64,000 bases of DNA, taken from Knoellia sp. S7-12. Its GTDB lineage: Bacteria > Actinomycetota > Actinomycetes > Actinomycetales > Dermatophilaceae. Position 1 is the first letter of the stretch. Each line of letters opens with the position of its first letter. Both the position numbers and the translations under genes were made by a program. The notes beneath the pieces were generated by a model. It did not search any database and had not been told where the DNA came from. It was given only the letters and a program-made list of their open reading frames with translations. The stretch is taken from assembly GCF_040518285.1 (NCBI RefSeq), contig NZ_CP155449.1, positions 310,001 to 374,000 on the forward strand, in the 5' to 3' direction. Positions 1-64,000 of this stretch are shown piece after piece.

Positions 1-293
1 CTGCACGCTGCTGCACACGGGACGTCGAGGTCACGGTGCAAGGTTCCCACGAGCTTGGTCAACGTAGCCACCCTTGTTGTGGCTCCTCGGGCGGCAGCCT
101 CGGGCAGTGGACCATGCTCGGCTCCGTCCTTGGCGCGGCGAATCCGGGCGTTTGTCTGTTGTGCTGCGTGGGCTGGGGCTAGCGTGCACCAGCGCTCAGA
201 CATGCTTCGGGGGCTTACCTACGGCGTCGTCTGGGGAACCTCATCAGTGGCGCCTGCGTCCTACCGACGAGTCCCTTTCAGACGGGAGTAGCG
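1..293. other. leading stretch without a recognisable gene
   Basis: No reading frame here has a convincing product; the two overlapping frames are arginine/serine-rich shadows with no ribosome binding site. A GGGAG box just before 294 belongs to the next gene. I see nothing else I can support. Confidence 0.4.
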
Positions 294-806
294 ATGAGCT
301 CGAGAGTGGTGGCGATGTGCGTCCTGCTGGCGATGGCTGTGAGCTCGTGCGGGGCAGCGGGGCCCCTGCGTCCGGATCCGGCTGCCTCTTCCAGCGGTTC
401 CGAGCTGCCGGACCCCACGGCAGGACGCACGGGAGCAATCGAAGGTAGTGCTGCTATGTCCTGCGTGGAGGAGTACACCCTCGCGGCAGTGACGAACCGC
501 GCGTTCGCCTTCGATGGCGTGGTCATAGACATTGGCGACTCTGTCTCCGACCAAGGTGGTGAAGGCGACCTCGGGCTTCCCGGCGTCACCTTCCGGGTAT
601 ATCAATGGTTCTCCGGCGGCGAAGGCCGCACGTTCAGGGTGGACCTTCAGGCGCCAAGTGGCTCATTCGGCGTCGGCTCCCGACTCCTGGTCAGCGGGGA
701 ATCCCGTTGGGGCGAGCCCGACTTGGCCGCCGCCATTGCATGGGGATGCGGCTTCACTCGGTATTTCGACGCCAAGACGGCACACGCTTGGGAGCAGACG
801 CTCTAG
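294..806 (+). CDS. hypothetical secreted lipoprotein
   Basis: This 170-residue protein begins with a short hydrophobic signal peptide ending in a lipobox-like AVSSC, so Cys19 is the likely lipidated residue and the protein should sit on the outer face of the membrane. A Pro/Ser-rich linker (about residues 24-50) leads to a compact domain with two cysteines (CVEEY and GCGFTRYF) that could form a disulfide. The ATG start is preceded at 5-9 nt by GGGAG, which favours it over upstream frames. I recognise no enzymatic motif. Small lipoproteins with this cysteine pattern are common in actinobacteria, but no role can be assigned. Confidence 0.7.
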   Translation: MSSRVVAMCVLLAMAVSSCGAAGPLRPDPAASSSGSELPDPTAGRTGAIEGSAAMSCVEEYTLAAVTNRAFAFDGVVIDIGDSVSDQGGEGDLGLPGVTFRVYQWFSGGEGRTFRVDLQAPSGSFGVGSRLLVSGESRWGEPDLAAAIAWGCGFTRYFDAKTAHAWEQTL

Positions 807-837
807 GCAACCGCGCCGTCATCGGCACTAGTGCGGA

Positions 838-1506
838 ATGCGGCATGTGCAAACGTTCTCCGCGAGCCCATCGACAGAGTGGTGCAATGAACCGGTGAAT
901 CGTGTTGACCCACCGCAAGAGCATCTTCGCTGGTTGCGGCAAGCGGATGGAAGCGGATGGGCAGGCTTTGACGTCCGCGGGTGGCCTGATGCCTTGTGGC
1001 TGCTGCACGGGATGTTCGTTGATGTTGAGCTTGGACAGAGGCGTCGCCTGACGTGGAGTGAACTTGCCGGCAGGGCCGGTGGTCTCGCCCCGGCGCAGAT
1101 GGACGACTTCCCGCACCCCCAGCAGTGGGGTTTCGACGCGTACAGCGATCACTTCAGCGAGCCTGTCCACGAGGGGTCGCTGGACGTTGAAAGCTGGGAT
1201 GGACTTCTTGGCGTTCTACAGGACGCCGCGTGCACCGAGTGCTACGTCTTCATCTGCGAGATGCACACCGACGATTGGGCCGGCGGCGGTGAGTTCTGGA
1301 CCGGTGACGTCTCGGAGCTCGCCACATGGGTGGGGCGCGGGGACGATGATTGCACGCCTATAAACATCTGGGCGGCGGACCGCTCATGGTTCGTCTACAC
1401 GGATGCTGATGGGCTGGCGACCTACGTAGGTGGCAGCGAACTTCTCATCCGGCGGCTTCGCCAAGATGACCGCATCGAGATCATTTCGGCTCGGCGATCG
1501 GCCTGA
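838..1506 (+). CDS. hypothetical protein
   Basis: The frame encodes up to 222 residues with acidic, tryptophan-rich composition and no signal peptide or membrane segment, suggesting a soluble cytoplasmic protein. It starts 31 nt after the lipoprotein gene and has the same orientation. The ATG at 838 lacks a good ribosome binding site, and an in-frame GTG near 895 is an alternative that would remove about 19 residues. The mix of Trp, Asp and Glu recalls small immunity or SMI1-like proteins, but I see no diagnostic motif and make no functional call. Confidence 0.5.
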   Translation: MRHVQTFSASPSTEWCNEPVNRVDPPQEHLRWLRQADGSGWAGFDVRGWPDALWLLHGMFVDVELGQRRRLTWSELAGRAGGLAPAQMDDFPHPQQWGFDAYSDHFSEPVHEGSLDVESWDGLLGVLQDAACTECYVFICEMHTDDWAGGGEFWTGDVSELATWVGRGDDDCTPINIWAADRSWFVYTDADGLATYVGGSELLIRRLRQDDRIEIISARRSA

Positions 1507-1532
1507 TCGCGGCATGACCGGATGTCTGTTGG

Positions 1533-1808
1533 TCAGAAGAAGTCGAGGGCGAATCGGCCCAGACGCTTCAAGGACGCGCCCAGGCTTCGGATGTAGCCGA
1601 TTCCCGTGCGTTGGCCCTCACGCCATCCGCTCGCCGCAGCCGTGATCAGGGCGACGATTCCCACACCCCACGCCACGACAAGGACGGATGCCGGGTAGTC
1701 GGTGAGCCATGAAGATGCGAGGACGAGCCCTGAGGCCGCCAGAAGAACTAGCGCCAGCCCCGGGAGCACACTCACGACGAGTGGCGGCTCGCGGCTGGCG
1801 GACTCCAT
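1533..1808 (-). CDS. small membrane protein, two TM segments
   Basis: The 91-residue product has two hydrophobic segments, about residues 9-32 and 40-60, followed by a basic C-terminal tail (GWREGQRTG, ASLKRLGRF). It converges on the preceding gene with a 26-nt gap. No family is recognisable. The clean two-helix pattern supports a real gene, although its codon use is less strongly GC-biased than in the core genes. Confidence 0.5.
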   Translation of the reverse strand: MESASREPPLVVSVLPGLALVLLAASGLVLASSWLTDYPASVLVVAWGVGIVALITAAASGWREGQRTGIGYIRSLGASLKRLGRFALDFF

Positions 1809-2181
1809 GACGGGAGCATAAGGCGGGCGCCCAACTAACCGGTTCGCGGCAAATGAGTGCGTTCATAGCGGGGCGTCGTGGTCTGCCCTTCAGTCAGGAA
1901 GGCAGTCCCCCGTTCCGAGCGAATCCGAACGTCGTCAAGACTCGTTCGATTGCACCGTCTACAGCTCCGTATCCGCCGATGTGCCGGTTGAGGCCCGGTA
2001 GATCGGTCCGCACTAGAAGGCGGGCGTGCGGCGGGACGCGAGGGATCATGACGTCCATCACGACGTCAAGCAGGCCGGGACAGCCACGAGTGGGAACTGG
2101 GCTTCCCGTTCGAGCAGTGCCATGAGCTGCATCAGGACGAAGCCTGCTCGCCAGCTGTAGGGCTCCAGCCTTCGAACCGAG
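1809..2181. other. gene-poor spacer
   Basis: About 370 bases separate the small membrane protein from the CRP-type site of the sigma operon. A 100-codon minus-strand frame crosses part of it (ending GGLPS) but has no ribosome binding site or recognisable domain, so I do not call it. The right end is the promoter region of the sigma operon. Confidence 0.4.
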
Positions 2182-2197
2182 TGTGACGCAGATCACA
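2182..2197. promoter_or_regulatory. CRP/GlxR-type operator upstream of the first sigma operon
   Basis: The 16-mer TGTGACGCAGATCACA matches the CRP-family consensus TGTGA-N6-TCACA exactly. It lies 58 nt before the GTG start of the broken sigma gene. The second operon carries an almost identical site at the same distance. Actinobacterial CRP homologues (GlxR, Mycobacterium Rv3676) use this consensus, so cAMP-linked control is likely. Confidence 0.75.
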
Positions 2198-2255
2198 CTG
2201 GGATGCGTACGGGTGGGTTCGCCTGCGGCGTTTTAGTAGACAGGAGGTGATCCAC

Positions 2256-2773
2256 GTGAGCGACGCTGACGATTTTGACGGGTTTGTACACCGAAGCTTG
2301 CCCGCCTTATCCCGGGCTGCGTATGGGTTGACGTCCGACAGGCATCGTGCGGAGGACCTTGTACAAGAAACGCACATTCGCGTTGCTCGCCACTGGCAGC
2401 GTTTGATGCGTGATGGCGATGACCCTCTGCCGTATGCGCGCAAAATCCTGTATCGCATGTGGCTGGACTCCCTCCGTTGGCGCCGGCGGCATCCGGAACG
2501 GATAGGTGAGTGCCAGATGAGCGCACCCACGACGACTGGCAAGGTCAAACCGACCGCATAGCTCTGCACGAGAGCCTCACGAGACTCCCGCATCTTCAGC
2601 GTGCGGTGTTGGTGCTGCGCTACTTGGACGGTCAGTCCGAGATGGAAACGGCTCGAATTCTCGGATGCACGCTAGCAACCGTGCAGTCGAAGAACCGCAT
2701 AGCGCTCAAAACCCTTCGCCTTACTTACCACGCGGAAAACGCCTCAGATTCAATTGGAAGGATGCCGTCATGA
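2256..2773 (+). pseudogene. SigE-family ECF sigma factor gene, frameshifted
   Basis: The first part, from GTG 2256 (GGAGG 8 nt upstream), encodes region 2 of an ECF sigma factor (SLPALSRAAYGL, DLVQETHIRVARHW, RKILYRMWLDS) and runs out of frame at about 2510, ending at 2561. The remainder continues in the -1 frame from about 2510 with region 4 (LPHLQRAVLVLRYLDGQ, TARILGCTLATVQS). Read together they align end to end with the intact sigma factor at 4230-4730. One base is missing in 2508-2520, so the gene is broken or the sequence has an error. Restart at GTG 2510 would give only the DNA-binding half. The frame ends in an ATGA overlap with the next gene. Confidence 0.75.
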
Positions 2774-3471
2774 TCCCCTCTATCAAGTCGCAGCTCGAAG
2801 AGATGTCAGAGGAAATGCAGATGAGTCGAACCGACGACTACTCTCAGCGGGTTTGGAACGCAGGCCAGAGGCAACGCAAAGTCCGTCATGTCCTGGGCGG
2901 ACTTGCGGCAGCGTCCACTACCGTTGCCCTTGTCGTGCTAGGCGCTTCTCTATTCCCATTGCCCGACCCCGGCAATCAACGAGTTGATCCCGCGGTGCAA
3001 AGTACCCCCTCCGACGATGTGACTGCGAGACTTGGAGTGGTCCGCGCCGAGCTCGCCGCCAATCCCGCGTGGCCGCAACGTGAGATCAAGGCTGAGGATG
3101 GTCGGCTGCTCCTGCCATTCAGCGCAGGCGACCCGGCGGACTACCTTGCCTGGCTCAAGCAAGTCGGAGACCGTTTCGACGGCGGGGTCCGCAGGGTTTA
3201 CACGCCGGCGCCTGGGTCTCCGTCCCAGGAGGAACTTGTGTTCGTGCGCGAGCAGCTGTCTCGCGAGCTACTCGCGCTGGACCTGAAGGTGCCGGGTTCG
3301 CTTGGCATTGAGTTCGAAAAAGGTCGCGTCGAACTACGTCACGAAACAACGACCGATCCGGGGTATCTCGCCTTTTTGGAGGAGGCACAGTCCACCTATG
3401 GCAACAGACTGCACGTTCAAATCGCAGATGATCCAATCGGAATTTTCTCCTCCCGCACTGACTCTCCGTGA
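2770..3471 (+). CDS. single-pass membrane protein, putative sigma-factor partner (copy 1)
   Basis: The 233-residue product begins at ATG 2770, which overlaps the sigma stop codon (ATGA), so the two are translationally coupled. It has a short cytoplasmic N-terminus with an Arg-rich stretch, one membrane helix at about residues 40-62 and an extracytoplasmic domain. It resembles the product of 4747-5451 throughout: both have an N-terminal DDYSQRVWNAG/DPSYAETVWRVG-type segment and a WPQR...DPADY...W block. Gene order suggests an anti-sigma or sensor protein, but there is no HxxxCxxC zinc motif. With its sigma gene frameshifted, this copy may be orphaned. Confidence 0.65.
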   Translation: MIPSIKSQLEEMSEEMQMSRTDDYSQRVWNAGQRQRKVRHVLGGLAAASTTVALVVLGASLFPLPDPGNQRVDPAVQSTPSDDVTARLGVVRAELAANPAWPQREIKAEDGRLLLPFSAGDPADYLAWLKQVGDRFDGGVRRVYTPAPGSPSQEELVFVREQLSRELLALDLKVPGSLGIEFEKGRVELRHETTTDPGYLAFLEEAQSTYGNRLHVQIADDPIGIFSSRTDSP

Positions 3472-3559
3472 AAGTAGAATAGATCCCTCTTTCAACATTT
3501 GAGGCTCGATTACTCGCGAGTTCGTGACATCCCATTCAACGTAGGCCCCCTCGACCGAT

Positions 3560-3892
3560 AAGAGTGGGGCATGGGCTTACTCCCAGGCGTCTTCCTGCCA
3601 GCTGCCCCAGAGCGCTTGGACGACCTGATACTTTCGTGGGGGCGCCCGTAGCGCTCGGGCCGGTGAGCAATGGTCGGGCCGAAGTTCGCGGCGGCGGCGG
3701 GGTCGCTGGCCGTGCGGCGTTCCACCCGGCCCGGCCGTGGGTCATCACGTCTAGCGCCTTGAACTGGCAAGCGATGTTGTAGGGCTCGCTGAAGGTCGTG
3801 GATCCGGTGGCGACCAACCCGATGCGTTCGGTGGCGCGACCTATCGCACCGAGGGTGAGCGTGGGCTCGAGCAGTGCAGAGACGATGGGCAA
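3560..3892 (-). pseudogene. remnant of a luciferase-like (NtaA/DszA-type) monooxygenase
   Basis: On the minus strand the segment from 3892 reads EPTLTLGAIGRATERIGLV and then STTFSEPYN, an FKALD block and GRAGWN, the hallmark of the flavin-dependent NtaA/SnaA/DszA monooxygenases. After GRAGWN the match continues in another frame (SDPAAAANFG, then PERYGRPHE). The start of the enzyme and everything after the first third are missing. It is therefore a truncated, frameshifted relic lying between the two sigma operons, perhaps left from the event that duplicated or imported them. Confidence 0.65.
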
Positions 3893-4154
3893 TGCCCTGC
3901 TGATCCCGCTTCCTGATGGCGCTTCGACCGTCAGCTAATCCCTTCATCTCTAAAGCTGACGAGGCGCGCAGGGCGGTGGCAGCCTGTCTACCGCTCATCG
4001 GCAGGATCCGAACTTCCGGGTTGCGGCATGAGCGGAAGCTTCTAGGGCTCGCCTGTCGGTGTGGACCATCGTCACTGATACGACCTGCCCGCACGTAGCT
4101 GGTCGTCCGCCTGATGCGCTTAGATCTCAATCCCCTGACCAGCGTGGCGGTCAC

Positions 4155-4170
4155 TGTGACACAGATCACA
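4155..4170. promoter_or_regulatory. CRP/GlxR-type operator upstream of the second sigma operon
   Basis: TGTGACACAGATCACA is a perfect TGTGA-N6-TCACA site, differing from the first operon's site at one spacer base. It ends 59 nt before the GTG start of the sigma gene. Conservation of site and spacing in both copies, while the intervening bases differ, argues that it is functional. Confidence 0.8.
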
Positions 4171-4229
4171 CTAAGAACGCGGACCGATCTTCAAGCGCGT
4201 GGAGTGTAAGGAGTAAGGGAGGTGAGCAG

Positions 4230-4730
4230 GTGAGATCGTCTGCAGAGTTTGAGAAGTTCGTGCACGGAAGCCTGCCAACTCTGTCTCGTTCCGCCTATGC
4301 ATTAACGGGCGATGCGCATCTCGCTCAAGACCTTGTCCAGGAGACTCATATCCGGGTGGCACGACATTGGAACCGTCTTACTAGAGACGACGAAGACGTG
4401 CTTCCCTACGCCCGCAAAGTGCTGTATCGGCTGTGGCTTGACTCTCGTCGCTGGCGATCTCGCCACCCGGAACATGTAACTGAAGAAGAACCCGCGGTGG
4501 CGACTTCAACTGATGAATCCGAGCTGATTGTGGCCCGGTTGACAGTTAAATCCGCGCTGATGCAGCTGACCCCACGTCAGCGGGCCGTCGTGGTCCTCAG
4601 GTTCTTGGAAGATCGCAGCGAAGCGGAAGTGGCGGAACTGCTTGGCCAGACTGTTCCGACAGTACATGCACTGGTGCAGCGGGCCCTGGCTCAACTTCGC
4701 ATCCGCTACCCAGAGCTCGAGTTCAAGTAA
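4230..4730 (+). CDS. SigE-family ECF RNA polymerase sigma factor
   Basis: This 166-residue protein has the two ECF sigma domains: region 2 (SLPTLSRSAYALTGD, DLVQETHIRVARHW, about residues 8-65) that binds core polymerase and the -10 element, and region 4 (LTPRQRAVVVLRFLEDRS, VAELLGQTVPTVHALVQRAL, about 110-160) that reads the -35. The GTG at 4230 is chosen because GGAGG lies 7 nt upstream and the start matches its paralogue; in-frame codons further upstream are not sigma-like. It is followed 16 nt later by its membrane partner. The upstream CRP site suggests activation by cAMP-type signalling. Confidence 0.9.
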   Translation: MRSSAEFEKFVHGSLPTLSRSAYALTGDAHLAQDLVQETHIRVARHWNRLTRDDEDVLPYARKVLYRLWLDSRRWRSRHPEHVTEEEPAVATSTDESELIVARLTVKSALMQLTPRQRAVVVLRFLEDRSEAEVAELLGQTVPTVHALVQRALAQLRIRYPELEFK

Positions 4731-4746
4731 CAGATCGGGAGCACCA

Positions 4747-5451
4747 ATGTCCGAGCAACTCAGGCAGGACCTCACCCGGCTTGCCCAAGAGGCACCAGTC
4801 AATCGTGACCCCTCTTACGCCGAGACGGTGTGGCGAGTTGGTGCGCGACGTCGAATGCTCCCGGTCGTGAGCGCGGCACTTACCGGCCTCATCGCGATTG
4901 TTGCGGGATTTACTATCTTTGGTTCTCTTCAGCCACCTCCGTCGCCACCGGAGAGACCAGCAGCCGCCAGCACTGCTGCGGCATCCGAGCGTGTCCGGTC
5001 TGAGTTGGCAGCCCAGATAGCTCGCCGCCCCGACTGGCCGCAGCGGTCGGTTGTTGTCCGAGACGATGTTGTGTGGGTCCCATATGGCCCGAAAGATCCC
5101 GCGGACTACCGCGAATGGGTCGCCGGCCTGGGCTACACCTATGACGGAATCGTAGGTACGGGATTGGATTACATCGCCGACCAGCCTGGAGTTCCATCAC
5201 TGACCGAACTCGAGGCCACGAAGAAAGAGGTTACCGAGGCGTTGAGACCCAGCGCGACCCAAGCCAAGGTTGGTTGGGGAGTAAGCATCTCGATCCTTGA
5301 CGGAGTCGTCCGAGTAACCCACACGACTACCAAGAACCAAGAGCTCCTCGATGCCTTAACGAGGGTCAAAAACACCCATGGTGCGATGGTCGCCATCGTC
5401 GCTGAGGAAGGCCCAATCTCGCCAGCAGTCACGACAGAAAAGATAGGTTGA
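4747..5451 (+). CDS. single-pass membrane protein, putative sigma-factor partner (copy 2)
   Basis: The 234-residue product has an N-terminal cytoplasmic stretch (SYAETVWRVGARRR), a membrane helix at about residues 37-60, an Ala/Pro linker and a C-terminal extracytoplasmic domain with the WPQR and DPADYREW blocks shared with copy 1. It follows the sigma gene by 16 nt. Position and topology suggest a regulator of that sigma factor, but the classical zinc anti-sigma motif is absent, so the function is inferred only from context. Confidence 0.75.
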   Translation: MSEQLRQDLTRLAQEAPVNRDPSYAETVWRVGARRRMLPVVSAALTGLIAIVAGFTIFGSLQPPPSPPERPAAASTAAASERVRSELAAQIARRPDWPQRSVVVRDDVVWVPYGPKDPADYREWVAGLGYTYDGIVGTGLDYIADQPGVPSLTELEATKKEVTEALRPSATQAKVGWGVSISILDGVVRVTHTTTKNQELLDALTRVKNTHGAMVAIVAEEGPISPAVTTEKIG

Positions 5452-5856
5452 CAACCGTCTAGGGCGGGTCAGCCGTCCCGCACCACTGGCTACGTACCCG
5501 TTGCCATCCTCGCGACCATCGTCACGACCGCGCGGAACGCGGCATGAGTAGCCCTGTGTCAAGCCACCTGTTCCTGGAGGCGTTGTAGGGCGCGGTGTTT
5601 GGTGGGGTCGTAGGGCTGTTGGTCTTGCCAGCAGCGCCAGATGATGTGGAGCCAGGCGCGGGCGAGGATCCGGACGGCGTGGGGGTGGTCGTGGCCGCGG
5701 TCGCGGGCTCGTTGGTAGAGGTCGGCGGCCCAGGGGTTGGCGTGGTGTGAGTCGCCGGCGAAGTCGATGACGGCGCCGCGCAGCTGTTTGTCCACGGCCC
5801 ATCGGAAGGTGACGATCTTGACCTTGCCGGACTGTTTGGTCGAGGGTGCCGCCCCG

Positions 5857-5862
5857 GCTAGG
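5857..5862. repeat. left target-site duplication GCTAGG
   Basis: GCTAGG immediately precedes the left terminal repeat of the IS481 element and matches the 6 bases after its right end. It fits the NCTAGN target known for IS481. Confidence 0.9.
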
Positions 5863-6966
5863 TGTACTGACCCGGGACGTTGGTTGAGTGATTGCGATCC
5901 GCTGATCTGATCAGTGGCGCGGGAAGGGCCTCCCGCGGTGGAGTGGAACTGCCAAGTCACCACTGCCACACACAGGAGGCCCTCATGTCCCACGCTAACG
6001 CTGCCCTGACGGTTCGTCACCGTCTTAAGGTTGCCCAACTTGTCGTCGATCAGGGCGTGCCGATCAGTGAGGTCGCGGCACGATTCCAATGTTCGTGGCC
6101 GACGGTGAAGCGGTGGGCTGACAGGTATGCCGCCGGTGAGCCGATGAGCGACCGCTCGAGCCGCCCGCACGTGATGCCGGCCAAGACCTGCGTGTCGACG
6201 ACGAAGCGGATCGTGTCGTTGCGGCTGCGCAAGCGCCTGGGTCCGGTCCAGCTCGCTGCACACGTGGGTGTTGCACCCTCGACAGTGCACCGGGTGCTCA
6301 CCAGGTGTCACCTGAACCGGTTGGCGCACGTCGATCGCGCCACCGGTGAGCCGGTGCGCCGCTACGAGCATGAGCATCCCGGGGACATGCTGCACGTGGA
6401 CGTCAAGAAGTTCGGGAACATCCCCGACGGTGGCGGGTGGCGCTTCGTGGGCCGAGCTCAGGGCATGAAGAACCGGACAGCCACCCCGGGCAAACCGAAG
6501 AGCAAGAACCACAACCCGAAGATGGGCCACGCATTCGTGCACACCGTCATCGATGACCATTCCCGAGTCGCCTACGCCGAGATCCACGACAACGAGACCG
6601 CCGCCACCGCCACCGCCGTCCTGCGCCGAGCCGTCGCCTGGTACGTCGCCCGCGGCATCACCATCCGCAGAGTCCTGTCCGACAACGGGTCCCCGTACGT
6701 GTCACACCTGTGGCGGGACGTCTGCGCAGAGCTCGGCATCAAACACTCACGCACCCGGCCCCGCCGCCCACAGACCAACGGCAAGGTCGAACGCTTCCAC
6801 CGCACCATGGCCGACGGATGGGGATACGCCCGCTGCTACACCTCAGAGACCGAACGACGCCAAGCTCTGCCAGCATGGCTCCACGAGTACAACCACCACC
6901 GACCCCACACCGCCTGCGGGAACAAGCCACCCAACACCCGCTTGATCAACCTGTCAGGTCAGTACA
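5863..6966 (+). mobile_element. IS481-family insertion sequence, complete
   Basis: The 1104-bp element is bounded by inverted repeats beginning TGTACTGACC at 5863 and, on the other strand, at 6966. It is flanked by a perfect 6-bp duplication GCTAGG. It carries one transposase gene and sits inside an IS110 transposase gene. The precise ends, perfect duplication and intact frame indicate a recent insertion. Confidence 0.9.
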
Positions 6967-6971
6967 GCTAG
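5985..6971 (+). CDS. IS481-family transposase
   Basis: The 328-residue DDE transposase has an N-terminal helix-turn-helix region (VPISEVAARFQCSWPTVKRW, about residues 25-44) and an rve-type catalytic core. The triad is D139 (HVDVKKF), D233 (LSDNGSPY) and E269 (GKVERFHRTM), with 35 residues between the last two as expected. ATG 5985 is preceded by AGGAGG at 5 nt; the open frame extends upstream to the element's end but has no better start. The stop codon TAG at 6969-6971 is not in the element but in the duplicated target, so the gene borrows its terminator codon from the insertion site. Confidence 0.95.
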   Translation: MSHANAALTVRHRLKVAQLVVDQGVPISEVAARFQCSWPTVKRWADRYAAGEPMSDRSSRPHVMPAKTCVSTTKRIVSLRLRKRLGPVQLAAHVGVAPSTVHRVLTRCHLNRLAHVDRATGEPVRRYEHEHPGDMLHVDVKKFGNIPDGGGWRFVGRAQGMKNRTATPGKPKSKNHNPKMGHAFVHTVIDDHSRVAYAEIHDNETAATATAVLRRAVAWYVARGITIRRVLSDNGSPYVSHLWRDVCAELGIKHSRTRPRRPQTNGKVERFHRTMADGWGYARCYTSETERRQALPAWLHEYNHHRPHTACGNKPPNTRLINLSGQYS

Positions 6972-6972
6972 G
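6967..6972. repeat. right target-site duplication GCTAGG
   Basis: This is the second copy of the 6-bp duplication, directly after the right terminal repeat. It provides the last codon bases and the stop codon of the IS481 transposase. Confidence 0.9.
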
Positions 6973-7889
6973 CATGCCAAGGATTCGGGGGTGGGGAATC
7001 GGCCTCGAGCGTCGCCGATCTCGGCGAGGAGGCGGGCTGCGCGCACGGTGCCTGAGCGGGGAAGCGAGGTGAAGATCTCGGCGTCGGGGTGGGTGGCCAG
7101 CTGGTCGGCGATCTGGTCCTCGAGGGTCGTGATCTGCTGGCGCAGCGCGGTCAGGGCGGCGACCAAGGCCAAGGTGATCGCCGCTCGGGGTCCGGCTTGG
7201 GCGCCGGTGGTGCCGCGGGGTGCGTCGTGCAGGTGGCGCCACAAGTCCTCGAGCTTGGCCAGGTGGTTGTACCCGACCGAGCGCAGCCAGTTGCCCAGCC
7301 GGGCCTTGGACAGCCAGTCGGCTTTGTCCTGGGAGGGGAAGCGGGTCAGGAACCGCAGCGTGATCGGTGAGTCGATGTCGCGGAACAGTCCGATCGCGCC
7401 GGGGAAAGTTGTTTGAAGGTGCGCGCGAAGCTGGTTGGCCATCGCCACCCGGGCTGCGACCAGGTCCTGGCGGGCGCGCACCGCCATTCGCAGGGTGAGC
7501 GTGGCGTCGCTGTCGCGGGTCAGTGGCCGTAGCCGTGCCCGGTCGGTGCGCAGCGTGTCGGCTAGGACGTAGGCGTCGAACCCGTCGTCCTTGTTGCCGG
7601 CCGAGCCGTACCGGCTGCGTAAATTCTTCACTTGGTTCGGCGCGATTACCACCACCGTGAGGTCTGCGTCGACCAGCGGGCCATCGCCGCGTTCGATTGC
7701 CACTTCGAGCACTCCGGCCCGGTGCAGCCGACGCACCAGGTCACGCAGGCCGGGGGCGGTGTGGGCGATGGTGAACCGTTGCAGCTGCACACCGCCACCG
7801 TCGACCACGGCGACGGCGTGCTCGGTGCTGGCCCAGTCGATCCCCGCGGTCGGCGCGGGTTCCGTTCCTGCAGGTTGTGGGTCGATCAT

Positions 7890-8359
7890 CGGATCGTGCT
7901 CCTTTGCTGTTGCCGCAGCAGTTGGGCACCCCAACGGTTCGGGACACGATTACCGGTCGCTCACTGATCGGCGCTCTGGTGGCGCGCAGCCCTGTTGCCA
8001 GTCGACGTGTCCTGGGCCGTTGGGCCCCGCGTAACTCATGCAGGACCTCAAGCGGTCTCGCGGACGAGGCGATGACCCAACGGGAACCAGAGATGCGCCG
8101 GTGACCTCGTCGTCACAGACACCAACCACGGTCCCTGATCACGCCACCGACGGGTAGACCTTTGCGCAGTGAGCGGATGTTGGCCGTAGTGCACGAGTGA
8201 CTGCTCCTGGCCTTCGGCGCTCTGGGCCACAGCACCGCCAGTCGGCACGCACGCACCGCGACAGCGCCTCGGGCCGGGCATGATCCGGTCTCAATGCGCA
8301 GTCCACCGCGCTCTGGGTCGACAGGACCCGGCTGAAAGGCGAGAATCCGGGCGGCCTGC
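7890..8359 (-). other. left-end non-coding region of the IS110 element, possible bridge-RNA source
   Basis: About 470 bases lie between the IS110 transposase start and the ApeA-like gene, with only arginine-rich shadow frames. In IS110-group elements the long non-coding end upstream of the recombinase gene is transcribed into the bridge RNA that pairs with donor and target. Here the minus strand just before the start has the hairpin TTGGG-GTG-CCCAA (7923-7935) and a G/C-rich patch around 8010-8080. I could not define loops or the element's outer end, so this is a candidate only. Confidence 0.3.
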
Positions 8360-9859
8360 TCACTCAGAGGAGCCGTTCGAGGGCGGTGCGGAAGTGGTGG
8401 GGTCGGCGACGCGTGCGGCCCGCGCAGCGTCTCTCGCGGCCTTCCAGTGCTGCCAGTGGTCGCAGTGGTGGGCCACAACCTTCAGCGTGTCGAAGATGTG
8501 CGAGTTGCGGTGTCCGGCAACGCTGCGCCCGTCACTGTGAAGGAGCTCGCCGGGGGTCGATGAGCGACTGTTGTCATAGCCGGCCTCTCGGAGCAGGGCC
8601 AGCCGCAGGACTGCGGTGGCGGACTCCTCTGCGAGCAGGACGAACTCGATGTCATCGCCCAGGCGCCCATCCATCGCGAAACCGTGGGCGAGGCTGTTGC
8701 GCAGGCCTGCCGTGAGCTCGGCCCACACCGGTACGTCGCCGAGAAGCCATGCCGCCGAGTCCGCTCCGATGGTCTGCGCGAGTTGCTCGAGCTTCTTGCT
8801 GAGAGGGAAATGGCGCATCTGCAGCGTCAGCTTGACGGAATCACGAAAGTCGCGGTTGAGGCCGAACTCCTTGAGCTGCTCGAGCAGTTCGGTGTCCTTG
8901 GTTGACGGGGTTGCGTCAGCCCAGATGTGCGATGCCAGTGCCTCCAGACCGTTGCAGGCGTCGATGAGCTTGCTCTGCAGGAACTGTCGGTCATCCCGTG
9001 GCGCGGCCGCCCCGATCGCCACCGGCACCTGCTCGCACAGTGCTAACCAGCGTGGGATGAAGGCCGAGAATTCGATGTCTGCCGTGTCGAAGAACGGGTC
9101 TGCCAAGCCGGACTTCCATCGACGGCCGAGTGGGCGGCGAGCGTCCATGACGTGCACGGCGCTGCCGGTCATGGTGACCAAATCCACGTCGAAGTCGTCC
9201 ATGGGGGTGCCCGTGACGAGGGCATGCAGGTTGGTCAGGGCGTGGGTCACCCGCTCGATCTCCTCCACGTGCACACCAGTAGGGGCTGACAGCGAGTACT
9301 GGGCGTAGTAGTTCAGAGACTGCTGTTCGCGCCCTGACCGCTGTGTATAGGCCGGCGCCAGCATCAGCTTCATACCTGGCTCGATTTCGGCCGTCAGCTG
9401 CGTGCCGAGATCGCCTTGCTCTGGTCGTGTCCAATCAGCCGCCCCGGCGTGCAGCTCGCTCGTCATGTTGCTGTTCAGCCAAGTGGGCCCGAGCCAGTGC
9501 CACAGACCGGGGAGCTGGAAGGTCGCGGACCTGTAGAGCTCTTGGCTCTCGACATGTGCGCCGCGCACCAACTGCCAGCCCTCCCAAACCGTCTTCTTGA
9601 CGGATGCGTCCATCATCCCCGAAGGCCCGCCACGCAAATTTGCCCGCATCAGCGTGAACAGTCCGGCTGGGGTCTCGCCGTGAAGCGCCACGTACTGGAC
9701 CAAGCCGGGTGCAGACGGCGGCCCTCCCAACTCTCCGTGTAGCGTCAGCCGCCACGGCGAAACGTCAGGTGCTGTCTGCAGGTCCAAGTAACCGGGGATG
9801 CGCTGCTCGGGCCTGCTGGCCACCCACCACATCCCGATGGTCGGTTCAAATGCGCGCAC
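8360..9859 (-). CDS. ApeA-like HEPN-domain anti-phage protein
   Basis: The product is about 499 residues from GTG 9859, chosen because GGAGG lies 6 nt upstream and because sequence further upstream is antisense to an IS30 fragment. The N-terminus (GMWWVASRPEQRIPGYLDL) fits the ApeA N-terminal domain 1 pattern. The C-terminal half is an Apea-like HEPN domain with the RNase signature RNSLAH (R387 to H392, an Rx4H motif). ApeA proteins are single-gene abortive-infection systems thought to cleave RNA on phage infection. It lies alone between IS110 and IS30 remains, as expected for a mobile defence gene. The family call rests on motifs read by eye. Confidence 0.75.
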   Translation of the reverse strand: MRAFEPTIGMWWVASRPEQRIPGYLDLQTAPDVSPWRLTLHGELGGPPSAPGLVQYVALHGETPAGLFTLMRANLRGGPSGMMDASVKKTVWEGWQLVRGAHVESQELYRSATFQLPGLWHWLGPTWLNSNMTSELHAGAADWTRPEQGDLGTQLTAEIEPGMKLMLAPAYTQRSGREQQSLNYYAQYSLSAPTGVHVEEIERVTHALTNLHALVTGTPMDDFDVDLVTMTGSAVHVMDARRPLGRRWKSGLADPFFDTADIEFSAFIPRWLALCEQVPVAIGAAAPRDDRQFLQSKLIDACNGLEALASHIWADATPSTKDTELLEQLKEFGLNRDFRDSVKLTLQMRHFPLSKKLEQLAQTIGADSAAWLLGDVPVWAELTAGLRNSLAHGFAMDGRLGDDIEFVLLAEESATAVLRLALLREAGYDNSRSSTPGELLHSDGRSVAGHRNSHIFDTLKVVAHHCDHWQHWKAARDAARAARVADPTTSAPPSNGSSE

Positions 9860-9913
9860 CACAGTCCTCCGTTCCGCCCAGCTTCTGGGAGTGGTCCCGA
9901 CCGCCATCCAAAC

Positions 9914-10081
9914 ATGGCGCCCGTCGACGCGCTGCTGCGTCAGTACCTGCCCCGCCGGCTCGACTTCCGCACCCTCACCCAAACCGACTTCGACGCCATC
10001 GCCGAAGAGCTGAACAACCGACCTCGACAAACCCTGGGCTTCAAGACACCATCAGAATCACTAGCGGAGGCGTTGCGCTGA
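9914..10081 (+). pseudogene. IS30-family transposase, C-terminal fragment
   Basis: This 56-codon frame reads LLRQYLPRRLDFRTLTQTDF, then AIAEELNNRPRQTLGFKTP and SESLAEALR, the C-terminal end of IS30-family transposases including the usual NNRPR-x-TLG-x-KTP motif. The catalytic core is missing. It starts 55 bp from the ApeA-like gene and points away from it, so it marks an eroded insertion at the edge of the accessory segment. Confidence 0.85.
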
Positions 10082-10242
10082 CCGCCTGAACCCGCAGGCA
10101 TGAGCGGATGTTCCCCCGCACCACGCTGATGGTGGCGGATTCTCGCTCAGTTGTCGGGGTCCGACAATGGGCCGCACCTCATGGGGACGCAGGCCGTCAG
10201 GCTGAGCACCGCTGGTGTCAGCGGCGCAAAAGTCTCAAACAG

Positions 10243-10260
10243 CCTCAGGGGGCACTGAGG
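10243..10260 (-). terminator. hairpin downstream of the VWA gene
   Basis: CCTCAG and CTGAGG pair around a 6-base loop 19 bp past the VWA stop codon. On the minus strand the hairpin is followed within 15 nt by a T-containing stretch ending in CTTTT, compatible with intrinsic termination. Confidence 0.5.
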
Positions 10261-10278
10261 AATGAGGGCTCAGAGGAC

Positions 10279-11967
10279 TCAGGGAGCCTGGGCGGGCTCG
10301 CGCGACAGGAGCGCCTGGACGAACACGGTGAGCAGGTCGTCCGAGGTGTTGGCGGTGTAGCTCGTGCCGCCCGTGGCCGCCGAGATGGTCTGCAGCGCTT
10401 TGGTGTCGGCCTCACCCATGCCGATGGTGATGACGCGCACCGGTCGAGCGGGGTCGTGACCCTTCTTGATGTGGGCCAGCAGCTGGGCGAGGTCGAGGCC
10501 GCCGCCCGGGTCGTCGTTCTTGCCGTCGGTGATGATGACGACGGAGTTGAAGTACTCCGGGTCATAGGTCTTGTTCATCTCGTCGAACGCCGCCGCGGTC
10601 GTGTCATAGAGCCCGGTGTCGCCGCTGATGTAGCTGGGGAACTTCTTGAGGGCGGCCGCGATCGCGTCGCGGTGGGTGCCCTTCCCTTCGGGTTCGTCGA
10701 GTCGGGCGATGGGAGCGATCGGCGCCCAGTCCTTGCCCTTGCCGCCCTTGTCGGTGGAGAAGATCCACCCGCCGACCTGACTGCCGTCGGGCAGCTTCTC
10801 GACGGCCGTGATCAGCGACTCCTCGGCCACCTTGGCGCGCGTCTTGCCGCCGGTGTCCTTGGCGACCGTCTTCATCGAGCCGGAGACGTCGACGATGGCC
10901 AGCATGCGGGCGTCGGCCTTGAGGACGTCCCACTGGCGCAGGGCATCGAGCCGGGCCGGGCCGGCCATCGGCTTCAGGGCCGTGATGCTGGCGGCCTCCA
11001 CCCCGTCGATCGTCGGGCCGCCGGAGTCGTCGTCTGGCCGAAAGCCCGCCTTGGCAAAGGCGTCGGTGGCCGATGCAGACGTGAGCGCCCGGAACCCTGC
11101 GTCAGCGATCTCCTTGAGGGCCGGGCTGAGATCGGGGGCCGGTGTCCACGGGTAGTCCATGAACAGCGTGCCGGCCCGGGGTGCGACCGGAGCGAGAGCC
11201 CCAGGGGCAGTCTTGGCGTATGCCGCGAGTGCCTGTTCGCTGAGCGGGAACGGCTCGCTGCGGGTCGTGCTCGACTTCGTCGGGTCCTGGACGCTGGCGA
11301 GCAGGTCGGCCGCGCCGGTCGCGGCGAAGCGCGAGAGCAGGATGATGCGCTGGCCGGCGGTGACGTCCTTGGTCGTCGCCTGGTCGCCCCGCGATGCGAG
11401 GAAGGCCAGTCGGCTGGCCGTGTCGAGGTGAGGGTTCGCGAGGTGGATCGCGCCGCTCTTGTTGACGAGGTCAGCCCATGAAGCCAGCTCGCCCGTCAAT
11501 TTGTCCTTGCTCTTGACCGGGTTGGCGAGGACGACGGGCGAGTGTGCGAGGGAGCCGCCGGAGACCCAGTCTGTTTTGACCGCGGAGCCGCTGCTGCCGG
11601 CCGTCGTCTGGTCGAGCCACACGGACGAGTCGGCGATCCATGCGTCCGGAGCCTTGCCCTGGCGGATGCGGCTCGCCACGCTCGAGGCTCGGGTGGACGT
11701 CACCTCGTAGCGGTGACACGGGTTGGCCTTGGTCGCCGTCGCCAGCTGCGTCTTGACGAGGTCGGCGACCTCGGGCGTCACTTCGACGCGCAGAGGGGCT
11801 GAGGCGCATCCCGCGCTGGAGCCTTCGGTGGTGGCTCCAGCGCCGTCCGAACCGGTGCCCTTGCCGAGCGCATATGCGCCGCCCGCGATGACGACGGCGC
11901 CAGCCACGAGGGCAGCAATGACCCCGCGCTGACTCGGAGCGCTGGCTTCGGACTGGTGACGACCCAT
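10279..11967 (-). CDS. membrane-anchored solute-binding/von Willebrand A fusion protein
   Basis: The 562-residue protein has an N-terminal membrane anchor (about residues 15-35, GVIAALVAGAVVIAGGAYAL). An extracytoplasmic solute-binding-like domain follows (about 55-320, with the SRIRQGKAPDAWIADSSVWL block seen in molybdate/iron-type binding proteins). A C-terminal VWA domain (about 355-555) carries a MIDAS site, DVSGS at D360, and a downstream TDGKNDDP segment. VWA domains bind metal and protein or ligand partners. Similar fusions are widespread in actinobacteria with unknown role. It is transcribed alone. I would not assign a substrate. Confidence 0.8.
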   Translation of the reverse strand: MGRHQSEASAPSQRGVIAALVAGAVVIAGGAYALGKGTGSDGAGATTEGSSAGCASAPLRVEVTPEVADLVKTQLATATKANPCHRYEVTSTRASSVASRIRQGKAPDAWIADSSVWLDQTTAGSSGSAVKTDWVSGGSLAHSPVVLANPVKSKDKLTGELASWADLVNKSGAIHLANPHLDTASRLAFLASRGDQATTKDVTAGQRIILLSRFAATGAADLLASVQDPTKSSTTRSEPFPLSEQALAAYAKTAPGALAPVAPRAGTLFMDYPWTPAPDLSPALKEIADAGFRALTSASATDAFAKAGFRPDDDSGGPTIDGVEAASITALKPMAGPARLDALRQWDVLKADARMLAIVDVSGSMKTVAKDTGGKTRAKVAEESLITAVEKLPDGSQVGGWIFSTDKGGKGKDWAPIAPIARLDEPEGKGTHRDAIAAALKKFPSYISGDTGLYDTTAAAFDEMNKTYDPEYFNSVVIITDGKNDDPGGGLDLAQLLAHIKKGHDPARPVRVITIGMGEADTKALQTISAATGGTSYTANTSDDLLTVFVQALLSREPAQAP

Positions 11968-12024
11968 GGATTGAGGCTGTTCAGTGAGAAGGAGAGGTGG
12001 CCTTGTCCAACTGAGCTCGGTGGG

Positions 12025-12411
12025 TCAGTCGTCGCCGTCGGGCAGGACGACGCTCAGGAGCCACGACACGATGGTGATGATGACCGCACCAAAGACGGCG
12101 TCCCAGAAGAACTCGTCGATGGTGAACGCCAGGCCGATCGGCTCGGCGATCCACTCGGTGATCTGGAGCATGAACGCGTTGACGATGAAGGTGAACAGCC
12201 CCAGCGTCAGCACGATGGCTGGGAAGGACAGCACCTTGGCGATCGGCCGGATGACGGCGTTGACGAGGCCGAAGAGGAGCGCGACGAGCACGATCGTCAC
12301 GACCTTCTTGGTCCACTCGTCTTCGTCGCCGAAGCTGATGCCGGAGATCAGACCGGCAGCCGCCCAGAGGGCGACGGCGTTGATGAGGACTCGAATCAGG
12401 AAGTTCTGCAC
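12025..12411 (-). CDS. phage holin family 4 (DUF360-type) membrane protein
   Basis: The 128-residue protein has four hydrophobic segments and the family's central VNAVIRPIAKVLSFPAIVLT-like block, in which NA.(I/L)RP is diagnostic for Phage_holin_4_2. Despite the name these are ordinary chromosomal inner-membrane proteins of unknown function. GTG 12411 is preferred because GGGAG lies upstream and the frame before it is antisense to hisC. The gene diverges from hisC across about 95 bp. Confidence 0.85.
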   Translation of the reverse strand: MQNFLIRVLINAVALWAAAGLISGISFGDEDEWTKKVVTIVLVALLFGLVNAVIRPIAKVLSFPAIVLTLGLFTFIVNAFMLQITEWIAEPIGLAFTIDEFFWDAVFGAVIITIVSWLLSVVLPDGDD

Positions 12412-12507
12412 CGGGTCATGCTCCCATGAACACGCGTCGCGGGGGCCGGGTGTGCGGCGGATGTGGTGATCGTCTCGGCCTCGGAGTGGGGCTCTACAGT
12501 TGCGAGC

Positions 12508-13617
12508 ATGACCGACGGTGATGCCAACAAGTCGCAGCCCCCCGCCCCCCGAGTCCGCCTCCGGGGAGCGCTCGACGCGGTCCCGGCCTATGTCGCAGGG
12601 CGGCCGGCGGCCGCCCAGGCCGGCATCACGGCATACAAGATGTCGTCCAACGAAAACCCGTATCCGCCGCTGCCGTCCGTCCTCGACGTCGTGCGTGAGC
12701 AGGCCGGGCAGATGAACCGCTACCCCGACATGGGCGTCGCGGCGCTCACCGAGGCGCTGGCCCACCGGCTCGACGTGCCGGCTGCGCGCATCGCCACCGG
12801 CCCCGGCAGTGTCGGTGTGCTGGGCCAGATCATCACGGCGTTCTGCGACGCCGGCGACGAGGTCGTCTTCGCGTGGCGCAGCTTCGAGGCCTACCCGATC
12901 CTCGTGGCGCTCGCCGGCGCGAGCGCCGTCCAGGTGCCGCTGACGAGCGAGGCCCGTCACGATCTGGACGCCATGGCCGCCGCCATCACCGAGCGCACCA
13001 AGGTGGTCCTCGTCTGCACGCCCAACAACCCGACCGGCCCCAGCGTGCGGACCGATGAGCTCGAGGCGTTCCTCGACAAGGTCCCGGACGACGTCCTCGT
13101 CGTGCTCGATGAGGCCTACCTCGAATTCGTCGCCAGCGATGATGCCCCCGACGCGCTCGCGATCCACCGCGCTCGCCCCAATGTCCTTGTCCTGCGCACC
13201 TTTTCGAAGGCCTACGGCCTTGCAGGCCTGCGCATCGGGTATGCCGTGGCGCACGAATCGATTGCCGAGGCGTTGCGCAAGGCGGCCATTCCATTCGGCG
13301 TGAACTCGCTCGCCCAGGTGGCCGCGATCGCCTCCCTGCAGGCCTTTGGTGAGCTCGACATCCGGGTCAAGGAGCTCGTCGCGGAGCGCGCCCGGATCGT
13401 GGCCGCGCTGGAGCGCCAGGGATGGGACCTCCCCGACACCGACGCCAACTTCGTGTGGTTCCCGGTGGGGGAGCGGACCACCGAGTTCGCGGCCGCGTGC
13501 CAGGCCGCTGGCCTGACGGTCCGGCCCTACGGCACCGACGGGGTGCGGGTGACCATCGCCGAACGCGAGGCCAACGACCGGCTGCTCGAGGTCACGGCAG
13601 CCTTCCCCCGCGACTGA
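12508..13617 (+). CDS. hisC: histidinol-phosphate aminotransferase
   Basis: The 369-residue protein is a fold-type I PLP aminotransferase converting imidazole-acetol phosphate to histidinol phosphate. Characteristic blocks are [11 protein letters not shown] near residue 50, [18 protein letters not shown] and the PLP-lysine segment [15 protein letters not shown] (K234). It stands alone rather than in a his operon, so it could be the HisC2 or aromatic-aminotransferase paralogue; sequence by eye cannot decide. ATG 12508 lies 7 nt after TACAGT, a -10 box, and no ribosome binding site is visible, so the mRNA is probably leaderless. Confidence 0.9.
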
Positions 13618-13623
13618 CCGCGA

Positions 13624-14559
13624 CTACGGACGACTTATTGCCCGTTCGGGTAGTCGCTCGCTGGGCTCGCAACTACCCGAACGGGCAATAAGTCGTGGTT
13701 GGCGGCCGCCGGCGGTGATGAGCACGCCGGCGACGACGATGGCGCACCCGACCCATTCGATCGCTGTCGGGCGCTCGCCGAGCAGGACCCACGCGGAGGT
13801 CAGGCCGGTGACGGGGACGAGCATCGAGAACGGTGCGACGGTCCCCGCCGGGTGCCGTGCCATGAGCCAGGACCAGATGCCCGTGCCGACCACCGTCGCG
13901 ATGAGGCTCGTATAGAGCAGCCCCGCCACGGCGGCCCCACCCACCGATGAGCCGACGGACGTGAGGGAGCTGACGATCCGCTCTGGGCCCTCGACGAGCA
14001 GGCTCAGCGCCAGCATCGGGATGGGTGGCACGACGCTCATCCACATCGTGAGCTGGAACGGCTGGGTGGTTCGGGCCCGCCGCACGGCGAGGTTGCCGAA
14101 CGCCCACCCGAGACCGCCGAGGACGGTGAGGACGAACGGCCACACCGCCGAGACGTCGCCACGCTGCGAGCCCACGACGGCGAGGCCGCCGACCGCGATG
14201 AGCACACCGAGACCGCGTCGGGGCGACAGGCGCTCACCGAGGAGGGCGCCGAGCACGACGGTGAACGGAGCGGAACTCTGCAGGACGAGCGAGGCGAGAC
14301 CGGCCGGCATACCCGTCGCCATGCCCCAATAGAGGAACGTGAACTGGAGGATCCCGAATCCGAGCCCATAGAGCAGGATCCAGCGCCACGCGACATCAGG
14401 CTTCGGGACGAAGAGCACCGCGGCCAGTGCCAGGGGCAGCCAGCGGAGCGCGCCGGTGAAGAACGGTGGGAACTGCTCGAGCGAGGCGTGGATGGCGATG
14501 AAGTTCATGCCCCAGAGGACGGCGACGAGCATGGCGAGGAGGCGATGGCGAGCGGGCAT
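13624..14559 (-). CDS. EamA-family (DMT) transporter
   Basis: The 311-residue protein has about ten hydrophobic segments in two EamA repeats, with WGMNFIAIHASL at the start and GERLSPRRGLGVLIAVGG and GERPTAIEWVGCAIVVAGV at the repeat ends. Such drug/metabolite transporters export amino acids or related metabolites. ATG 14559 is chosen over 14583 because homologues begin at this point. The last about 20 codons coincide with a long inverted repeat. The divergent LysR gene next to it (about 70 bp between starts) probably regulates it. Confidence 0.88.
   Translation of the reverse strand: MPARHRLLAMLVAVLWGMNFIAIHASLEQFPPFFTGALRWLPLALAAVLFVPKPDVAWRWILLYGLGFGILQFTFLYWGMATGMPAGLASLVLQSSAPFTVVLGALLGERLSPRRGLGVLIAVGGLAVVGSQRGDVSAVWPFVLTVLGGLGWAFGNLAVRRARTTQPFQLTMWMSVVPPIPMLALSLLVEGPERIVSSLTSVGSSVGGAAVAGLLYTSLIATVVGTGIWSWLMARHPAGTVAPFSMLVPVTGLTSAWVLLGERPTAIEWVGCAIVVAGVLITAGGRQPRLIARSGSCEPSERLPERAISRP
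13630..13696. terminator. 25-bp perfect inverted repeat between convergent hisC and EamA genes
   Basis: Two perfectly complementary 25-base arms (13630-13654 and 13672-13696, beginning ACGACTTATTGCCC) flank a 17-base loop 12 bp after the hisC stop. The structure can fold in both transcripts and probably works as a bidirectional terminator, although a T-run is not present. It lies inside the 3' coding end of the EamA gene. Confidence 0.7.
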
Positions 14560-14631
14560 GGGTCCAGAGTGAACGGCATACATTGCTTCGGTCTACTGAT
14601 TGTTTCTTGCCATAGTCCTTAGGCTGGCTAC

Positions 14632-15528
14632 ATGGATGCTCGTCACCTGGCCCTGCTGCGCGAGCTGGCCGACCGCGGCAGCGTCACCGCCGTGGCTGCT
14701 GCGACCCGTCGCACCGGCTCCGCCGTGTCGCAGCAGCTCCGCACGGCCGAGCGCGATCTCGGCGTCCGGCTCGTCGAACCCGTCGGCCGTGGACTTCGCC
14801 TCACCGATGCCGGACGGCTGCTCGCCGAGGCCGCCGTCGACGTCGAGACCGCGCTGGCCCGGGTCGAGGCGCGGCTCGACGAGTTCCGCGGGCGACCCAC
14901 GGGGACAGTGCGGATCGCCGCGCTGACGAGCGCCGCCGAGTTCCTCGTGCCCTCCGCCCTCGTCGAGCTCGCCGCCGAAGGGATCGCCCTCGAGCTCAGC
15001 GACACGGACGTGTCGGAGGAGGAGTACGCGTCGCTCGCCGCTGACCACGACATCGTCATCGGGCACAGCCTCGTCAGTGCGGTCCCACGCGGAGCCGAGC
15101 GACTCACGCACACGGTGCTCGCGCGCGAACCCCTCGACGTGGCCCTCCCCGCCGATCATCCTCTCGCCGCCAAGGAGCAGCTGACCCCGCGCGACGTCGT
15201 GGACCAACCGTGGGTGGGTGTGCCAGTCGGCTACCCGTTCGCGACGGTCCTCGACGGCATCGAGCGCGTCACGGGACGGCCGGTGCAGGTCGTCCAGCGT
15301 GTGCGGGACAACGGTGTCGTCGAGGCGTTCGTCGCGGCGGGCGTCGGACTGGCGCTGCTGCCACGGTTCACGACCCGTCCTCGCGTGGGGGTCGTGCTGC
15401 GTCCGCTGCGTGGCGTCCATGCCCGACGGTGGGTCGTCGCCTTGTCCCGCCCCGACCGAGCCGAACGGGCTGTCGTGCGCCGCACGGTGAAGGCTTTGCG
15501 AGATGTCGGACGCCTCACCTCCGTGTAA
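14632..15528 (+). CDS. LysR-family transcriptional regulator
   Basis: The 298-residue protein has an N-terminal winged helix-turn-helix (LALLRELADRGSVTAVAAAT and SAVSQQLRTAERDLGVRL, residues 5-55), a linker helix, and a substrate-binding effector domain from about residue 90 with the LAREPLDVALPADHPLA block. LysR regulators usually control the adjacent divergent gene, here the EamA exporter. ATG 14632 follows TAGGCT by 6 nt with no ribosome binding site, so translation is probably leaderless. An imperfect hairpin (TAACGCA/TGCGTTA, 15526-15549) overlaps its stop codon. Confidence 0.9.
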   Translation: MDARHLALLRELADRGSVTAVAAATRRTGSAVSQQLRTAERDLGVRLVEPVGRGLRLTDAGRLLAEAAVDVETALARVEARLDEFRGRPTGTVRIAALTSAAEFLVPSALVELAAEGIALELSDTDVSEEEYASLAADHDIVIGHSLVSAVPRGAERLTHTVLAREPLDVALPADHPLAAKEQLTPRDVVDQPWVGVPVGYPFATVLDGIERVTGRPVQVVQRVRDNGVVEAFVAAGVGLALLPRFTTRPRVGVVLRPLRGVHARRWVVALSRPDRAERAVVRRTVKALRDVGRLTSV

Positions 15529-15662
15529 CGCACAAATTTCTTTGCGTTAGGTCTGGCGGGTCGCGCCCGGGCAAGCAACACTGTCGTCACCCGTGCGCGA
15601 CCGCGAACGGTGAGTTGCGGGCCCAACGAGGTGTCCGCGACCTGATGAGAGGACAACCCGAC

Positions 15663-18600
15663 GTGACCCGACGCCCCCTGCGCCGTAGTTTCACGACGGT
15701 TGCCGGACTCGCAGCTGCGGCCCTTGCCGTGACCGCTGCGGCCCCCCAAGCGGGAGCAGCACCCGGAGACCGTGAGATCACCATCGCGAAGGCGCCCAAC
15801 GCGCAGTCGCAGAACAACAAGCCGAAGGCGGCCAAACCCGCCGACAAGCTCGGTCGTCACGACCGGGACCTCCTCGAGAAGGCCGTCGACGCGAAGACCT
15901 CGCGGGTTGTCGTCATGATCTCGACAGAAAAGGGCAAGACCGCTGGCGCCGTCAGGGCGATCACGGCAAGTGGCGGTGTCGTCGCAACGGTCAACGACCG
16001 GGTCGGCTACATCAGTGCCAGCGTCCCGACCGGCAAGGTCGATGCCATCGCCAAGAACGCGGCCATCGTCGCCGTCGACCTCAACGAGCGGATCGCGCTG
16101 CCCAAGCCGGAGACCCACACGGCCTCTGACGTCTCGACCTCGGCGGTTGGCGATCCCGGGGGAGCCACGCCCGACGACAACCCCTACATGCCGACGCGTG
16201 ACACCGGCTCGATCGCCTTCAAGAAGGCGAACCCGACCTTCGACGGCCGCGGCACGACGATCGGTGTCATCGACTCCGGTGTCGACCTCGACCACCCCGC
16301 GCTGCAGAAGACCTCCACCGGCGAGCGCAAGATCGTCGACTGGGTCACGGCCACGGACCCGGTCCTCGAGGGCGACGGCTCCTGGCGCGCCATGCTCACG
16401 ACCGTGACCGGTCCGACGTTCTCGGCTTCGGGCTCGACGTGGACGGCACCTGCGGGCTCCTACAAGTTCAACCGTGTGTCCGAGAGCATCTCGGAGGCGT
16501 CCGACGCCAGGGGTGACTTCAACCGCGACGGCGACACGACCGACCGCTGGGGGATCCTATACAACGAGACGACCCACGACATCTGGGTCGACGCCAACCA
16601 GGACTTCACCTTCTCCGACGGCGAGAAGATGCGTCCCTACAAGGAGAAGTTCGACATCGGCCACTTCGGTGTCGACAACCCGGCGACCGCGATCGCCGAG
16701 TCGATGCCGTTCGTCGTCGAGTTCCGTGAGGACGTCAGTCTGGCCCCCTATGGGCTGCCTGGGACCTCCGACTTCGTCAACATCGGTGTCGTCGAGTCCG
16801 CCCACGGCACCCACGTCGCTGGCATCGCCGCCGCCCACTCCCTCTTCGGTGGGGACATGGACGGCCAGGCGCCTGGCGCCAAGGTCGTCTCCAGCCGTGC
16901 CTGCTCCTGGGGTGGCGGCTGCACCGCAGTCGCCCTGACCGACGGCATGGTCGACCTCGTCGCCAACCGCGGCGTCGACGTCGTCAACATGTCGATCGGT
17001 GGCCTCCCCGCCCTCAACGACGGCAACAACGCCCGTGCTCGCCTCTATGACGCGCTCATCGAGACCTACGGCGTCCAGATCGTCATCTCCGCCGGCAACA
17101 GTGGCCCGGGCATCAACTCCATCGGTGACCCGTCGGTCGCCACGGACGTCGTCTCCGTCGCCTCCTCGATCACCAAGGAGACGTGGAAGTCCAACTACGG
17201 CTCCGACGTGAGTTCGGCCATCGCCCTGCACAATTACTCCTCGCGCGGCCCGCGTGAGGATGGCGGCTTCAAGCCCAACGTCATGGCACCGGGTTCGGCC
17301 GTCTCGTCCATCCCGACCTGGCAGCCGGGCAGTGCGGTCCCCGAGGCCGGCTACTCGCTGCCCCCGGGTTATGCGCACTTCAACGGCACGTCCATGGCCT
17401 CCCCGCAGACCGCGGGCGCCACGGCGCTGCTGCTCTCGGCGGCCAAGGCCACCAGTGTGGCCGTGACCCCGCGCCAGATCCGTGACTCGATGTACACGAC
17501 TGCGGACTACAAGAACAACGTCGAGGCCATCGGCCAGGGCGCTGGTCTCGTCGACGTGCCCGGTTCATGGAACCTGCTCAAGACGCGCCCGAAGTCGCAG
17601 GACTACACGGTCACCGCACCCGTCTGCACCCCGCTCTCCGGCTTCCTCGCGACGCCGAACCAGGGAACAGGCCTCTACAACCGCTGTGACGCTGCCTCGG
17701 GTGGCCTCACCGCGGGAGTCGCGAAGACCTTCACGCTGACCTCGACCCGCACCTCCGGCGTCAAGGGCAACGTCAAGCACGCCCTGCGGCTCATCGGCAA
17801 CGACGGCACGTTCACGCTGCCCGTCTCGCAGCGCCCGCAGCCGCTCAATGGCACGGTCGACATCCCGGTCAAGGTCAAGACCTCGACGCCGGGTGTCCAC
17901 TCGGCGATCCTCGAGATCGACGACCCGGCCACGTCCGTCGTCGACAAGCGGGTCCTGCTCACCGTCGTCCTCTCCCAGGATCTCGCCGCCCCGAGCTTCG
18001 GTGCGACGCAGTCCGGCGAGGTCGAGCGCAACCTCAACAAGAAGATGTTCGTCACGGTCCCGGCGGGCGCCAAGGCGCTCCAGGTCAACCTCGGCGGCAT
18101 CGCCACTGGCTCGCAGGTGCGCTGGATTGCCTACAACCCGTATGGCAACCCGGTGGAGTCGACGAGCTCCCTCGTCTGCTTCTCCAACTTCAACAGCGGC
18201 GGTGGCTGCAACCCGCACTCACGCAGCTACTCCAACCCGCTCCCGGGTATCTGGGAGATCCAGGTCGAGGCTCGGCGCACCACGCCGACCCTCAAGAACC
18301 CCTACCGGATCAGCGCTGTCGCCCAGGGCGTCGTCGTCAACCCGGCGACCCAGACCATCGCTTCGGCGAAGGTCGGGGTTCCCACGCCGGTCTCGTGGAC
18401 GGTGACCAACCAGTTCGCGCCGGTCACCATCGCCCCGAAGGGTGGGCCGCTCGGCTCAGCCGTCGCGGGTCGCAAGACCATCGCCAACCACGAGCTGCAG
18501 AAGTTCACGGTGACCGTCCCTGAGGGCGCCACCAAGTTCGTGGCCAAGATCGGCAACCCGTCCGACCCGGCTGCTGACCTCGACCTCTTCGTCCGCAACG

Positions 18601-18947
18601 CGGCCGGCGCAATCGTGGCCCAGATGGCCGATGGTGACAGCGAGGAGTCCGTGACATTCGTCCCGGCTGCTGGCACCTACACGGTCGAGGTCGACGGCTA
18701 CTCGGTCCCGAGTGGTTCGACGCAGTACGACTACCTCGATGTCTTCTACTCGAGCGGACTCGGCACGCTCACTGTGCCGGCGACGACGACTGCACTTGCG
18801 ACGGGCGCTTCGACGACTGTCACGGGCGCTGTCACCGTGGCAGCCGTCCCGGCCGCGGGTCGTCAGGTGTCCGGCGAGCTTCAGGTCCTGTCCACCGAGG
18901 GCGCGCTCCTCGGCACTGGCCAGGTCTTGATCGGTTCGGTCAGCTGA
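15663..18947 (+). CDS. large secreted subtilisin-family (S8) serine protease
   Basis: The 1094-residue preproprotein starts at GTG 15663 (GAGAGGA upstream). A twin-arginine-containing signal peptide (RRSFTTVAGLAAAALAV) ends near AGA-AP. An I9-like propeptide (SRVVVMISTEKGKT to IVAVDLN) precedes the S8 domain with D204 (GVIDSGVD), H381 (AHGTHVAG), oxyanion Asn (ISAGNSGPG) and S577 (NGTSMASPQ). The Asp-His distance of 177 residues is unusually long; the insertion contains two EF-hand-like Asp-rich loops (DFNRDGDTTD, DANQDFTFSDGE). A C-terminal PPC-like domain (DPAADLDLFVRNAAG, about 970-1050) is present. It is transcribed alone and closed by a strong hairpin. Confidence 0.92.
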   Translation: MTRRPLRRSFTTVAGLAAAALAVTAAAPQAGAAPGDREITIAKAPNAQSQNNKPKAAKPADKLGRHDRDLLEKAVDAKTSRVVVMISTEKGKTAGAVRAITASGGVVATVNDRVGYISASVPTGKVDAIAKNAAIVAVDLNERIALPKPETHTASDVSTSAVGDPGGATPDDNPYMPTRDTGSIAFKKANPTFDGRGTTIGVIDSGVDLDHPALQKTSTGERKIVDWVTATDPVLEGDGSWRAMLTTVTGPTFSASGSTWTAPAGSYKFNRVSESISEASDARGDFNRDGDTTDRWGILYNETTHDIWVDANQDFTFSDGEKMRPYKEKFDIGHFGVDNPATAIAESMPFVVEFREDVSLAPYGLPGTSDFVNIGVVESAHGTHVAGIAAAHSLFGGDMDGQAPGAKVVSSRACSWGGGCTAVALTDGMVDLVANRGVDVVNMSIGGLPALNDGNNARARLYDALIETYGVQIVISAGNSGPGINSIGDPSVATDVVSVASSITKETWKSNYGSDVSSAIALHNYSSRGPREDGGFKPNVMAPGSAVSSIPTWQPGSAVPEAGYSLPPGYAHFNGTSMASPQTAGATALLLSAAKATSVAVTPRQIRDSMYTTADYKNNVEAIGQGAGLVDVPGSWNLLKTRPKSQDYTVTAPVCTPLSGFLATPNQGTGLYNRCDAASGGLTAGVAKTFTLTSTRTSGVKGNVKHALRLIGNDGTFTLPVSQRPQPLNGTVDIPVKVKTSTPGVHSAILEIDDPATSVVDKRVLLTVVLSQDLAAPSFGATQSGEVERNLNKKMFVTVPAGAKALQVNLGGIATGSQVRWIAYNPYGNPVESTSSLVCFSNFNSGGGCNPHSRSYSNPLPGIWEIQVEARRTTPTLKNPYRISAVAQGVVVNPATQTIASAKVGVPTPVSWTVTNQFAPVTIAPKGGPLGSAVAGRKTIANHELQKFTVTVPEGATKFVAKIGNPSDPAADLDLFVRNAAGAIVAQMADGDSEESVTFVPAAGTYTVEVDGYSVPSGSTQYDYLDVFYSSGLGTLTVPATTTALATGASTTVTGAVTVAAVPAAGRQVSGELQVLSTEGALLGTGQVLIGSVS

Positions 18948-18964
18948 CCCACAAGTCGAAGTAG

Positions 18965-19006
18965 GACGAAACGCCGTGCGAGCATCTGCTCGCACGGCGT
19001 TTCGTC
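18965..19006. terminator. 20-bp perfect hairpin after the subtilase gene
   Basis: Perfect 20-base arms (18965-18984, 18987-19006; GACGAAACGCCGTG...) with a 2-base loop lie 17 bp after the subtilase stop and 26 bp before the end of the convergent lipoprotein gene. TTAT follows on the plus strand. A bidirectional terminator is the natural reading. Confidence 0.85.
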
Positions 19007-19031
19007 TTATCTGGACCCGGTCGCAATCAGC

Positions 19032-19724
19032 TCAGCGGGCCATGGCGACCGAGCGGACCTCGAAGAGCGGCCCCTGCTGGCAGGTCGACATCTGGTTGGT
19101 CTCGGTGGTCCCGGTCACCGTGACCCGGCCGTCCGGGATCGGGATCTGTCCGATGAGGACGAACATGCCCTGATCCGACTGGATCACCCGGCACCCGGCC
19201 TCCACCCCGTCCGAGACCGTGCCCGTCAGCGTCATCACCTGACCGGCCTTGCTCGAGGTCGGCAGCGGGACGGGGTCCTCCTCCATCCGCACCTCGGCGT
19301 CGTTGACGTGGAAGGGGAGCGCGTCCGAACAGTTCGGTTCCATCGTGTCCATTGCTACTCCTTGGATGACGTATGCCGTGCCGGCAGCGAGACCCTTCGT
19401 CTCACCGACGAGGACCCACTGGCGCGCGTCCCGGTCGTTCTTGAACACGATGCACCCGTCCTTGATGGATGTCACCCGTCCGGACATCACCGTCGGCCGA
19501 GCCCGCCCGCTGGGCGGCATCGACGTGCTGGCCGATCCGGACGTGGTGGGGCTCGCCGACGGTGTGACCGAGGAGCTGGGCGACGTTGCCGATGGACTCA
19601 CGCTGGCGCGGTTGTCCCCGACCGGCGGGTCAGCGGAACCACAAGCGGACAGGAGGGCCGCAGCGCACAGCGCGCTCACGGCATACCCGGTCGTTCGTCG
19701 GGTCACGGAAGATCGCACAGTCAT
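19032..19724 (-). CDS. hypothetical lipoprotein
   Basis: The 230-residue product starts with a signal peptide ending in LLSAC (Cys28), followed by a Ser/Thr/Pro-rich linker (about 35-75). Two repeated small domains then follow, each with a VMSGRVTSIKDGCIVF- or MTLTGTVSDGVEAGCRVI-type strand pattern. The internal repeat suggests two OB- or SH3-like beta modules outside the cell. It converges with the subtilase gene. No specific function is recognisable. Confidence 0.75.
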   Translation of the reverse strand: MTVRSSVTRRTTGYAVSALCAAALLSACGSADPPVGDNRASVSPSATSPSSSVTPSASPTTSGSASTSMPPSGRARPTVMSGRVTSIKDGCIVFKNDRDARQWVLVGETKGLAAGTAYVIQGVAMDTMEPNCSDALPFHVNDAEVRMEEDPVPLPTSSKAGQVMTLTGTVSDGVEAGCRVIQSDQGMFVLIGQIPIPDGRVTVTGTTETNQMSTCQQGPLFEVRSVAMAR

Positions 19725-19948
19725 GAACCTAGGACGTTCCGGACCGCGCTGCGGTTCCGTGACCGGTGCGTTTGGGAGGCAGCGCCACCCTCGCGGTACG
19801 GTTCTGCCCAGCAGGCTTGGTGACAGCCCTCACACCCCGGGGGAGGTCCCAGACACCGCCGTCCGGGCCGCGCGCGCACAAGCGTGTGGAGCCGGCGGCC
19901 CGAGCCGGGCGCCGTCACCAACGGACGTCCCAGGGAACAGGAGTGCCC

Positions 19949-21154
19949 GTGAGCGACATCGATGTCGCTGCAACGCCGCCCGTCGGCGGTATGGACCATC
20001 ACGTCTCGATGGATCCGGCAGCAGTACCCGAGCCCCGCGCGGCGGCCGATGGCGGCCCCGACATGGTCCAGCTCCTCACCCCCGAGGGTGAACGTGTCCC
20101 CCACTCGGACTATGACGCGATCGTCGACGAGCTGAGCAACGACGAGCTGCGCGAGCTCTACCGCGATCTCGTCCTCATCCGTCGCTTCGACCTCGAAGCC
20201 ACCGCGCTCCAGCGCCAGGGTGAGCTCGGCCTCTGGGTCTCGCTCCTCGGCCAGGAAGCCGCGCAGATCGGTTGCGGCCGCGCCCTCCGCCCGCAGGACC
20301 ACGCCTTCCCCGGCTACCGCGAACACGGCATCGCGTGGACCCGCGGCATCGACCCGATGCGGATCATCGCGATGTACCGCGGCGTCGACAAGGGCGCGTG
20401 GGACCCCGAGGAGCACCACTTCCACGGCTACACCATCGTCATCGGCAACCAGGTGCTGCTCGGCACCGGCTATGCCATGGGCGTGCAGCGTGACGGGGCG
20501 GTCGGCACCGACGACCCCGAGCGTGACACTGCCGTCGTCGCCTTCATGGGTGACGGGGCGACCGCGCAGGGTGACGTCAACGAGGGCTTCGTCTTCGCGG
20601 GTGTCTACAACAGCCCGATCGTCTTCTTCTGCCAGAACAACCAGTGGGCCATCAGCGAGCCCAACGAGCGCCAGACGCGCGTCCCGATCTACAAGCGTGC
20701 CGACGGCTTCGGCTTCCCGGGACTGCGGGTCGACGGCAACGACGTCCTTGCCGTGTATGCCGTGACGAAGCAGATGCTTGACCGTGCCCGTTCCGGTGAG
20801 GGGCCTTCGCTCATCGAGGCCTTCACCTATCGGATGGCCGCCCACACGACCTCCGACGACCCGACGAAGTACCGCGTCTCGGCCGAGGTCGAGGTGTGGA
20901 AGTTGCGCGACCCGATCGCCCGCTACAAGCGCTGGCTCATGAGCGAGGGCATCGCCGACGTCGAGTTCTTCGACGCCATCGAGACCCAGGCCGACGAGCT
21001 CGCGGCACACGTGCGCACCGGCACGGTCACGATGCCCGACCCGGACGTCGCCGACATCTTCGACCAGGTCTATGTCGAGCCGCACAAGCAGGTCGAGGAC
21101 GACCGGGCGGCCTTCTTCGCCTACCAGGACTCGTTCGAGGAGGCGCAGGCATGA
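19949..21154 (+). CDS. 2-oxoacid dehydrogenase E1 component, alpha subunit
   Basis: This 401-residue thiamine-pyrophosphate enzyme decarboxylates pyruvate or a branched-chain 2-oxoacid and passes the acyl group to E2. The ThDP motif is GDGATAQGDVNEGF...FFCQNNQWAIS (GDG to NN). Conserved FPGYREHG and the phosphorylation-loop-like YRMAAHTTSDDPTKYR block are present. GTG 19949 has AGGAG 7 nt upstream; its N-terminal 60 residues are variable. It opens a three-gene operon, overlapping the beta-subunit gene by ATGA. The branched-chain (bkdA-type) role is more likely than pyruvate, but by-eye reading does not settle it. Confidence 0.9.
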   Translation: MSDIDVAATPPVGGMDHHVSMDPAAVPEPRAAADGGPDMVQLLTPEGERVPHSDYDAIVDELSNDELRELYRDLVLIRRFDLEATALQRQGELGLWVSLLGQEAAQIGCGRALRPQDHAFPGYREHGIAWTRGIDPMRIIAMYRGVDKGAWDPEEHHFHGYTIVIGNQVLLGTGYAMGVQRDGAVGTDDPERDTAVVAFMGDGATAQGDVNEGFVFAGVYNSPIVFFCQNNQWAISEPNERQTRVPIYKRADGFGFPGLRVDGNDVLAVYAVTKQMLDRARSGEGPSLIEAFTYRMAAHTTSDDPTKYRVSAEVEVWKLRDPIARYKRWLMSEGIADVEFFDAIETQADELAAHVRTGTVTMPDPDVADIFDQVYVEPHKQVEDDRAAFFAYQDSFEEAQA

Positions 21155-22149
21155 GCACGTCGCCCACCACCACGAAGACCACGATCGCCAAGGCCCTCAA
21201 CGCCGGACTGCGCAAGGCGATGGAGCGCGACCCCAAGGTCATCATCCAGGGAGAGGACATCGGCAAGCTCGGTGGCGTCTTCCGCATCACCGAGCACCTC
21301 CAGAAGGACTTCGGCGAGGAGCGCGTCATCGACACCCCGCTCGCCGAGTCCGGGATCATGGGCACGGCCATCGGCCTCGCGCTGCGCGGCTACCGGCCCG
21401 TCGTCGAGATCCAGTTCGACGGCTTCGTCTATCCCGCCTTCGACCAGATCGTCTCGCAGCTGTCCAAGCTGCACTCGCGCTCGCGCGGAGCGATCAAGGT
21501 GCCCGTCGTCGTCCGCATCCCCATGGGTGGCGGCATCGGCGCGGTGGAGCACCACAGTGAGTCCAACGAGGCCTACTTCGCGCACACGCTCGGCCTCAAG
21601 GTCGTCTTCTGCTCCAACCCCGAGGACGCCTACTGGATGATCCAGCAGGCCATCGAGTGCGACGACCCGGTGATCTTCTATGAGCCCAAGCGGCGCTATC
21701 ACGAGAAGGGCGAGGTCGACCTCGAGGCCACCTCGGCGCCCCGCGACCTGTTCTCGGCGCACGTCACCCGCGAGGGCACTGATGTCACGGTGGCCTGCTG
21801 GGGTCCGATGGTGAAGGTGTGCCTCGACGCGGCGAAGGCCGCTGAGGAGGAGGGCATCTCGCTCGAGGTCATCGACCTGCGTTCGGTCAGCCCCATCGAC
21901 ATCGACGCCATCACCGCCTCGGTCGCCAAGACGGGCCGCCTCGTCGTTGCCCAGGAGGCGCCGTCGTTCGTGTCGGTCGGGTCAGAGATCTCGGCCCTCG
22001 TCACCGAGCGCTGCTTCTATCAGCTCGAGGCGCCGGTCATCCGGGTCGCGGGTTGGAACACGCCCTATCCGGCGAGCAAGCTCGAAGAGCACTACCTGCC
22101 CGATCTCGACCGTGTGCTCGACGCCGTCGACCGCTCGATGGCCTACTGA
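21151..22149 (+). CDS. 2-oxoacid dehydrogenase E1 component, beta subunit
   Basis: The 332-residue protein has the transketolase pyrimidine-binding domain (IIQGEDIGKLGGVFRIT, then DTPLAESGIMGTAIGLALRG) and the C-terminal transketolase domain (DVTVACWGPMV, IDLRSVSPIDIDAI). It pairs with the alpha subunit as an alpha2beta2 tetramer. Its ATG overlaps the alpha stop codon by 4 bases, which keeps the subunits in step, and the E2 gene begins 9 nt after its stop. Confidence 0.93.
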   Translation: MSTSPTTTKTTIAKALNAGLRKAMERDPKVIIQGEDIGKLGGVFRITEHLQKDFGEERVIDTPLAESGIMGTAIGLALRGYRPVVEIQFDGFVYPAFDQIVSQLSKLHSRSRGAIKVPVVVRIPMGGGIGAVEHHSESNEAYFAHTLGLKVVFCSNPEDAYWMIQQAIECDDPVIFYEPKRRYHEKGEVDLEATSAPRDLFSAHVTREGTDVTVACWGPMVKVCLDAAKAAEEEGISLEVIDLRSVSPIDIDAITASVAKTGRLVVAQEAPSFVSVGSEISALVTERCFYQLEAPVIRVAGWNTPYPASKLEEHYLPDLDRVLDAVDRSMAY

Positions 22150-22158
22150 GGAGCTGCA

Positions 22159-23610
22159 ATGGGTGTCCAACACTTCAACCTCCCCGACCCCGGTGAGGGC
22201 CTGCTCGAGGCCGAGATCGTCACCTGGAACGTCAAGGTCGGTGACACCGTCAAGGTCAACGACATCGTCGTCGAGATCGAGACGGCCAAGTCGCTCGTCG
22301 AACTGCCCATCCCGTGGGCCGGCACCGTGGCGGCACTGCACGTGAACGTCGGCGACGAGGTCGCGGTTGGCACACCGATCATCACCATCGACGACGGTCT
22401 GGGTGGCGGCGACGCGAGCGAGCCCCCCAGCGCCCAGGCGGCCATGGAGGTCGGTCCGGCCAACGCCGCCGCTGCCCAGCCGGATGAACCCGAGGAGGAG
22501 CCGGTCAAAACCCTCGTCGGGTATGGCCCCAAGTCCGGCTCGAGCTCGCGTCGGCCCCGCAAGGCAGTCGCGCCGGTGGCAGCGGCTCCGGCTCCGGCCC
22601 CTGCTCCCGAACCCGTTGCTTCGGCTGCCCCAACCGCTCCTGTCTCCTCGTCCGCGAAGGTGCTGGCCAAGCCGCCAGTGCGCAAGCTGGCCAAGGACCT
22701 CGGAGTCGACCTTGCTTCCGTCCCCGGTTCCGGTGACGGCGGCATCGTCACCCGGGCAGACCTTGAGGGGTATGCCGCAGGCGACCCTTCCGCTGCTGCC
22801 TCACCCGCCGCGTCGGCTGGGACCACAGCGGCAACCGCTGGCGGAAACGCCGCCAGCACACCGGCATACGCCGGCGGTGTCTTCGCCGGGGGCGAACGTG
22901 AAGTCCGGGTGCCCATCAAGGGTGTGCGCAAGATGGTCGCGCAGGCGATGGTCGGCAGCGCCTTCACCGCGCCGCACGTCACCGAGTGGGTCACGGTCGA
23001 CGTCACGGCCACGATGGACCTCGTCGCGAAACTCAAGAAGGACAGGGAGTTCAAGGACGTCAAGGTCACGCCGCTCCTCATCCTCGCCAAGGCAATGATC
23101 ATCGCGGCGCGTCGCAACCCCGGCATCAACGCGGCGTGGGACGAGGCGGCGCAGGAGATCGTCCTCAAGAACTACGTGAACCTCGGCATCGCGGCGGCCA
23201 CCCCGCGCGGGCTCGTCGTCCCCAACATCAAGGACGCCGACCGGCTCACGCTGCGTGAACTGGCCGAGGCGATCGGTGCGCTCACGGCCACTGCTCGCGA
23301 GGGACGCACCCAGCCGGCAGAGATGTCGGGTGGCACGGTGACGATCACGAACATCGGTGTCTTCGGCATCGATGCGGGCACGCCGATCCTCAACCCGGGT
23401 GAGGCCGCGATCCTCGCGTTCGGCACGATCAACCGTCGCCCGTGGGTCGTCACCGATGCGTCCGGCGACGAGACGATCGTGCCGCGTTCGGTGACCACGC
23501 TCGCGTTGAGCTTCGATCACCGGCTCGTCGATGGTGAGCTCGGTTCGCGCTATCTCGCCGACGTCGCCGCCGTCCTCGAGGACCCCTCCCGCGCCCTCGT
23601 CTGGGGCTGA
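22159..23610 (+). CDS. dihydrolipoamide acyltransferase (E2) of a 2-oxoacid dehydrogenase complex
   Basis: The 483-residue E2 protein has one N-terminal lipoyl domain (lipoylated K44 in EIETAKSLVE), an Ala/Pro-rich linker (about 90-165), a peripheral-subunit-binding domain (VRKLAKDLGVDLASVPGSG, about 172-208), a second Ala-rich linker and the catalytic domain from about 255 with the active-site motif FDHRLVDG (H454). It transfers the acyl group to CoA and forms the core of the complex. No E3 gene lies nearby, so lipoamide dehydrogenase must come from elsewhere. AGGAG lies 8 nt before the ATG. Confidence 0.93.
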   Translation: MGVQHFNLPDPGEGLLEAEIVTWNVKVGDTVKVNDIVVEIETAKSLVELPIPWAGTVAALHVNVGDEVAVGTPIITIDDGLGGGDASEPPSAQAAMEVGPANAAAAQPDEPEEEPVKTLVGYGPKSGSSSRRPRKAVAPVAAAPAPAPAPEPVASAAPTAPVSSSAKVLAKPPVRKLAKDLGVDLASVPGSGDGGIVTRADLEGYAAGDPSAAASPAASAGTTAATAGGNAASTPAYAGGVFAGGEREVRVPIKGVRKMVAQAMVGSAFTAPHVTEWVTVDVTATMDLVAKLKKDREFKDVKVTPLLILAKAMIIAARRNPGINAAWDEAAQEIVLKNYVNLGIAAATPRGLVVPNIKDADRLTLRELAEAIGALTATAREGRTQPAEMSGGTVTITNIGVFGIDAGTPILNPGEAAILAFGTINRRPWVVTDASGDETIVPRSVTTLALSFDHRLVDGELGSRYLADVAAVLEDPSRALVWG

Positions 23611-23628
23611 GCCCCAAACCTCTCGGTG

Positions 23629-23670
23629 ATTGCATCGGCGGTGGGGTGATCACCCCACCGCCGATGCAAT
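23629..23670. terminator. 42-bp perfect palindrome after the E1/E2 operon
   Basis: The 42 bases form an unbroken palindrome centred on TGATCA, with arms beginning ATTGCATCGGCGG. It lies 18 bp after the E2 stop and 42 bp before the next gene on the same strand. With no loop of its own it can extrude as a cruciform or fold in RNA with a small loop. A terminator is likely, and a protein-binding palindrome is the alternative. Confidence 0.7.
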
Positions 23671-23712
23671 ATCTCGTTCAGCGGCGGCATCCGCGCGTGG
23701 CAGAGTTGGGTC

Positions 23713-24903
23713 GTGCTCTCGACCTATCGCCCGCTCTTCGCAATCCCCGGTGCATGGCGGTTCTTGGCGGCGAGTGCGTTGTCCCGCGTCGGCGGCGCCA
23801 TGTTCGGCGTAGCGATCATCGTGATGATCTCCACGCGGCGCGACAGCTATGGCCTGGCGGGGGCGATCTCGGCCGGTGGCATCGTGGTCCTGGCCGTGGC
23901 CGGGCCGATCATCGGTCGCCTCGTCGACAAGCGTGGGCAGCGTCGCGCCTCGATGCCGTTCGTCCTCATGACCTTTGTCGCCGGTCTGATCACGGTGGTC
24001 CTGTCGGCGGTCGGAGCACCGGCGTGGACCCTCTTCGTCGGGTATGCCGTCTCGGCCTTCCTCCCGGAGATGGGCCCGATGTCCCGGGCGCGGTGGGCGC
24101 ACCTCCTGCAGGACGAGCCGGACGCCCTGCACGCCGCGATGTCGCTCGAGCAGGTGGTCGAGGAGGGTGCGTTCGTCCTGGGACCGGTGCTCGGCGTGCT
24201 GGCCGCGACGATGCTCTTCCCCGAGGCTGGGTTGCTGCTGGCCTACATCATCTTCACGGTCGGCGCGGTGCTGTTCCTCCTCGAGCGCAGGTCGGAGCCA
24301 CCCGTCATCCCCCACGACGAGCGCCCCCACGGGCTCGCGATCCAGCGGCCCGGTGTGGCCGCGGTGGGTGCAGCCCTGTTCATGGTGGGTGCGGTGTTCG
24401 GAGGCAATGAGGTGGTCGCCGTGGCGGTGGCCGATGAGGCCGGTCGCACCGGCATGAGTTCGGTCATCCTCGGTGCCTTCGCGCTGGGTTCGGCCTTGTC
24501 CGCCATCGTCTTCGGCACCCGCAAGTTCACTGGCTCCATCGCGCGACGCTTCGTCTGGTGCGCGCTCGCGATGTTCCTCCTCGAGCTCCCCGTGCTCTTC
24601 ATCAACGACCTCTGGGGGCTCACCGCGATGATGTTCATCGCCGGATCCGCGACAGCACCCACGCTCATCACCGGCATCACGCTCGTCCAGCACCTCGTGC
24701 CACGGGCCTTCATCACCGAGGGCATGGCCGTGGCGATCACCGGCCTGCTCGTGGGACTGGCCTCAGGAACTGCCCTGAGCGGCATACTCGTCGACCGGTG
24801 GGGCGCTCACGAGACCTATGCGCTCCCGGTCGCCGCCGCGCTCATCTCGGCGCTCATTGCTGCCGCGTGGGGCCGCAAGATCGGCCGCGCCATCCGCGCC
24901 TGA
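23713..24903 (+). CDS. major facilitator superfamily transporter
   Basis: The 396-residue protein has about twelve hydrophobic segments and an MFS loop (GRLVDKRGQRRASMPF) after helix 2-3. The set of residues GPMSRARWAHLL in the cytoplasmic region resembles a group of actinobacterial MFS proteins of unknown substrate. GTG 23713 is used because no other start has better context; there is no ribosome binding site and CAGAGT lies 6 nt upstream, so leaderless translation is possible. It ends next to a large hairpin shared with the convergent drug-exporter operon. Confidence 0.85.
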   Translation: MLSTYRPLFAIPGAWRFLAASALSRVGGAMFGVAIIVMISTRRDSYGLAGAISAGGIVVLAVAGPIIGRLVDKRGQRRASMPFVLMTFVAGLITVVLSAVGAPAWTLFVGYAVSAFLPEMGPMSRARWAHLLQDEPDALHAAMSLEQVVEEGAFVLGPVLGVLAATMLFPEAGLLLAYIIFTVGAVLFLLERRSEPPVIPHDERPHGLAIQRPGVAAVGAALFMVGAVFGGNEVVAVAVADEAGRTGMSSVILGAFALGSALSAIVFGTRKFTGSIARRFVWCALAMFLLELPVLFINDLWGLTAMMFIAGSATAPTLITGITLVQHLVPRAFITEGMAVAITGLLVGLASGTALSGILVDRWGAHETYALPVAAALISALIAAAWGRKIGRAIRA

Positions 24904-24907
24904 CGTC

Positions 24908-24987
24908 CCCAACTCCCCAATTCCTCCCCTCCGGGACGCGACACACACGGCGTGTCTGTCCCGGAGGGGAGGAATTGGCGAGTTGGG
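24908..24987. terminator. long hairpin between convergent transporter genes
   Basis: Inner arms of 21 perfectly complementary bases (24917-24937 and 24958-24978) are extended by outer CCCAACTC/GAGTTGGG pairs and an inner ACAC/GTGT. The whole fills the gap between two convergent transporter genes, so it should act as a terminator in both directions. Confidence 0.8.
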
Positions 24988-25005
24988 CACACCCCCGGCG
25001 GGGTG

Positions 25006-26682
25006 TCAGCGGGCGGCTGCGTCGGCTGCGGCCTCGGCTGCGTCTGAGTCGGCGCGCTCCTGGTAGGCCGACCCCTTGCGGAGCTCGACCTCGGGCAGGA
25101 ACCACATCACGATGAAGCCGATGACCATGACCGCAGCGCCGACCAGGAACACGTGGTCCATCGCCTCGGAGAAGCCCATGAGGAACGGCTTGGCGAGACG
25201 CTCGTCGAGGTTGGTGAGGAACGAACTGTCCTGCAGCACACCGCTGCTGGCCGCCGCAGACCCTCCGGCCTGAGACTCAGCGAGCTGCTTGGCGAAGGCT
25301 GCGTTGGCCGGGTCGCGCAGCGCCTCCTGGAACTCGGGGGTCGGCGCGACCGCCCTCATGGCACCCGCGATCTTGTCGGGGACGAGCGAGAAGAGGATCG
25401 ACAGGAAGACGGCGGTGCCGATGGTGCCGCCGATCTGACGGGTGAAGGTCGCGGTCGACGTGGCCACGCCGATCTGCTGCGGTGGCACGGCGTTCTGCAC
25501 AGCGAGCGTGAGCGGCTGGAAGTTGAAGCCGAGGCCCAGACCGAAGAAGACCATGACGACCATCGTCTGCCAGAGCGGGGTGTCGAAGTGGACGAAGTGG
25601 AAGGCGAAGAGCGACACCATGAGCAGTCCGACGCCCACGACCGGGAAGATTCGGTAGCGGCCCGTGCGGCTGATGATCTGGCCCGACACGATCGAGCCGG
25701 ACATGATGCCGAGCGTCATCGGGAGGAGCAGCAAGCCAGCCTCGGTCGGTGACGCGCCCTTGACGATCTGGAGATAGAGCGGGAGGGAGGCTAGCCCACC
25801 GAACATCGCGATGCCGATGAGGACCGATGCGGCTGATGCGACACCGACAGTGCGGTTGCGGAACATCGCGAGAGGGAGGATCGCCTCCTCGCCCATGCGC
25901 GCCTCCTGCCAGAAGAACGCGGCGGCGCCGAGGGCACCGATGGCGTAGCAGGCGATGGCGTAGCCCGAACCCCAGCCCCACTCGCGACCCTGCTCAGCGA
26001 CGAGCAGCAGTGGCACCAGCGACACCGACAACAGCGCGGCGCCGATCCAGTCGATGCGGTGGTTGAGCCGGGTGTGCCGCAGGTGGAGCGTCTTGGTCAC
26101 GAGGACGAGCGCGCCGATGCCGATGGGGACGTTCACGAGGAAGACCCAGCGCCAGCCGGTGATGCCGAAGATGCTGTCGGCGCCGGCGAGGAATCCGCCC
26201 ACGACCGGACCGAGCACCGAGGACGTGCCGAAGACGGCGAGGAAGTAGCCCTGGTACTTCGCACGCTCACGGGGAGGCACGATGTCGCCGACGATGGCGA
26301 GAGCGAGTGAGAACAGGCCACCGGCGCCGAGGCCCTGGACTGCTCGGAACGCCGCGAGCTGGAGCATCGAGGTCGAGAACGTGCAGAGGATCGAGCCGAT
26401 GATGAAGATCGTGATGGCCGTGATGAAGAACTTCTTGCGGCCATAGATGTCGGACAACTTGCCGTAGAGCGGGGTGACGATCGTGGCCGTGATGAGGTAG
26501 GCGGTCGTCGCCCAGGCCTGGTGCTCGAGGCCCTTGAGATCGTCGGCGATGGTGCGGATCGACGTCGCGACGATCGTCTGGTCGAGCGCGGCGAGGAACA
26601 TGCCGGACATCAGCCCGATGAGGATCGTGACGATCTGACGATGGGTGAGTGGCTGGTCCGGTGCGGAGGTGGTGGCGGTCAT
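25006..26682 (-). CDS. DHA2-family (14-TM) MFS multidrug exporter
   Basis: The 558-residue protein has about 14 membrane segments and the DHA2 signatures LDQTIVATSIRTIADDLKG in helix 1 and GKLSDIYGRKKFF in loop 2-3, as in EmrB/QacA drug-proton antiporters. The C-terminal tail is long and acidic/Ala-rich. Its ATG overlaps the MarR gene's stop by 4 bases, so exporter and repressor are one transcript, the usual arrangement for self-regulated drug efflux. Confidence 0.92.
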   Translation of the reverse strand: MTATTSAPDQPLTHRQIVTILIGLMSGMFLAALDQTIVATSIRTIADDLKGLEHQAWATTAYLITATIVTPLYGKLSDIYGRKKFFITAITIFIIGSILCTFSTSMLQLAAFRAVQGLGAGGLFSLALAIVGDIVPPRERAKYQGYFLAVFGTSSVLGPVVGGFLAGADSIFGITGWRWVFLVNVPIGIGALVLVTKTLHLRHTRLNHRIDWIGAALLSVSLVPLLLVAEQGREWGWGSGYAIACYAIGALGAAAFFWQEARMGEEAILPLAMFRNRTVGVASAASVLIGIAMFGGLASLPLYLQIVKGASPTEAGLLLLPMTLGIMSGSIVSGQIISRTGRYRIFPVVGVGLLMVSLFAFHFVHFDTPLWQTMVVMVFFGLGLGFNFQPLTLAVQNAVPPQQIGVATSTATFTRQIGGTIGTAVFLSILFSLVPDKIAGAMRAVAPTPEFQEALRDPANAAFAKQLAESQAGGSAAASSGVLQDSSFLTNLDERLAKPFLMGFSEAMDHVFLVGAAVMVIGFIVMWFLPEVELRKGSAYQERADSDAAEAAADAAAR

Positions 26683-27152
26683 GCGAGGTCCTTGGACGTG
26701 AAGAGAGGGTGGGCTTCGACGTCGTCGGCGAAGCGGGCGAGGAGCGAGTCGAAGGTGGCGAGGTCTGCGTCGGACCAGTTCGTGACGACCTCGGCGAGCC
26801 AGCCGTTGCGGCGGGCGCGGATGTCGATGAGCATCTGCCGTCCCTCATCGGTGAGGGTGAGCATCTGGGCGCGACCGTCGCTGGGGTCGGCGACCTTGGC
26901 CACGAGACCCTGTGCGACAAGGGTGCTCACCTGGCGGCTCACGGTGGAGATGTCGAGGTGGACGCGCTCGGCGATCTCGGACAACCGACGCGGTTCGTCG
27001 AGCAGATTGAACAGCAGCGGGTAGCCGATGGGATCGACCTTGGGGTGCACGCGCGGCGCGCGCTGCTTGACCACGCTCATGAGTTTCATGGTGCGGACGA
27101 GAGCGTCACCGAACGCGGAGCGAGCGTCCATCGATTCTGTTGCTTGCGGCAT
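26679..27152 (-). CDS. MarR-family transcriptional repressor
   Basis: The 157-residue protein has the MarR winged helix (LSEIAERVHLDISTVSRQVS and the wing KVADPSDGRAQMLTLTDEG, about residues 55-105) between dimerisation helices. It should repress its own operon with the downstream DHA2 exporter until a drug ligand binds. The start codon lies inside a TTGCTTG-N7-CAAGCAA inverted repeat. A second ATG 7 codons downstream (MDARSAF) is a possible alternative start. Confidence 0.9.
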   Translation of the reverse strand: MPQATESMDARSAFGDALVRTMKLMSVVKQRAPRVHPKVDPIGYPLLFNLLDEPRRLSEIAERVHLDISTVSRQVSTLVAQGLVAKVADPSDGRAQMLTLTDEGRQMLIDIRARRNGWLAEVVTNWSDADLATFDSLLARFADDVEAHPLFTSKDLA

Positions 27153-27191
27153 ACAAGCAAGTGTGCACCCATATAGTTGTAGAGCGCAACT
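27140..27191. promoter_or_regulatory. twin inverted repeats, likely MarR operators
   Basis: TTGCTTG-N7-CAAGCAA (27140-27160) covers the marR start codon and AGTTG-N7-CAACT (27175-27191) lies 14 bp upstream. Both contain TTG-N7-CAA half-sites on the same spacing, which fits two dimers of one regulator. The TATATG between them could be the -10 box on the minus strand. Confidence 0.6.
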
Positions 27192-27212
27192 GTCGTGCCG
27201 GGCGACGCTCGG

Positions 27213-28061
27213 TCAGGGAGCGAGGACGAGGGCGTCGAGGACGCGCCGCGCCACCTCGTCGTCGCCGACCACGGTGTAGTGCGTGTCGGCCGTAGCGACC
27301 CGACCGGCGGCGCGTCGTGTCGCGGCCTGCGTCGACAGCGTGATCGTCGTGTTGACCACGTCGGGGTGCACCAGGGTGTCGCCGGAGAAGAGGGGTATGC
27401 CGTGGGGCTTCCCGTCATGCTCCTCCACCCTCACGCCGGCCCGGCTCACGACCGGCCCGGTGAGGTCGAGGATGACGGCCTGCCCGGGCGGGACCTGCGC
27501 CGTGCGGGCGACCACCTTGGGCAGGGACGCAAAGATGATCTTCACCGTGAGGGCGGCGCTGGCGCTGTCGAGGTTGCCGGGGCGTCCGATGGCCCCGCGG
27601 ATGTCCTGCTCGTGGACCCACAGGTCGAAGATCCGGGTCTGCATCAGCCCGAGCAGCGTCGTTGGCCCGAGCGGGCCGACCGCCGGATCCTCCGGTGACG
27701 TCGACTCGGCCTCGAGGTGGGCGATCCGTGAATGCGACAGGCTCTCGAGCTCTTCGAGCAGTTCGTCGAGGGAGCGGTCACGCCGGGACTCGAGGTACTT
27801 CTCGACAACGGCGCCGAGCCCGCTGCGGATGTGGGCGCGTCCGCTCACGTCAAGGTCAGGAACCGACTCACCCTGCACCCAGGCCTCGAGGCTGACGACG
27901 TGCGCGAACTGGTCCTTCACGTTCCAGCCGGGGCAGTCGGTCTCGCGCTCACTGTCGCCCTTGCGCAGGGAGTGGCCGAGGTCGAGGATCGCCTGCACGG
28001 TGTGGGCGTAGGCATCAGTGAGGCCGGCGAGGTCCTCGGGTGCGGCCGGATGAAGCGTCAT
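27213..28061 (-). CDS. maleylpyruvate isomerase-like (MDMPI/DinB-fold) protein
   Basis: The 282-residue protein has the N-terminal DinB-like four-helix region of the TIGR03083/MDMPI family (TDCPGWNVKDQFAHVVSLE, with the usual PGW...D...H metal-binding pattern) and a C-terminal sterol-carrier-like domain. Family members are mycothiol-dependent isomerases or thiol transferases. ATG 28061 has a TAAGGT box about 8 nt upstream. It diverges from the UbiA gene across 39 bp, so they may share regulation, but nothing ties its chemistry to that operon. Confidence 0.8.
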   Translation of the reverse strand: MTLHPAAPEDLAGLTDAYAHTVQAILDLGHSLRKGDSERETDCPGWNVKDQFAHVVSLEAWVQGESVPDLDVSGRAHIRSGLGAVVEKYLESRRDRSLDELLEELESLSHSRIAHLEAESTSPEDPAVGPLGPTTLLGLMQTRIFDLWVHEQDIRGAIGRPGNLDSASAALTVKIIFASLPKVVARTAQVPPGQAVILDLTGPVVSRAGVRVEEHDGKPHGIPLFSGDTLVHPDVVNTTITLSTQAATRRAAGRVATADTHYTVVGDDEVARRVLDALVLAP

Positions 28062-28100
28062 GGATCCGACCTTAACGAGTCGATGCCTAGGGTGAGTGTC

Positions 28101-28904
28101 ATGACGGCCACCGGTGTGAGACTCGTGCGGGCAGCCCACATCGGTCCTGCGCTCGCCGTGACCGTGCTGTCCGCCCTTCTGGGCCTTGCTGCCGACCTCT
28201 CCCTGACCCTCATCGCGATGGTCGCCACGGCAGTCCTTGCAGGTCAGCTGTCGGTCGGATGGTCCAACGACCTGCGCGATCGCAACCGTGACGCCGCCGT
28301 CGGGCGCTCCGACAAGCCACTGGCGAGTGGGGAGTTGAGGGTGCGAACCGTGCAGGTCGCCTGCGCCCTGGCCGTCGCCGCGACCGTGCTCCTCTCCCTC
28401 CTGTGCGGCCCGCTCGCCGGGTCCGTGCACCTCGTCTGCGTGGCCTCCGCCTGGACCTACAACCTGTGGCTCAAGGGCACGATCGCGTCCTGGTTGCCGT
28501 ATGCCGTGTCCTTCGGCGGGTTGCCGATCTTCGTCGAACTCGTGGGGGGTCAGTTGCCTCCGGCCGAGGTCGTCGTCGGCGGCGCGCTGCTCGGTGTCGC
28601 GGCCCACCTGCTCAACACCGTGCCCGACCTGGCGCAGGACGCGGCCACTGGGATCCGGGGCCTGCCGCATCGCCTCGGGGCTCGCGCGAGCGTCCTGCTC
28701 GCGGTCGGCCTGCTGGTCACCGTGACCGTCCTGCTGCTGCTCACGGACTCGATGTCGGCACGGCCGGATCCCGCCGTCGCCGTCGTCGCGGGCCTCGTCG
28801 TGGCAGTGTTGGCAGTGCTCGCGCTGGTCGGCACCGGACGGGCGCCCTTTTATGCCGCTGTCGGGATCGCGTTCACGGACGTGGTGACCTTGGTGGTCCG
28901 ATGA
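28101..28904 (+). CDS. UbiA-family prenyltransferase
   Basis: The 267-residue integral membrane protein has eight to nine hydrophobic segments and both Asp-rich prenyl-diphosphate/Mg motifs: NDLRDRNRD (N56-D64) and NTVPDLAQD (D176, D180). UbiA enzymes attach isoprenoid chains to aromatic or lipid acceptors. It is first in a five-gene operon with a type III PKS, so an alkylresorcinol or pyrone is a plausible acceptor. ATG 28101 sits 7 nt after TAGGGT without a ribosome binding site, suggesting leaderless translation. The stop overlaps the PKS start (ATGA). Confidence 0.88.
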
Positions 28905-30004
28905 GCCGTCCCGCTGAGACCGAGGGAACCATGCACACCCGTCTGCTGTCCGTGGGGACGTCTCTCCCGCCGCACCATCATCAGCAAGGTGACATCACCG
29001 ACGCCTTCGCCCGCGTCGTCGTCGAAGCCGGTGCCAGTGAGCGGCTGCTGCGTTCCGTGCACGCCAACGCCGGGGTGGATGAGCGTCACCTGGTCCTGCC
29101 TCTCGAGGACTACGAAGGTCTCGGTGGTTTTGACGAGGCCAACGACCTCTTCCTCGACCATGCTGTTGCGCTCGGCGCCCGCGCCCTCGAGAAGGCACTG
29201 GCGGGAGCGGGGTTGGTGCCCGCCGACGTCGATCTCATCGTGTCGACGACCGTGACTGGACTGGCCGTGCCGTCGCTCGACGCGCGCATCGCGGCCGTCG
29301 TCGGGCTGCGCGAGGACGTCAAGAGGGTGCCGATGTTCGGCCTCGGCTGCGTCGCCGGCGCCGCGGGTGTCGCACGACTGCACGACCACGTCCTGGGTCA
29401 CCCGGGCGACATCGCCGTCCTCGTGGCGGTCGAGCTGTGCTCGCTGACCGTCCAGCGAGATGACACCAGCGTCGCCAACATCGTCGCCAGCGGCCTCTTC
29501 GGTGACGGCGCCGCTGCTGTCGTCGTCGGCGGCCCCGGCCGCGACTCCGCCATCGAGATCGTCAGCAGCCGCAGCCGGCTCTATCCGGACAGCGAGCGCA
29601 CGATGGGCTTCGACATCGGCGCCTCCGGGCTGCGCATCGTGCTCGACGCCCAGGTCCCGACGATCGTCCAGCGCTACCTCGGCGATGACGTCGACCGCTT
29701 CCTGGCCGACCACGGACTCGTTCGCGACGACATCGGCTGGTGGGTCTGCCACCCCGGTGGCCCCAAGGTCATCGACGCCGTGCGTGACAGCCTCGGCCTC
29801 ACCGACAACGACGTCGCGCTCACCCGGGCCAGCCTGGCGCGGATCGGCAACCTCTCGTCGGCCTCGGTGCTTCACGTCCTCGCTGACACACTCGCCCTGC
29901 GCCCACCGCTGCCGGGGACTCACGGCGTGCTCCTGGCCATGGGGCCGGGCTTCTGTTCCGAGCTCGTCCTGCTGCGCGCAACCGGTGACGCAGGTGGCTC
30001 GTGA
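28901..30004 (+). CDS. type III polyketide synthase (alkylresorcinol/chalcone synthase-like)
   Basis: The 367-residue homodimer-forming ketosynthase carries the type III catalytic triad C150 ([12 protein letters not shown]), H284 ([11 protein letters not shown]) and N317 (RIGNLSSAS). It condenses malonyl-CoA onto a starter acyl-CoA to make pyrones or resorcinols without ACP. Its neighbours are UbiA upstream and an ICMT-like methyltransferase and flavoprotein downstream, the SrsA-SrsB-SrsC order of Streptomyces alkylresorcinol operons. ATG 28901 overlaps the UbiA stop; ATG 28931 with GAGGG just upstream is a serious alternative start. Confidence 0.92.
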
Positions 30005-30543
30005 GCACCCTGACCGCCTTCGTCGTGCTCGTCCTCCTCGTCGCGGTCGAGCGCCTGGTGGAGCTGGTCGTCTCCAAGCGCAACGCCGAGTGGAGCCTGT
30101 CGCGAGGTGGTGTGGAGACAGGGCAGGGGCACTACCCGGTGATGGTGGTGCTCCACACCGGCTTCCTCGTGGCGATGCTCGTCGAGGCGTTCGTCCGCTG
30201 GCCCGTGGTGCCGGCCGCGCTGGCGTGGTCCATGCTCGCGGTCGTCCTCGCCGCGCAGGTCCTGCGCTGGTGGTGCATCCTCACCCTCGGTCGTCGGTGG
30301 AACACCCGCGTCATCGTCGTCCCCGGGATGGCGCCGGTGCGTTCTGGTCCCTACCGCTGGCTGAGCCACCCCAACTACGTCGCCGTCGTGGCGGAGGGAG
30401 CCGCGCTGCCGCTGGTCCATGCCGGATGGGTCACGGCTCTGGCCTTCACCCTCGCCAACGCCGTGCTGCTCACGGCGCGCCTGCGCGCCGAGAACGCCGC
30501 GTTGGCGACGCTGCCCTCCCTGGAGGACGCCAACGATGCGTGA
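30001..30543 (+). CDS. isoprenylcysteine carboxyl methyltransferase-family protein (SrsB-like)
   Basis: The 180-residue membrane protein has five hydrophobic segments and the ICMT SAM-binding block with RWWCILTLG, then [19 protein letters not shown] near residues 115-130. Bacterial relatives next to type III PKS genes, such as SrsB, O-methylate alkylresorcinols rather than prenylcysteine. GTG 30001 overlaps the PKS stop codon (GTGA). It fits as the second step after the PKS. Confidence 0.88.
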
Positions 30544-31558
30544 CCTCCTCGTCGTCGGTGGTGGCCCCATCGGTCTGGCCACTGCCCTGTATGCCGTCCG
30601 CGCCGGTCTCGACGTGACCGTCCGCGAGCCTCGGACGGGAGTGATCGACAAAGCGTGTGGTGAGGGGCTCATGCCGGGGGCGGTGGCATCGCTCCAGGAC
30701 CTCGGGGTGCACCTCGAAGGGTCTGCGATCACCGGCATCCGCTATCTCGACCGCCACCACCACGTCGATGCCGCGTTCGCTGCGGGAGTCGGGATGGGGG
30801 TGCGCCGCACGGTGCTTCATGCCGCGTTGAGCCAGGGCCTTCGCTCGGCGGGTGTCAGCGTGGTGGAGACGCCGGTGGCTCAACTCGAGGACCGTGGCGA
30901 CCACGTGCTGGTTGACGGCGAGCGCGTGCGCCACGTGGTCGCAGCCGACGGGCTCCACTCGACGGTGCGCCGACTCCTTGGCCTAGACGTGCCGAGGCCG
31001 CCGTCACGTCGCTACGGCCAGCGGGTGCATGTCGAGTGCGCGCCCTGGACCTCGTTGGTGGAGGTGCACTGGGCCAGCTGCGGGGAGGCCTACGTGACAC
31101 CGGTTGGCCCGGGTGAGATCGGGGTCGCGGTGCTGAGTGCGCAGCGCCGCCCCTTCGAGGAGCTGCTCACGGAGTTCCCCCTCGTCCGGGAACGGATCGC
31201 GGGATGCACTCGGTCGTCGGTGCGCGGCGCCGGTCCGCTGCGCCAGCGCTCGCGCCGCCGGGTGCAGGGTCGGGTGCTGCTCGTCGGCGATGCGGCTGGC
31301 TACGTTGACGCGCTCACCGGAGAAGGGCTCGCGGTCGGCATGGCGCAGGCCCGGGCGGCGGTGGACGCGGTCGCCTCGGGTGACCCGGCGGCATACGAAC
31401 AGGCATGGCGACGCATCCGCCGACGCCACGACGCCCTCACTCTCGGTCTCGTCACGGCAACCCGTCTCCCGCTGGCGCGACGGGCTCTTGTCCCTGCGGC
31501 GCGGATCGCCCCCGCCCTGTTTCGAGCCGCAGTCAACCAACTCGCGCGGCCGGCATGA
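30536..31558 (+). CDS. FAD-dependent oxidoreductase (hydroxylase/geranylgeranyl reductase-like)
   Basis: The 340-residue flavoprotein has an N-terminal Rossmann FAD motif (LLVVGGGPIGLATALYAVRAG), a CGEGLMPGA block and the second FAD motif GRVLLVGDAAGYVDALTGEG near residue 245. These features are shared by p-hydroxybenzoate-type hydroxylases and geranylgeranyl reductases. In srs-like operons the third enzyme (SrsC) hydroxylates the resorcinol to a quinol. With UbiA present, reduction of a prenyl chain is the alternative. It overlaps the methyltransferase gene by 8 bases. Confidence 0.85.
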   Translation: MRDLLVVGGGPIGLATALYAVRAGLDVTVREPRTGVIDKACGEGLMPGAVASLQDLGVHLEGSAITGIRYLDRHHHVDAAFAAGVGMGVRRTVLHAALSQGLRSAGVSVVETPVAQLEDRGDHVLVDGERVRHVVAADGLHSTVRRLLGLDVPRPPSRRYGQRVHVECAPWTSLVEVHWASCGEAYVTPVGPGEIGVAVLSAQRRPFEELLTEFPLVRERIAGCTRSSVRGAGPLRQRSRRRVQGRVLLVGDAAGYVDALTGEGLAVGMAQARAAVDAVASGDPAAYEQAWRRIRRRHDALTLGLVTATRLPLARRALVPAARIAPALFRAAVNQLARPA

Positions 31559-32094
31559 TCACCCCACCCGAGGACGAGCGGGTCGTTCTCCTGGCGCAGG
31601 ACGGTACGCCCATCGGGTCGGCTGCCAAGAGCGAGGTGCATCACCGCGACACCCCTTTGCACCTTGCCTTCTCCTGCTACATCTTCGACCCGCAGGGCCG
31701 GCTGCTCGTGACCCGGCGAGCGTGGTCGAAGCGGACCTGGCCGGGGGTGTGGACCAACAGCTGCTGCGGTCACCCGGCGCCGGGCGAGTTGTCCGCCGAC
31801 GCCGTGCGTCGGCGCGTGACGCAAGAGCTGCGGACCGAGATCGTCGAGCTGCGGGTCGCGCTGCCCGACTTCCGCTATCGAGCGGTCATGGCCGACGGCA
31901 TCGTCGAGAACGAGGTGTGCCCGGTCTATGTCGCCACCTGTGAGGACCCGGCCTCTGTCTCGCCGGACCCGGCCGAGGTCTCCGAGCACGCGTGGGTGGA
32001 CTGGCTGGAGTTCCGCGAGGAGGTGCTCTCGGGGCGACGCGAGGTCAGCCCGTGGTGTCACCTGCAGCTGGCCGAGCTTGAGCGAGATCTCTGA
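31555..32094 (+). CDS. idi: isopentenyl-diphosphate delta-isomerase, type I
   Basis: The 179-residue Nudix-fold enzyme interconverts IPP and DMAPP. The active-site cysteine lies in TNSCCGHP (C71) and the catalytic glutamate in ENEVCPVY; a Nudix helix follows. Its ATG overlaps the flavoprotein stop (ATGA), so it is made with the UbiA/PKS enzymes, presumably to supply prenyl donor precursors. Its last 50 bases overlap the convergent SRPBCC gene. Confidence 0.93.
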   Translation: MITPPEDERVVLLAQDGTPIGSAAKSEVHHRDTPLHLAFSCYIFDPQGRLLVTRRAWSKRTWPGVWTNSCCGHPAPGELSADAVRRRVTQELRTEIVELRVALPDFRYRAVMADGIVENEVCPVYVATCEDPASVSPDPAEVSEHAWVDWLEFREEVLSGRREVSPWCHLQLAELERDL

Positions 32095-32491
32095 TCCGCC
32101 GCAGGGCGAGCCACAGGACCGGTGCATAGGCCGGGGCCCACCACGGTGCCGTCATCTCGACGCGACACCCTCCCTCGTGAGCCCGCACGGTGTGCCCAGT
32201 GGCATGCACGCCAGCAACCCGCCATGACCAGTGACGGACGCGGCCCGTGTCCTGCCAGGCGTCGATCCGGAACGTGACCGCAGGGCCCACGGAGGTCCAC
32301 ACCGTTCCGGTGGCATCAGGGCCGATTCGTCCTCCCCGCTCACTTCCCACATCGACCCCGTGGACGCGAGCCCGGCGCACCGTCGGACCCCACCGGGGCC
32401 ACTGGTCGACCTGGACGAGCAGGTCCCACACGGCATCGGCCTCTGCGGCCACGTCGAGCCCGACGGTGAGAGAAGGCGGTGAGAACTTCAT
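32045..32491 (-). CDS. SRPBCC-family (polyketide cyclase/START-like) protein
   Basis: The 148-residue protein has the SRPBCC pattern LDVAAEADAVWDLLVQVDQW at the N-terminus, PRWGPTVRRARV, and a final amphipathic helix (VLWLALRRIRDLAQ). These helix-grip proteins bind hydrophobic ligands and some act as aromatase/cyclases. It converges on idi with a 50-base overlap, so a link to the polyketide operon is possible but unproven. ATG 32491 is used; GGGAGG directly abuts it, so an upstream start cannot be excluded. Confidence 0.75.
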   Translation of the reverse strand: MKFSPPSLTVGLDVAAEADAVWDLLVQVDQWPRWGPTVRRARVHGVDVGSERGGRIGPDATGTVWTSVGPAVTFRIDAWQDTGRVRHWSWRVAGVHATGHTVRAHEGGCRVEMTAPWWAPAYAPVLWLALRRIRDLAQARPAAGDTTG

Positions 32492-32598
32492 CCTCCCAAC
32501 TCTCGCACCGACCCGGCCGCGCCGTAGGCCGGACTCAGCCCCGCCTGCGCGCCGGGGCACGATCCCACCCGCGAGGAGGTCTGCCTACGCTGTCTGGC

Positions 32599-34590
32599 AT
32601 GAGTACCGCTTCCGCTGCCGCCCGCACCCCCTTGGGCCCGGTGGCTGTCGTCACCGTCAGCGGACTGGTCGTCACCCTCGTCGCCGCGTCACTGGCGGGA
32701 GTCCTCGCGCCGCTGGTGCTCGATGACCCCGGGCCCGTCGTGCGCTGGGCACTGCCGCTGGCCCGCGTCGTCAGCGACCTCTCGTCGGCCGTCACCCTCG
32801 GACTGCTCATCCTCGCGGCCTTCCTCGTCCCGGAGCGGCACACGACCGAGCGCCGCATCCAGGCGTCGCGCCTGGCCGCCGTCACCGGAGTCATCTGGTT
32901 CGTCTCGGCCGGTCTCGGTGTCTTCCTCACCTTCGCCTCTCTCGCCGGCCTCGGGCTGAGCGATCCCGAGCTGGGCCAACAGTTCCTCACCTTCGTGTGG
33001 TCGCTCGAGGTGACCCGGGTGCTGTCGATCTCCACGGCGGTGGCGCTCGTCGTCACCGCTGGCGCGCTGCTCGCCCGGACGCGCCCCGCCTACGCGTGGC
33101 TGGCCGCCCTCGCCCTCGGCGGCATCGTCATCGTGGCCCTCACCGGTCACTCGGCCGGGAGCGCGAGTCACGAGGACGCCGTCAACTCGCTCGGTGTCCA
33201 CCTCATCGGGGTCACCGTGTGGGTCGGCGGTCTCCTCGCCATCGCCCTCATGCGTCCGCGCATCGGTCAGGATCTCGGCGCCACCGTCTCGCGCTACTCG
33301 GTGCTCGCCGGGTGGTCGTATGCCGCCGTGGCCGTCACCGGGTTGCAGCAGGCCGTCATCCGATTGGGTTCCTTCTCCGGGATCAGCTCCGCCTATGGCG
33401 CGATGATCGTCGCGAAGACCGCGATCATTGTCGTGCTGGGCATCCTTGGCTGGCAGCAGCGCCGCCGCGTCATCGCGAGCATCGGCCGGGCCGGCAACGG
33501 CTTCGCCCGCCTCATCCTCCTCGAGCTCGGTCTCATGGCCGCGGCCATGGGACTCGGGGCCGTCCTCGGCCGCACACCGCCGCCCGTGCCCGACTCGGAG
33601 CAATCCCCGAGCGCCGTCCTCGCCATCACCGGCTTCCCCGATCCCGGTCCGATGCAGGCCGCTGACTGGTTCACGGCGTGGCGGCCGAACTGGCTCATGG
33701 TCGCCATCGCTGTGCTCGCCGTCGCCCTGTATGCCGTCGGCGTCGTTCGCCTCCAGCGGCGCGGAGACGCGTGGCCGGTGCACCGGACGATCCTGTGGAC
33801 CCTCGGCTGGATCGTGTTCATCTGGGCGACCAGTGGGGCTCCTGACATCTGGGGCCGCGTCCTCTTCTCGGTTCACATGGTCATGCACATGATCGTCGCG
33901 ATGGTCGTACCGCTTCTCCTCGTCCCGGCGGCACCGTTGACCCTCGCTCTGCGCGCCCTGCCGTCACGTTCGGACCGCACGTGGGGTCCGCGCGAGGTCA
34001 TCCTCCAGGTCGTGCACTCGCGCGCGCTGAAGGTCCTTGCCAACCCCGTGGTCGCCGCCACCCTCTTCTTCGGCAGCCTCGCGGCGTTCTATTGGTCACC
34101 GCTGTTCGAGCTGGCGCTGACGACCCACTCCGGGCACCTGCTCATGCTCGCCCACTTCTTCATCACGGGATATCTCTTCACGTGGGTCCTCATCGGCATC
34201 GACCCCGGACCGCCGAAGTGGTCACCCGCCATGCTGCTGCTCATCCTCTTTGCGACGATCTCGTTCCACGCCTTCTTCGGGGTCGCCCTCACCGGCACGA
34301 AGTTCGTTCTCGCTCCGGGTTTCTTCGAGCAGATCAACCTCCCCTGGGGGCCGCAACTGCTCGCCGACCAGGAACGGGCGGGTGAGATCGCGTGGGGCTT
34401 CGGTGAGGCGCCGACGCTCATCCTCGCGATCCTCGTCGCGCGACAATGGTTCAGCCGCGACCGTCAGGAGACGGTGCGGCTCGATCGTCAGGCCGATCGA
34501 GACGACGACGCGGCACTGCGTGCCTACAACGCGCGCCTCGGCCGGCTCGGCGACCAGACCAAGAACGACGGGACCAAGGAGAGCGACTGA
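32599..34590 (+). CDS. CopD / cytochrome c oxidase assembly (CtaG) fusion membrane protein
   Basis: The 663-residue polytopic protein joins an N-terminal copper-resistance CopD-like domain (about residues 20-330, with HSAGSASHE and a W...GGLLAIAL helix) to a C-terminal Caa3-type CtaG domain (about 400-640, HMVMHMIVAMVVPLLLV and HFFITGYLFTWVLIG). His/Met-rich helices suggest copper handling for cytochrome oxidase assembly. This fusion is common in actinobacteria. ATG 32599 follows TACGCT by 7 nt, and the nearest AGGAGG is too far, so a leaderless mRNA is likely. It is coupled to the next gene by TGATG. Confidence 0.9.
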   Translation: MSTASAAARTPLGPVAVVTVSGLVVTLVAASLAGVLAPLVLDDPGPVVRWALPLARVVSDLSSAVTLGLLILAAFLVPERHTTERRIQASRLAAVTGVIWFVSAGLGVFLTFASLAGLGLSDPELGQQFLTFVWSLEVTRVLSISTAVALVVTAGALLARTRPAYAWLAALALGGIVIVALTGHSAGSASHEDAVNSLGVHLIGVTVWVGGLLAIALMRPRIGQDLGATVSRYSVLAGWSYAAVAVTGLQQAVIRLGSFSGISSAYGAMIVAKTAIIVVLGILGWQQRRRVIASIGRAGNGFARLILLELGLMAAAMGLGAVLGRTPPPVPDSEQSPSAVLAITGFPDPGPMQAADWFTAWRPNWLMVAIAVLAVALYAVGVVRLQRRGDAWPVHRTILWTLGWIVFIWATSGAPDIWGRVLFSVHMVMHMIVAMVVPLLLVPAAPLTLALRALPSRSDRTWGPREVILQVVHSRALKVLANPVVAATLFFGSLAAFYWSPLFELALTTHSGHLLMLAHFFITGYLFTWVLIGIDPGPPKWSPAMLLLILFATISFHAFFGVALTGTKFVLAPGFFEQINLPWGPQLLADQERAGEIAWGFGEAPTLILAILVARQWFSRDRQETVRLDRQADRDDDAALRAYNARLGRLGDQTKNDGTKESD

Positions 34591-35399
34591 TGCGCATCGC
34601 AGTCATCCAGCTGGGCTATGGCGACGACGAGTCCATGCCCGAGCGGGTCGAGCGCGTCACGTCGCTCGTGCGTGGGGTCGCGGACGAGCGCCGCCCCGAA
34701 CTCGTCGTCCTCCCCGAGTTGTGGGGTCCGACCGGCTTCGACTACCACCGCTGGGAAGGGCTGGCTGAGTCCCTCGACGGCCCCTGGGCCAAGGCCATGA
34801 CCGAAGTCGCTGCCGAGGCCGGTGTCACGCTCCACGCCGGGTCGTTCATCGAGCGCCTGCCCGAGGCCGGGCCCGACGGGCGAACGCTCGCCAACACGTC
34901 TGTCCTCGTCACTGCGGACGGCGAGCGGACGGCATACCGGAAGGTTCACCGTTTTGGCTTTGGCTCCGGCGAGCCCAAGCTCCTTGAGGCCGGCACTGAG
35001 GTTGTCACGGCCCAGATCCCTTCTGGCACAGGCGATCCCGTCACTGTGGGATTGTCGACGTGCTACGACCTGCGCTTCCCAGAGCTCTATCGCCAGCAGC
35101 TCGATGCCGGTGCGCAGGTCTTCGTCGTCCCTGCCGCCTGGCCGGCCGCCCGGGTCGAGCACTGGACCCTGCTGGGGCGCGCGCGTGCCGTCGAGGATCA
35201 GGCTTTTGTCGTGCAGTGCAACACCGTGGGCACGCACGCCCGCACCGTCATGGGCGGACACAGTCAGGTCATCGCCCCCACCGGCGAGGTGCTGGCCGAG
35301 GCCGGCACCGACGAGGAGGTGCTCGTCGTCGACATCGACCCGGCGCTCGTCACGAGCACCCGCGAGAGCTTCCCCGTCCTGGCCGACCGCCGCCTCTGA
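34590..35399 (+). CDS. carbon-nitrogen hydrolase (nitrilase superfamily)
   Basis: The 269-residue enzyme has the complete nitrilase-superfamily triad: E43 (VVLPELWG), K118 (AYRKVHRF) and C158 (LSTCYDLRFPEL). The YDLRFPEL block places it near omega-amidase/Nit2 and deaminated-glutathione amidase types, which clean up damaged metabolites. Its ATG shares bases with the CopD-CtaG stop (TGATG), so it is co-translated with that gene for no obvious functional reason. Confidence 0.9.
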   Translation: MRIAVIQLGYGDDESMPERVERVTSLVRGVADERRPELVVLPELWGPTGFDYHRWEGLAESLDGPWAKAMTEVAAEAGVTLHAGSFIERLPEAGPDGRTLANTSVLVTADGERTAYRKVHRFGFGSGEPKLLEAGTEVVTAQIPSGTGDPVTVGLSTCYDLRFPELYRQQLDAGAQVFVVPAAWPAARVEHWTLLGRARAVEDQAFVVQCNTVGTHARTVMGGHSQVIAPTGEVLAEAGTDEEVLVVDIDPALVTSTRESFPVLADRRL

Positions 35400-35424
35400 C
35401 GTCGCCCCAAACTTTGCTCCCCAT

Positions 35425-35481
35425 GAGGGTTCCCGCTGGGTCCGGAGGCTGATTCACCCTCCGGATCCAGCAAGAACCCTC
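35425..35481. terminator. hairpin between convergent nitrilase and PIG-L genes
   Basis: Arms 35425-35448 and 35458-35481 (GAGGGTT...TCCGGAGG) pair along 24 bases with two small internal mismatches and a 9-base loop. It fills the gap between convergent genes and should terminate both. Confidence 0.75.
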
Positions 35482-35492
35482 CGGTCGGACGG

Positions 35493-36296
35493 TCAGGCCT
35501 CGAGGTCGGCGAACGGCCAGGCGTCGACCATGCCCGGCTCGCGCCCCGGCTCGATGTAGAACTCGGTGCCGAACCAGGCGAGGAAGATCTCGGGCGGCAG
35601 CTGCAACATCATGCCGACGTCGCTCACCTGGCTGGCATGGGACGCGAGCGCCTCCCGCTTGGACTCGATGTCGGGCGACACGTCGACGCGCCAGTGGATC
35701 TGCGCCTCGGGGGTGCCGATCGGCTCACCGTCCTCCATGGGCTGGTCAGGGTCGAATCCGCCCTCTTGGCCGGCAGCCTGAGCGGCCTGCCAGCCGACCC
35801 GCATCGCGTCGCGGTTCATCGTCGTCTCGAGCAGTCGGGGGCGCTGGGCCGCAAGATCGGCAGCCCGGTAGGCGACCTTGTGCACCTTGACGTGGTCGGG
35901 GTGGCCGTAGCCGCCGTGCCAGTCATAGGTCACGAGGACGTCAGCGTCCTCCTCGTTGAGCACGTCCACGAGCCGGCTCGCAGCCTCGTCGAGGTCGGCG
36001 CTGTGGAACGACTGCTCGTGAGCGTTCTGCTCCCAGCCGTGCATGCCCGAGTCGAGATAGCCGAGCCACACGATGCGCTCGACACCGGTCACCACCGCGG
36101 AGGCCTCGGCCTCGCCGCGACGGAACTGCGCCAGCGTCGTGCCCTCGGCCAGATCCTCGGGCGCGCTGCCGTGCTCGCCGCCGGTGCCGTAGGCGACGAC
36201 GACACGGTGGCCTTCACGGGAGAGGCGGGTCATGGTGCCGGAGGTCCCGGAGGCCTCGTCATCGGGGTGGGCATGGAGGAAGACGATCGTGGCCAT
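35493..36296 (-). CDS. PIG-L/LmbE deacetylase, mycothiol conjugate amidase-like
   Basis: The 267-residue zinc hydrolase has the PIG-L motif HAHPDDEA (H10, D12, D13) and a second metal/catalytic block GGYGHPDHVKVH. Family members deacetylate N-acetylglucosaminyl-inositol (MshB) or cleave mycothiol S-conjugates (Mca). Length and the GGEHG loop are compatible with either or with a related detoxification amidase. ATG 36296 begins at the motif-bearing strand, and GAGAGG lies about 12 nt upstream. Confidence 0.85.
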   Translation of the reverse strand: MATIVFLHAHPDDEASGTSGTMTRLSREGHRVVVAYGTGGEHGSAPEDLAEGTTLAQFRRGEAEASAVVTGVERIVWLGYLDSGMHGWEQNAHEQSFHSADLDEAASRLVDVLNEEDADVLVTYDWHGGYGHPDHVKVHKVAYRAADLAAQRPRLLETTMNRDAMRVGWQAAQAAGQEGGFDPDQPMEDGEPIGTPEAQIHWRVDVSPDIESKREALASHASQVSDVGMMLQLPPEIFLAWFGTEFYIEPGREPGMVDAWPFADLEA

Positions 36297-36364
36297 GGCA
36301 TCAATCCTCTCCCAAGGCACTGACACCGACGCAACTGCATTTGGCACGGCAGCGCTTCGTGCCC

Positions 36365-36745
36365 TCAGGCGTCGCTGGTGGGACGGTCGGAGAGCTTGAG
36401 CCACACGACGCCGGCGATGATGACGGCCAGCCAGATCACCTGGGTCGAGGAGAGGTTCTCGTCGAAGAAGACCGGGCCGAGGATGGCTGCACCGACCGCA
36501 CCGATGCCGGCCCACACGGCGTAGCCGATGCCGATGTCGATGGTGCGCAGAGCGACGCTCAGGGCAAACAGGGTGAGGAGGAAGAAGGCCGCGCCCACGA
36601 GGGACCAGGTCAGGTGGGTGAAGCCTTCGCTCCCTCCGACGGACAGGGCGTAGCCGACCTCGAAGGCACCGGCGAGGAGCAGGACGAGCCAGGCTCGCGC
36701 CTTGGCGGTTCCGACAGATGAGTCGGTGTCACGGCGTTGCGTCAT
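36365..36745 (-). CDS. small multidrug resistance (SMR) transporter, subunit 2
   Basis: The 126-residue protein has four membrane helices with the SMR signature AGAFEVGYALS in helix 1, containing the essential glutamate, and IGIGYAVWAGIGAVGAAI in helix 3. It lies directly after a second SMR gene, overlapping by ATGA, so the two probably form a heterodimeric exporter as in YkkCD/EbrAB. The N-terminus is extended by about 18 residues relative to EmrE. Confidence 0.9.
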   Translation of the reverse strand: MTQRRDTDSSVGTAKARAWLVLLLAGAFEVGYALSVGGSEGFTHLTWSLVGAAFFLLTLFALSVALRTIDIGIGYAVWAGIGAVGAAILGPVFFDENLSSTQVIWLAVIIAGVVWLKLSDRPTSDA

Positions 36746-37065
36746 GCCGCACCGCCGCTGAGCTGCAGACCGACGACTCCACCGATGACGGCGACGATTC
36801 CGAGTGCCTTGCGCCAGCCGAGTCGATGCCCGAAGAAGAGGGCGCTCACGATGACGATCCCGACACCGGCCACGGACGTCCAGATCGCGTAGCCGACGCC
36901 GACGTCGAAGGTGAGCAGCGCCTGGCTCAGGAAATAGGTGGCGATGGCGCCGCTGGCCAGGGTCCCGACCGTCCACGAGGGTTGGGTGAAGCCCTTCGCC
37001 CTGTCGGCGCAGATGGCCACGGTGATCTCGAAGATGACGGCGATGCCGAGGTGAAGCCAGTGCAC
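36742..37065 (-). CDS. small multidrug resistance (SMR) transporter, subunit 1
   Basis: The 107-residue four-helix protein carries IAVIFEITVAICADRAKG (catalytic Glu in helix 1) and VGVGYAIWTSVAGVGIVI in helix 3. GTG 37065 is chosen because GAGAGGA lies about 7 nt upstream; it is first in a two-gene operon. The divergent MerR regulator 113 bp away most likely controls the pair. Paired SMR proteins export guanidinium or quaternary cations; I see no ykkC-type riboswitch upstream. Confidence 0.9.
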   Translation of the reverse strand: MHWLHLGIAVIFEITVAICADRAKGFTQPSWTVGTLASGAIATYFLSQALLTFDVGVGYAIWTSVAGVGIVIVSALFFGHRLGWRKALGIVAVIGGVVGLQLSGGAA

Positions 37066-37110
37066 GGTGGTTCCTCTCAATGCGGCGCACCCCTCGTGGG
37101 TGCGACCCCC

Positions 37111-37138
37111 CTAGCGTGGAACCTCACACCGGTGTCAA
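37111..37138 (-). promoter_or_regulatory. MerR-type promoter of the SMR operon
   Basis: On the minus strand TTGACA (37138-37133) is followed after 19 bp by TAGGGG. The overlong 19-bp spacer is the hallmark of MerR-activated promoters. A near-perfect dyad, TCACACCGGTGTCA (37124-37137), overlaps it. Confidence 0.55.
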
Positions 37139-37177
37139 CTGCAAGACTGAGGGCCGAGGACTGGATGAAGGAGGACG

Positions 37178-37561
37178 ATGCGCATCGGAGAACTCGCTGA
37201 GGCCAGCGGTGTCAGCGCGCGGTCGCTGCGCTACTACGAAGACCATGGGCTCATCCGCTCAGAGCGCACGTCTGGTGGGTGGCGCGATTTCGAGTCCTCG
37301 ATGATCGATCGCGTCGTCCTGATCCAGCACCTCTTCGCGGCCGGTCTGGGCAGTGCCACCATCAACGAGCTCCTGCCCTGTCTTGAAGCGCCGCCCGAGG
37401 GCCGCACTGGTGTCATGGAGCAGCTGCTCGCCCAGGAGCTCGAACGGTTGGAGGCCAAGCGGCGAGACATCGACCGTGAGATCGACACCCTCAACGCGCT
37501 GCGTAGCGACGCTGTCTCCCCCTGGGCTCGAGACGTGAGTCAGGTCGACTTCCTAGGATGA
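37178..37561 (+). CDS. MerR-family transcriptional regulator
   Basis: The 127-residue protein has the MerR helix-turn-helix and wing (MRIGELAEASGVSARSLRYY and EDHGLIRSERTSGGWRDF, residues 1-40) and a dimerisation coiled coil (LLAQELERLEAKRRDIDREI). The short effector region lacks the cysteines of metal-sensing relatives, pointing to a drug sensor. GGAG lies close upstream. It diverges from the SMR exporter operon, whose promoter has the 19-bp spacer typical of MerR activation. Confidence 0.9.
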   Translation: MRIGELAEASGVSARSLRYYEDHGLIRSERTSGGWRDFESSMIDRVVLIQHLFAAGLGSATINELLPCLEAPPEGRTGVMEQLLAQELERLEAKRRDIDREIDTLNALRSDAVSPWARDVSQVDFLG

Positions 37562-37565
37562 CCGG

Positions 37566-38948
37566 GTGACCGATCGCAGCGCTGCCATCGCCGAACTCGT
37601 CGCCTCCTTGCCGGAGGGGGTGGTGGCAACGACGCCGGAAGCGCTCGAGAAGTACCGCCAGGACTGGGCAAGGGACCCCGATGCCGGTATGCCGTGTGCC
37701 ACGGTTCGTGCCGAATCGGCCGAACACGTCCAGGTCGCCGTCCGCTGGGCGGCGAGTCACGGCATACCCGTCGTTCCGCGCGGAGCGGGCAGTGGCCTGA
37801 GCGGGGGAGCCTCGGCCGTCGAGAGCGGACTCGTCGTCAGCCTCGAGCGGATGACCGCCATCGAGATCGACCCGGCCGCGCGCTGCGCTGTCGTCGAGCC
37901 AGGTGCGTTCAACGCCGCGGTCAAGAAGGCCGCCGCCGAGCACGGCCTCTGGTACCCGCCGGACCCGTCCTCGTTCGAGATCTGCTCCATCGGCGGCAAC
38001 GTCGCGACCAACGCGGGCGGACTGTGTTGCGTGAAGTACGGCGTGACGACCGACTACGTCCTCGGCCTTGACGTCGTCCTTGCTGACGGGCGGCTGATCA
38101 CGTTGGGGGGCAAGCGAATCAAGGACGTCGCCGGCCTCTCACTGCTCAAGCTCTTTGTGGGCAGCGAGGGGACCCTGGGCATCGTCACGCGAGCGACGTT
38201 GCGGCTCATTCCTGCTCAGCTCGCCCCGTCGACCCTCGTCGCGACCTTCGACTCCGTGCGTGCGGCTGCCGAGGCCGTCGTCGCCATGGGGCGGGTCGTG
38301 CGCGCCTCGATGGTCGAGCTCATGGACCGGCCGACGGTGAACCAGGTCGAGAACTTCGCACCGATGGGACTCGACCGCGAGCGCGCTCTCCTGCTCGTGC
38401 AGTCCGATGCGCCCGAGGGTGCCCGCGCGGGCGAGATGGACGTCATCGAGAAGGCCTGTCTGGCGGCCGGCGCCGTCGACGTCTTCGTGACGCACGATGC
38501 CGCCGAGGGTGAGTCCTTCGTCCGGGCTCGCCGCCTCGCGTTCCCGGCGGCCGAGGCCGCCGGGTCGCTCCTGCTCGAGGACGTCGGGGTGCCGGTGCCA
38601 CTGCTCCCTGACCTCGTCGCGCGGGTCGAGCAGATCGGCCTCGACCGCCGGATCGACATCGTCTGCGTCGCTCACGCCGGTGACGGCAACACCCACCCGA
38701 TCGTCATGTATGACGCCGCCGACGCGGACTCGACCGCTCGGGCCCGGGCGGCCTTCGAGGACATCCTCATGGCGGCCATCGAGCTCGGCGGGACGATCAC
38801 CGGAGAGCACGGAGTGGGTCGTCTCAAGCGAGGCGCGCTCCCGGCGATGCTCGGTCCTGACGTCATGGAGCTCAACTGGCGGATCAAGGACGCCCTCGAT
38901 CCGGACGGGCTGCTCAACCCCGGAGCCATCCTCATCCCTCGACGCTGA
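37566..38948 (+). CDS. FAD-linked oxidase, glycolate oxidase GlcD/D-lactate dehydrogenase-like
   Basis: The 460-residue flavoprotein has the FAD_binding_4 domain (VVPRGAGSGLSGGASA near residue 70, then SIGGNVATNAGGLCCVKYG) and a FAD-oxidase C-terminal domain ending with VAHAGDGNTHPIV, ITGEHGVGRLKR and DPDGLLNPG. Such enzymes oxidise glycolate, D-lactate or D-2-hydroxyglutarate. No GlcE/GlcF partner is adjacent. GTG 37566 lies 6 nt after TAGGAT and 4 nt after the MerR stop, so leaderless or coupled translation are both possible. Confidence 0.9.
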   Translation: MTDRSAAIAELVASLPEGVVATTPEALEKYRQDWARDPDAGMPCATVRAESAEHVQVAVRWAASHGIPVVPRGAGSGLSGGASAVESGLVVSLERMTAIEIDPAARCAVVEPGAFNAAVKKAAAEHGLWYPPDPSSFEICSIGGNVATNAGGLCCVKYGVTTDYVLGLDVVLADGRLITLGGKRIKDVAGLSLLKLFVGSEGTLGIVTRATLRLIPAQLAPSTLVATFDSVRAAAEAVVAMGRVVRASMVELMDRPTVNQVENFAPMGLDRERALLLVQSDAPEGARAGEMDVIEKACLAAGAVDVFVTHDAAEGESFVRARRLAFPAAEAAGSLLLEDVGVPVPLLPDLVARVEQIGLDRRIDIVCVAHAGDGNTHPIVMYDAADADSTARARAAFEDILMAAIELGGTITGEHGVGRLKRGALPAMLGPDVMELNWRIKDALDPDGLLNPGAILIPRR

Positions 38949-39049
38949 TTCAAAAAGGCCCTGCCGCAAATCCGCAGGTCAGAGGCTTTGTGGGCTTAGA
39001 ATTGAGCCGATCCGGGCCCCTGTCCCGGACCCGGCCACAAGGAGTGACC

Positions 39050-39313
39050 ATGTACATCGGACTCGGAATCGTCCTGCTGGTACTCGGTGCCATCTTTGCC
39101 TTCGACGTCATCACCGTGGACATCCCAGGCATCGATCAAGGCGCCCTCGGATGGATCCTGCTTGCTGCAGGTGTCCTCGCCATTCTGCTCTCGCTGGTCA
39201 TGCGCAGCCGCACCCGCCCGACGGGCTTCACGACGACCCGCTCCGAGCAGGTCGACCCGGCGTCAGGCTCGCGCATCGAAGAGACCCACGTGGACCCGGA
39301 CCGTCGTATCTGA
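39050..39313 (+). CDS. small DUF6458-type membrane protein
   Basis: The 87-residue protein has two hydrophobic helices (residues 1-20 and 33-50, flanking IPGIDQGALGWIL) and a charged C-terminal tail with Thr-Thr-Arg and DPASGSRIEE. This matches the DUF6458 pattern of small actinobacterial membrane proteins of unknown role. AAGGAG 6 nt upstream supports ATG 39050. A hairpin follows the gene. Confidence 0.85.
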   Translation: MYIGLGIVLLVLGAIFAFDVITVDIPGIDQGALGWILLAAGVLAILLSLVMRSRTRPTGFTTTRSEQVDPASGSRIEETHVDPDRRI

Positions 39314-39340
39314 CGCGAGCACACGGCATACGCGCAAAGG

Positions 39341-39366
39341 CCCCGGAGACCACGCGGTCACCGGGG
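39341..39366. terminator. GC-rich hairpin after the DUF6458 gene
   Basis: CCCCGG (39341-39346) pairs with CCGGGG (39361-39366); a second pairing GAGACC/GGTCTC is mutually exclusive with it. It is located 27 bp past the stop codon and just after a CGGCATAC motif. Confidence 0.55.
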
Positions 39367-39597
39367 TCTCGTGCGTCCGGGGAGTGCTCCCCATCGACAG
39401 CAGCGTCGGGCGCTGGAAGGGTTGGCACCAAGGCGGATCGGGGGATCTGCCAGCTCGGAACCGGGATGACGAGCGACAGCTCGGGGCGCCTGCTCCTGGA
39501 GGGGGGTGCAGGCGCCCCGCCCCCTGTCCTGTCCACCGGTCCGACGCGCTTTCTCGAACCTCGACCACGTGTCGGGATTGAGGTCTACCGTCGAATC

Positions 39598-40233
39598 GTG
39601 GCCGAGATGAACATGAACGTCATCATTCACACGGCGGTGCGCCGTGACCTGACCCGCTTCGAGTCCGCCCTGCGGACCTTCCCGGACGGGAGCGGTGCCC
39701 GAGCCCGGCAGTTGTGCCGCGCCTGGGAGACCTTCGACCGGCAGCTCCACCATCACCATGAGTCCGAGGACGCTTATGTGTGGCCCTATCTGCGGGGGTT
39801 GGGGGTCGCTGACCCAGCTCTGCTCGACGCCATGGAGAGCGAACACCAGGCGATGGCCGATGGCCTGGGCGCGGTGTCAGGAGCCCTCGATGCCCTGATC
39901 GATGATCCGAGCAGGGCCCGCGCCACCGCTGCCGCCGACACCGTCGCCGAGACTGCCCGGGTCACCAACACCCACCTGGTCCACGAGGAGCAGGACGTCA
40001 TGCCGATCATCATCGAGCGCGAGCACACGCCCGAGTGGAAGGCGGTCGAGAAGCAGCTCCGCAAGGGTGGCCCCGCGATGGCGGGTGAGCTGTTCGCGTG
40101 GCTCGAGGACGGCGGCGATCCCGTGGCGCTCGCGTCCCTGCGCGCGACCGTGCCAGCGCCGGTGCGGTTCATCCTTGTCAGGATCTTTGGCCGCGGCTAC
40201 CAGCGCGAGGTCGCGCCCGTCTGGCGGGCCTGA
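39598..40233 (+). CDS. hemerythrin HHE-domain protein
   Basis: The 211-residue protein begins with AVRRDLTRFESALR and carries the hemerythrin-like His/Glu set LHHHHESEDAYVWP, ESEHQAMADG and HLVHEEQDVMPII (about residues 50-150) that binds a di-iron centre. The C-terminal third (MAGELFAWLEDGG... FGRGYQREVAPVWRA) is found in a class of actinobacterial hemerythrin proteins. GTG 39598 follows TACCGT by 6 nt and has no ribosome binding site, hence the leaderless start; ATG 39607 is the alternative. It may sense or buffer oxygen, nitric oxide or iron. Confidence 0.85.
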   Translation: MAEMNMNVIIHTAVRRDLTRFESALRTFPDGSGARARQLCRAWETFDRQLHHHHESEDAYVWPYLRGLGVADPALLDAMESEHQAMADGLGAVSGALDALIDDPSRARATAAADTVAETARVTNTHLVHEEQDVMPIIIEREHTPEWKAVEKQLRKGGPAMAGELFAWLEDGGDPVALASLRATVPAPVRFILVRIFGRGYQREVAPVWRA

Positions 40234-40260
40234 GGGCGCACGTCTGAGAACGAGGTATAC

Positions 40261-40303
40261 CGCCCGCGCAAGTGCGCGAACGGCATACCGGATGGTGCCT
40301 GGG
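40261..40303. repeat. dispersed intergenic repeat, copy 1
   Basis: This 43-base unit (CGCCCGCGCAAGTGCGCG, then AACGGCATACCGGATGGTGC) recurs at 42781-42824 with one indel and three substitutions. It lies between convergent genes and contains the GCGCA/TGCGC hairpin followed by the CGGCATAC octamer. Confidence 0.75.
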
Positions 40304-40311
40304 ACTCCTCG

Positions 40312-40989
40312 TCACGTAAGGGTGTGGCGGTTGGCTGGTGGCGACTCATCGGGGCCTTGGCCAGCGCGGTAGGCCAGCACCACGGCCTGGAGCCGGTCCC
40401 GGACGCCCAATTTGGTGAGAATCCGCGCGACGTGGGTCTTCACGGTGCCCTCCCCGATGTAGAGCCGCTCGCCCACCTCCGCATTGGAGCAGCCCTCGGC
40501 CATGAGGGCCAACACCTCCCGTTCCCGCTCGGTCAGCGTGGCGAGCTGCCCGGTCCGCGGAGGGTCAGGGCGCCGCGCGAGCTCGTCGACGATGCGCCGG
40601 GTCACCGACGGCGCGAGCACCGCGTCGCCGGCAGCTGCCGCCCGGATCGCATCCACGAGCCGGGTTGCTGGTGCGTCCTTGAGGAGGTAGCCGCTCGCGC
40701 CGGCGCGCAGGGCTGCATAGACGAGGTCATCGTGGTCGAAGGTCGTGAGCATGACGACGCGCGTGGGTGAGCCCGTGCTCGCGAGGCGGCTCGCCACCTC
40801 GAGCCCGTCGAGCCCGGGCATGCGGACATCGAGCAGCACGACGTCCGGAGAGGTGTCGGCCAGCATGGTCAGGGCAGAGGTGCCGTCAGCCGCCTCGGCC
40901 ACCACCTCGAGGTCGGGCTCGGTCCCCAGGATCATGCGCAGACCAGAACGCACCAGCTCCTCGTCGTCGACGAGCGCGACCCGAATCAT
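40312..40989 (-). CDS. NarL/LuxR-type response regulator
   Basis: The 225-residue protein has a receiver domain (phospho-acceptor D54 in VLLDVRMPGLDG, T/K pair in LTTF...LLKDAP) and a C-terminal LuxR helix-turn-helix (LTEREREVLALMAEGCSNAE, VKTHVARILTKLGVRDR). Its ATG overlaps the kinase stop by 4 bases. It probably activates the divergent membrane-protein gene at 42237 as well as its own operon. Confidence 0.93.
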   Translation of the reverse strand: MIRVALVDDEELVRSGLRMILGTEPDLEVVAEAADGTSALTMLADTSPDVVLLDVRMPGLDGLEVASRLASTGSPTRVVMLTTFDHDDLVYAALRAGASGYLLKDAPATRLVDAIRAAAAGDAVLAPSVTRRIVDELARRPDPPRTGQLATLTEREREVLALMAEGCSNAEVGERLYIGEGTVKTHVARILTKLGVRDRLQAVVLAYRAGQGPDESPPANRHTLT

Positions 40990-42080
40990 GCGCGCACCAA
41001 CGGCATCCGTGCCCTGACCTCGAAGCCACCGTCGTTCCGCGGCCCGGCCTCGAGGCTCCCGCCATACAGCGCGACGCGTTGACGCATACCGACCAGGCCT
41101 CGTCCAGCGCCCCCACTGTTGCCGCCCCGACCGTCGTTGCCCCGACCGTCGTCGACGACCTGCACCTCGACCGCGTCGTCCTCGTAGAAGACCGTGAGGT
41201 CGACCTGTGCCCCCGGTCCGGCGTGCTTCAGCACATTGGTCAGTCCTTCCTGGGCGATCCGGTATGCCGCGAGGTCCACGCCGGCTGGCAGGCCGGCAGG
41301 CGAACCGCGGACCGTGAGGTGCACGGGCAGTCCCGCCGCGCGGACGTCGGCGACGAGCTCGTCGAGCCGGGCAAGCGAGGGCGGCGGGTCGACAGAGGCG
41401 GAGTCGTCGTTCTCGAGCATGCCGAGCAATCGACGCAGTTCCCCGAGACCTTCTCGGCTGAGCCGCTCGACCGCGGCGAGCGCCGTTCGCGCGGCCTCCG
41501 GGTCCCGGTCCAGGACTCGTTGGCCGGCCTGGGCCTGGACGACGGTCACCGCGAGGCTGTGCGCGACGAGGTCGTGCAGCTCGCGCGCGATGCGCCCCCG
41601 CTCGTCGGCTGCCGCGCGGCCGACGAGTTCCGCGGTCTCCTCCTGCCGTGAGCGGAACCAGTGGCCGAGACCGACGAGCGCCGCGAGGATCACCCAGGCG
41701 GGCACGACCTCGTCCAGGGGCGCACCGGAGCGCAGTCGCGGCAGGTCGGCGGCGAGCGCGGCGGCATACATCGCGACGCCACCGAGCAGCAACGCCAAGC
41801 CGGACGAGTAGCGCCCCAGTCCGTAGGCCACGACCAGCATGGCGAACCACGCCCCGCCACCGCCACCGCCGAGGGCGAGGTCCGTCGATGCCGCACCCAC
41901 GACGACGAGCACCACCGCGACGGGGTGGCGGGGGAGGAGCAGGAGGGGAAGGGTGATGGCGACGGCCAGCGCCACTCGCAGCCACCGTCCATCGGCGCCG
42001 GTCTGCCACGCCGTCGCGACACCGAAGGCCGCCAGCGCGAGCACCAGCGCCACGAAGGCGATGCGCACGAGACGCGTCAT
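40986..42080 (-). CDS. sensor histidine kinase, HisKA_3/DesK-LiaS type
   Basis: The 364-residue kinase has four to five N-terminal membrane helices (to about residue 140), a HisKA_3 dimerisation domain with phospho-accepting H169 (RIARELHDLVAHS) and a HATPase with VQVVDDGRGNDGRGG and GRGLVGMRQRV. There is little extracytoplasmic sequence, so it probably senses membrane state as LiaS/DesK do. ATG 42080 lies 6 nt after TACTCT on the minus strand, a leaderless arrangement; the upstream frame extension is discarded. Confidence 0.92.
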   Translation of the reverse strand: MTRLVRIAFVALVLALAAFGVATAWQTGADGRWLRVALAVAITLPLLLLPRHPVAVVLVVVGAASTDLALGGGGGGAWFAMLVVAYGLGRYSSGLALLLGGVAMYAAALAADLPRLRSGAPLDEVVPAWVILAALVGLGHWFRSRQEETAELVGRAAADERGRIARELHDLVAHSLAVTVVQAQAGQRVLDRDPEAARTALAAVERLSREGLGELRRLLGMLENDDSASVDPPPSLARLDELVADVRAAGLPVHLTVRGSPAGLPAGVDLAAYRIAQEGLTNVLKHAGPGAQVDLTVFYEDDAVEVQVVDDGRGNDGRGGNSGGAGRGLVGMRQRVALYGGSLEAGPRNDGGFEVRARMPLVRA

Positions 42081-42124
42081 GTCTCGAGAGTAGGGCTCCG
42101 GCGTCCCCGGGACATCTGTCCTGA

Positions 42125-42145
42125 GAGAGATGCCCGAGGTCTCTC
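42125..42145. promoter_or_regulatory. inverted repeat between the two-component system and its divergent neighbour
   Basis: GAGAGA-N9-TCTCTC lies in the 156-bp divergent spacer, about 45 bp upstream of the kinase start. Its symmetry and position make it a candidate binding site for the response regulator. Confidence 0.4.
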
Positions 42146-42236
42146 CCAAGCCGGACGACGGCGGCGCCCGTGCTGCCTAGCGTCGAGGGATCGGACGTCG
42201 GACCGCCGTCGCCCACGAACTGTCGAGGAGACAGCC

Positions 42237-42827
42237 ATGAGTTCCTTCACCCGTTCAACGGTCGCGGCCCTGCTCCTTGCCGTGCCGGTCGCCATCCAGC
42301 TGGTGGTGCCGCAGCTCACCGACGCTCGCGCAGGGCAGTTCCTCTTTGCTGTCACCCATGTGCTGGGCTGGCTGCTGCTGGCGACGGTGTGCCGCGGACT
42401 CGTTCCGGCCTTCCCGAGTCGGGCCGGTCGGGTCGGTCGGCGGCTCCTCGTCGCAGGCGCCCTGATCGAGGTCGTGTTCGCTTTGACCTACGGGACGCTC
42501 GCGCTCGTCGGTGCCGACGAGGGAGCGGCGTTCGTCTTCTTCGCGCTCGGGTTCCTGCTCCTCACAGTGGGCGGCATCACCGCGGGCATCGCGGCCGTCA
42601 GGCACGGGTGGAGGGGTCTGGGTGCAGCGCTTGCCGGAGTCGTCGTCCTGGGCCTGCTCGCGAACGTCGTCGGCGACACCTGGTGGCACGACCTCTTCCT
42701 CCTCACGCACTACCTGGGGTGGATCGTCGTCGGGCGACTCGCGGCGCCGGTCCAGGCAGAACCTCACACAGCCGAGATGCCGCCCGCGCAAGGTGCGCGG
42801 ACGGCATACCGGATGATGCGTGGGTGA
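42237..42827 (+). CDS. polytopic membrane protein, possible two-component target
   Basis: The 196-residue protein has five to six hydrophobic helices with conserved-looking VLGWLLLATV, GTLALVGADEGAAFVFFALG and HDLFLLTHYLGWIVVG segments. No known family is recognised with certainty. GAGGAG 7 nt upstream supports ATG 42237. It is divergent from the kinase/regulator operon, the usual place for the regulated output gene. Its last codons run through the 44-bp dispersed repeat. Confidence 0.7.
   Translation: MSSFTRSTVAALLLAVPVAIQLVVPQLTDARAGQFLFAVTHVLGWLLLATVCRGLVPAFPSRAGRVGRRLLVAGALIEVVFALTYGTLALVGADEGAAFVFFALGFLLLTVGGITAGIAAVRHGWRGLGAALAGVVVLGLLANVVGDTWWHDLFLLTHYLGWIVVGRLAAPVQAEPHTAEMPPAQGARTAYRMMRG
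42781..42824. repeat. dispersed intergenic repeat, copy 2
   Basis: This is the second copy of the unit at 40261-40303, here within the last codons of the membrane-protein gene and just before the convergent acyl-CoA dehydrogenase. The core ACGGCATACCGGATG is identical in both. Confidence 0.75.
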
Positions 42828-42842
42828 CTCAGCTGGCCCGGG

Positions 42843-44714
42843 TCAGAACGCTGACTCCGGCACGTCCATGAGCTCGTTGTCCGTGGCCTCGGCCATCGAG
42901 CGCTCGGCGGCGAGGCGCGGAAGGACCTGGCGGGCGAAGAACTGCGCGGCAGCAACCTTGCCGGTGTAGAAGTCCTTGTCCTTCTCGCTCGCTCCGGCCT
43001 CGAGGGCCTTGAGCGCGATGTCGGCCTGGCCCAGCAGCAGCCAGCCGACGACGAGGTCACCGGCGCCGAGGAGCAGACGCGTGGTGTTCTGGCCGACCTT
43101 GTAGAGGTTGGTGACGTCACCTCCCTGTCGCGGGTCGGACTTCATCAGCTCGCCGACCATGTAGCCGAGGATGCCCTGGACGTTCTCGAGGCCCTCACCG
43201 AGGAGCTCGCGCTCGCGGTCGAGCCTGCCGTCGTGGCCGCCGAGGTCCTTGGCGAACTCCTGGATCTGCATGGACAGCGTGGTGAGCGCCTGGGCCTTGT
43301 CCTTGATGATCTTGCGGAAGAAGAAGTCCAGACCCTGGATCGCGGTCGTGCCCTCATAGAGAGTGTCGATCTTGGCGTCGCGGACATACTGCTCGACCGG
43401 GTAGTCCTGGAGGAAGCCCGAGCCACCGAACGTCTGGAGCGACTCGGTGCCCAGCAGCACCCAGGCGCGCTCGGAGCCGAGGCCCTTGACGATCGGGAGC
43501 AGCAGGTCGTTGACGCGGTTGGCCAACTCGGCGGGCGAACCCTGCTCGAGGGACTCGGCGCCGGTGCGCAGCTGCTCGGTGTCGACGACGTCCTGCTGGG
43601 CGGCCGTGTAGAGGACGAGTGCGCGCAGGCCCTCGGCATAGGACTTTTGCAGCATGAGGCTGCGGCGCACGTCGGGGTGGTGGGTGATCGTCACACGCGG
43701 CGCGGCCTTGTCGGTCTGCTGCGTGAGGTCGGCGCCCTGGACGCGCTCCTTGGCGTACTCGAGGGCGTTGAGGTAGCCGGTGGAGAGCGTCGCGATGGCC
43801 TTGGTGCCCACGAGCATGCGGGCGTTCTCGATGACGCGGAACATCTGGGCGATGCCGTCGTGCACATCGCCGAGCAGCGTTCCGGTGGCGGGCTTCTCGC
43901 CGCCGAAGGTGAGCTCGCAGGTCGTGGAGACCTTGAGGCCCATCTTCTTCTCGACGTTGGTGACATAGACACCGTTGCGCTCGCCGAGCTCACCCGTCTC
44001 GAGGTCGACGTCGAACTTGGTGAGGATGAAGAGCGAGAGGCCCTTGGTCCCGGGGCCAGCGCCCTCGGGACGGGCCAGGACGAAGTGGACGACGTTGTCG
44101 ACCATGTCGGACTCGGCGCTCGTGATGAAGCGCTTGACACCGGTGATGTCCCAGGTGCCGTCCTCGTTCTGGGCCGCCTTGGTGCGACCGGCGCCGACGT
44201 CCGAGCCCGCGTCGGGCTCGGTGAGGACCATCGTGCAGTGCCAGTCCTTCTCGACGATCCAGCGCGCGAGCTTCTTCTGCTCGTCGTTGCCCAGGATGTA
44301 GAGGAGCTTGGCGAAGCCGTAGGAGGCGTTGAACATGAGCAGTGCGGGGTTCGCGCCGAGGACGAGCTCGTTCATGGCCCAGCGCAGGCTCGGCGGTGCG
44401 ACGGTGCCGTCGAGCTCGGCCGGGAGGTCGATGCCCCAGAAGCCGCTCTCGCGATAGGCGTCGTAGGACTTCTTGAACGACTCCGGCATCGTGACGGACT
44501 GGGACTGCGGGTCGTAGACGGGCGGGTTGCGGTCAGCGTCCTGGAAGGAGTCGGCGATCTCGTTCTCCGAGAGGCGCGTCAGCTCCTTGAGCATCTCGCG
44601 GGCGGTCTCGGTGTCGACGTCCGCATAGGGCCCCTGGCCCAGGACGTCGCTGCGACCGAGCACCTCGAAGAGGTTGAACTCGATGTCGCGCAGGTTGCTC
44701 TTGTAGTGGCCCAT
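42843..44714 (-). CDS. acyl-CoA dehydrogenase, long C-terminally extended type
   Basis: The 623-residue flavoenzyme follows the acyl-CoA dehydrogenase layout: all-alpha N-terminal region, beta domain with [18 protein letters not shown] and [12 protein letters not shown], and C-terminal helical domain with the catalytic-base segment [16 protein letters not shown] further about 150-residue C-terminal domain ([12 protein letters not shown]... [19 protein letters not shown]) marks the FadE5/ACAD-long class used in fatty-acid beta-oxidation. Two palindromes upstream suggest TetR-type repression. It stands alone. Confidence 0.93.
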
Positions 44715-44726
44715 GAGTCCATGGTG

Positions 44727-44740
44727 CTACTCGCGAGTAG
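44727..44740. promoter_or_regulatory. 14-bp palindrome upstream of the acyl-CoA dehydrogenase
   Basis: CTACTCGCGAGTAG is a perfect palindrome 13 bp upstream of the ATG. It probably overlaps the transcription start, where a repressor would act. Confidence 0.5.
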
Positions 44741-44770
44741 ATGCGGGCAAGGTGGATCCGTCCTTTGTGA

Positions 44771-44786
44771 CTAAGCGCACGCTTAG
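44771..44786. promoter_or_regulatory. TetR-like operator CTAAGCG-CA-CGCTTAG
   Basis: A perfect inverted repeat with a 2-base centre lies 57 bp upstream of the acyl-CoA dehydrogenase start. Symmetry, size and the TAAGCG/CGCTTA arms are typical of TetR-family operators controlling fatty-acid genes; no such regulator gene lies in the window's vicinity. Confidence 0.55.
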
Positions 44787-44914
44787 TGGGCTGGGTCACC
44801 CTGGTGGGCGCGGGTCCCAGGCTCTGCGTGGGCCGGCATACAAAGGCAAACGAGCCGGTATGCCGTGTGTGCCGGTCATGGAGACAGGTGCGGTGGTGTG
44901 GTTCGCTGGTGCTC

Positions 44915-45487
44915 ATGCCTGAGCAGCACCGCGAGGTCGCACCATCCGACACCACGTCCGAGTCGAGCCCCGTGGTCGCTGAGGCGACGAGCGCGATCGA
45001 CCGGCAGCAGCTCTGGGTGGCACGAGACCTGCTCGCCGAACGAGTGCGCGAGGAGCGCGACGTCGAGGCGCTGCGACTGCTCGGCGAGGTCCACCACGGC
45101 ATGGGCGACCTGCCCGCGGCCGGTGCGGCGTGGTTCGGCGCTGGCGTCAAGGGGCCCGAGGTCGAGGCAGCCGTGGACGCATGGCGTGAGGCTCACGGTG
45201 ACGACTTCGGTGCGATGTGGCGCTCTCTGCCGCGCTCGATCCGCCAGGAACCGCGCTCCAAGAAGGTCGAGGCTTTGCGGACCAAGGCTCTCGAAGCACG
45301 CGAATCAGCCAGCGAGGCAACCGATCCCGCCGGTTCAGGCGCGGGTTCCGGCGCCTCGTCAGCCTCATCCTCGGGTGGTGGCATCGACGCAGCCCAGGTC
45401 ATCGCATGGGTCATCGCGGCGCTCGTCGTGGTGTGCGCCATCGTCGGTCTCGTCCAGGTCCTGCGCTGGATGGTCCCCGGAGGCTGA
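44915..45487 (+). CDS. DUF6584-like protein with C-terminal membrane anchor
   Basis: The 190-residue protein has a helical N-terminal region resembling a TPR-like repeat (LLAERVREERDVEALRLLGE, then VHHGMGDLPAAGAAWFGAG), a linker rich in Ser/Gly/Ala and a single C-terminal membrane helix (AWVIAALVVVCAIVGLVQVL). The pattern matches DUF6584 proteins of actinobacteria, whose function is unknown. ATG 44915 is the first in-frame ATG that keeps the helical domain. Between 44832 and 44866 a CGGCATAC and a GTATGCCG form an inverted pair upstream. Confidence 0.7.
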   Translation: MPEQHREVAPSDTTSESSPVVAEATSAIDRQQLWVARDLLAERVREERDVEALRLLGEVHHGMGDLPAAGAAWFGAGVKGPEVEAAVDAWREAHGDDFGAMWRSLPRSIRQEPRSKKVEALRTKALEARESASEATDPAGSGAGSGASSASSSGGGIDAAQVIAWVIAALVVVCAIVGLVQVLRWMVPGG

Positions 45488-45640
45488 GCGGGACCGCCGC
45501 GTCACGGTGGCCGTCACGCCCCCTTCGCCGCCCGCTGTGCCTGCGGACCCCTGCCGAAGTCAGCAACACTGGCTCCAGCACCACAGGCCTTGGGCTGAAC
45601 CGTGAGGCCCTGACGTGCGTATGGATCGTTGGGAGGTCGT

Positions 45641-46153
45641 ATGGCGGACAGCGGTGCTGTGCTGATGAAGCAGCTTCATGACGAACATGCGGCTGCCCTG
45701 TGGGGCTATTGCCTCAGCCTGACCGGGCGCGACCATGCCAGAGCCGAGGACGTCGTGCAGGAAACCCTGCTGCGGGCCTGGCGCAACCACGACCGGCTCG
45801 AGGAGAGTCGCGGGTCGGTCCGGTCCTGGCTCTTCACGGTGGCGCGCAACATCGTCATCGACGAGTGGCGCACCAAGCGCACCCACAGCGAGCTGTCGGT
45901 CGCCGAGGTACCCGAGGTGCGCGAGCCCAGCGACCAGACCGACCAGATGCTCATGTCCTGGGTCGTCGCTGACGCCCTGCTCGCCCTGTCTCCGGACCAC
46001 CGCGCGGTCCTGGTGGAGTGCTACTTCAAGGGTGCGTCGGTGGCCCAGGCCGCCCATCGTCTGGGGATCCCCGACGGTACGGTGAAGTCGCGGACCCACT
46101 ACGCCCTGCAGGCGTTGCGGCTGAGACTGCAGGAGATGGGGGTCGGAGCATGA
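45641..46153 (+). CDS. ECF RNA polymerase sigma factor, SigL/SigK-like
   Basis: The 170-residue sigma factor has region 2 (LWGYCLSLTGRDHARAEDVV, LLRAWRNHDRL, SWLFTVARNIVIDEWR, residues 20-90) and region 4 (LSPDHRAVLVECYFKGASVA, HRLGIPDGTVKSRTHYALQA). The following gene encodes a zinc anti-sigma protein, starting within the sigma stop codon (ATGA). GGGAGG close upstream supports ATG 45641. Confidence 0.92.
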   Translation: MADSGAVLMKQLHDEHAAALWGYCLSLTGRDHARAEDVVQETLLRAWRNHDRLEESRGSVRSWLFTVARNIVIDEWRTKRTHSELSVAEVPEVREPSDQTDQMLMSWVVADALLALSPDHRAVLVECYFKGASVAQAAHRLGIPDGTVKSRTHYALQALRLRLQEMGVGA

Positions 46154-46854
46154 GTTGCGAGCTCGCACACCTCGACGGGTCCTACGTCCTCGGCGCACTG
46201 TCGCCAGCCGAGCGCCTCGAGTTCGAGCGCCACATGGCGGGCTGCGCGGAGTGCAGTCGCAGCGTGAGGGAACTGGCCGGCATACCGGGTCTTCTTGCCC
46301 AGGTCGACCTGTCCGACATCGGGGACGCGTCCGTCCCTCCGGTCCCGGCCACGCTTCTGCCGTCGTTGGTGAGCGAGGTCCGGACGGCGCAGCGTCGGCG
46401 TTCCGTGTGGGTTGGTGCAGCGGCCGCGTCAGTGGCGGCCGTGGCCGTGGGAACGCTCGCTGTCGCGACCGGCCTTGGCCGTGGCCCTGAGCCGCTCGGG
46501 GCCTCGTCGCCCACGCCCACCGCGACGAGCACTGCATCCAAACTGTCCATGGAGGCGGTCGGGTCGTCGCCGGTCCGTGCGGACCTGGCGCTCGCGGGGG
46601 TGGCCTGGGGGACTCGGCTCGAGATGACGTGTTCCTACGGGGAGGGCGAGGACGACTACGAGGCAATCCACGGTTGGGTCTACGGCCTCTTCGTCCAGAC
46701 CCGTGACGGCCGCTTTGAACAGGTCGCGACGTGGAAGGGGCTACCGGGTCGCACGATGAACCTTCAAGCGGCGACGGCCGCTCAGCGGCAGGACATCCAG
46801 CGCGTTGAGGTCCGCACGTCCGGCGGGGTCGTGATCCTCCGACTCAGCGTGTGA
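46150..46854 (+). CDS. zinc-containing anti-sigma factor
   Basis: The 234-residue protein has an N-terminal ZAS domain with H28-x3-C32-x2-C35 (FERHMAGCAEC) that binds zinc and clamps the sigma factor, a single membrane helix at about residues 85-107 and an extracytoplasmic RskA/DUF-like domain. It is translationally coupled to the sigma gene. Signals outside the cell presumably trigger proteolysis or release. It ends 11 bases inside the convergent membrane-protein gene. Confidence 0.92.
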   Translation: MSCELAHLDGSYVLGALSPAERLEFERHMAGCAECSRSVRELAGIPGLLAQVDLSDIGDASVPPVPATLLPSLVSEVRTAQRRRSVWVGAAAASVAAVAVGTLAVATGLGRGPEPLGASSPTPTATSTASKLSMEAVGSSPVRADLALAGVAWGTRLEMTCSYGEGEDDYEAIHGWVYGLFVQTRDGRFEQVATWKGLPGRTMNLQAATAAQRQDIQRVEVRTSGGVVILRLSV

Positions 46855-47221
46855 GTGCGAGAGGCCTGCGGCTCGTCAGCACAGGGCGCAGGAGAGCCAG
46901 ACCGCCGAGGATACAGAGGACCTCGGCGACGGCGGCGGACAGCACCCAGCCGCCGGTCCACTGCTCGTTGACGCCGAAGAGCCCCACGGTCGAGGAGATG
47001 ACGAACGCCCCGAGGGTGCTGGCGCCGAACCCGAGAACGAGGAACGCCGGGAGCCAGTGGTGCCACGTCAGGAGCAGTGCGGCGATCACGGCGCCGGCGA
47101 TGGCGTTGACCATGAAGGCCAGGCCGATCTTGTCGATGTCGCGGTAGCCGTCGAACCACAGGTAGAGGTGAATCGCCGCCGATACCAAGGCTGCCGCAGC
47201 CGTCACGATCCGCACCCACAT
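46844..47221 (-). CDS. four-helix membrane protein
   Basis: The 125-residue protein has four membrane helices, beginning VTAAAALVSAAIHLYLWFDG and ending VLCILGGLALLRPVLTSR. An optimal GAAGGAGG precedes the ATG. Its family is not clear; an SdpI-like or DoxX-like small membrane protein is possible. It overlaps the end of the anti-sigma gene by 11 bases on the other strand. Confidence 0.75.
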   Translation of the reverse strand: MWVRIVTAAAALVSAAIHLYLWFDGYRDIDKIGLAFMVNAIAGAVIAALLLTWHHWLPAFLVLGFGASTLGAFVISSTVGLFGVNEQWTGGWVLSAAVAEVLCILGGLALLRPVLTSRRPLALTR

Positions 47222-47340
47222 GGTGCCCTCCTTCGATCCGGGACGACCCTCGTCCTCACCGTCAACACGGCCGCGAAGCCGCGTTGGTTCACTCGTTGAA
47301 CCACACGCGGTCGTGGTCCGTGAGTTCTTGCGTGGGAGAG

Positions 47341-48330
47341 GTGCGAGAACGAGCCTTCTGGCTGAGGGAACCCGGCGCGGGTGAGATCCGGCGCGTCGAT
47401 GTGGGTGTCCCGGGCGCTGGCGAGGTGCGCGTGCGGACGGTCCGCTCGGCGGTGAGCCGTGGGACGGAGATGCTCGTCTTCCGTGGTGGCGTGCCGGTCG
47501 AGGAGTATGCCGCGATGCGGGCTCCGTTCCAGGAGGGCACCTTCCCGGGGCCGGTGAAGTACGGCTACCTCAGCGTCGGCGTGGTCGAGGCAGGTGATGC
47601 CGACCTGCTGGGACGCACGGTCTTCTGCCTGCACCCGCACCAGACGGCATACATCGTTCCCCGCGGAGCGGTCGTGCCCGTGCCCGAGGGCATCCCACCG
47701 GACCGGGGCGTCCTCGCCGGAACGGTCGAAACAGCCGTCAACGCGATGTGGGACGCGACTCCGCTCGTGGGCGACCGGGTGGCGGTCGTGGGTGGCGGGA
47801 TGGTCGGGCTGTGTGTCGCGCGGCTGCTGGTGGGCGTGCCCGGGGTCGAGGTGACCGTGGTCGACGTCGACGAGGGGCGTCGTGACGTGGCTGCAGCCCT
47901 GGGGGCTGGCTTCGCATTGCCAGCGGATGCTCCGTCGGGGTTGGACCTCGTCGTGCATGCGAGCGCCTCGTCGGCTGGGCTGCAGCTGTCGCTCGACCTC
48001 CTCGCCGACGAGGGCACGGTGATCGACCTCAGCTGGTACGGCTCGTCGGAGGTGGCCCTGCGTCTCGGGGGCAGGTTCCACTCCGGGCGCCTGTCGATCC
48101 GGTCGAGCCAGGTGGGCATGGTCTCGCCGGCGCGGCGGTCGCGTCGGTCCATGACCGACCGGCTTCGGCTTGCCCTCGACCTGCTGCGCGATCCGGCGTT
48201 CGACGTTCTCGTGAGCGGCAGTTCGGCGTTCGAGGACCTGCCCGACGTGATGCGTGAGCTGGCCGACGGGGGCCTGCCAGCGCTGTGCCACACCATCACC
48301 TATGAAGGGGCCGAGCCATGTTCAGCGTGA
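47341..48330 (+). CDS. medium-chain dehydrogenase/reductase lacking the zinc-site GHE motif
   Basis: The about 329-residue protein has the MDR two-domain fold: an N-terminal catalytic domain ([20 protein letters not shown]) and a Rossmann domain with [18 protein letters not shown]. The usual GHE catalytic-zinc segment is replaced by KYGYLSVGV, so the classical alcohol dehydrogenase site is absent; BchC-like oxidoreductases share this look. It heads a nine-gene operon and overlaps the PTPS-like gene by 13 bases. GTG 47341 is chosen as the start of conserved sequence; GTG 47332 is equally open. Confidence 0.75.
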
Positions 48331-48716
48331 CCGTCCGCGACCACATGATGGTCGCCCACAGTCTCACCGGAGAGGTCTTCGGCCCGGCCCAGCAGTTGCA
48401 CGGCGCGACCTACGTCGTTGACCTGACGTTCCGTGCGCCGACGTTGGATGCCGACGGGCTGGTGGTGGACATCGGCTTGGCCTCGGGGGCGTTGGCTGCC
48501 GTCGTCGGGGACCTGTCCTACCGCAACCTCGACGACGACCCCAGCCTGTCGGGTGTCAACACGACGACCGAGCGCCTGGCCCAGGTCGTCGCGGACAGGG
48601 TCGCGGCGCGGTTGCGTGCGGGTGGGCTCGGGCCCCACGCGGATGGGGTCACCGCCATCGCCGTGGTGCTGCGCGAGTCCCACGTGGCGTGGGCGTCCTT
48701 CGAGAGGGCGCCATGA
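48318..48716 (+). CDS. 6-pyruvoyl-tetrahydropterin synthase/QueD-like protein, divergent
   Basis: The 132-residue protein has the T-fold PTPS pattern (MMVAHSL... [14 protein letters not shown] ... [16 protein letters not shown] ... [14 protein letters not shown]). PTPS and QueD bind zinc through three histidines and use a cysteine. Here H14 and H28 remain, but the third ligand of the HGH motif is A30 and the cysteine upstream of it is missing. Either it performs a different reaction without the standard metal site or it acts as a binding protein. It overlaps both neighbours, the next by ATGA. Confidence 0.8.
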
Positions 48717-49777
48717 GCAGCGTCAACGTCGTGCACGTGGTCGTCCCACGGGGGTTCGACGACCCGGCGCGGCCGAGCGGCGGCAACGCCTACGACCAGC
48801 GGGTCATCGTCGGCCTGCGGGCGGGTGGGTGGGTCGTGTGCGTTCGGGACGCGCCGGGCCCGGGGACGGTGCCGCACGCGGAGGTGACGGCCAGGCTGGG
48901 GGCTGCCCTCGCCGGCATACCGGATGGTGCCGTCGTTCTCCTCGACGGACTCGTGGCGTCGAGCCAACCCGAGGTCCTCGTGCCCGAGGGGCGCCGTCTC
49001 AGACTGGTCGTCCTCGTGCACCTGCCGCTCGGGTGTGGGGACGGTGCCGGGCAACGCGTGGCGGAGCGTGCCGTACTCCTCTCTGCATCGGGCATCGTCG
49101 TGACGAGCACCTGGAGCCGTGACTGGTTGTCGACTACGTATGCCTTGCCGCACAGCCAGATTCGCGTGGTCACCCCGGGCGCCGAGCCGGCGAGCCTCGT
49201 CTCGAACGACCCTTCGGGGGGTCGGCTGCTGTGCGTCGGTGCGGTGACACCGACCAAGGGGCAGGACGTGCTCGTGGAAGCGCTCGCGGAGGTTGTGGAC
49301 CTGGACTGGACCTGCCGGTGCGTGGGTTCGATGGCGATCAACCCGACCTTTGCCGACCGGGTTCGGGCTCGGGCCGCGTCGGCCGGGTTGGGTGATCGGC
49401 TCGCTTTCGTCGGCCCAAGAGTCGGTGCCGCACTCGATGCCGCGTATGCCGTGTCCGACCTTGTCGTCGTCCCGTCCAGGACCGAGACCTACGGGATGGT
49501 CGTGACCGAGGTCCTGGCTCGAGGCGTGCCGGTCGTCGGCTCCGAGGTCGGCGGACTGCCGGAAGCGCTCGGGGCAACACGAAGGGGAGGTCGGCCCGGC
49601 CTCCTGGTCCCTGGCGGCGACTCGGATGCCCTTGCTGATGCCCTGCGTCGGTGGCTCGTCGATGCCGGTCTGCGAGCCACGCTTCGACGGGCGGCGCAGG
49701 AGCGGCGATCCAGCTTGAGCGACTGGGCCGTGACGACGGACGCGCTGTCACGAGTCCTGAGGGAGGTGGCGGCATGA
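48713..49777 (+). CDS. GT4-family glycosyltransferase
   Basis: The 354-residue GT-B enzyme has the C-terminal nucleotide-sugar block with [20 protein letters not shown], including the retaining E-x7-E motif, and [29 protein letters not shown] segment begins the C-terminal domain, and a GGNAYDQRV loop lies at the N-terminus. It transfers a hexose or similar residue from an activated donor. Within the operon it probably glycosylates the pterin- or pyrimidine-derived product or a lipid carrier. Confidence 0.9.
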
Positions 49778-50664
49778 CCGAGGTCGAGATTCGGGTCAGC
49801 CCGCAGTGGCTGGAGCTGCGTGAGCCCGCGGACGCGGCTGCTCGCTCGACGGCGTTGGTGACCACGCTTGCCGCGGCACTCGAGGGCCAGGCGCTCGAAG
49901 GCGCAGCCCCGACCCTCGGTGACCGCCGGGGTGACAGTGTGTCCCATCGGCGGATCGTCGTGCACGACCTCGGGAGCGGCAGCGGCTCCATGGGGCGGTG
50001 GCTAGGGCCGCTGCTTGAGGGTCCGCAGCACTGGGTCCTGCATGACTGGGACCCGGACCTCCTGCGCGGTGCTGTTGGCGATCCGCCACCCGCCACGACC
50101 AACGGTGGCGCGGTGACCGTCGAGACCCGGCTGGGGGACATCACCCAGCTCACCCCGGAGGACCTCGGCGGCGCATCGCTCGTCACCGCGTCCGCTTTGC
50201 TCGACATGCTGACCGCGGCCGAGATCGGTCGACTGGTGGGGGCGGTGGTGGTTGCGGCATGCCCCGCGCTCCTCACCCTGTCGGTCACGGGGCACATCAC
50301 CCTCGGTCCGAGCGATCCGTGGGACGCCGTCCTCGAAGCCGCGTTCAACGACCACCAGCGCCGCACCCTCGGTGATCGCCAACTCCTCGGACCCGACGCG
50401 GCAAGGGTGGCGGCCGACAGCTTCCGGGCCGTCGGGTGGAGCGTGGAGCTGGCAGCGAGCCCCTGGTGCCTGGACTCACAGTCGGCCGAACTCGCCGCCG
50501 AGTGGCTCAAGGGTTGGGTCGGCGCCGCCTGCGAGCAGCGGCCGGAGCTCGGCGACATCGGCGCCTCGTACCTTGCCCGCCGACGCAACCTCTTCGAGCG
50601 CGGACTCGCCGTCACGGTGCAGCACGTCGACCTGCTCGCCCTGCCGCCGGGAGGTGGCCGGTGA
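49774..50664 (+). CDS. SAM-dependent methyltransferase (class I)
   Basis: The 296-residue protein has the Rossmann SAM-binding motif I VVHDLGSGSGSMGRWLGPLL (about residues 62-81) followed by an acidic motif II HDWDPDLL, and motif post-I LVTASALLDML. The C-terminal half carries a WLKGWVGAACEQRPEL helix. The substrate is not evident. Its ATG overlaps the glycosyltransferase stop, and the next GTG overlaps its own stop. Confidence 0.85.
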   Translation: MTEVEIRVSPQWLELREPADAAARSTALVTTLAAALEGQALEGAAPTLGDRRGDSVSHRRIVVHDLGSGSGSMGRWLGPLLEGPQHWVLHDWDPDLLRGAVGDPPPATTNGGAVTVETRLGDITQLTPEDLGGASLVTASALLDMLTAAEIGRLVGAVVVAACPALLTLSVTGHITLGPSDPWDAVLEAAFNDHQRRTLGDRQLLGPDAARVAADSFRAVGWSVELAASPWCLDSQSAELAAEWLKGWVGAACEQRPELGDIGASYLARRRNLFERGLAVTVQHVDLLALPPGGGR

Positions 50665-51602
50665 AGCCCGCGTCGTGGCGGTGGGTGCGGCCCGCCGCGG
50701 GCGCGCTGATCCTCGCCGCCCTCGTCCTGCGGCTGGGGACGGACGCCTTCGTCGACGCCATGCGTGCTGTCGATGCGACGGCTCTCGCCCTGGGCGCAGC
50801 GATCGCGCTGGTCACGACGACGGCGGGGGCCTGGCGCTGGCGGGTCGTCGCCCGGCAGCTGCACGTCGAGCTCGCGATGCCAGCGGCGGTTGTCGCCTGC
50901 TATCGCGCGCAGTTCCTCAACGTCACACTGCCTGGCGGCGTCCTCGGGGACATCGATCGCGGCGTGCACCATGGCCGCTCGGTCGACGATCTTGGTCGCG
51001 GTCTGCGGGCCGTCGCGTGGGAGCGGACCCTCGGCCAGGTGGCCCTCGTCGTCGTCACGGTGGGTGCGCTGGTTGTCGCCAACCCAGTGGGACTGACCGC
51101 TCTCGTCGCCGCGGTGGTCGGGGTCGTCGTCGGCGCCGTCGTGTTGATGGGGCTCACCCGCGTGTCGCGGGTGGTGGCCGCCGATGTCCGCGCCCTGTCG
51201 AGCCGGTCGGCGCTCGCGAAGGTCTTCGTGGCATCTCTCGTCGTCATGGCCGGGCACGTCGCGACCCTCGCGATCGCGGCACGGACGGTGGGAGTGCGTA
51301 TGCCGGCCTCCACCTTCGTGCCCGTCGCCCTCGTCGTTCTCCTGGTCGCCGCAGTGCCGCTCAACCTCGCGGGATGGGGCCCTCGCGAGGCAGCCGCGGT
51401 CTGGGCGTTCGGAGCAGCCGGGGCCAAGGCGAGTCAGGGGCTCGCGGTGGCCGTGGCCTTCGGGGTCATCGTCTTCGTCAGCACCCTCCCCGGCGTGGCA
51501 CTCCTCTCCGTCGGTCGTCGCACTTCACCAAACCTTGCGTCTGCGGATGCGGTGGCCAGAGGAGCCATACGCGCAGACGCAAGGCTGGGCGGTGGCACAT
51601 GA
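50661..51602 (+). CDS. LPG-synthase TM-type (UPF0104) membrane protein
   Basis: The 313-residue integral membrane protein has eight to nine helices with the family block FLNVTLPGGVLGDIDRGVHH near residues 92-111 and a C-terminal VPLNLAGWGPREAAAVWAFG, both typical of the MprF-like/AglD transmembrane domain. Such proteins bind or flip lipids or glycolipids in the membrane. Between a glycosyltransferase and cytosolic nucleotide-chemistry enzymes it may handle a lipid-linked intermediate. GTG 50661 overlaps the previous stop. Confidence 0.85.
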   Translation: MKPASWRWVRPAAGALILAALVLRLGTDAFVDAMRAVDATALALGAAIALVTTTAGAWRWRVVARQLHVELAMPAAVVACYRAQFLNVTLPGGVLGDIDRGVHHGRSVDDLGRGLRAVAWERTLGQVALVVVTVGALVVANPVGLTALVAAVVGVVVGAVVLMGLTRVSRVVAADVRALSSRSALAKVFVASLVVMAGHVATLAIAARTVGVRMPASTFVPVALVVLLVAAVPLNLAGWGPREAAAVWAFGAAGAKASQGLAVAVAFGVIVFVSTLPGVALLSVGRRTSPNLASADAVARGAIRADARLGGGT

Positions 51603-52339
51603 CTGACCTTCCCTACACGGTGCTCAGTTGTGCGATGTCGCTCGACGGCTACCTCGACGACGCCTCGGGGAAGCGGCTCGTCCTGTCGAATGCCGCCGAC
51701 CTCGACCGCGTGGACGAGGTCCGTGCAGGGAGCGACGCGATCCTCGTCGGGGCGGGCACGGTGCGCGCCGACAACCCGCGCCTCCTCGTCCGCGCGGCCC
51801 ACCGGCGGGAGAGGCGGGTCGCCGAGGGGCAGGGGCCATCACCACGGAAGGTGACGGTGACGCGGCATACGCTGCTTGATCCTTCAGCGGCCTTCTTCAC
51901 GACCGGGGAATGCGACAAGTACGTCTACTGCGCGAGCGCGACCGCGGCGGTGGCGCGGGAGCGGTTGGGGGAGGTCGCGACCGTTGTCGACGCGGGTGTG
52001 GAGCCGTCGATGCGCGCCGTGAGTGAGGACCTCGCGGCACGCGGTGTGCACCGGCTGCTCGTGGAGGGCGGGCAGAACGTCCACACGCAGTTCCTGCGGG
52101 CGAACCTCGCCGACGAGCTGCACGTCGTCGTCGCGCCGTTCTTCGTGGGGGACTCGCGTGCACACCGGGTCGTCGCCGACGGTCCCTTGCCGTGGAGCCG
52201 CACGCACCGGGCCGACCTCGTCGACGTGCAGCGGATCGAGGACGTCGTGCTCATGCGCTACGCGCTGTCCGAACGATGTGGAGTGCAGGCGTTCGAGGGC
52301 GAGTTGAGGCCATACGAGGCGATGGAGGTGGCACGATGA
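51599..52339 (+). CDS. RibD C-terminal (dihydrofolate reductase-like) domain protein
   Basis: The 246-residue NADPH reductase has the RibD_C/DHFR fold: [14 protein letters not shown] at the N-terminus, [20 protein letters not shown] for substrate and cofactor binding, and [15 protein letters not shown] with the glycine-rich phosphate loop. The classical partner reduces 5-amino-6-ribosylamino-pyrimidinone phosphate. Coupled by ATGA to GTP cyclohydrolase II, it should act on the diaminopyrimidine product, although the RibD deaminase half is not present. Confidence 0.9.
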
Positions 52340-52974
52340 CCGAACGACCAGCCGTGGCCACGGTTCGCACCGAGGTGACTGTGCCGATGCGCTTCGTCGA
52401 CGGGTTCACCACGATGGCCCGCGTCATCACGTTCGACGGCCTCGTTGACGGGCTGGAGCACCTGGCCATCGGCCTCGGTGACGCCGACGGACGGCTACCA
52501 CTCGTGAGGCTGCACAGCGAGTGCCTCACCGGCGACGTATTCGGCAGCCAGCGCTGCGACTGCGGCCCGCAGTTGCGTGAGGCGGTTGGGCGGATCGCGG
52601 AGGTCGGCGGCTACGTGCTGTATCTGCGACAGGAGGGGCGCGGCATCGGGCTCTACGCAAAGCTCGACGCCTATGCATTGCAGGACCTGGGCCTGGACAC
52701 CTATGAGGCGAACGTCGCGCTGGGGTTCCGGGAGGACGCGCGGGACTACACCGTGGCGGCGCAGATGATCCAGGCCCTCGGCCTGGCGCGGGTCGCGCTG
52801 CTGAGCAACAACCCCGACAAGGCGATCCAGCTGGGGCAGCTCGACGTCGGGGTGAGCGAGCGGGTCCCGACAGAGGTCCACTGGAGTTCGGCGAACGCGC
52901 GCTACCTCACGACGAAGGCAACGCGAGGGGCTCACACGTTCGATCTGCTGGCCGACCTCCGACTCGAGGCTTGA
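52336..52974 (+). CDS. ribA: GTP cyclohydrolase II
   Basis: The 212-residue enzyme opens GTP to 2,5-diamino-6-ribosylamino-4(3H)-pyrimidinone phosphate. The zinc site is C63-x10-C74-x-C76 ([17 protein letters not shown]), followed by [15 protein letters not shown] with the catalytic Arg. It is a free-standing GCHII, unlike the usual actinobacterial RibBA fusion, and no DHBP synthase, lumazine synthase or riboflavin synthase gene lies around it. This argues for a dedicated secondary pathway rather than housekeeping riboflavin. Confidence 0.93.
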
Positions 52975-53001
52975 GGTCGGTGTCCTCATGAGCGTGGACC
53001 C

Positions 53002-55266
53002 GTGACCGTCGTCCTGGGCTCGTGGGGTGTCGGACTCGGTTGCGGCGCCGTGCTCATCGCGCTCCTGCGACGTGGCCTCGGGAGGGCTTGGCTCGCCCGG
53101 CTCGGACCGGCCGACGTGGTGACGCTCGTGCGTGGCCTCATGGCCTGCGCGGTGGCGGCCCTGACCGTCCAGCTGGTGATGGGGCACGACGTCCGGGTGG
53201 CCGTGGTGGCCGTGGCTGTCCCCGGGTTGGCTCTCGACGGCGTCGACGGTTGGGTGGCGCGCCGGACGAGCACGGTGACCGCGCTGGGCGCTCGCTTCGA
53301 CGGGGAGGTGGACGCGTTCCTCATCCTCGTCCTCAGTGTCGCGGCGGCGCCGACGTTCGGGTGGTGGGTGCTCACGGGAGGTCTGGCGCGCTATGCATTT
53401 GGTGTTGCTGGCTGGGTGGCGCCGTGGATGCAGGGGGCGCTCGAGTTCCGGTACTGGCGCAAGGTTGTGGCGGCGGCCGTGGGCATCGTGCTCGTGGTCG
53501 CCGTGGCCGATGTCCTGCCGCGAGGGGTGGCCTTGGGTGCTTTGGTCGGCGCCCACGTCCTGCTGGCCGAGTCGTTCGGGCGGGACGTGTGGTCGCTGTG
53601 GAGGGGGCGCGCCGGCGTGGCTCGCGAAGTCGTTGGCTCGGCGACACGATGGGGCGGTTTGGCGCGGAGCGCCGTGGTGGGGGTCGTGGCGGTGGCGCTG
53701 CTCTGGTTCGTCCTCGTCGCGCCCAACCAGCTGAATCGTCTGACGCCGGGTTCTTTCCTGCGTATGCCGGTCGAGATCGTCGCGTTTGGTGCTCTCGTTC
53801 TCGTTGTCCCGGCGCGTCTTCACCGGGTCGTCGTGGCCGTGCCGGGGATGGTCGTGAGTGTCGTTCTGCTGTTCAAGGTCCTCGACCTCGGGGCCTTTGC
53901 CGTGCTCGACCGACCCTTCAATCTCGTGACTGACGTGGGGCTGCTCGGGTCGGGCTGGGCGTTCGTGAGGGACTCGTGGGGTCCGTGGGCCGCGGTCGGG
54001 AGCATCGTGGCGGTGCTGCTGGTGCTGGCGGTCGTGATCGTGGGCCCTGTGTGGGCAGTTGGGCGGATGGCCCGCGTCGTCGTGCGCGACCGTCGGCGAG
54101 GGGTTCGAGGAGTCGTGATCCTGGCTGCCGTCTGGGCGCTCGGCGCAGTCACCGGGCTGCAGAGCGCCGCTGGCGCAACGGTTTCCGTGAGTGGTGCCGT
54201 GCCGTATGTGGCCGGGAAGGTCCGGGCCGCCGAGACGGCATACAGGGATCGTGTGGTGTTCAGGCAGGCCATCGGCGTGGACCCGTATCGAACTCCGGTG
54301 CCGGGCGAGCTGGATGGACTCGAGGGCAAGGACGTCGTGGTCGTGTTCGTGGAGAGCTATGGACGGGTGGCACTGGAAGGAGCTGAATCGCAGCCTGTGA
54401 GAACGGTTCTGGACAGTGGGACGCAGCAGCTGCGATCGCTCGGCTTCGAGGCGAGGAGCGGGTACCTCACGTCGACGACGTTCGGTGGGAGCAGCTGGCT
54501 CGCACACTCCACGCTCCTGTCCGGGCTGGCGGTGAGCGACCAGAGCCGCTACGACCTGCTCCTCTCCTCCGACCGCACGACCCTCGCCTCGGCCTTCTCA
54601 CGGGCGGGGTGGCGCACGGTCGCCCTGATGCCATCGACACGAGGGGACTGGCCCGAGGGGCAGGTCTTCTATGGTTTCGACGAGGTCCTCACGGGTTCCG
54701 AACTTCGCTATGCCGGGCCGCGATTCGGCTTCTCGGCGGTGCCGGACCAGTTCGCCCTGTCTGCGTTCGGTGAGATGGAATTGGGGGATACCCGGCCGCG
54801 TCCGGTCATGGCCCAGGTCGAGCTCACGTCGAGCCATGGTCCGTGGGCGCCGTTGCCCACGATGGTTTCGCCGAGCGCGCTTGGAGACGGGTCGGTCTTC
54901 AACGGCCAGCTGGAGAAGGCGACCACGGCAGCAGAGCTGTGGCGCGACCGCTCGGCCGTGCCGGCGGCATTCCGGGAGTCGATCGTGTACTCGCTGTCGA
55001 GCGTCATCTCTTTCGCGGAGCAGGAGGCCGACGACGACCTCGTTCTTGTCGTCCTCGGGGACCACCAACCGGCGACGATCATCAGTGGGTTCGACGGGAA
55101 GCGAGACGTGCCGGTCAGTGTCATCGCGCGCGACCCCAAAGTGATGGAGCGGATCGCGAGCTGGGGCTGGCAGGACGGGCTGCGGCCGGGGGAGGGGTCG
55201 CCGGTGTGGCCGATGGCCGACTTCCGCGACCGCTTCCTCGGTGCGTTCGGGGGTGTGGCGCCGTGA
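53002..55266 (+). CDS. CDP-alcohol phosphatidyltransferase fused to a sulfatase/phosphotransferase-type domain
   Basis: The 754-residue membrane protein begins with a CDP-alcohol phosphatidyltransferase domain bearing the complete motif D79-x2-D82-G83-x2-A86-R87-x8-G96-x3-D100-x3-D104. Four to five further helices (about 230-400) lead to an extracytoplasmic LtaS-like sulfatase domain (VVVFVESYGRVAL near residue 450, HSTLLSGL, SSHGPWAPLP, VLGDHQPATII). The fusion would couple phospholipid head-group transfer with phosphoglycerol or sulfate-type chemistry outside. GTG 53002 is the only start that includes the motif. Confidence 0.85.
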   Translation: MTVVLGSWGVGLGCGAVLIALLRRGLGRAWLARLGPADVVTLVRGLMACAVAALTVQLVMGHDVRVAVVAVAVPGLALDGVDGWVARRTSTVTALGARFDGEVDAFLILVLSVAAAPTFGWWVLTGGLARYAFGVAGWVAPWMQGALEFRYWRKVVAAAVGIVLVVAVADVLPRGVALGALVGAHVLLAESFGRDVWSLWRGRAGVAREVVGSATRWGGLARSAVVGVVAVALLWFVLVAPNQLNRLTPGSFLRMPVEIVAFGALVLVVPARLHRVVVAVPGMVVSVVLLFKVLDLGAFAVLDRPFNLVTDVGLLGSGWAFVRDSWGPWAAVGSIVAVLLVLAVVIVGPVWAVGRMARVVVRDRRRGVRGVVILAAVWALGAVTGLQSAAGATVSVSGAVPYVAGKVRAAETAYRDRVVFRQAIGVDPYRTPVPGELDGLEGKDVVVVFVESYGRVALEGAESQPVRTVLDSGTQQLRSLGFEARSGYLTSTTFGGSSWLAHSTLLSGLAVSDQSRYDLLLSSDRTTLASAFSRAGWRTVALMPSTRGDWPEGQVFYGFDEVLTGSELRYAGPRFGFSAVPDQFALSAFGEMELGDTRPRPVMAQVELTSSHGPWAPLPTMVSPSALGDGSVFNGQLEKATTAAELWRDRSAVPAAFRESIVYSLSSVISFAEQEADDDLVLVVLGDHQPATIISGFDGKRDVPVSVIARDPKVMERIASWGWQDGLRPGEGSPVWPMADFRDRFLGAFGGVAP

Positions 55267-56039
55267 CGGTGATGGACCACTGGCCGGACGTGGACCGAGT
55301 GCTCTGGAGGGCGCGGGAGTCGGCGTTCCCACCGGGGGAGTTCGTTGGTCAGGAAAGCCTCGTCAGCGCGAGCGAGATCCGGTGGCTCGGCGAGCGGGCG
55401 GGGCTGCGGGAGGGCGTGTCGGTCCTCGACCTGTGCTGCGGTGTGTCCGGTCCGGGGTTGCTCCTCGTGGAGGAGTTCGGGTGCGGCTACCTGGGGGTGG
55501 ACGCCGATGGAGGGTCGATCGATCGTGCCCGGCTGAGGGCTGCGGAGGCCGGGCTGAGCGCGCAATTCGAGGTCGTGAGTGTGCCGCCGGTGCCGACCGG
55601 GACGTTCGATGTGGTGCTGCTGCTCGAGACGTTCCTGGCGTTCCGCGACAAGGGGGTGTTGCTTCATGAGGTCGCCTCGGCCCTGCCGGTGGGTGGGCGG
55701 TTTGCCTTCACCGTCGAGGAGGGGCGAGCGCTCAGCCCGGAGGAACGGGCGGTGATGCCGGGTGGCGACACCGTATGGCTCACACCGCTTGCGAGCCTGC
55801 GGCCCGACCTTGAGAGGGCTGGGTTCGAGGTGCGCTGGATGGCGGATCGCAGTCAGGCGCACCGCGTCGTCGTCGATGCGTTGGCCGATGCCTATCAGGG
55901 TTGCGGGGCTGGGATTCACGGGCTGCGCGGTGCCGAGCTGATCTCGCAGCTGGTGACCTCGCATCGCCTGTGGAGTCGGTGGTTGGGGCTCGGGCGGGTC
56001 CGCAAGTTCGTCGTTGTGGCAGAGAAGATGTGGGCTTGA
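55263..56039 (+). CDS. SAM-dependent methyltransferase (class I), operon end
   Basis: The 258-residue protein has motif I VSVLDLCCGVSGPGLLLVEE (about residues 53-72), motif II YLGVDADGGSID and motif post-I FDVVLLLETFLAF, the Methyltransf_11/25 layout. Its GTG overlaps the preceding stop codon, making it the last gene of the operon. It is unlike the methyltransferase at 49774, so two separate methylations may occur. Confidence 0.87.
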   Translation: MTVMDHWPDVDRVLWRARESAFPPGEFVGQESLVSASEIRWLGERAGLREGVSVLDLCCGVSGPGLLLVEEFGCGYLGVDADGGSIDRARLRAAEAGLSAQFEVVSVPPVPTGTFDVVLLLETFLAFRDKGVLLHEVASALPVGGRFAFTVEEGRALSPEERAVMPGGDTVWLTPLASLRPDLERAGFEVRWMADRSQAHRVVVDALADAYQGCGAGIHGLRGAELISQLVTSHRLWSRWLGLGRVRKFVVVAEKMWA

Positions 56040-56042
56040 ACC

Positions 56043-56438
56043 TCAGGGGCTCTGGGTGCTGAGGTGGCGTGGGTGTCGGCGCGCGTTGCGCGCGAAGAGC
56101 CAAGCCGCAAAGGTGAACAGGCCGGCATACATGGTGGTGAGCATGACCATGTCGGACGCGGAGGCGCCCGGGCTCTGGTGCTCGCCCATCGCGAAGGCAA
56201 CGGCGGTGCACCCCACTGTCGTGACGGCCGTCGCGAGCATCGCGACAGCCATGGGTCGCGGACGGAGCCGGGCGACGAGGGTCCCGGCGACGAAGACCGC
56301 GACGACCGCGAGATAGATCCGGTCGGAGTCGCCGTCACCGATGATGCCGAGCGCGCCGATGCCGAGGAGGAGGAATAGCAACGTCGCGATGGCGACGGCA
56401 AGGGGCAGGGCGCGGGAGACGCTCGGGTGTCTGGTCAT
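56043..56438 (-). CDS. four-helix membrane protein
   Basis: The 131-residue protein has four hydrophobic helices (ALPLAVAIATLLFLLLGIGA, IYLAVVAVFVAGTLVARL, AVAMLATAVTTVGCTAVAFA, MVMLTTMYAGLFTFAAWLF). No family is recognised. It converges with the operon end 4 bp away. A basic C-terminal tail faces the cytoplasm. Confidence 0.7.
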   Translation of the reverse strand: MTRHPSVSRALPLAVAIATLLFLLLGIGALGIIGDGDSDRIYLAVVAVFVAGTLVARLRPRPMAVAMLATAVTTVGCTAVAFAMGEHQSPGASASDMVMLTTMYAGLFTFAAWLFARNARRHPRHLSTQSP

Positions 56439-56752
56439 GGATTCGACGCTAGGGCCGAGCGCCGAGCGAGTGTGTCAGCAACTGGTGAAGGTTGTGTGCA
56501 GGATCGCGGACCCCGCGCCGCTGCAGTGGCCAACTCGTTTGGGCCCGGGCGTCTGGTGAGCGGATGGTCCCTCCTTGCCAGGTGAAGCCCTCGACGGTGT
56601 CCTATCGCCCGGGTCACAACAGGCTCTGGGCGGGCGTCGAAGCCAGTCGGAGACTGGTCATCTCACCACCGCAGGGTGGATGACGGGACGCTCGGCCATC
56701 GCACCGGGACCTGCGCCGCCAGTGGAACCACCGGCGCAAGGGGAGTCTGATC
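56439..56752. other. 314-bp spacer upstream of the deacetylase gene
   Basis: No coding frame here is credible. The stretch is the common promoter region of two divergent genes. I looked for a c-di-AMP (ydaO-type) riboswitch, often found before actinobacterial cell-wall enzymes, and did not find its conserved blocks. AAGGGGAG at its end is the ribosome binding site of the next gene. Confidence 0.4.
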
Positions 56753-57730
56753 ATGTCCACGACGTCGACCCGTCCTTCTCGCTTCTCCCGGCTTGCATCC
56801 TTGGTGGTGCTCACCCTCGCCCTCGTCACCGTGCCGGCGGTCGTGACGCCTGGCGTGGCGCCGTCGGCTCACGCTGCCGTCCGGACGTGCTCGTCGACGA
56901 CGCCGGTGGCTTCACGTCCACAACTCGTTCGCGGCGACACGGGCAGTTGCGTCCGCGTCCTCCAGCAAGCACTCATCGCCAAGGGGTACTCGGTCGGAAG
57001 CTCGGGTGCTGACGGCTCCTTCGGCAGCGCGACCGACCTTGCCGTGAGGCGCTTCCAGTCCGACTACGTCGGCGTGAAGGTTGACGGCGTGGTCGGCCCG
57101 GTGACGTGGCGGACCCTCGTCAGCGGCGGCACCCGCTACTCGCGGACCACCGGGCCCAACCGGACGAGTCGGGTCGTCCTGAGCTTTGATGACTGCCCCA
57201 CGAGCTATTCGGCCTTCCAGAGTGCGGTGCTCGGAGCCGAGCGCCTCGGCGTCGCACTCGTCCTCTTCCCGACTGGCAATTGCATCACGGCGGGCAGGTT
57301 CAGTGCGTCCTATGCACGCGCGCACGGGCACTACGTCTTCAACCACTCGGTCTCACATCCAGACCTCAGGAATCTCAGCTACTCGAGCGTGAGGTACCAG
57401 CTCGGCTCGCCCGGAGTGGTCACGTCGTACGGCCGCCCGCCGTATGGCGCCTACAACAACACGGTCCTCAACGCGTACGCATCGAAGAGCATGAGGGTCT
57501 GGATGTGGACCGTCGACACCCAGGACTGGACGGGCAAGTCCCAGTCCTCTGTCGTCTCGTATGCCGTGTCCAACTCGCGTGCCGGGAGCACCGTGCTGAT
57601 GCACATGCAGTGGCGGGCGTTCAACACCACCGCCATCTCTCAGATGAAGTCCGGTCTCGCCAACCGGGGCCTGGGGGTCTGCCGCAACCTGGGAGCGACG
57701 TCGGTCGCCCCGGCGAGTGTGAGCTGCTGA
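56753..57730 (+). CDS. secreted peptidoglycan-binding polysaccharide deacetylase
   Basis: The 325-residue protein has a signal peptide (to about residue 42, AHA-AV), a PG_binding_1 domain (LVRGDTGSCVRVLQQALIAK to VDGVVGPVTWRTL, 58-122) and a NodB-type deacetylase domain with the metal-binding Asp pair in LSFDDCPTS (D146, D147), HSVSHPDL and RPPYGAYN. It should remove acetyl groups from peptidoglycan or other cell-wall glycans outside the cell. AAGGGGAG 9 nt upstream supports ATG 56753. Confidence 0.9.
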   Translation: MSTTSTRPSRFSRLASLVVLTLALVTVPAVVTPGVAPSAHAAVRTCSSTTPVASRPQLVRGDTGSCVRVLQQALIAKGYSVGSSGADGSFGSATDLAVRRFQSDYVGVKVDGVVGPVTWRTLVSGGTRYSRTTGPNRTSRVVLSFDDCPTSYSAFQSAVLGAERLGVALVLFPTGNCITAGRFSASYARAHGHYVFNHSVSHPDLRNLSYSSVRYQLGSPGVVTSYGRPPYGAYNNTVLNAYASKSMRVWMWTVDTQDWTGKSQSSVVSYAVSNSRAGSTVLMHMQWRAFNTTAISQMKSGLANRGLGVCRNLGATSVAPASVSC

Positions 57731-57764
57731 AGGCGGGATCAGATCTGATCGCCCCGATCCTTGG

Positions 57765-57812
57765 CGTTCTCGCTGGGCCATGCCCTCCCAAGAACATGGC
57801 CCAGCGAGAACG
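57765..57812. terminator. 18-bp perfect hairpin after the deacetylase gene
   Basis: Perfect 18-base arms (57765-57782, 57795-57812; CGTTCTCGCTGGGCCATG) with a 12-base loop lie 34 bp after the deacetylase stop and 31 bp before the next start. A terminator is most likely. Confidence 0.8.
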
Positions 57813-57843
57813 ACGTGACGATGGACCGGCATACGCTGCTGTT

Positions 57844-58185
57844 GTGGCCTACGACGAGGTACTCGCGAATCGGATCCGGACCGCCCTGTCTGACGAGAGC
57901 GGACTGACGGAGCGAGCGATGTTCGGCGGGCTGGGGTTCATGCTCGACGGACACATGGCGGTGGCCGCAGGCAGCGGCGGGTCGCTCATGGTTCGGGTGG
58001 ATCCCGACGACGCCGCCGATCTCGTGGATGGCGAGGCGGTCACCTACATGGAGATGGGTGGCCGCAGCCTGCACGGTTGGCTGCTGGTCGGCTCGGCCTG
58101 CGCGGCTGACGATGACACCCTCGGGCGGTGGGTTCAGCGCGGTGTCGCGTTCGTCCGCGCCCTGCCGCCCAAGCAGCAGGCCTGA
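57844..58185 (+). CDS. TfoX N-terminal domain protein
   Basis: The 113-residue protein matches the TfoX/Sxy N-terminal domain (ERAMFGGLGFMLDGHMAVAA, SLMVRVDP, VTYMEMGGRSLHGWLLV). The function of stand-alone TfoX_N proteins in actinobacteria is unknown; competence control is established only in gamma-proteobacteria. GTG 57844 lies 6 nt after TACGCT, a leaderless start, and that -10 box is overlapped by the last CGGCATAC octamer of the core segment. Confidence 0.88.
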   Translation: MAYDEVLANRIRTALSDESGLTERAMFGGLGFMLDGHMAVAAGSGGSLMVRVDPDDAADLVDGEAVTYMEMGGRSLHGWLLVGSACAADDDTLGRWVQRGVAFVRALPPKQQA

Positions 58186-58319
58186 GCTGGAGGACGGTCG
58201 TTCGGTCGGGAGCGTCGGCAAAAACTTCAGGAACACTCTTGCCGCAGCGCCTACGTCGGAGCACTGTTGAAGTTGACGGTAGCGCCGTCGGGGCGCTGCC
58301 CCGAGCAGAGGAGTTCGTC

Positions 58320-58943
58320 GTGTATGCACGCACCACCACCATTCAGGCAGATCCGTCCAAGATCGACGATGGCATCGCCCATATGAGTGAAGAGGTCACA
58401 CCAGTGATCACCGCAATGGATGGGTGTGTCGGGATGTCCGTGCTCGCGGACCGCGCGTCCGGCCGCTGCATCGCCACGTCATCATGGGAGTCGGAAGCTG
58501 CGCTGCAGGGCAGTGCAGAAAAAGTGCGCACGCTGCGTGATGGAGCGCTGCCGGCCTTCGGTGGCAGCACCAGCACGGTTGACACGTGGGAGGTCGCAGT
58601 CGTTCACCGCGACCACGCCATGCCCGAAGGTGCCTGTGCCCGCGTCACCTGGCTGAGCGGTATGGACGACCATGCCGAACGTGCCGCTGACGTGTTCAGG
58701 ATGGTCGTTCTCCCCAAGGTTCAGGAACTCGACGGCTTCTGCAGCGGCAGTCTGCTCATCAGCCGCGAGACCGGTCGTGCTGTGGGCACTGTCACCTTCG
58801 AGCGCCGCGAGCAGCTCGAGGCCAGCCGGGATGCCGCTTCCGCGATCCGCGAAACAGCCAGCAGGGACATCGGAGCGACCATCGACGACGTGGCCGAGAT
58901 GGACGTCGCGTTCGCTCACCTCCACCTCCCTGAGATGGCGTGA
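58320..58943 (+). CDS. dimeric alpha-beta barrel (ABM-like) protein, two domains
   Basis: The 207-residue protein consists of two ferredoxin-like repeats. The first (VYARTTTIQADPSKIDDGIA to ATSSWESEAALQGS) and second (CARVTWLSG to GTVTFERREQLEASRD) both end in a short strand-helix containing a (S/T)-W/F-E or ERR turn. This is the antibiotic biosynthesis monooxygenase/stress-response dimeric alpha-beta barrel pattern. No cofactor site is obvious. AGAGGAG 6 nt before GTG 58320 fixes the start. Confidence 0.75.
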   Translation: MYARTTTIQADPSKIDDGIAHMSEEVTPVITAMDGCVGMSVLADRASGRCIATSSWESEAALQGSAEKVRTLRDGALPAFGGSTSTVDTWEVAVVHRDHAMPEGACARVTWLSGMDDHAERAADVFRMVVLPKVQELDGFCSGSLLISRETGRAVGTVTFERREQLEASRDAASAIRETASRDIGATIDDVAEMDVAFAHLHLPEMA

Positions 58944-59037
58944 TAGCCGCGGTGTGAGGCACGGGGCCCGCCATGGCAGTCCGGCCCGTCAACAGCTGAG
59001 GTTGTGCCCGCGTTCTCAGTGAGGGCAGGATCGCGGC

Positions 59038-59799
59038 ATGCCCACCACGAGATCCACCTTGTCGGGTCACGCCGTCATCGTCACCGGGGCCACGAGCGGT
59101 CTAGGCCGGGCCGTCGCTCTGGCAGTTGCCGCGGAGGGCGCTGACGTGGCCCTCCTCGGGCGTCGAGAATCAGACCTCGGCCGGGTTGCGGGCGAGGTCC
59201 GCAACCTCGGGGTGCGAGCCATGCCCGTGCAGGTCGACCTGGCACACACGGAGGCCTTGGCCTCGGTCGTGGACGACGTGGTCGCGCAGCTCGGTGCTCC
59301 AAAGGTACTCGTCAACGCTGGGGCGACCGACGCACCCGGTTCGGTTCAGGATCTGGACCTCGAGGACTGGAACCGCGTCGTCGCGGTGAACCTCACCGCG
59401 CCCTTCATGCTTGCGAGGGCCGTGATGCCGCACATGCGGGGCAGCGGTGGCGGGCTGATCGTTAACGTCTCGTCAGTCGCGGGCCGCCGGGGATGGGCCA
59501 ACGCATCGGCCTACTGCTCGACGAAGTTCGCTCTGACCGGTCTGACCCAGTCACTCGCCGCCGAGGGTCGCGCCGGCGGAATCCGGGTCTGTGTCCTGTA
59601 TCCGGGTGCGATGGCGACGAACTGGGGAACCTTTGACCCGGCGGCGGAGCGAGGGTCGAGCACGCCGGTGCATGACGAGCGTGAGTCTCTGGACCCCGGC
59701 GTCGTGGCTGATCTGGTCGCCTGGATGGCCACCTCCCCAGGCCGTCCGGTGCTGAACGAGGTGACGGTCACGCCGCTGCTGGAGCAGGGTTGGCCGTGA
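59038..59799 (+). CDS. short-chain dehydrogenase/reductase
   Basis: The 253-residue SDR has the NAD(P)-binding TGATSGLGRAVALAVAAEG, LVNAGA, the catalytic serine strand NVSSVAGRRG and Y-x3-K in AYCSTKFALTG, ending with the SDR C-terminal GGIRVCVLYPGAMAT. An Arg after the glycine motif (LLGRRES) suggests NADP preference. It has no linked genes, so the substrate is unknown. Confidence 0.92.
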   Translation: MPTTRSTLSGHAVIVTGATSGLGRAVALAVAAEGADVALLGRRESDLGRVAGEVRNLGVRAMPVQVDLAHTEALASVVDDVVAQLGAPKVLVNAGATDAPGSVQDLDLEDWNRVVAVNLTAPFMLARAVMPHMRGSGGGLIVNVSSVAGRRGWANASAYCSTKFALTGLTQSLAAEGRAGGIRVCVLYPGAMATNWGTFDPAAERGSSTPVHDERESLDPGVVADLVAWMATSPGRPVLNEVTVTPLLEQGWP

Positions 59800-59833
59800 G
59801 TCCTCGATGAGCCGGGGGGCTCATGATGGGGTC

Positions 59834-60154
59834 ATGGACATACGGTTGTTGTATCTCGATGGGTGTCCCCACGTCTCTGTCGTTGAGGTGCGGTTGAAGT
59901 CGGCGTTGGCCATCGTCGGCCGGGGCGAGGAGACGATCCAGCATGTGCTGGTGGAGACGCCCGAGGACGCCGAACGTCTGGGGTTCATTGGGTCGCCCAC
60001 TGTGCTCGTGGACGGCACTGATCCGTTCGCGACGGGGGATGAGCACTCGGCTCTGGCCTGTCGGATGTTCTCGACTCCCGATGGTCGAGCTGGATCGCCC
60101 ACGGTGGAGCAGTTAGCGCAGGTGCTGTCAGGAGACGTTCCCGCGTCTGGGTGA
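59834..60154 (+). CDS. thioredoxin-fold protein
   Basis: The 106-residue protein has the thioredoxin-like beginning IRLLYLDGCPHVSVVEVRL, a single Cys in place of CxxC, and the cis-Pro segment GFIGSPTVLVDGTDPF. It resembles the small thioredoxin-like proteins beside mercuric/alkylmercury genes. It could be a thiol-handling or metal-binding factor. No partner gene is nearby, and ATG 59834 has no strong ribosome binding site. Confidence 0.8.
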   Translation: MDIRLLYLDGCPHVSVVEVRLKSALAIVGRGEETIQHVLVETPEDAERLGFIGSPTVLVDGTDPFATGDEHSALACRMFSTPDGRAGSPTVEQLAQVLSGDVPASG

Positions 60155-60360
60155 ACGGTCCTCTCGGCGAGGGACGCTGGTCGCATCGCCTCCTCCATGA
60201 TGAGTCGCGATGATTCCTGCGACACCCAACGGCGATCCTCCGAGCTCACACCGCACACAGGGCCGCCCCGTATGTGGCACTTGGTGCTGGGCTTGGGAGC
60301 CCCGATCTGTCCCAAGGGAGCTCACGGGTCGACTCACGAGCCTTGATAGGCGGAACGTGA

Positions 60361-60404
60361 TGGAGCCGGTGACGGGAATCGAACCCGCGTGTCCAGCTTG
60401 GGAA
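60361..60404 (-). other. tRNA-Gly(CCC) 3' half, probable integration (att) site
   Basis: On the minus strand the 44 bases read TTCCCAAGCTGG...GCGGGTTCGATTCCCGTC then ACCGGCTCCA, the anticodon loop (CCC), variable region, T arm, acceptor 3' strand and encoded CCA of a tRNA-Gly. The 5' half is absent; the next bases on the right do not form a D-arm or acceptor partner. A tRNA 3'-end duplication is the signature left by a tyrosine-integrase element. The geometry puts the integrated DNA on the right (60405 onward) and the intact tRNA beyond the window. Confidence 0.7.
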
Positions 60405-60626
60405 TCAGACGATGGTCGTTTCGGGTCAGGCTGGCTGAACGCGATTCGTGCTCAGCCAGTGGCCCGACTGTAGTCGTTGCGGGGTTCAGGGGTGGTGGAC
60501 GGTGGTCCACATCTGGCACGTTCTGGCACGATCCGTCTTGGCTCTGACTACATTGGGTGTTCCGACGCGTCCGGGGGTTTTCACCTGGACGCTTCGTCTT
60601 GGTGGCGTCCCCCAAGGAAGGCCACC

Positions 60627-60965
60627 ATGCCAAAGACCTACCCCCCTCAACTCAAACTCGTCGCCATATGGCTCGTCGAAGAGTGCGGCTTCAGCGTCGC
60701 GCGTGTAGCTGAGTTCCTCGGCCCTCATCGGAAGACGGTGGCAGCCTGGGTCGCTCACCCGAACCGGGACCTCTGGGAAGCGGCCGTTCGTCGGACCGAC
60801 GGCGGGCCGCCACTCAAGCCGAGTGCCATCTCGGGCGTCGACGAAGACGCAAGCCGGAGCTGGCACCGCCGACTCGAGGAGTGGGAGGAGCTCGCGATGC
60901 CAGTGCTCGCCGTAGGCGCCCCCATAGTGGCCATGCTGATCTTGTGGCTATGCGGTGCGTTCTGA
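60627..60965 (+). CDS. small helix-turn-helix protein with C-terminal membrane segment
   Basis: The 112-residue protein starts at ATG 60627 (AAGGAAG 6 nt upstream; the open frame is longer but has no better start). It contains a homeodomain-like or transposase-like helix-turn-helix (VARVAEFLGPHRKTVAAWVA) and ends with a hydrophobic helix (VGAPIVAMLILWLCG). A DNA-binding module tethered to the membrane would be unusual. I recognise no family. It is the first gene inside the putative island. Confidence 0.65.
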   Translation: MPKTYPPQLKLVAIWLVEECGFSVARVAEFLGPHRKTVAAWVAHPNRDLWEAAVRRTDGGPPLKPSAISGVDEDASRSWHRRLEEWEELAMPVLAVGAPIVAMLILWLCGAF

Positions 60966-61411
60966 GTGCACCTCGCCTAGGGTTGCGACCCTCACCCACA
61001 TGGGGCACGTCGGGAGGATGCGCTCACCGCAACACCTCGTGGACTGACCGCTTCGGCCAACGGATTATGAGTCCCTCATGGTCCGACCGTCCTCGTCGTC
61101 CCAGGTCTAGTTTCGTGCTCAGTAGTCGCGCTCGGAAGCGGTTAGATACGGGTGCGTGGCTGGCCCTACTAACCAGTTGCGTAGCACGGTGTTAGCAAGA
61201 CAGTCGTTCAGGTGTCGCTTAAGCGGGATGCAATAGAGAGGCCCAAAAGGGGCAATTGGGGATCGACGGAGCGGCTACTCAACTTGAACCGCTGGCGTCA
61301 GACACCTGACCTGCACCTAAGGAGCGACCCCTTTCCGGCGGCTCCACTACTCGACTCGGTCGGTTCCGAAATCCAGCTTGAGGTCACCCCGTGCACCTAG
61401 AGTCCCGAGCC
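60966..61411. other. gene-free spacer within the island
   Basis: About 445 bases have no convincing frame. G+C content drops here (stretches such as CAATAGAGAGGCCCAAAAGG), unlike the core segment. It ends with TAGAGT 8 nt before the next start. Confidence 0.4.
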
Positions 61412-61912
61412 ATGGACATCTCGGACTGGACTGCACTTGGCTCGTTCATCGTCGCCGGGTTGGCTTTGTATCGGTCCTGGCATGTCGGGCGCCAGGCGGA
61501 TCTCCTTGCCCCTGGGGTGGCGCAAGCCCAGAAGGACGCAGCCAAGGCGCTCACGCGGTCCGCTGACGCAGAAGAGGCGAGTGTGACCGCTCTGCGCGAC
61601 GTTCACGACGCCGTCAGAAGACTCGGCCCGAAGGAGGGGGTCGAGTGGTTCCTGCGCCACCACAACAAAGACTTGTACGTCCTTCTCAACGCCGGGACCA
61701 CCGTCGCGTACGACGTATCCCTGACGGCAGTCGATCCCGAGATGGTATTCCGCAAGCCGGAGGTCCGTGCGCAGCTCCATCCCGGCGAAGAGATCAAGTT
61801 CGGAGCCTTACGTCACGGTGGCGCCGAGTCGACGCTGCAAATCACATGGCGGACGGATGCCAGTGACCCCAACAGCGAGGCGACTACACAGCGCGAACTG
61901 CCGCCCAAGTAG
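61412..61912 (+). CDS. hypothetical membrane-anchored protein
   Basis: The 166-residue protein has an N-terminal membrane helix (WTALGSFIVAGLALYRSWHV), a short coiled-coil-like helix (VAQAQKDAAKALTRSADAEE) and a beta-rich C-terminal domain from about residue 85 (LYVLLNAGTTVAYDVSLTAV). No function is known to me. Codon use is looser than in the core. Confidence 0.7.
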   Translation: MDISDWTALGSFIVAGLALYRSWHVGRQADLLAPGVAQAQKDAAKALTRSADAEEASVTALRDVHDAVRRLGPKEGVEWFLRHHNKDLYVLLNAGTTVAYDVSLTAVDPEMVFRKPEVRAQLHPGEEIKFGALRHGGAESTLQITWRTDASDPNSEATTQRELPPK

Positions 61913-61949
61913 CCATCCACGCCTAGCGTGCGGGCATAGGCTCGCCGCC

Positions 61950-62147
61950 ATGACTACTGAGACCGTCCCTTGCCCGGCGGAGAACTGCGGCAAACCGATG
62001 CAACGCACCGAGGGCGACCTTGTGGGCGCCTCCGCAGGCAGGCTCGCGGAGGTTGCGAATGCGACACTGTGGAAGTGCCCCTCTAGGCACCGTCGCTACA
62101 TGTTGCCTTCTGGGCAGTGGATGGAGCTCCCCGCCCAAGGCGGCTAG
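61950..62147 (+). CDS. small zinc-ribbon-like protein
   Basis: The 65-residue protein has CPAENCGKPM at the N-terminus and a third cysteine in LWKCPSRHRRYML, consistent with a small metal-binding ribbon (C/C/C/H). ATG 61950 lies 7 nt after TAGGCT, so it is probably translated from a leaderless mRNA. Its role is unknown. Confidence 0.65.
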   Translation: MTTETVPCPAENCGKPMQRTEGDLVGASAGRLAEVANATLWKCPSRHRRYMLPSGQWMELPAQGG

Positions 62148-62489
62148 CAGTCCCTTACCACCGTCGGATCGACGCAGGTTAGGGCCGTGGGGCCCTGGCG
62201 GCTTCCTTCCGGAACTCGTCGTAGGTGCCGGACAGGTAGTGCAGCAGACCACCACTTGGTGGGCGGAGGGCGGATTGGCAGCGAGGCCCACCGTCACATC
62301 ATGGTTCGTGTGGCTCAGCCTCGGGGGGGCGCGGCTCCCCATTCCCCCTGATCGCGTCTTCCTGGTCGAAACCGCGCCCCGCAACTCCTCCTCGACGATG
62401 CGCGTCTTGAGTCGGTCGGGCAAGGAGTTCTCCGGGTCACGCGGGTCCTGGGCCACCCCAACCAGCGTGGGGAGCGCTGGGCAAGGGCG
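62148..62489. other. island spacer without a supported gene
   Basis: Several short frames cross this 340-bp stretch on both strands but none has a start context or recognisable product. I see no repeat or RNA structure that I can support. Confidence 0.35.
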
Positions 62490-63239
62490 CTAGGACGAGT
62501 CTGCGGACTCCAGGCCGGTCTGAAGGTCTTCAATCAGTTCGCCATGCTCAAAGCGCATCTGGGTCAAGAGCAGGCTCCCTAGCCCGAGTACTCCGATGGC
62601 GTATCGGCGTGCGTCCTCGCGCTTCTGGATCCGGTGTCGGTCCACGTTGCTCAGTGCCGCCGCGAAGCCGGTCCCCAGGGCGCGCCAGCCCTCGCGTTCC
62701 GCCGCGCGAGAGCCGAGCCGCCAGTCGCTATCGTCCGAGAAGACTCGGCCCATGAGCTCCTTGCCAACGAGCGATTCGCCGCGACCGTTCCTGGGGTCGC
62801 CAGCCCATGACCGGAGCCGGTCCTCCACGAAGATGGCCGTTTGAGACGCGACCTTTCCCCAGTCCTTGGCCTCCACAAGCCCCCTGACGTGCTCCCACAA
62901 TTCCGGGTCGTAGGCCCGGGCGTCCACAGGCTCTTCTTCATCTTCGGTCCGGAGGCGCAGTTGATACAGGACGGCGTCAATGACGCCGCAGGCCTCCTTG
63001 ATCCCGTCGCGTTGCGATTCGATGAAGACGGAGTGGGGGGTGTTGTCAGTCCAGAGGCCCGGCGAGTAGCCCACCTGGTCGAAGCGATCGACGAGGTGGT
63101 CGTCGCGGCCTAGGGCGGACACGAACACGCCACGCACCTTGCCCTGCCATGCTGTCAGGTCCTCACCGCGCTGCACTCCTGGGCTAGACGCTTCCCTTTT
63201 CAGATCCTCTAGCGCCGCGATGGCGCGCTCCGGTTTCAT
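62490..63239 (-). CDS. TIGR02391 (Ymh-like) family protein
   Basis: The 249-residue protein has a helical N-terminal half (GIKEACGVIDAVLYQLRLRT) and a C-terminal region with FVEDRLRSWAGDPRNGRGES and LVGKELMGRVFSDDSDWRLG, the core of the TIGR02391/Hypoth_Ymh family, followed by VLGLGSLLLTQMRFEHGEL. Members recur in restriction and defence neighbourhoods, but their biochemistry is unknown. It is divergent from the DUF262 gene 94 bp away. Confidence 0.75.
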   Translation of the reverse strand: MKPERAIAALEDLKREASSPGVQRGEDLTAWQGKVRGVFVSALGRDDHLVDRFDQVGYSPGLWTDNTPHSVFIESQRDGIKEACGVIDAVLYQLRLRTEDEEEPVDARAYDPELWEHVRGLVEAKDWGKVASQTAIFVEDRLRSWAGDPRNGRGESLVGKELMGRVFSDDSDWRLGSRAAEREGWRALGTGFAAALSNVDRHRIQKREDARRYAIGVLGLGSLLLTQMRFEHGELIEDLQTGLESADSS

Positions 63240-63333
63240 GTCGTCACCCTAGAGATCGGGGCGGACAGGGACGCGGAACGGAGGTATCGAGCGGCTGACG
63301 CCCGGAGGCGGACTAGGCCGCTAGCATCCACGC

Positions 63334-64000
63334 ATGCGCTGCAACCCAGAAGTCTTTGCCGTGTCGCGATTCAGCCGCGATAAAAACCTGATTCAGTTTG
63401 ACCCCGTCTACCAGCGCGAGGGTGGAGTGTGGTCGAAGGCTAAGAAGCAACTCTTCGTCGACTCGCTCCTCAACGGCTTTGACATCCCCAAGATCTACAT
63501 GCACAGACTCTCGCGGGACGAAACCGGCCACGACTATGCCGTCATTGACGGGAAGCAGCGCATCACTACGATTTTCAGTTTCCTGAACGGCGAGTTTGAC
63601 CTTGCAGAGGACTTCCTCTACACCGGGCGGGCGATCAGCGAGCCGCCGAAGGCCGGCGACCGCTACGCGGACCTGTCAGAGGCGGCTCGCGACATCCTCA
63701 AGGAAGTTCAACTGAATGTGGTGGTTGTCGAGACCGCGGACGTTGAGGAAATCGAGGAACTTTTCTCTCGGCTGAACAATGGTGAGAAGCTCAATGCTGC
63801 GGAGAGCCGCAACGCTCTCGGGGGCAACATGGCTGGACTTGTTCGCGACGCTGCAAAACTTGAGTTCTTCGGGAAGAAGTTGAAGTTCCCAAACACGCGC
63901 TACGCTCACCTTGAAGTGGCGTGCAAGTTGCTCTACTTGGAGATGCAGTCGAGTAAGTCCCCCGCTTCGCTCGTGGTAGTAGATCTCAAGAAGAAGTTCC
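63334..64000 (+). CDS. DUF262 (GmrS-like) protein, 3' end beyond the window
   Basis: The open frame continues to the last base without a stop, giving 222 residues so far. It has the DUF262 signature: FDPVYQREGGVWSKAKKQLF at the start, DIPKIYMHR, the nucleotide-handling YAVIDGKQRITTIFSFLNG and VVVETADVEEIEELFSRLN. DUF262 is a ParB/Srx-like fold found in GmrSD type IV restriction and other anti-phage systems. ATG 63334 lies 6 nt after TAGCAT (leaderless). A DUF1524 HNH nuclease domain, if present, would lie outside the window. Confidence 0.85.
   Translation, partial: MRCNPEVFAVSRFSRDKNLIQFDPVYQREGGVWSKAKKQLFVDSLLNGFDIPKIYMHRLSRDETGHDYAVIDGKQRITTIFSFLNGEFDLAEDFLYTGRAISEPPKAGDRYADLSEAARDILKEVQLNVVVVETADVEEIEELFSRLNNGEKLNAAESRNALGGNMAGLVRDAAKLEFFGKKLKFPNTRYAHLEVACKLLYLEMQSSKSPASLVVVDLKKKF

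Follow-up and report, generated by a model that had tools for sequence, protein, structure and literature searches.

Nine genes on the + strand at 47341–56039 of the window, a 64,000-nucleotide stretch of the Knoellia sp. S7-12 genome, form the compact operon that a preliminary description had recognised from the sequence. Its remark that nearly all junctions overlap is borne out at seven of the eight: the first is a 13 bp overlap, six are 4-bp overlaps, and a 27-bp gap separates the GTP cyclohydrolase II (GCHII) and CDP-alcohol transferase genes. Table 1 lists these genes, which were scanned in frame against Pfam with some starts a few codons off, together with the features immediately upstream. 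The fourth gene is called a methyltransferase because, among its relatives with ~60% identity, many have a PF13649 domain or bear the name SAM-dependent methyltransferase. In the sequence records consulted the gene families carry annotations of queuosine, riboflavin or alcohol-dehydrogenase genes.

Table 1. Features of the Knoellia locus, with positions numbered from the first nucleotide of the window.
Feature	Position	Strand	Observations
TGAACC-N16-CGT ECF-type promoter site ahead of the sigma gene	45596..45620	+	Such a site in 11/11 loci with the sigma gene
ECF sigma factor gene	45641..46153	+	Sigma70_r2/r4 (scanned from upstream TTG at 45629); also flanks the cluster at 10 other loci
Zinc-finger anti-sigma factor (HxxxCxxC)	46150..46854	+	zf-HC2; in the same 10 other loci
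Small membrane protein, divergent from the operon	46844..47221	-	No Pfam match; in 9 other cluster loci
TGAACC-N16-CGT site towards the small membrane gene	47267..47291	-	
TGAACC-N16-CGT site towards the operon	47297..47321	+	19 bp ahead of the first start codon
MDR dehydrogenase without zinc sites	47341..48330	+	Pfam ADH_zinc_N below its cut-off; AlphaFold model pLDDT 85.3
PTPS-like T-fold protein (SCO6650 family)	48318..48716	+	Pfam PTPS; Ala in place of both the catalytic Cys and the third Zn His
GT4 glycosyltransferase	48713..49777	+	Pfam Glycos_transf_1
SAM-methyltransferase-like protein (gene 4)	49774..50664	+	No Pfam match of its own; named from relatives
LPG_synthase_TM / flippase-like membrane protein	50661..51602	+	Pfam LPG_synthase_TM
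Free-standing RibD-C reductase, archaeal/fungal type	51599..52339	+	Pfam RibD_C, no deaminase domain
Free-standing GTP cyclohydrolase II, Tyr type	52336..52974	+	Pfam GTP_cyclohydro2
CDP-alcohol phosphatidyltransferase fused to membrane LtaS/LtaP-like domain	53002..55266	+	CDP-OH_P_transf; weak Sulfatase below cut-off
Second methyltransferase	55263..56039	+	Pfam methyltransferase; seldom with the cluster (3/53 full-flank loci)

The ECF sigma and anti-sigma genes and the small membrane protein gene (45641–47221) lie upstream of the span covered by the preliminary description and belong with the operon. Five of the nine other loci with the small membrane gene also have the sigma gene, and TGAACC-N16-CGT is present on both strands upstream of the dehydrogenase gene in all 11 loci carrying the sigma gene. 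In a looser form the motif has four sites in the window with 1.5 expected, a signal that is weak taken alone (9 of 100 shuffles reach four). The strict form, ending in CGTRT, has seven sites genome-wide (two for the reversed control), and the only ones outside the open reading frames of a simple gene caller are the two at this locus; the operon-facing site is not of this strict form. The sigma/anti-sigma pair with its paired sites is a new addition, absent from the preliminary description, as are the creatininase variant of the gene set and the SCO6650 kinship of the PTPS-like protein described below.

The operon GCHII passes the cut-off of the PRK00393/RibA family (252.3 bits, cut-off 148) and has Tyr at the position of E. 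coli Tyr105, which is expected to go with a deformylated product. From what is known of the family, the enzyme would open GTP to yield 2,5-diamino-6-ribosylamino-4(3H)-pyrimidinone 5'-phosphate. Among 60 loci, 27 have a Tyr-type GCHII and no creatininase-family gene, 26 have a Met-type enzyme with a creatininase and seven a His-type enzyme with one; a creatininase-family gene is thus near every Met- or His-type GCHII, with no exceptions. On the MDR tree there are four residue changes and two creatininase changes, giving one independent pair on supported branches and two on all branches, and statistical proof of the match is not reached with just one or two independent events. By family match and by co-occurrence with Met- or His-type GCHII, the creatininase-family genes of the related loci are candidate deformylases of the BrbF/ArfB type, with AFRPP as the expected substrate; BrbF is a precedent for such an enzyme (PMC9478397).

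The reductase has its best NCBIfam match in TIGR01508, below the cut-off (130.9 of 186.45 bits), and its top PDB matches are sequences that we take to be variants of M. mazei Rib7. None of 59 cluster reductases has Lys at the position of BsRibG Lys151, and the bifunctional RibD encoded elsewhere in the Knoellia genome has the Lys fitting a deaminated substrate; an Asp that we read as the second mark of the archaeal type is missing in 12 of the 59. In yeast RIB7 a T35K substitution alters the preference (PMC3631187). The preliminary description had the early product as a reduced pyrimidine, and these residues lead us to expect its un-deaminated form; judging from the family, the RibD-C reductase would reduce the ribosyl to a ribityl chain with the 2-amino group kept. 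Where clusters of one genus (g8) have no reductase, the gene is found elsewhere, beside a Tyr-type GCHII, in 5/5 cases. Such an off-cluster pair is present in five of five genomes of this genus with the PTPS-like gene, in one of three without it, and in none of four other genomes without it. Clustering of neighbouring open reading frames, with an imperfect gene caller, revealed no reductase substitute inside Streptomyces clusters.

GCHII and a reductase would also be the first enzymes of an accessory supply of riboflavin or flavins, for example for secretion or stress, and separate flavin routes with a creatininase-family formamidase have been proposed for S. meliloti (PMC9478397). We nonetheless regard this explanation as very unlikely for the Knoellia operon. 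As the preliminary description had stated for RibB and for lumazine and riboflavin synthases, the Pfam scan gives no match to RibB, RibH or RibE among the nine proteins, nor to a deaminase, the RibD_C domain standing without one. The genome has its own RibBA, RibD and RibH encoded apart from the operon, its other GCHII, RibD and lumazine synthase lying at 1.972–1.976 Mb; there is thus another ribA, and the operon is not the housekeeping riboflavin pathway. Without the Lys for a deaminated substrate, the reductase type misfits the bacterial riboflavin route, and a flavin supply leaves the PTPS-like, GT4, CDP-alcohol transferase and flippase-like genes unexplained.

The database name of the PTPS-like protein is 6-carboxytetrahydropterin synthase, and it might on that account be an ordinary QueD, biopterin or folate enzyme with its neighbours there by chance, a reading that we find scarcely credible. 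It fails the QueD cut-off (38.3 bits, cut-off 89.25), and among 96 PTPS-like proteins the catalytic Cys column has no Cys (Ala in 95, Glu in one), the triad His column has no His, and the third zinc His is kept only in Rubrobacter (nine) and Haloarcula (one), being lost from the main clade; a putative pterin-anchoring Glu is retained in all 96. The roles of the catalytic, triad and zinc positions are those we presume for PTPS enzymes. SCO6650 (PDB 3d7j) is the one PDB sequence that matches the protein (E 1.9e-51 over 131 residues) and is reportedly inactive as a PTPS; the locus type is therefore known in part. The protein has the FGPAQ..HGA motif of the SCO6650-type homologues, and a tree built from 42 selected sequences places those with HGA on one side of a 98/93 branch. 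Its neighbours moreover recur across 53 loci. The dehydrogenase, aligned with one ordinary zinc enzyme, is without the catalytic Cys and His and the structural-zinc lobe.

These 53 full-flank loci of the actinobacterial type were located through the dehydrogenase, and their gene content was mapped by tblastn. The PTPS-like and CDP-alcohol transferase genes are each present in all 53, the GT4 and flippase-like genes each in 52 and GCHII in 44, and versions of the gene set occur outside this group in Rhizobium, Agrobacterium, Peteryoungia, Thiodictyon, Methylosinus, two Haloarcula and Rubrobacter. The genes thus belong together, as the preliminary description had proposed, and are co-conserved across the 53 loci and distant lineages rather than never found together. 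We found no report of a pterin or pyrimidine lipid, or of the cluster itself, in the open-access literature.

The motif DxxDGxxARxxxxxxxxGxxxDxxxD of the CDP-alcohol transferase is invariant in 15 aligned sequences. The nearest solved folds of the domain fused to it are LtaP and LtaS, at a remote distance (TM-scores 0.34–0.51, 12–16% identity) and with other sulfatase-superfamily folds close behind; LtaP is its sole match in a PDB profile search (E 0.0048). In 20 LtaS-like sequences the Glu and the Asp-His that we take to be metal-type residues are invariant, and the Thr that is presumably the nucleophile nearly so; the N-terminal part is helical. At least 14 of the 35 loci that have the LtaS-like domain encode it and the transferase in a single reading frame, and tblastn mapping did not find this domain in 30 of the 53 full-flank loci.

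Rubrobacter has a different content. All nine fetched loci have the RibD-C, MDR, PTPS-like, GT4 and methyltransferase genes, none has a match to the CDP-alcohol transferase, flippase-like or LtaS-like genes at the threshold used, and GCHII adjoins the cluster in just one. Pterin glycosides are known from cyanobacteria, and the core genes could by the same pattern make a soluble glycosylated and methylated pyrimidine or pterin, secreted or intracellular, with the lipid-type genes separate or serving export only. The Rubrobacter loci speak for this, as does the divergent FolB gene beside the cluster in 9/9. Against it stand the near-universal CDP-alcohol transferase and flippase-like genes of the actinobacterial loci and the CDP-alcohol transferase of the Rhizobiaceae and Haloarcula versions; the Rubrobacter FolB, being the only one found in eight of the nine genomes, may simply be a folate enzyme (FolK is elsewhere in eight genomes, and none was found in one). 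We consider a soluble product possible, if doubtful. Of 22 genomes selected by a PTPS-profile match, in part of which the cluster itself was inspected, 21 have GCHI, so that pterin could be made without the cluster's route and an alternative folate route need not be invoked. Of the lipid or export idea in the preliminary description, the intact CDP-alcohol transferase motif, the LtaS/LtaP-like fusion and the recurrent flippase-like gene are in favour and the Rubrobacter loci are not; with no match to these genes in Rubrobacter and the LtaS-like domain not found in so many of the other loci, lipid linkage may be an add-on.

Our preferred reading, to which we give about an even chance (roughly 0.5), is that the ECF-sigma-controlled operon is a dedicated branch of the riboflavin pathway making an envelope-anchored pyrimidine or pterin. 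GCHII and the RibD-C reductase would supply the ribityl-pyrimidine as outlined above, and the zinc-less dehydrogenase and PTPS-like protein could then remodel the 2-amino-4-oxo heterocycle, perhaps by oxidising the ribityl chain and then closing a ring to give something pterin-like. Decoration by the GT4 enzyme and the methyltransferase(s) would follow, the CDP-alcohol transferase would join the heterocycle to the phosphatidyl group of CDP-diacylglycerol, the flippase-like protein may aid membrane crossing, and the LtaS/LtaP-like domain, where present, would transfer the phospho-headgroup to an extracytoplasmic acceptor. The sequence basis covers gene content, conservation, residues, the fusion and promoter-like sites; we infer the steps after the reductase and the product. 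From the preliminary interpretation, the linkage of the genes, their non-housekeeping role and the un-deaminated reduced pyrimidine are retained, and its chemistry, product and lipid link stay conjectural.

More speculative, and rather unlikely as a whole, is that bacteria and haloarchaea share a hitherto undescribed class of membrane phospholipid with a GTP-derived ribityl-pyrimidine or pterin headgroup, made with the zinc-less dehydrogenase and a T-fold protein devoid of PTPS catalysis, induced in part of the actinobacteria through an ECF sigma factor that senses thiols, and in some lineages moved from lipid to an envelope glycan, as phosphoglycerol is in teichoic acid synthesis. If our preferred reading is right, the opening of the GTP ring would serve one more purpose besides flavins and pterins, tied to the cell envelope, and orphan proteins of the SCO6650/SCO6655 type would gain a role. 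Some ten gene families are involved, with versions in distant bacteria and haloarchaea, and the preferred reading predicts a substrate class, a deformylase, a regulator and a cell fraction.

Among known systems, S. coelicolor SCO6650 is a close relative of the Knoellia PTPS-like protein and is said to be without zinc and triad, and SCO6655 reportedly gives a formylated pyrimidine. Read from the Knoellia side only, the operon differs in its Tyr-type GCHII with no creatininase gene and in including the reductase and the CDP-alcohol transferase fused to an LtaS-like domain. One published table, most of whose genes rise in stationary phase, lists SCO6655 as GTP cyclohydrolase II (PMC2853524). The archaeal and fungal riboflavin branch (GCHIII or GCHII, ArfB, Rib7) shares the first substrates and a Rib7-type reductase, but the Knoellia operon is without a deaminase and lumazine or riboflavin synthase and has PTPS-like, GT4 and lipid genes. 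Toxoflavin-type 7-azapteridines and roseoflavin are specialised metabolites made from GCHII or riboflavin-pathway intermediates, and their pathways are not known to include any lipid enzyme, GT4 enzyme or PTPS-like protein. M. tuberculosis SigL/RslA, compared by domains and sites, is likewise an ECF sigma factor with an HxxxCxxC zinc anti-sigma factor, and its promoters are, we presume, of the TGAACC type. SigL controls cell-wall and polyketide genes (PMC2877774), whereas the Knoellia pair adjoins one biosynthetic operon. In the route from phosphatidylglycerol to lipoteichoic acid, PgsA, a CDP-alcohol transferase, acts first and LtaS/LtaP then moves the phospho-headgroup outside the cell; both activities are predicted in Knoellia on one chain, with a remote LtaP likeness (15% identity) and a headgroup that would be derived from GTP rather than being glycerol.

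The nine genes of the operon are all transcribed rightwards and are compactly organized, with seven of the eight junctions overlapping (six by 4 bp) and one 27-bp gap, in keeping with the near-continuous overlap reported in the preliminary description. Both flanking open reading frames are on the opposite strand, so the operon looks closed at both ends. Pfam and NCBIfam searches of the encoded proteins matched the MDR dehydrogenase, PTPS, GT4, LPG_synthase_TM, RibD_C, GTP cyclohydrolase II (GCHII), CDP-OH_P_transf (with a weak sulfatase match) and methyltransferase families. Gene 4 has no direct match in either collection, and among its relatives at ~60% identity many have a PF13649 domain or a SAM methyltransferase annotation. 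The product of a gene just downstream of the operon combines peptidoglycan-binding and polysaccharide deacetylase domains.

Coordinates of the operon and of features discussed in the text
Feature	Source	Coordinates	Strand	Remark
ECF sigma gene, zf-HC2 anti-sigma gene (HxxxCxxC), divergent small membrane gene	window	45641-47221		just upstream of operon
Flanking ORF	window	46844-47221	-	borders operon on one side
Nine-gene operon	window	47341-56039	+	
Flanking ORF	window	56043-56438	-	borders operon on other side
Peptidoglycan-binding/deacetylase gene	window	56753-57730		
RibD	Knoellia genome	1972067		
Second GCHII	Knoellia genome	1974602		417-aa frame, RibB-like N-terminus
Lumazine synthase	Knoellia genome	1975246		
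MdoH-type glucosyltransferase	L007 (Methylosinus)	10067-11869		upstream of dehydrogenase
MdoH-type glucosyltransferase	L140 (Neorhizobium)	8079-9992		upstream of dehydrogenase
FolB	L095 (Rubrobacter family)	6774-7145		divergent

The operon is not the housekeeping riboflavin pathway: the Knoellia genome (4.16 Mb, one contig) carries a second GCHII, a RibD and a lumazine synthase elsewhere. The operon copy is its sole PTPS-family gene.

The cluster is a real, conserved pathway. A search of 84,980 species genomes using the dehydrogenase alignment gave at least 598 matching stretches, at least 559 of which encode a relative; the best 80 of these, kept as the nearest, are all titled actinobacteria except one Burkholderiaceae bin. 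The cluster in that bin (L021) is of actinobacterial type, with a dehydrogenase 68% identical to that of the window, and may reflect misbinning or transfer. In the 53 of these 80 loci with more than 20 kb of sequence, tblastn with a 45-bit floor, which can miss divergent members, mapped the MDR (the query), PTPS and CDP-OH genes in 53, GT4 and LPG_TM in 52, GCHII in 44, methyltransferase in 40, reductase in 30, creatininase in 27, LtaS-like in 23 and the second methyltransferase in 3, and the genes thus do stay together in related genomes. Clustering of neighbouring ORFs, with an imperfect caller, gave no additional family in more than 15 mapped loci.

More distant versions, in plasmid records, vary in content. 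Rhizobium, Agrobacterium and Peteryoungia have LtaS-like, flippase, CDP-OH, GCHII, MDR, PTPS, GT4, methyltransferase and reductase genes together with cytochrome b, which belongs to four proteobacterial versions (L006, L004, L137 and L138), a hint of membrane-associated redox chemistry. Subsets of the genes are present in Thiodictyon, Microbacterium, Methylosinus, Neorhizobium and two Rhodobacterales, and some of these subsets are accompanied by MdoH, a PfkB kinase or an inositol monophosphatase; the MdoH-type membrane glucosyltransferase gene is directly upstream of the dehydrogenase gene, on the opposite strand in Methylosinus and the same strand in Neorhizobium. In two Haloarcula the cluster comprises GT4, CDP-OH, MDR, PTPS and methyltransferase genes together with that for archaeal GTP cyclohydrolase IIa, and in Natrarchaeobaculum the cyclohydrolase adjoins the MDR at a locus with no recognisable PTPS. 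The PTPS profile matched 35 of 296 sampled Actinomycetota genomes at E 1e-15 or better, nine of them, including Knoellia, above 120 bits. Regions were taken from 15 of these genomes, one scoring 169 bits and 14 below 85 bits: nine belong to family f18, including Rubrobacter taiwanensis and R. xylanophilus, and carry reductase-MDR-PTPS-GT4, the 169-bit region has MDR-PTPS-GT4, and five have a PTPS match without the dehydrogenase. All nine f18 loci have a methyltransferase and a divergent FolB gene, which lies beside the cluster and away from FolK.

Sigma and anti-sigma genes adjoin the cluster in ten other loci at varying positions (a weak sigma match of 63.5 bits in an eleventh, L053, is excluded from the count), and the small membrane gene does so in nine. 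The motif TGAACC-N16-CGT is present ahead of the ECF gene in 11/11 loci, and a divergent pair precedes the MDR gene in all 11 sigma-bearing loci; the corresponding region holds any such site in 8 of the 77 other loci, four of these within the dehydrogenase gene. The 11 MDR regions contain 22 sites versus 0.06 by base shuffling; when only the window is considered, the loose form occurs 4 times versus 1.5 expected, and the strict form twice versus 0.08. Genome-wide there are seven strict sites (reversed control, two), of which only two are outside simple-caller ORFs, one before the sigma gene and one before the small membrane gene. The sites presumably resemble SigL sites, and the pathway is probably under stress regulation. 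Oxidation of the zinc anti-sigma factor RslA loosens its hold on sigma (PMC2877774), and by analogy thiol or oxidative stress would be a reasonable trigger of the Knoellia operon.

The dehydrogenase indeed departs from the zinc motif, as first described: aligned with one ordinary zinc enzyme, Ser39 and Tyr76 replace the catalytic Cys and His, and there is no structural-zinc lobe. Alcohol and polyol dehydrogenases are its closest relatives by sequence in the PDB. In the PTPS-like protein, at positions whose ligand roles we assume, the catalytic Cys is replaced by Ala in 95 of 96 rows and by Glu in the other, none of the 96 has His in the triad His column (Tyr in 91), and Glu is kept at 85 and 120 in all 96. 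Ala takes the place of the third zinc His in 86 of 87 main rows, and His is kept there in 9/9 Rubrobacter rows and in Haloarcula. In a tree of 42 chosen rows the Ala rows are on one side of a branch with support 98/93, which fits a loss of PTPS catalysis followed by loss of the zinc site.

The Asp column that PDB variants suggest is M. mazei D33 retains Asp in 47 of 59 cluster reductases and lacks it in 12. At the position equivalent to BsRibG Lys151 the 59 reductases have Ser (47), Gln (11) or His (1), and Knoellia's own bifunctional RibD has Lys. This Lys is believed to let bacterial RibD recognise the C2 oxygen that the deaminated substrate carries, and in yeast RIB7 the T35K change shifted the preference for substrate (PMC3631187). 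These residues suggest that the cluster reductase's substrate most likely retains its 2-amino group. In 5/5 genomes of genus g8 the reductase is far from the PTPS-like gene and adjoins a Tyr-type GCHII; at L149-L153, from this genus, a second free-standing Tyr-type GCHII and a Rib7-type reductase lie together at a distance from the cluster. Among genomes without the PTPS-like gene, the reductase is found in one of three from g8 and none of four others.

At the GCHII column that we take to be E. coli Tyr105, Tyr is present in 27 loci, all without a creatininase-family gene, and Met (26) or His (7) in loci that all have one, with 28 of 88 mapped rows left out for lack of a GCHII match above 100 bits. 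Met-type GCHII reportedly stops at the formylated product (Spoonamore and Bandarian). A creatininase-family enzyme, BrbF, can deformylate that product (PMC9478397). The MDR tree gives only one to two independent changes, so the match is consistent, not statistical, evidence.

The CDP-alcohol motif is unchanged across 15 aligned sequences, Haloarcula included, and the donor is likely CDP-diacylglycerol, since no cytidylyltransferase was noticed among annotated neighbours. The LtaS-like domain, encoded by the latter half of gene 8, is in one frame with the CDP-alcohol part in at least 14 of 35 domain-bearing loci (19 by a looser count), and is a separate gene in others. Its profile has one PDB match at E 1 or better, the lipoteichoic acid primase LtaP (E 0.0048). 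A fold search with the AlphaFold model (pLDDT 83.7, pTM 0.77) placed LtaP/LtaS structures at ranks 1-7 and 9-12 (TM-scores 0.34-0.51) and a further phosphoglycerol transferase, GacH, at rank 33; because sulfatases and EptC-type enzymes are close behind LtaP/LtaS, the fold does not fix the exact chemistry of this putative domain. An envelope-linked pyrimidine or pterin product is the best single reading, with a soluble product as its main rival. Parts of the pathway are already known, namely SCO6650, with a structure (PDB 3d7j), and SCO6655, which appears in a table of PMC2853524; the probable ECF regulation of the cluster is a new finding.
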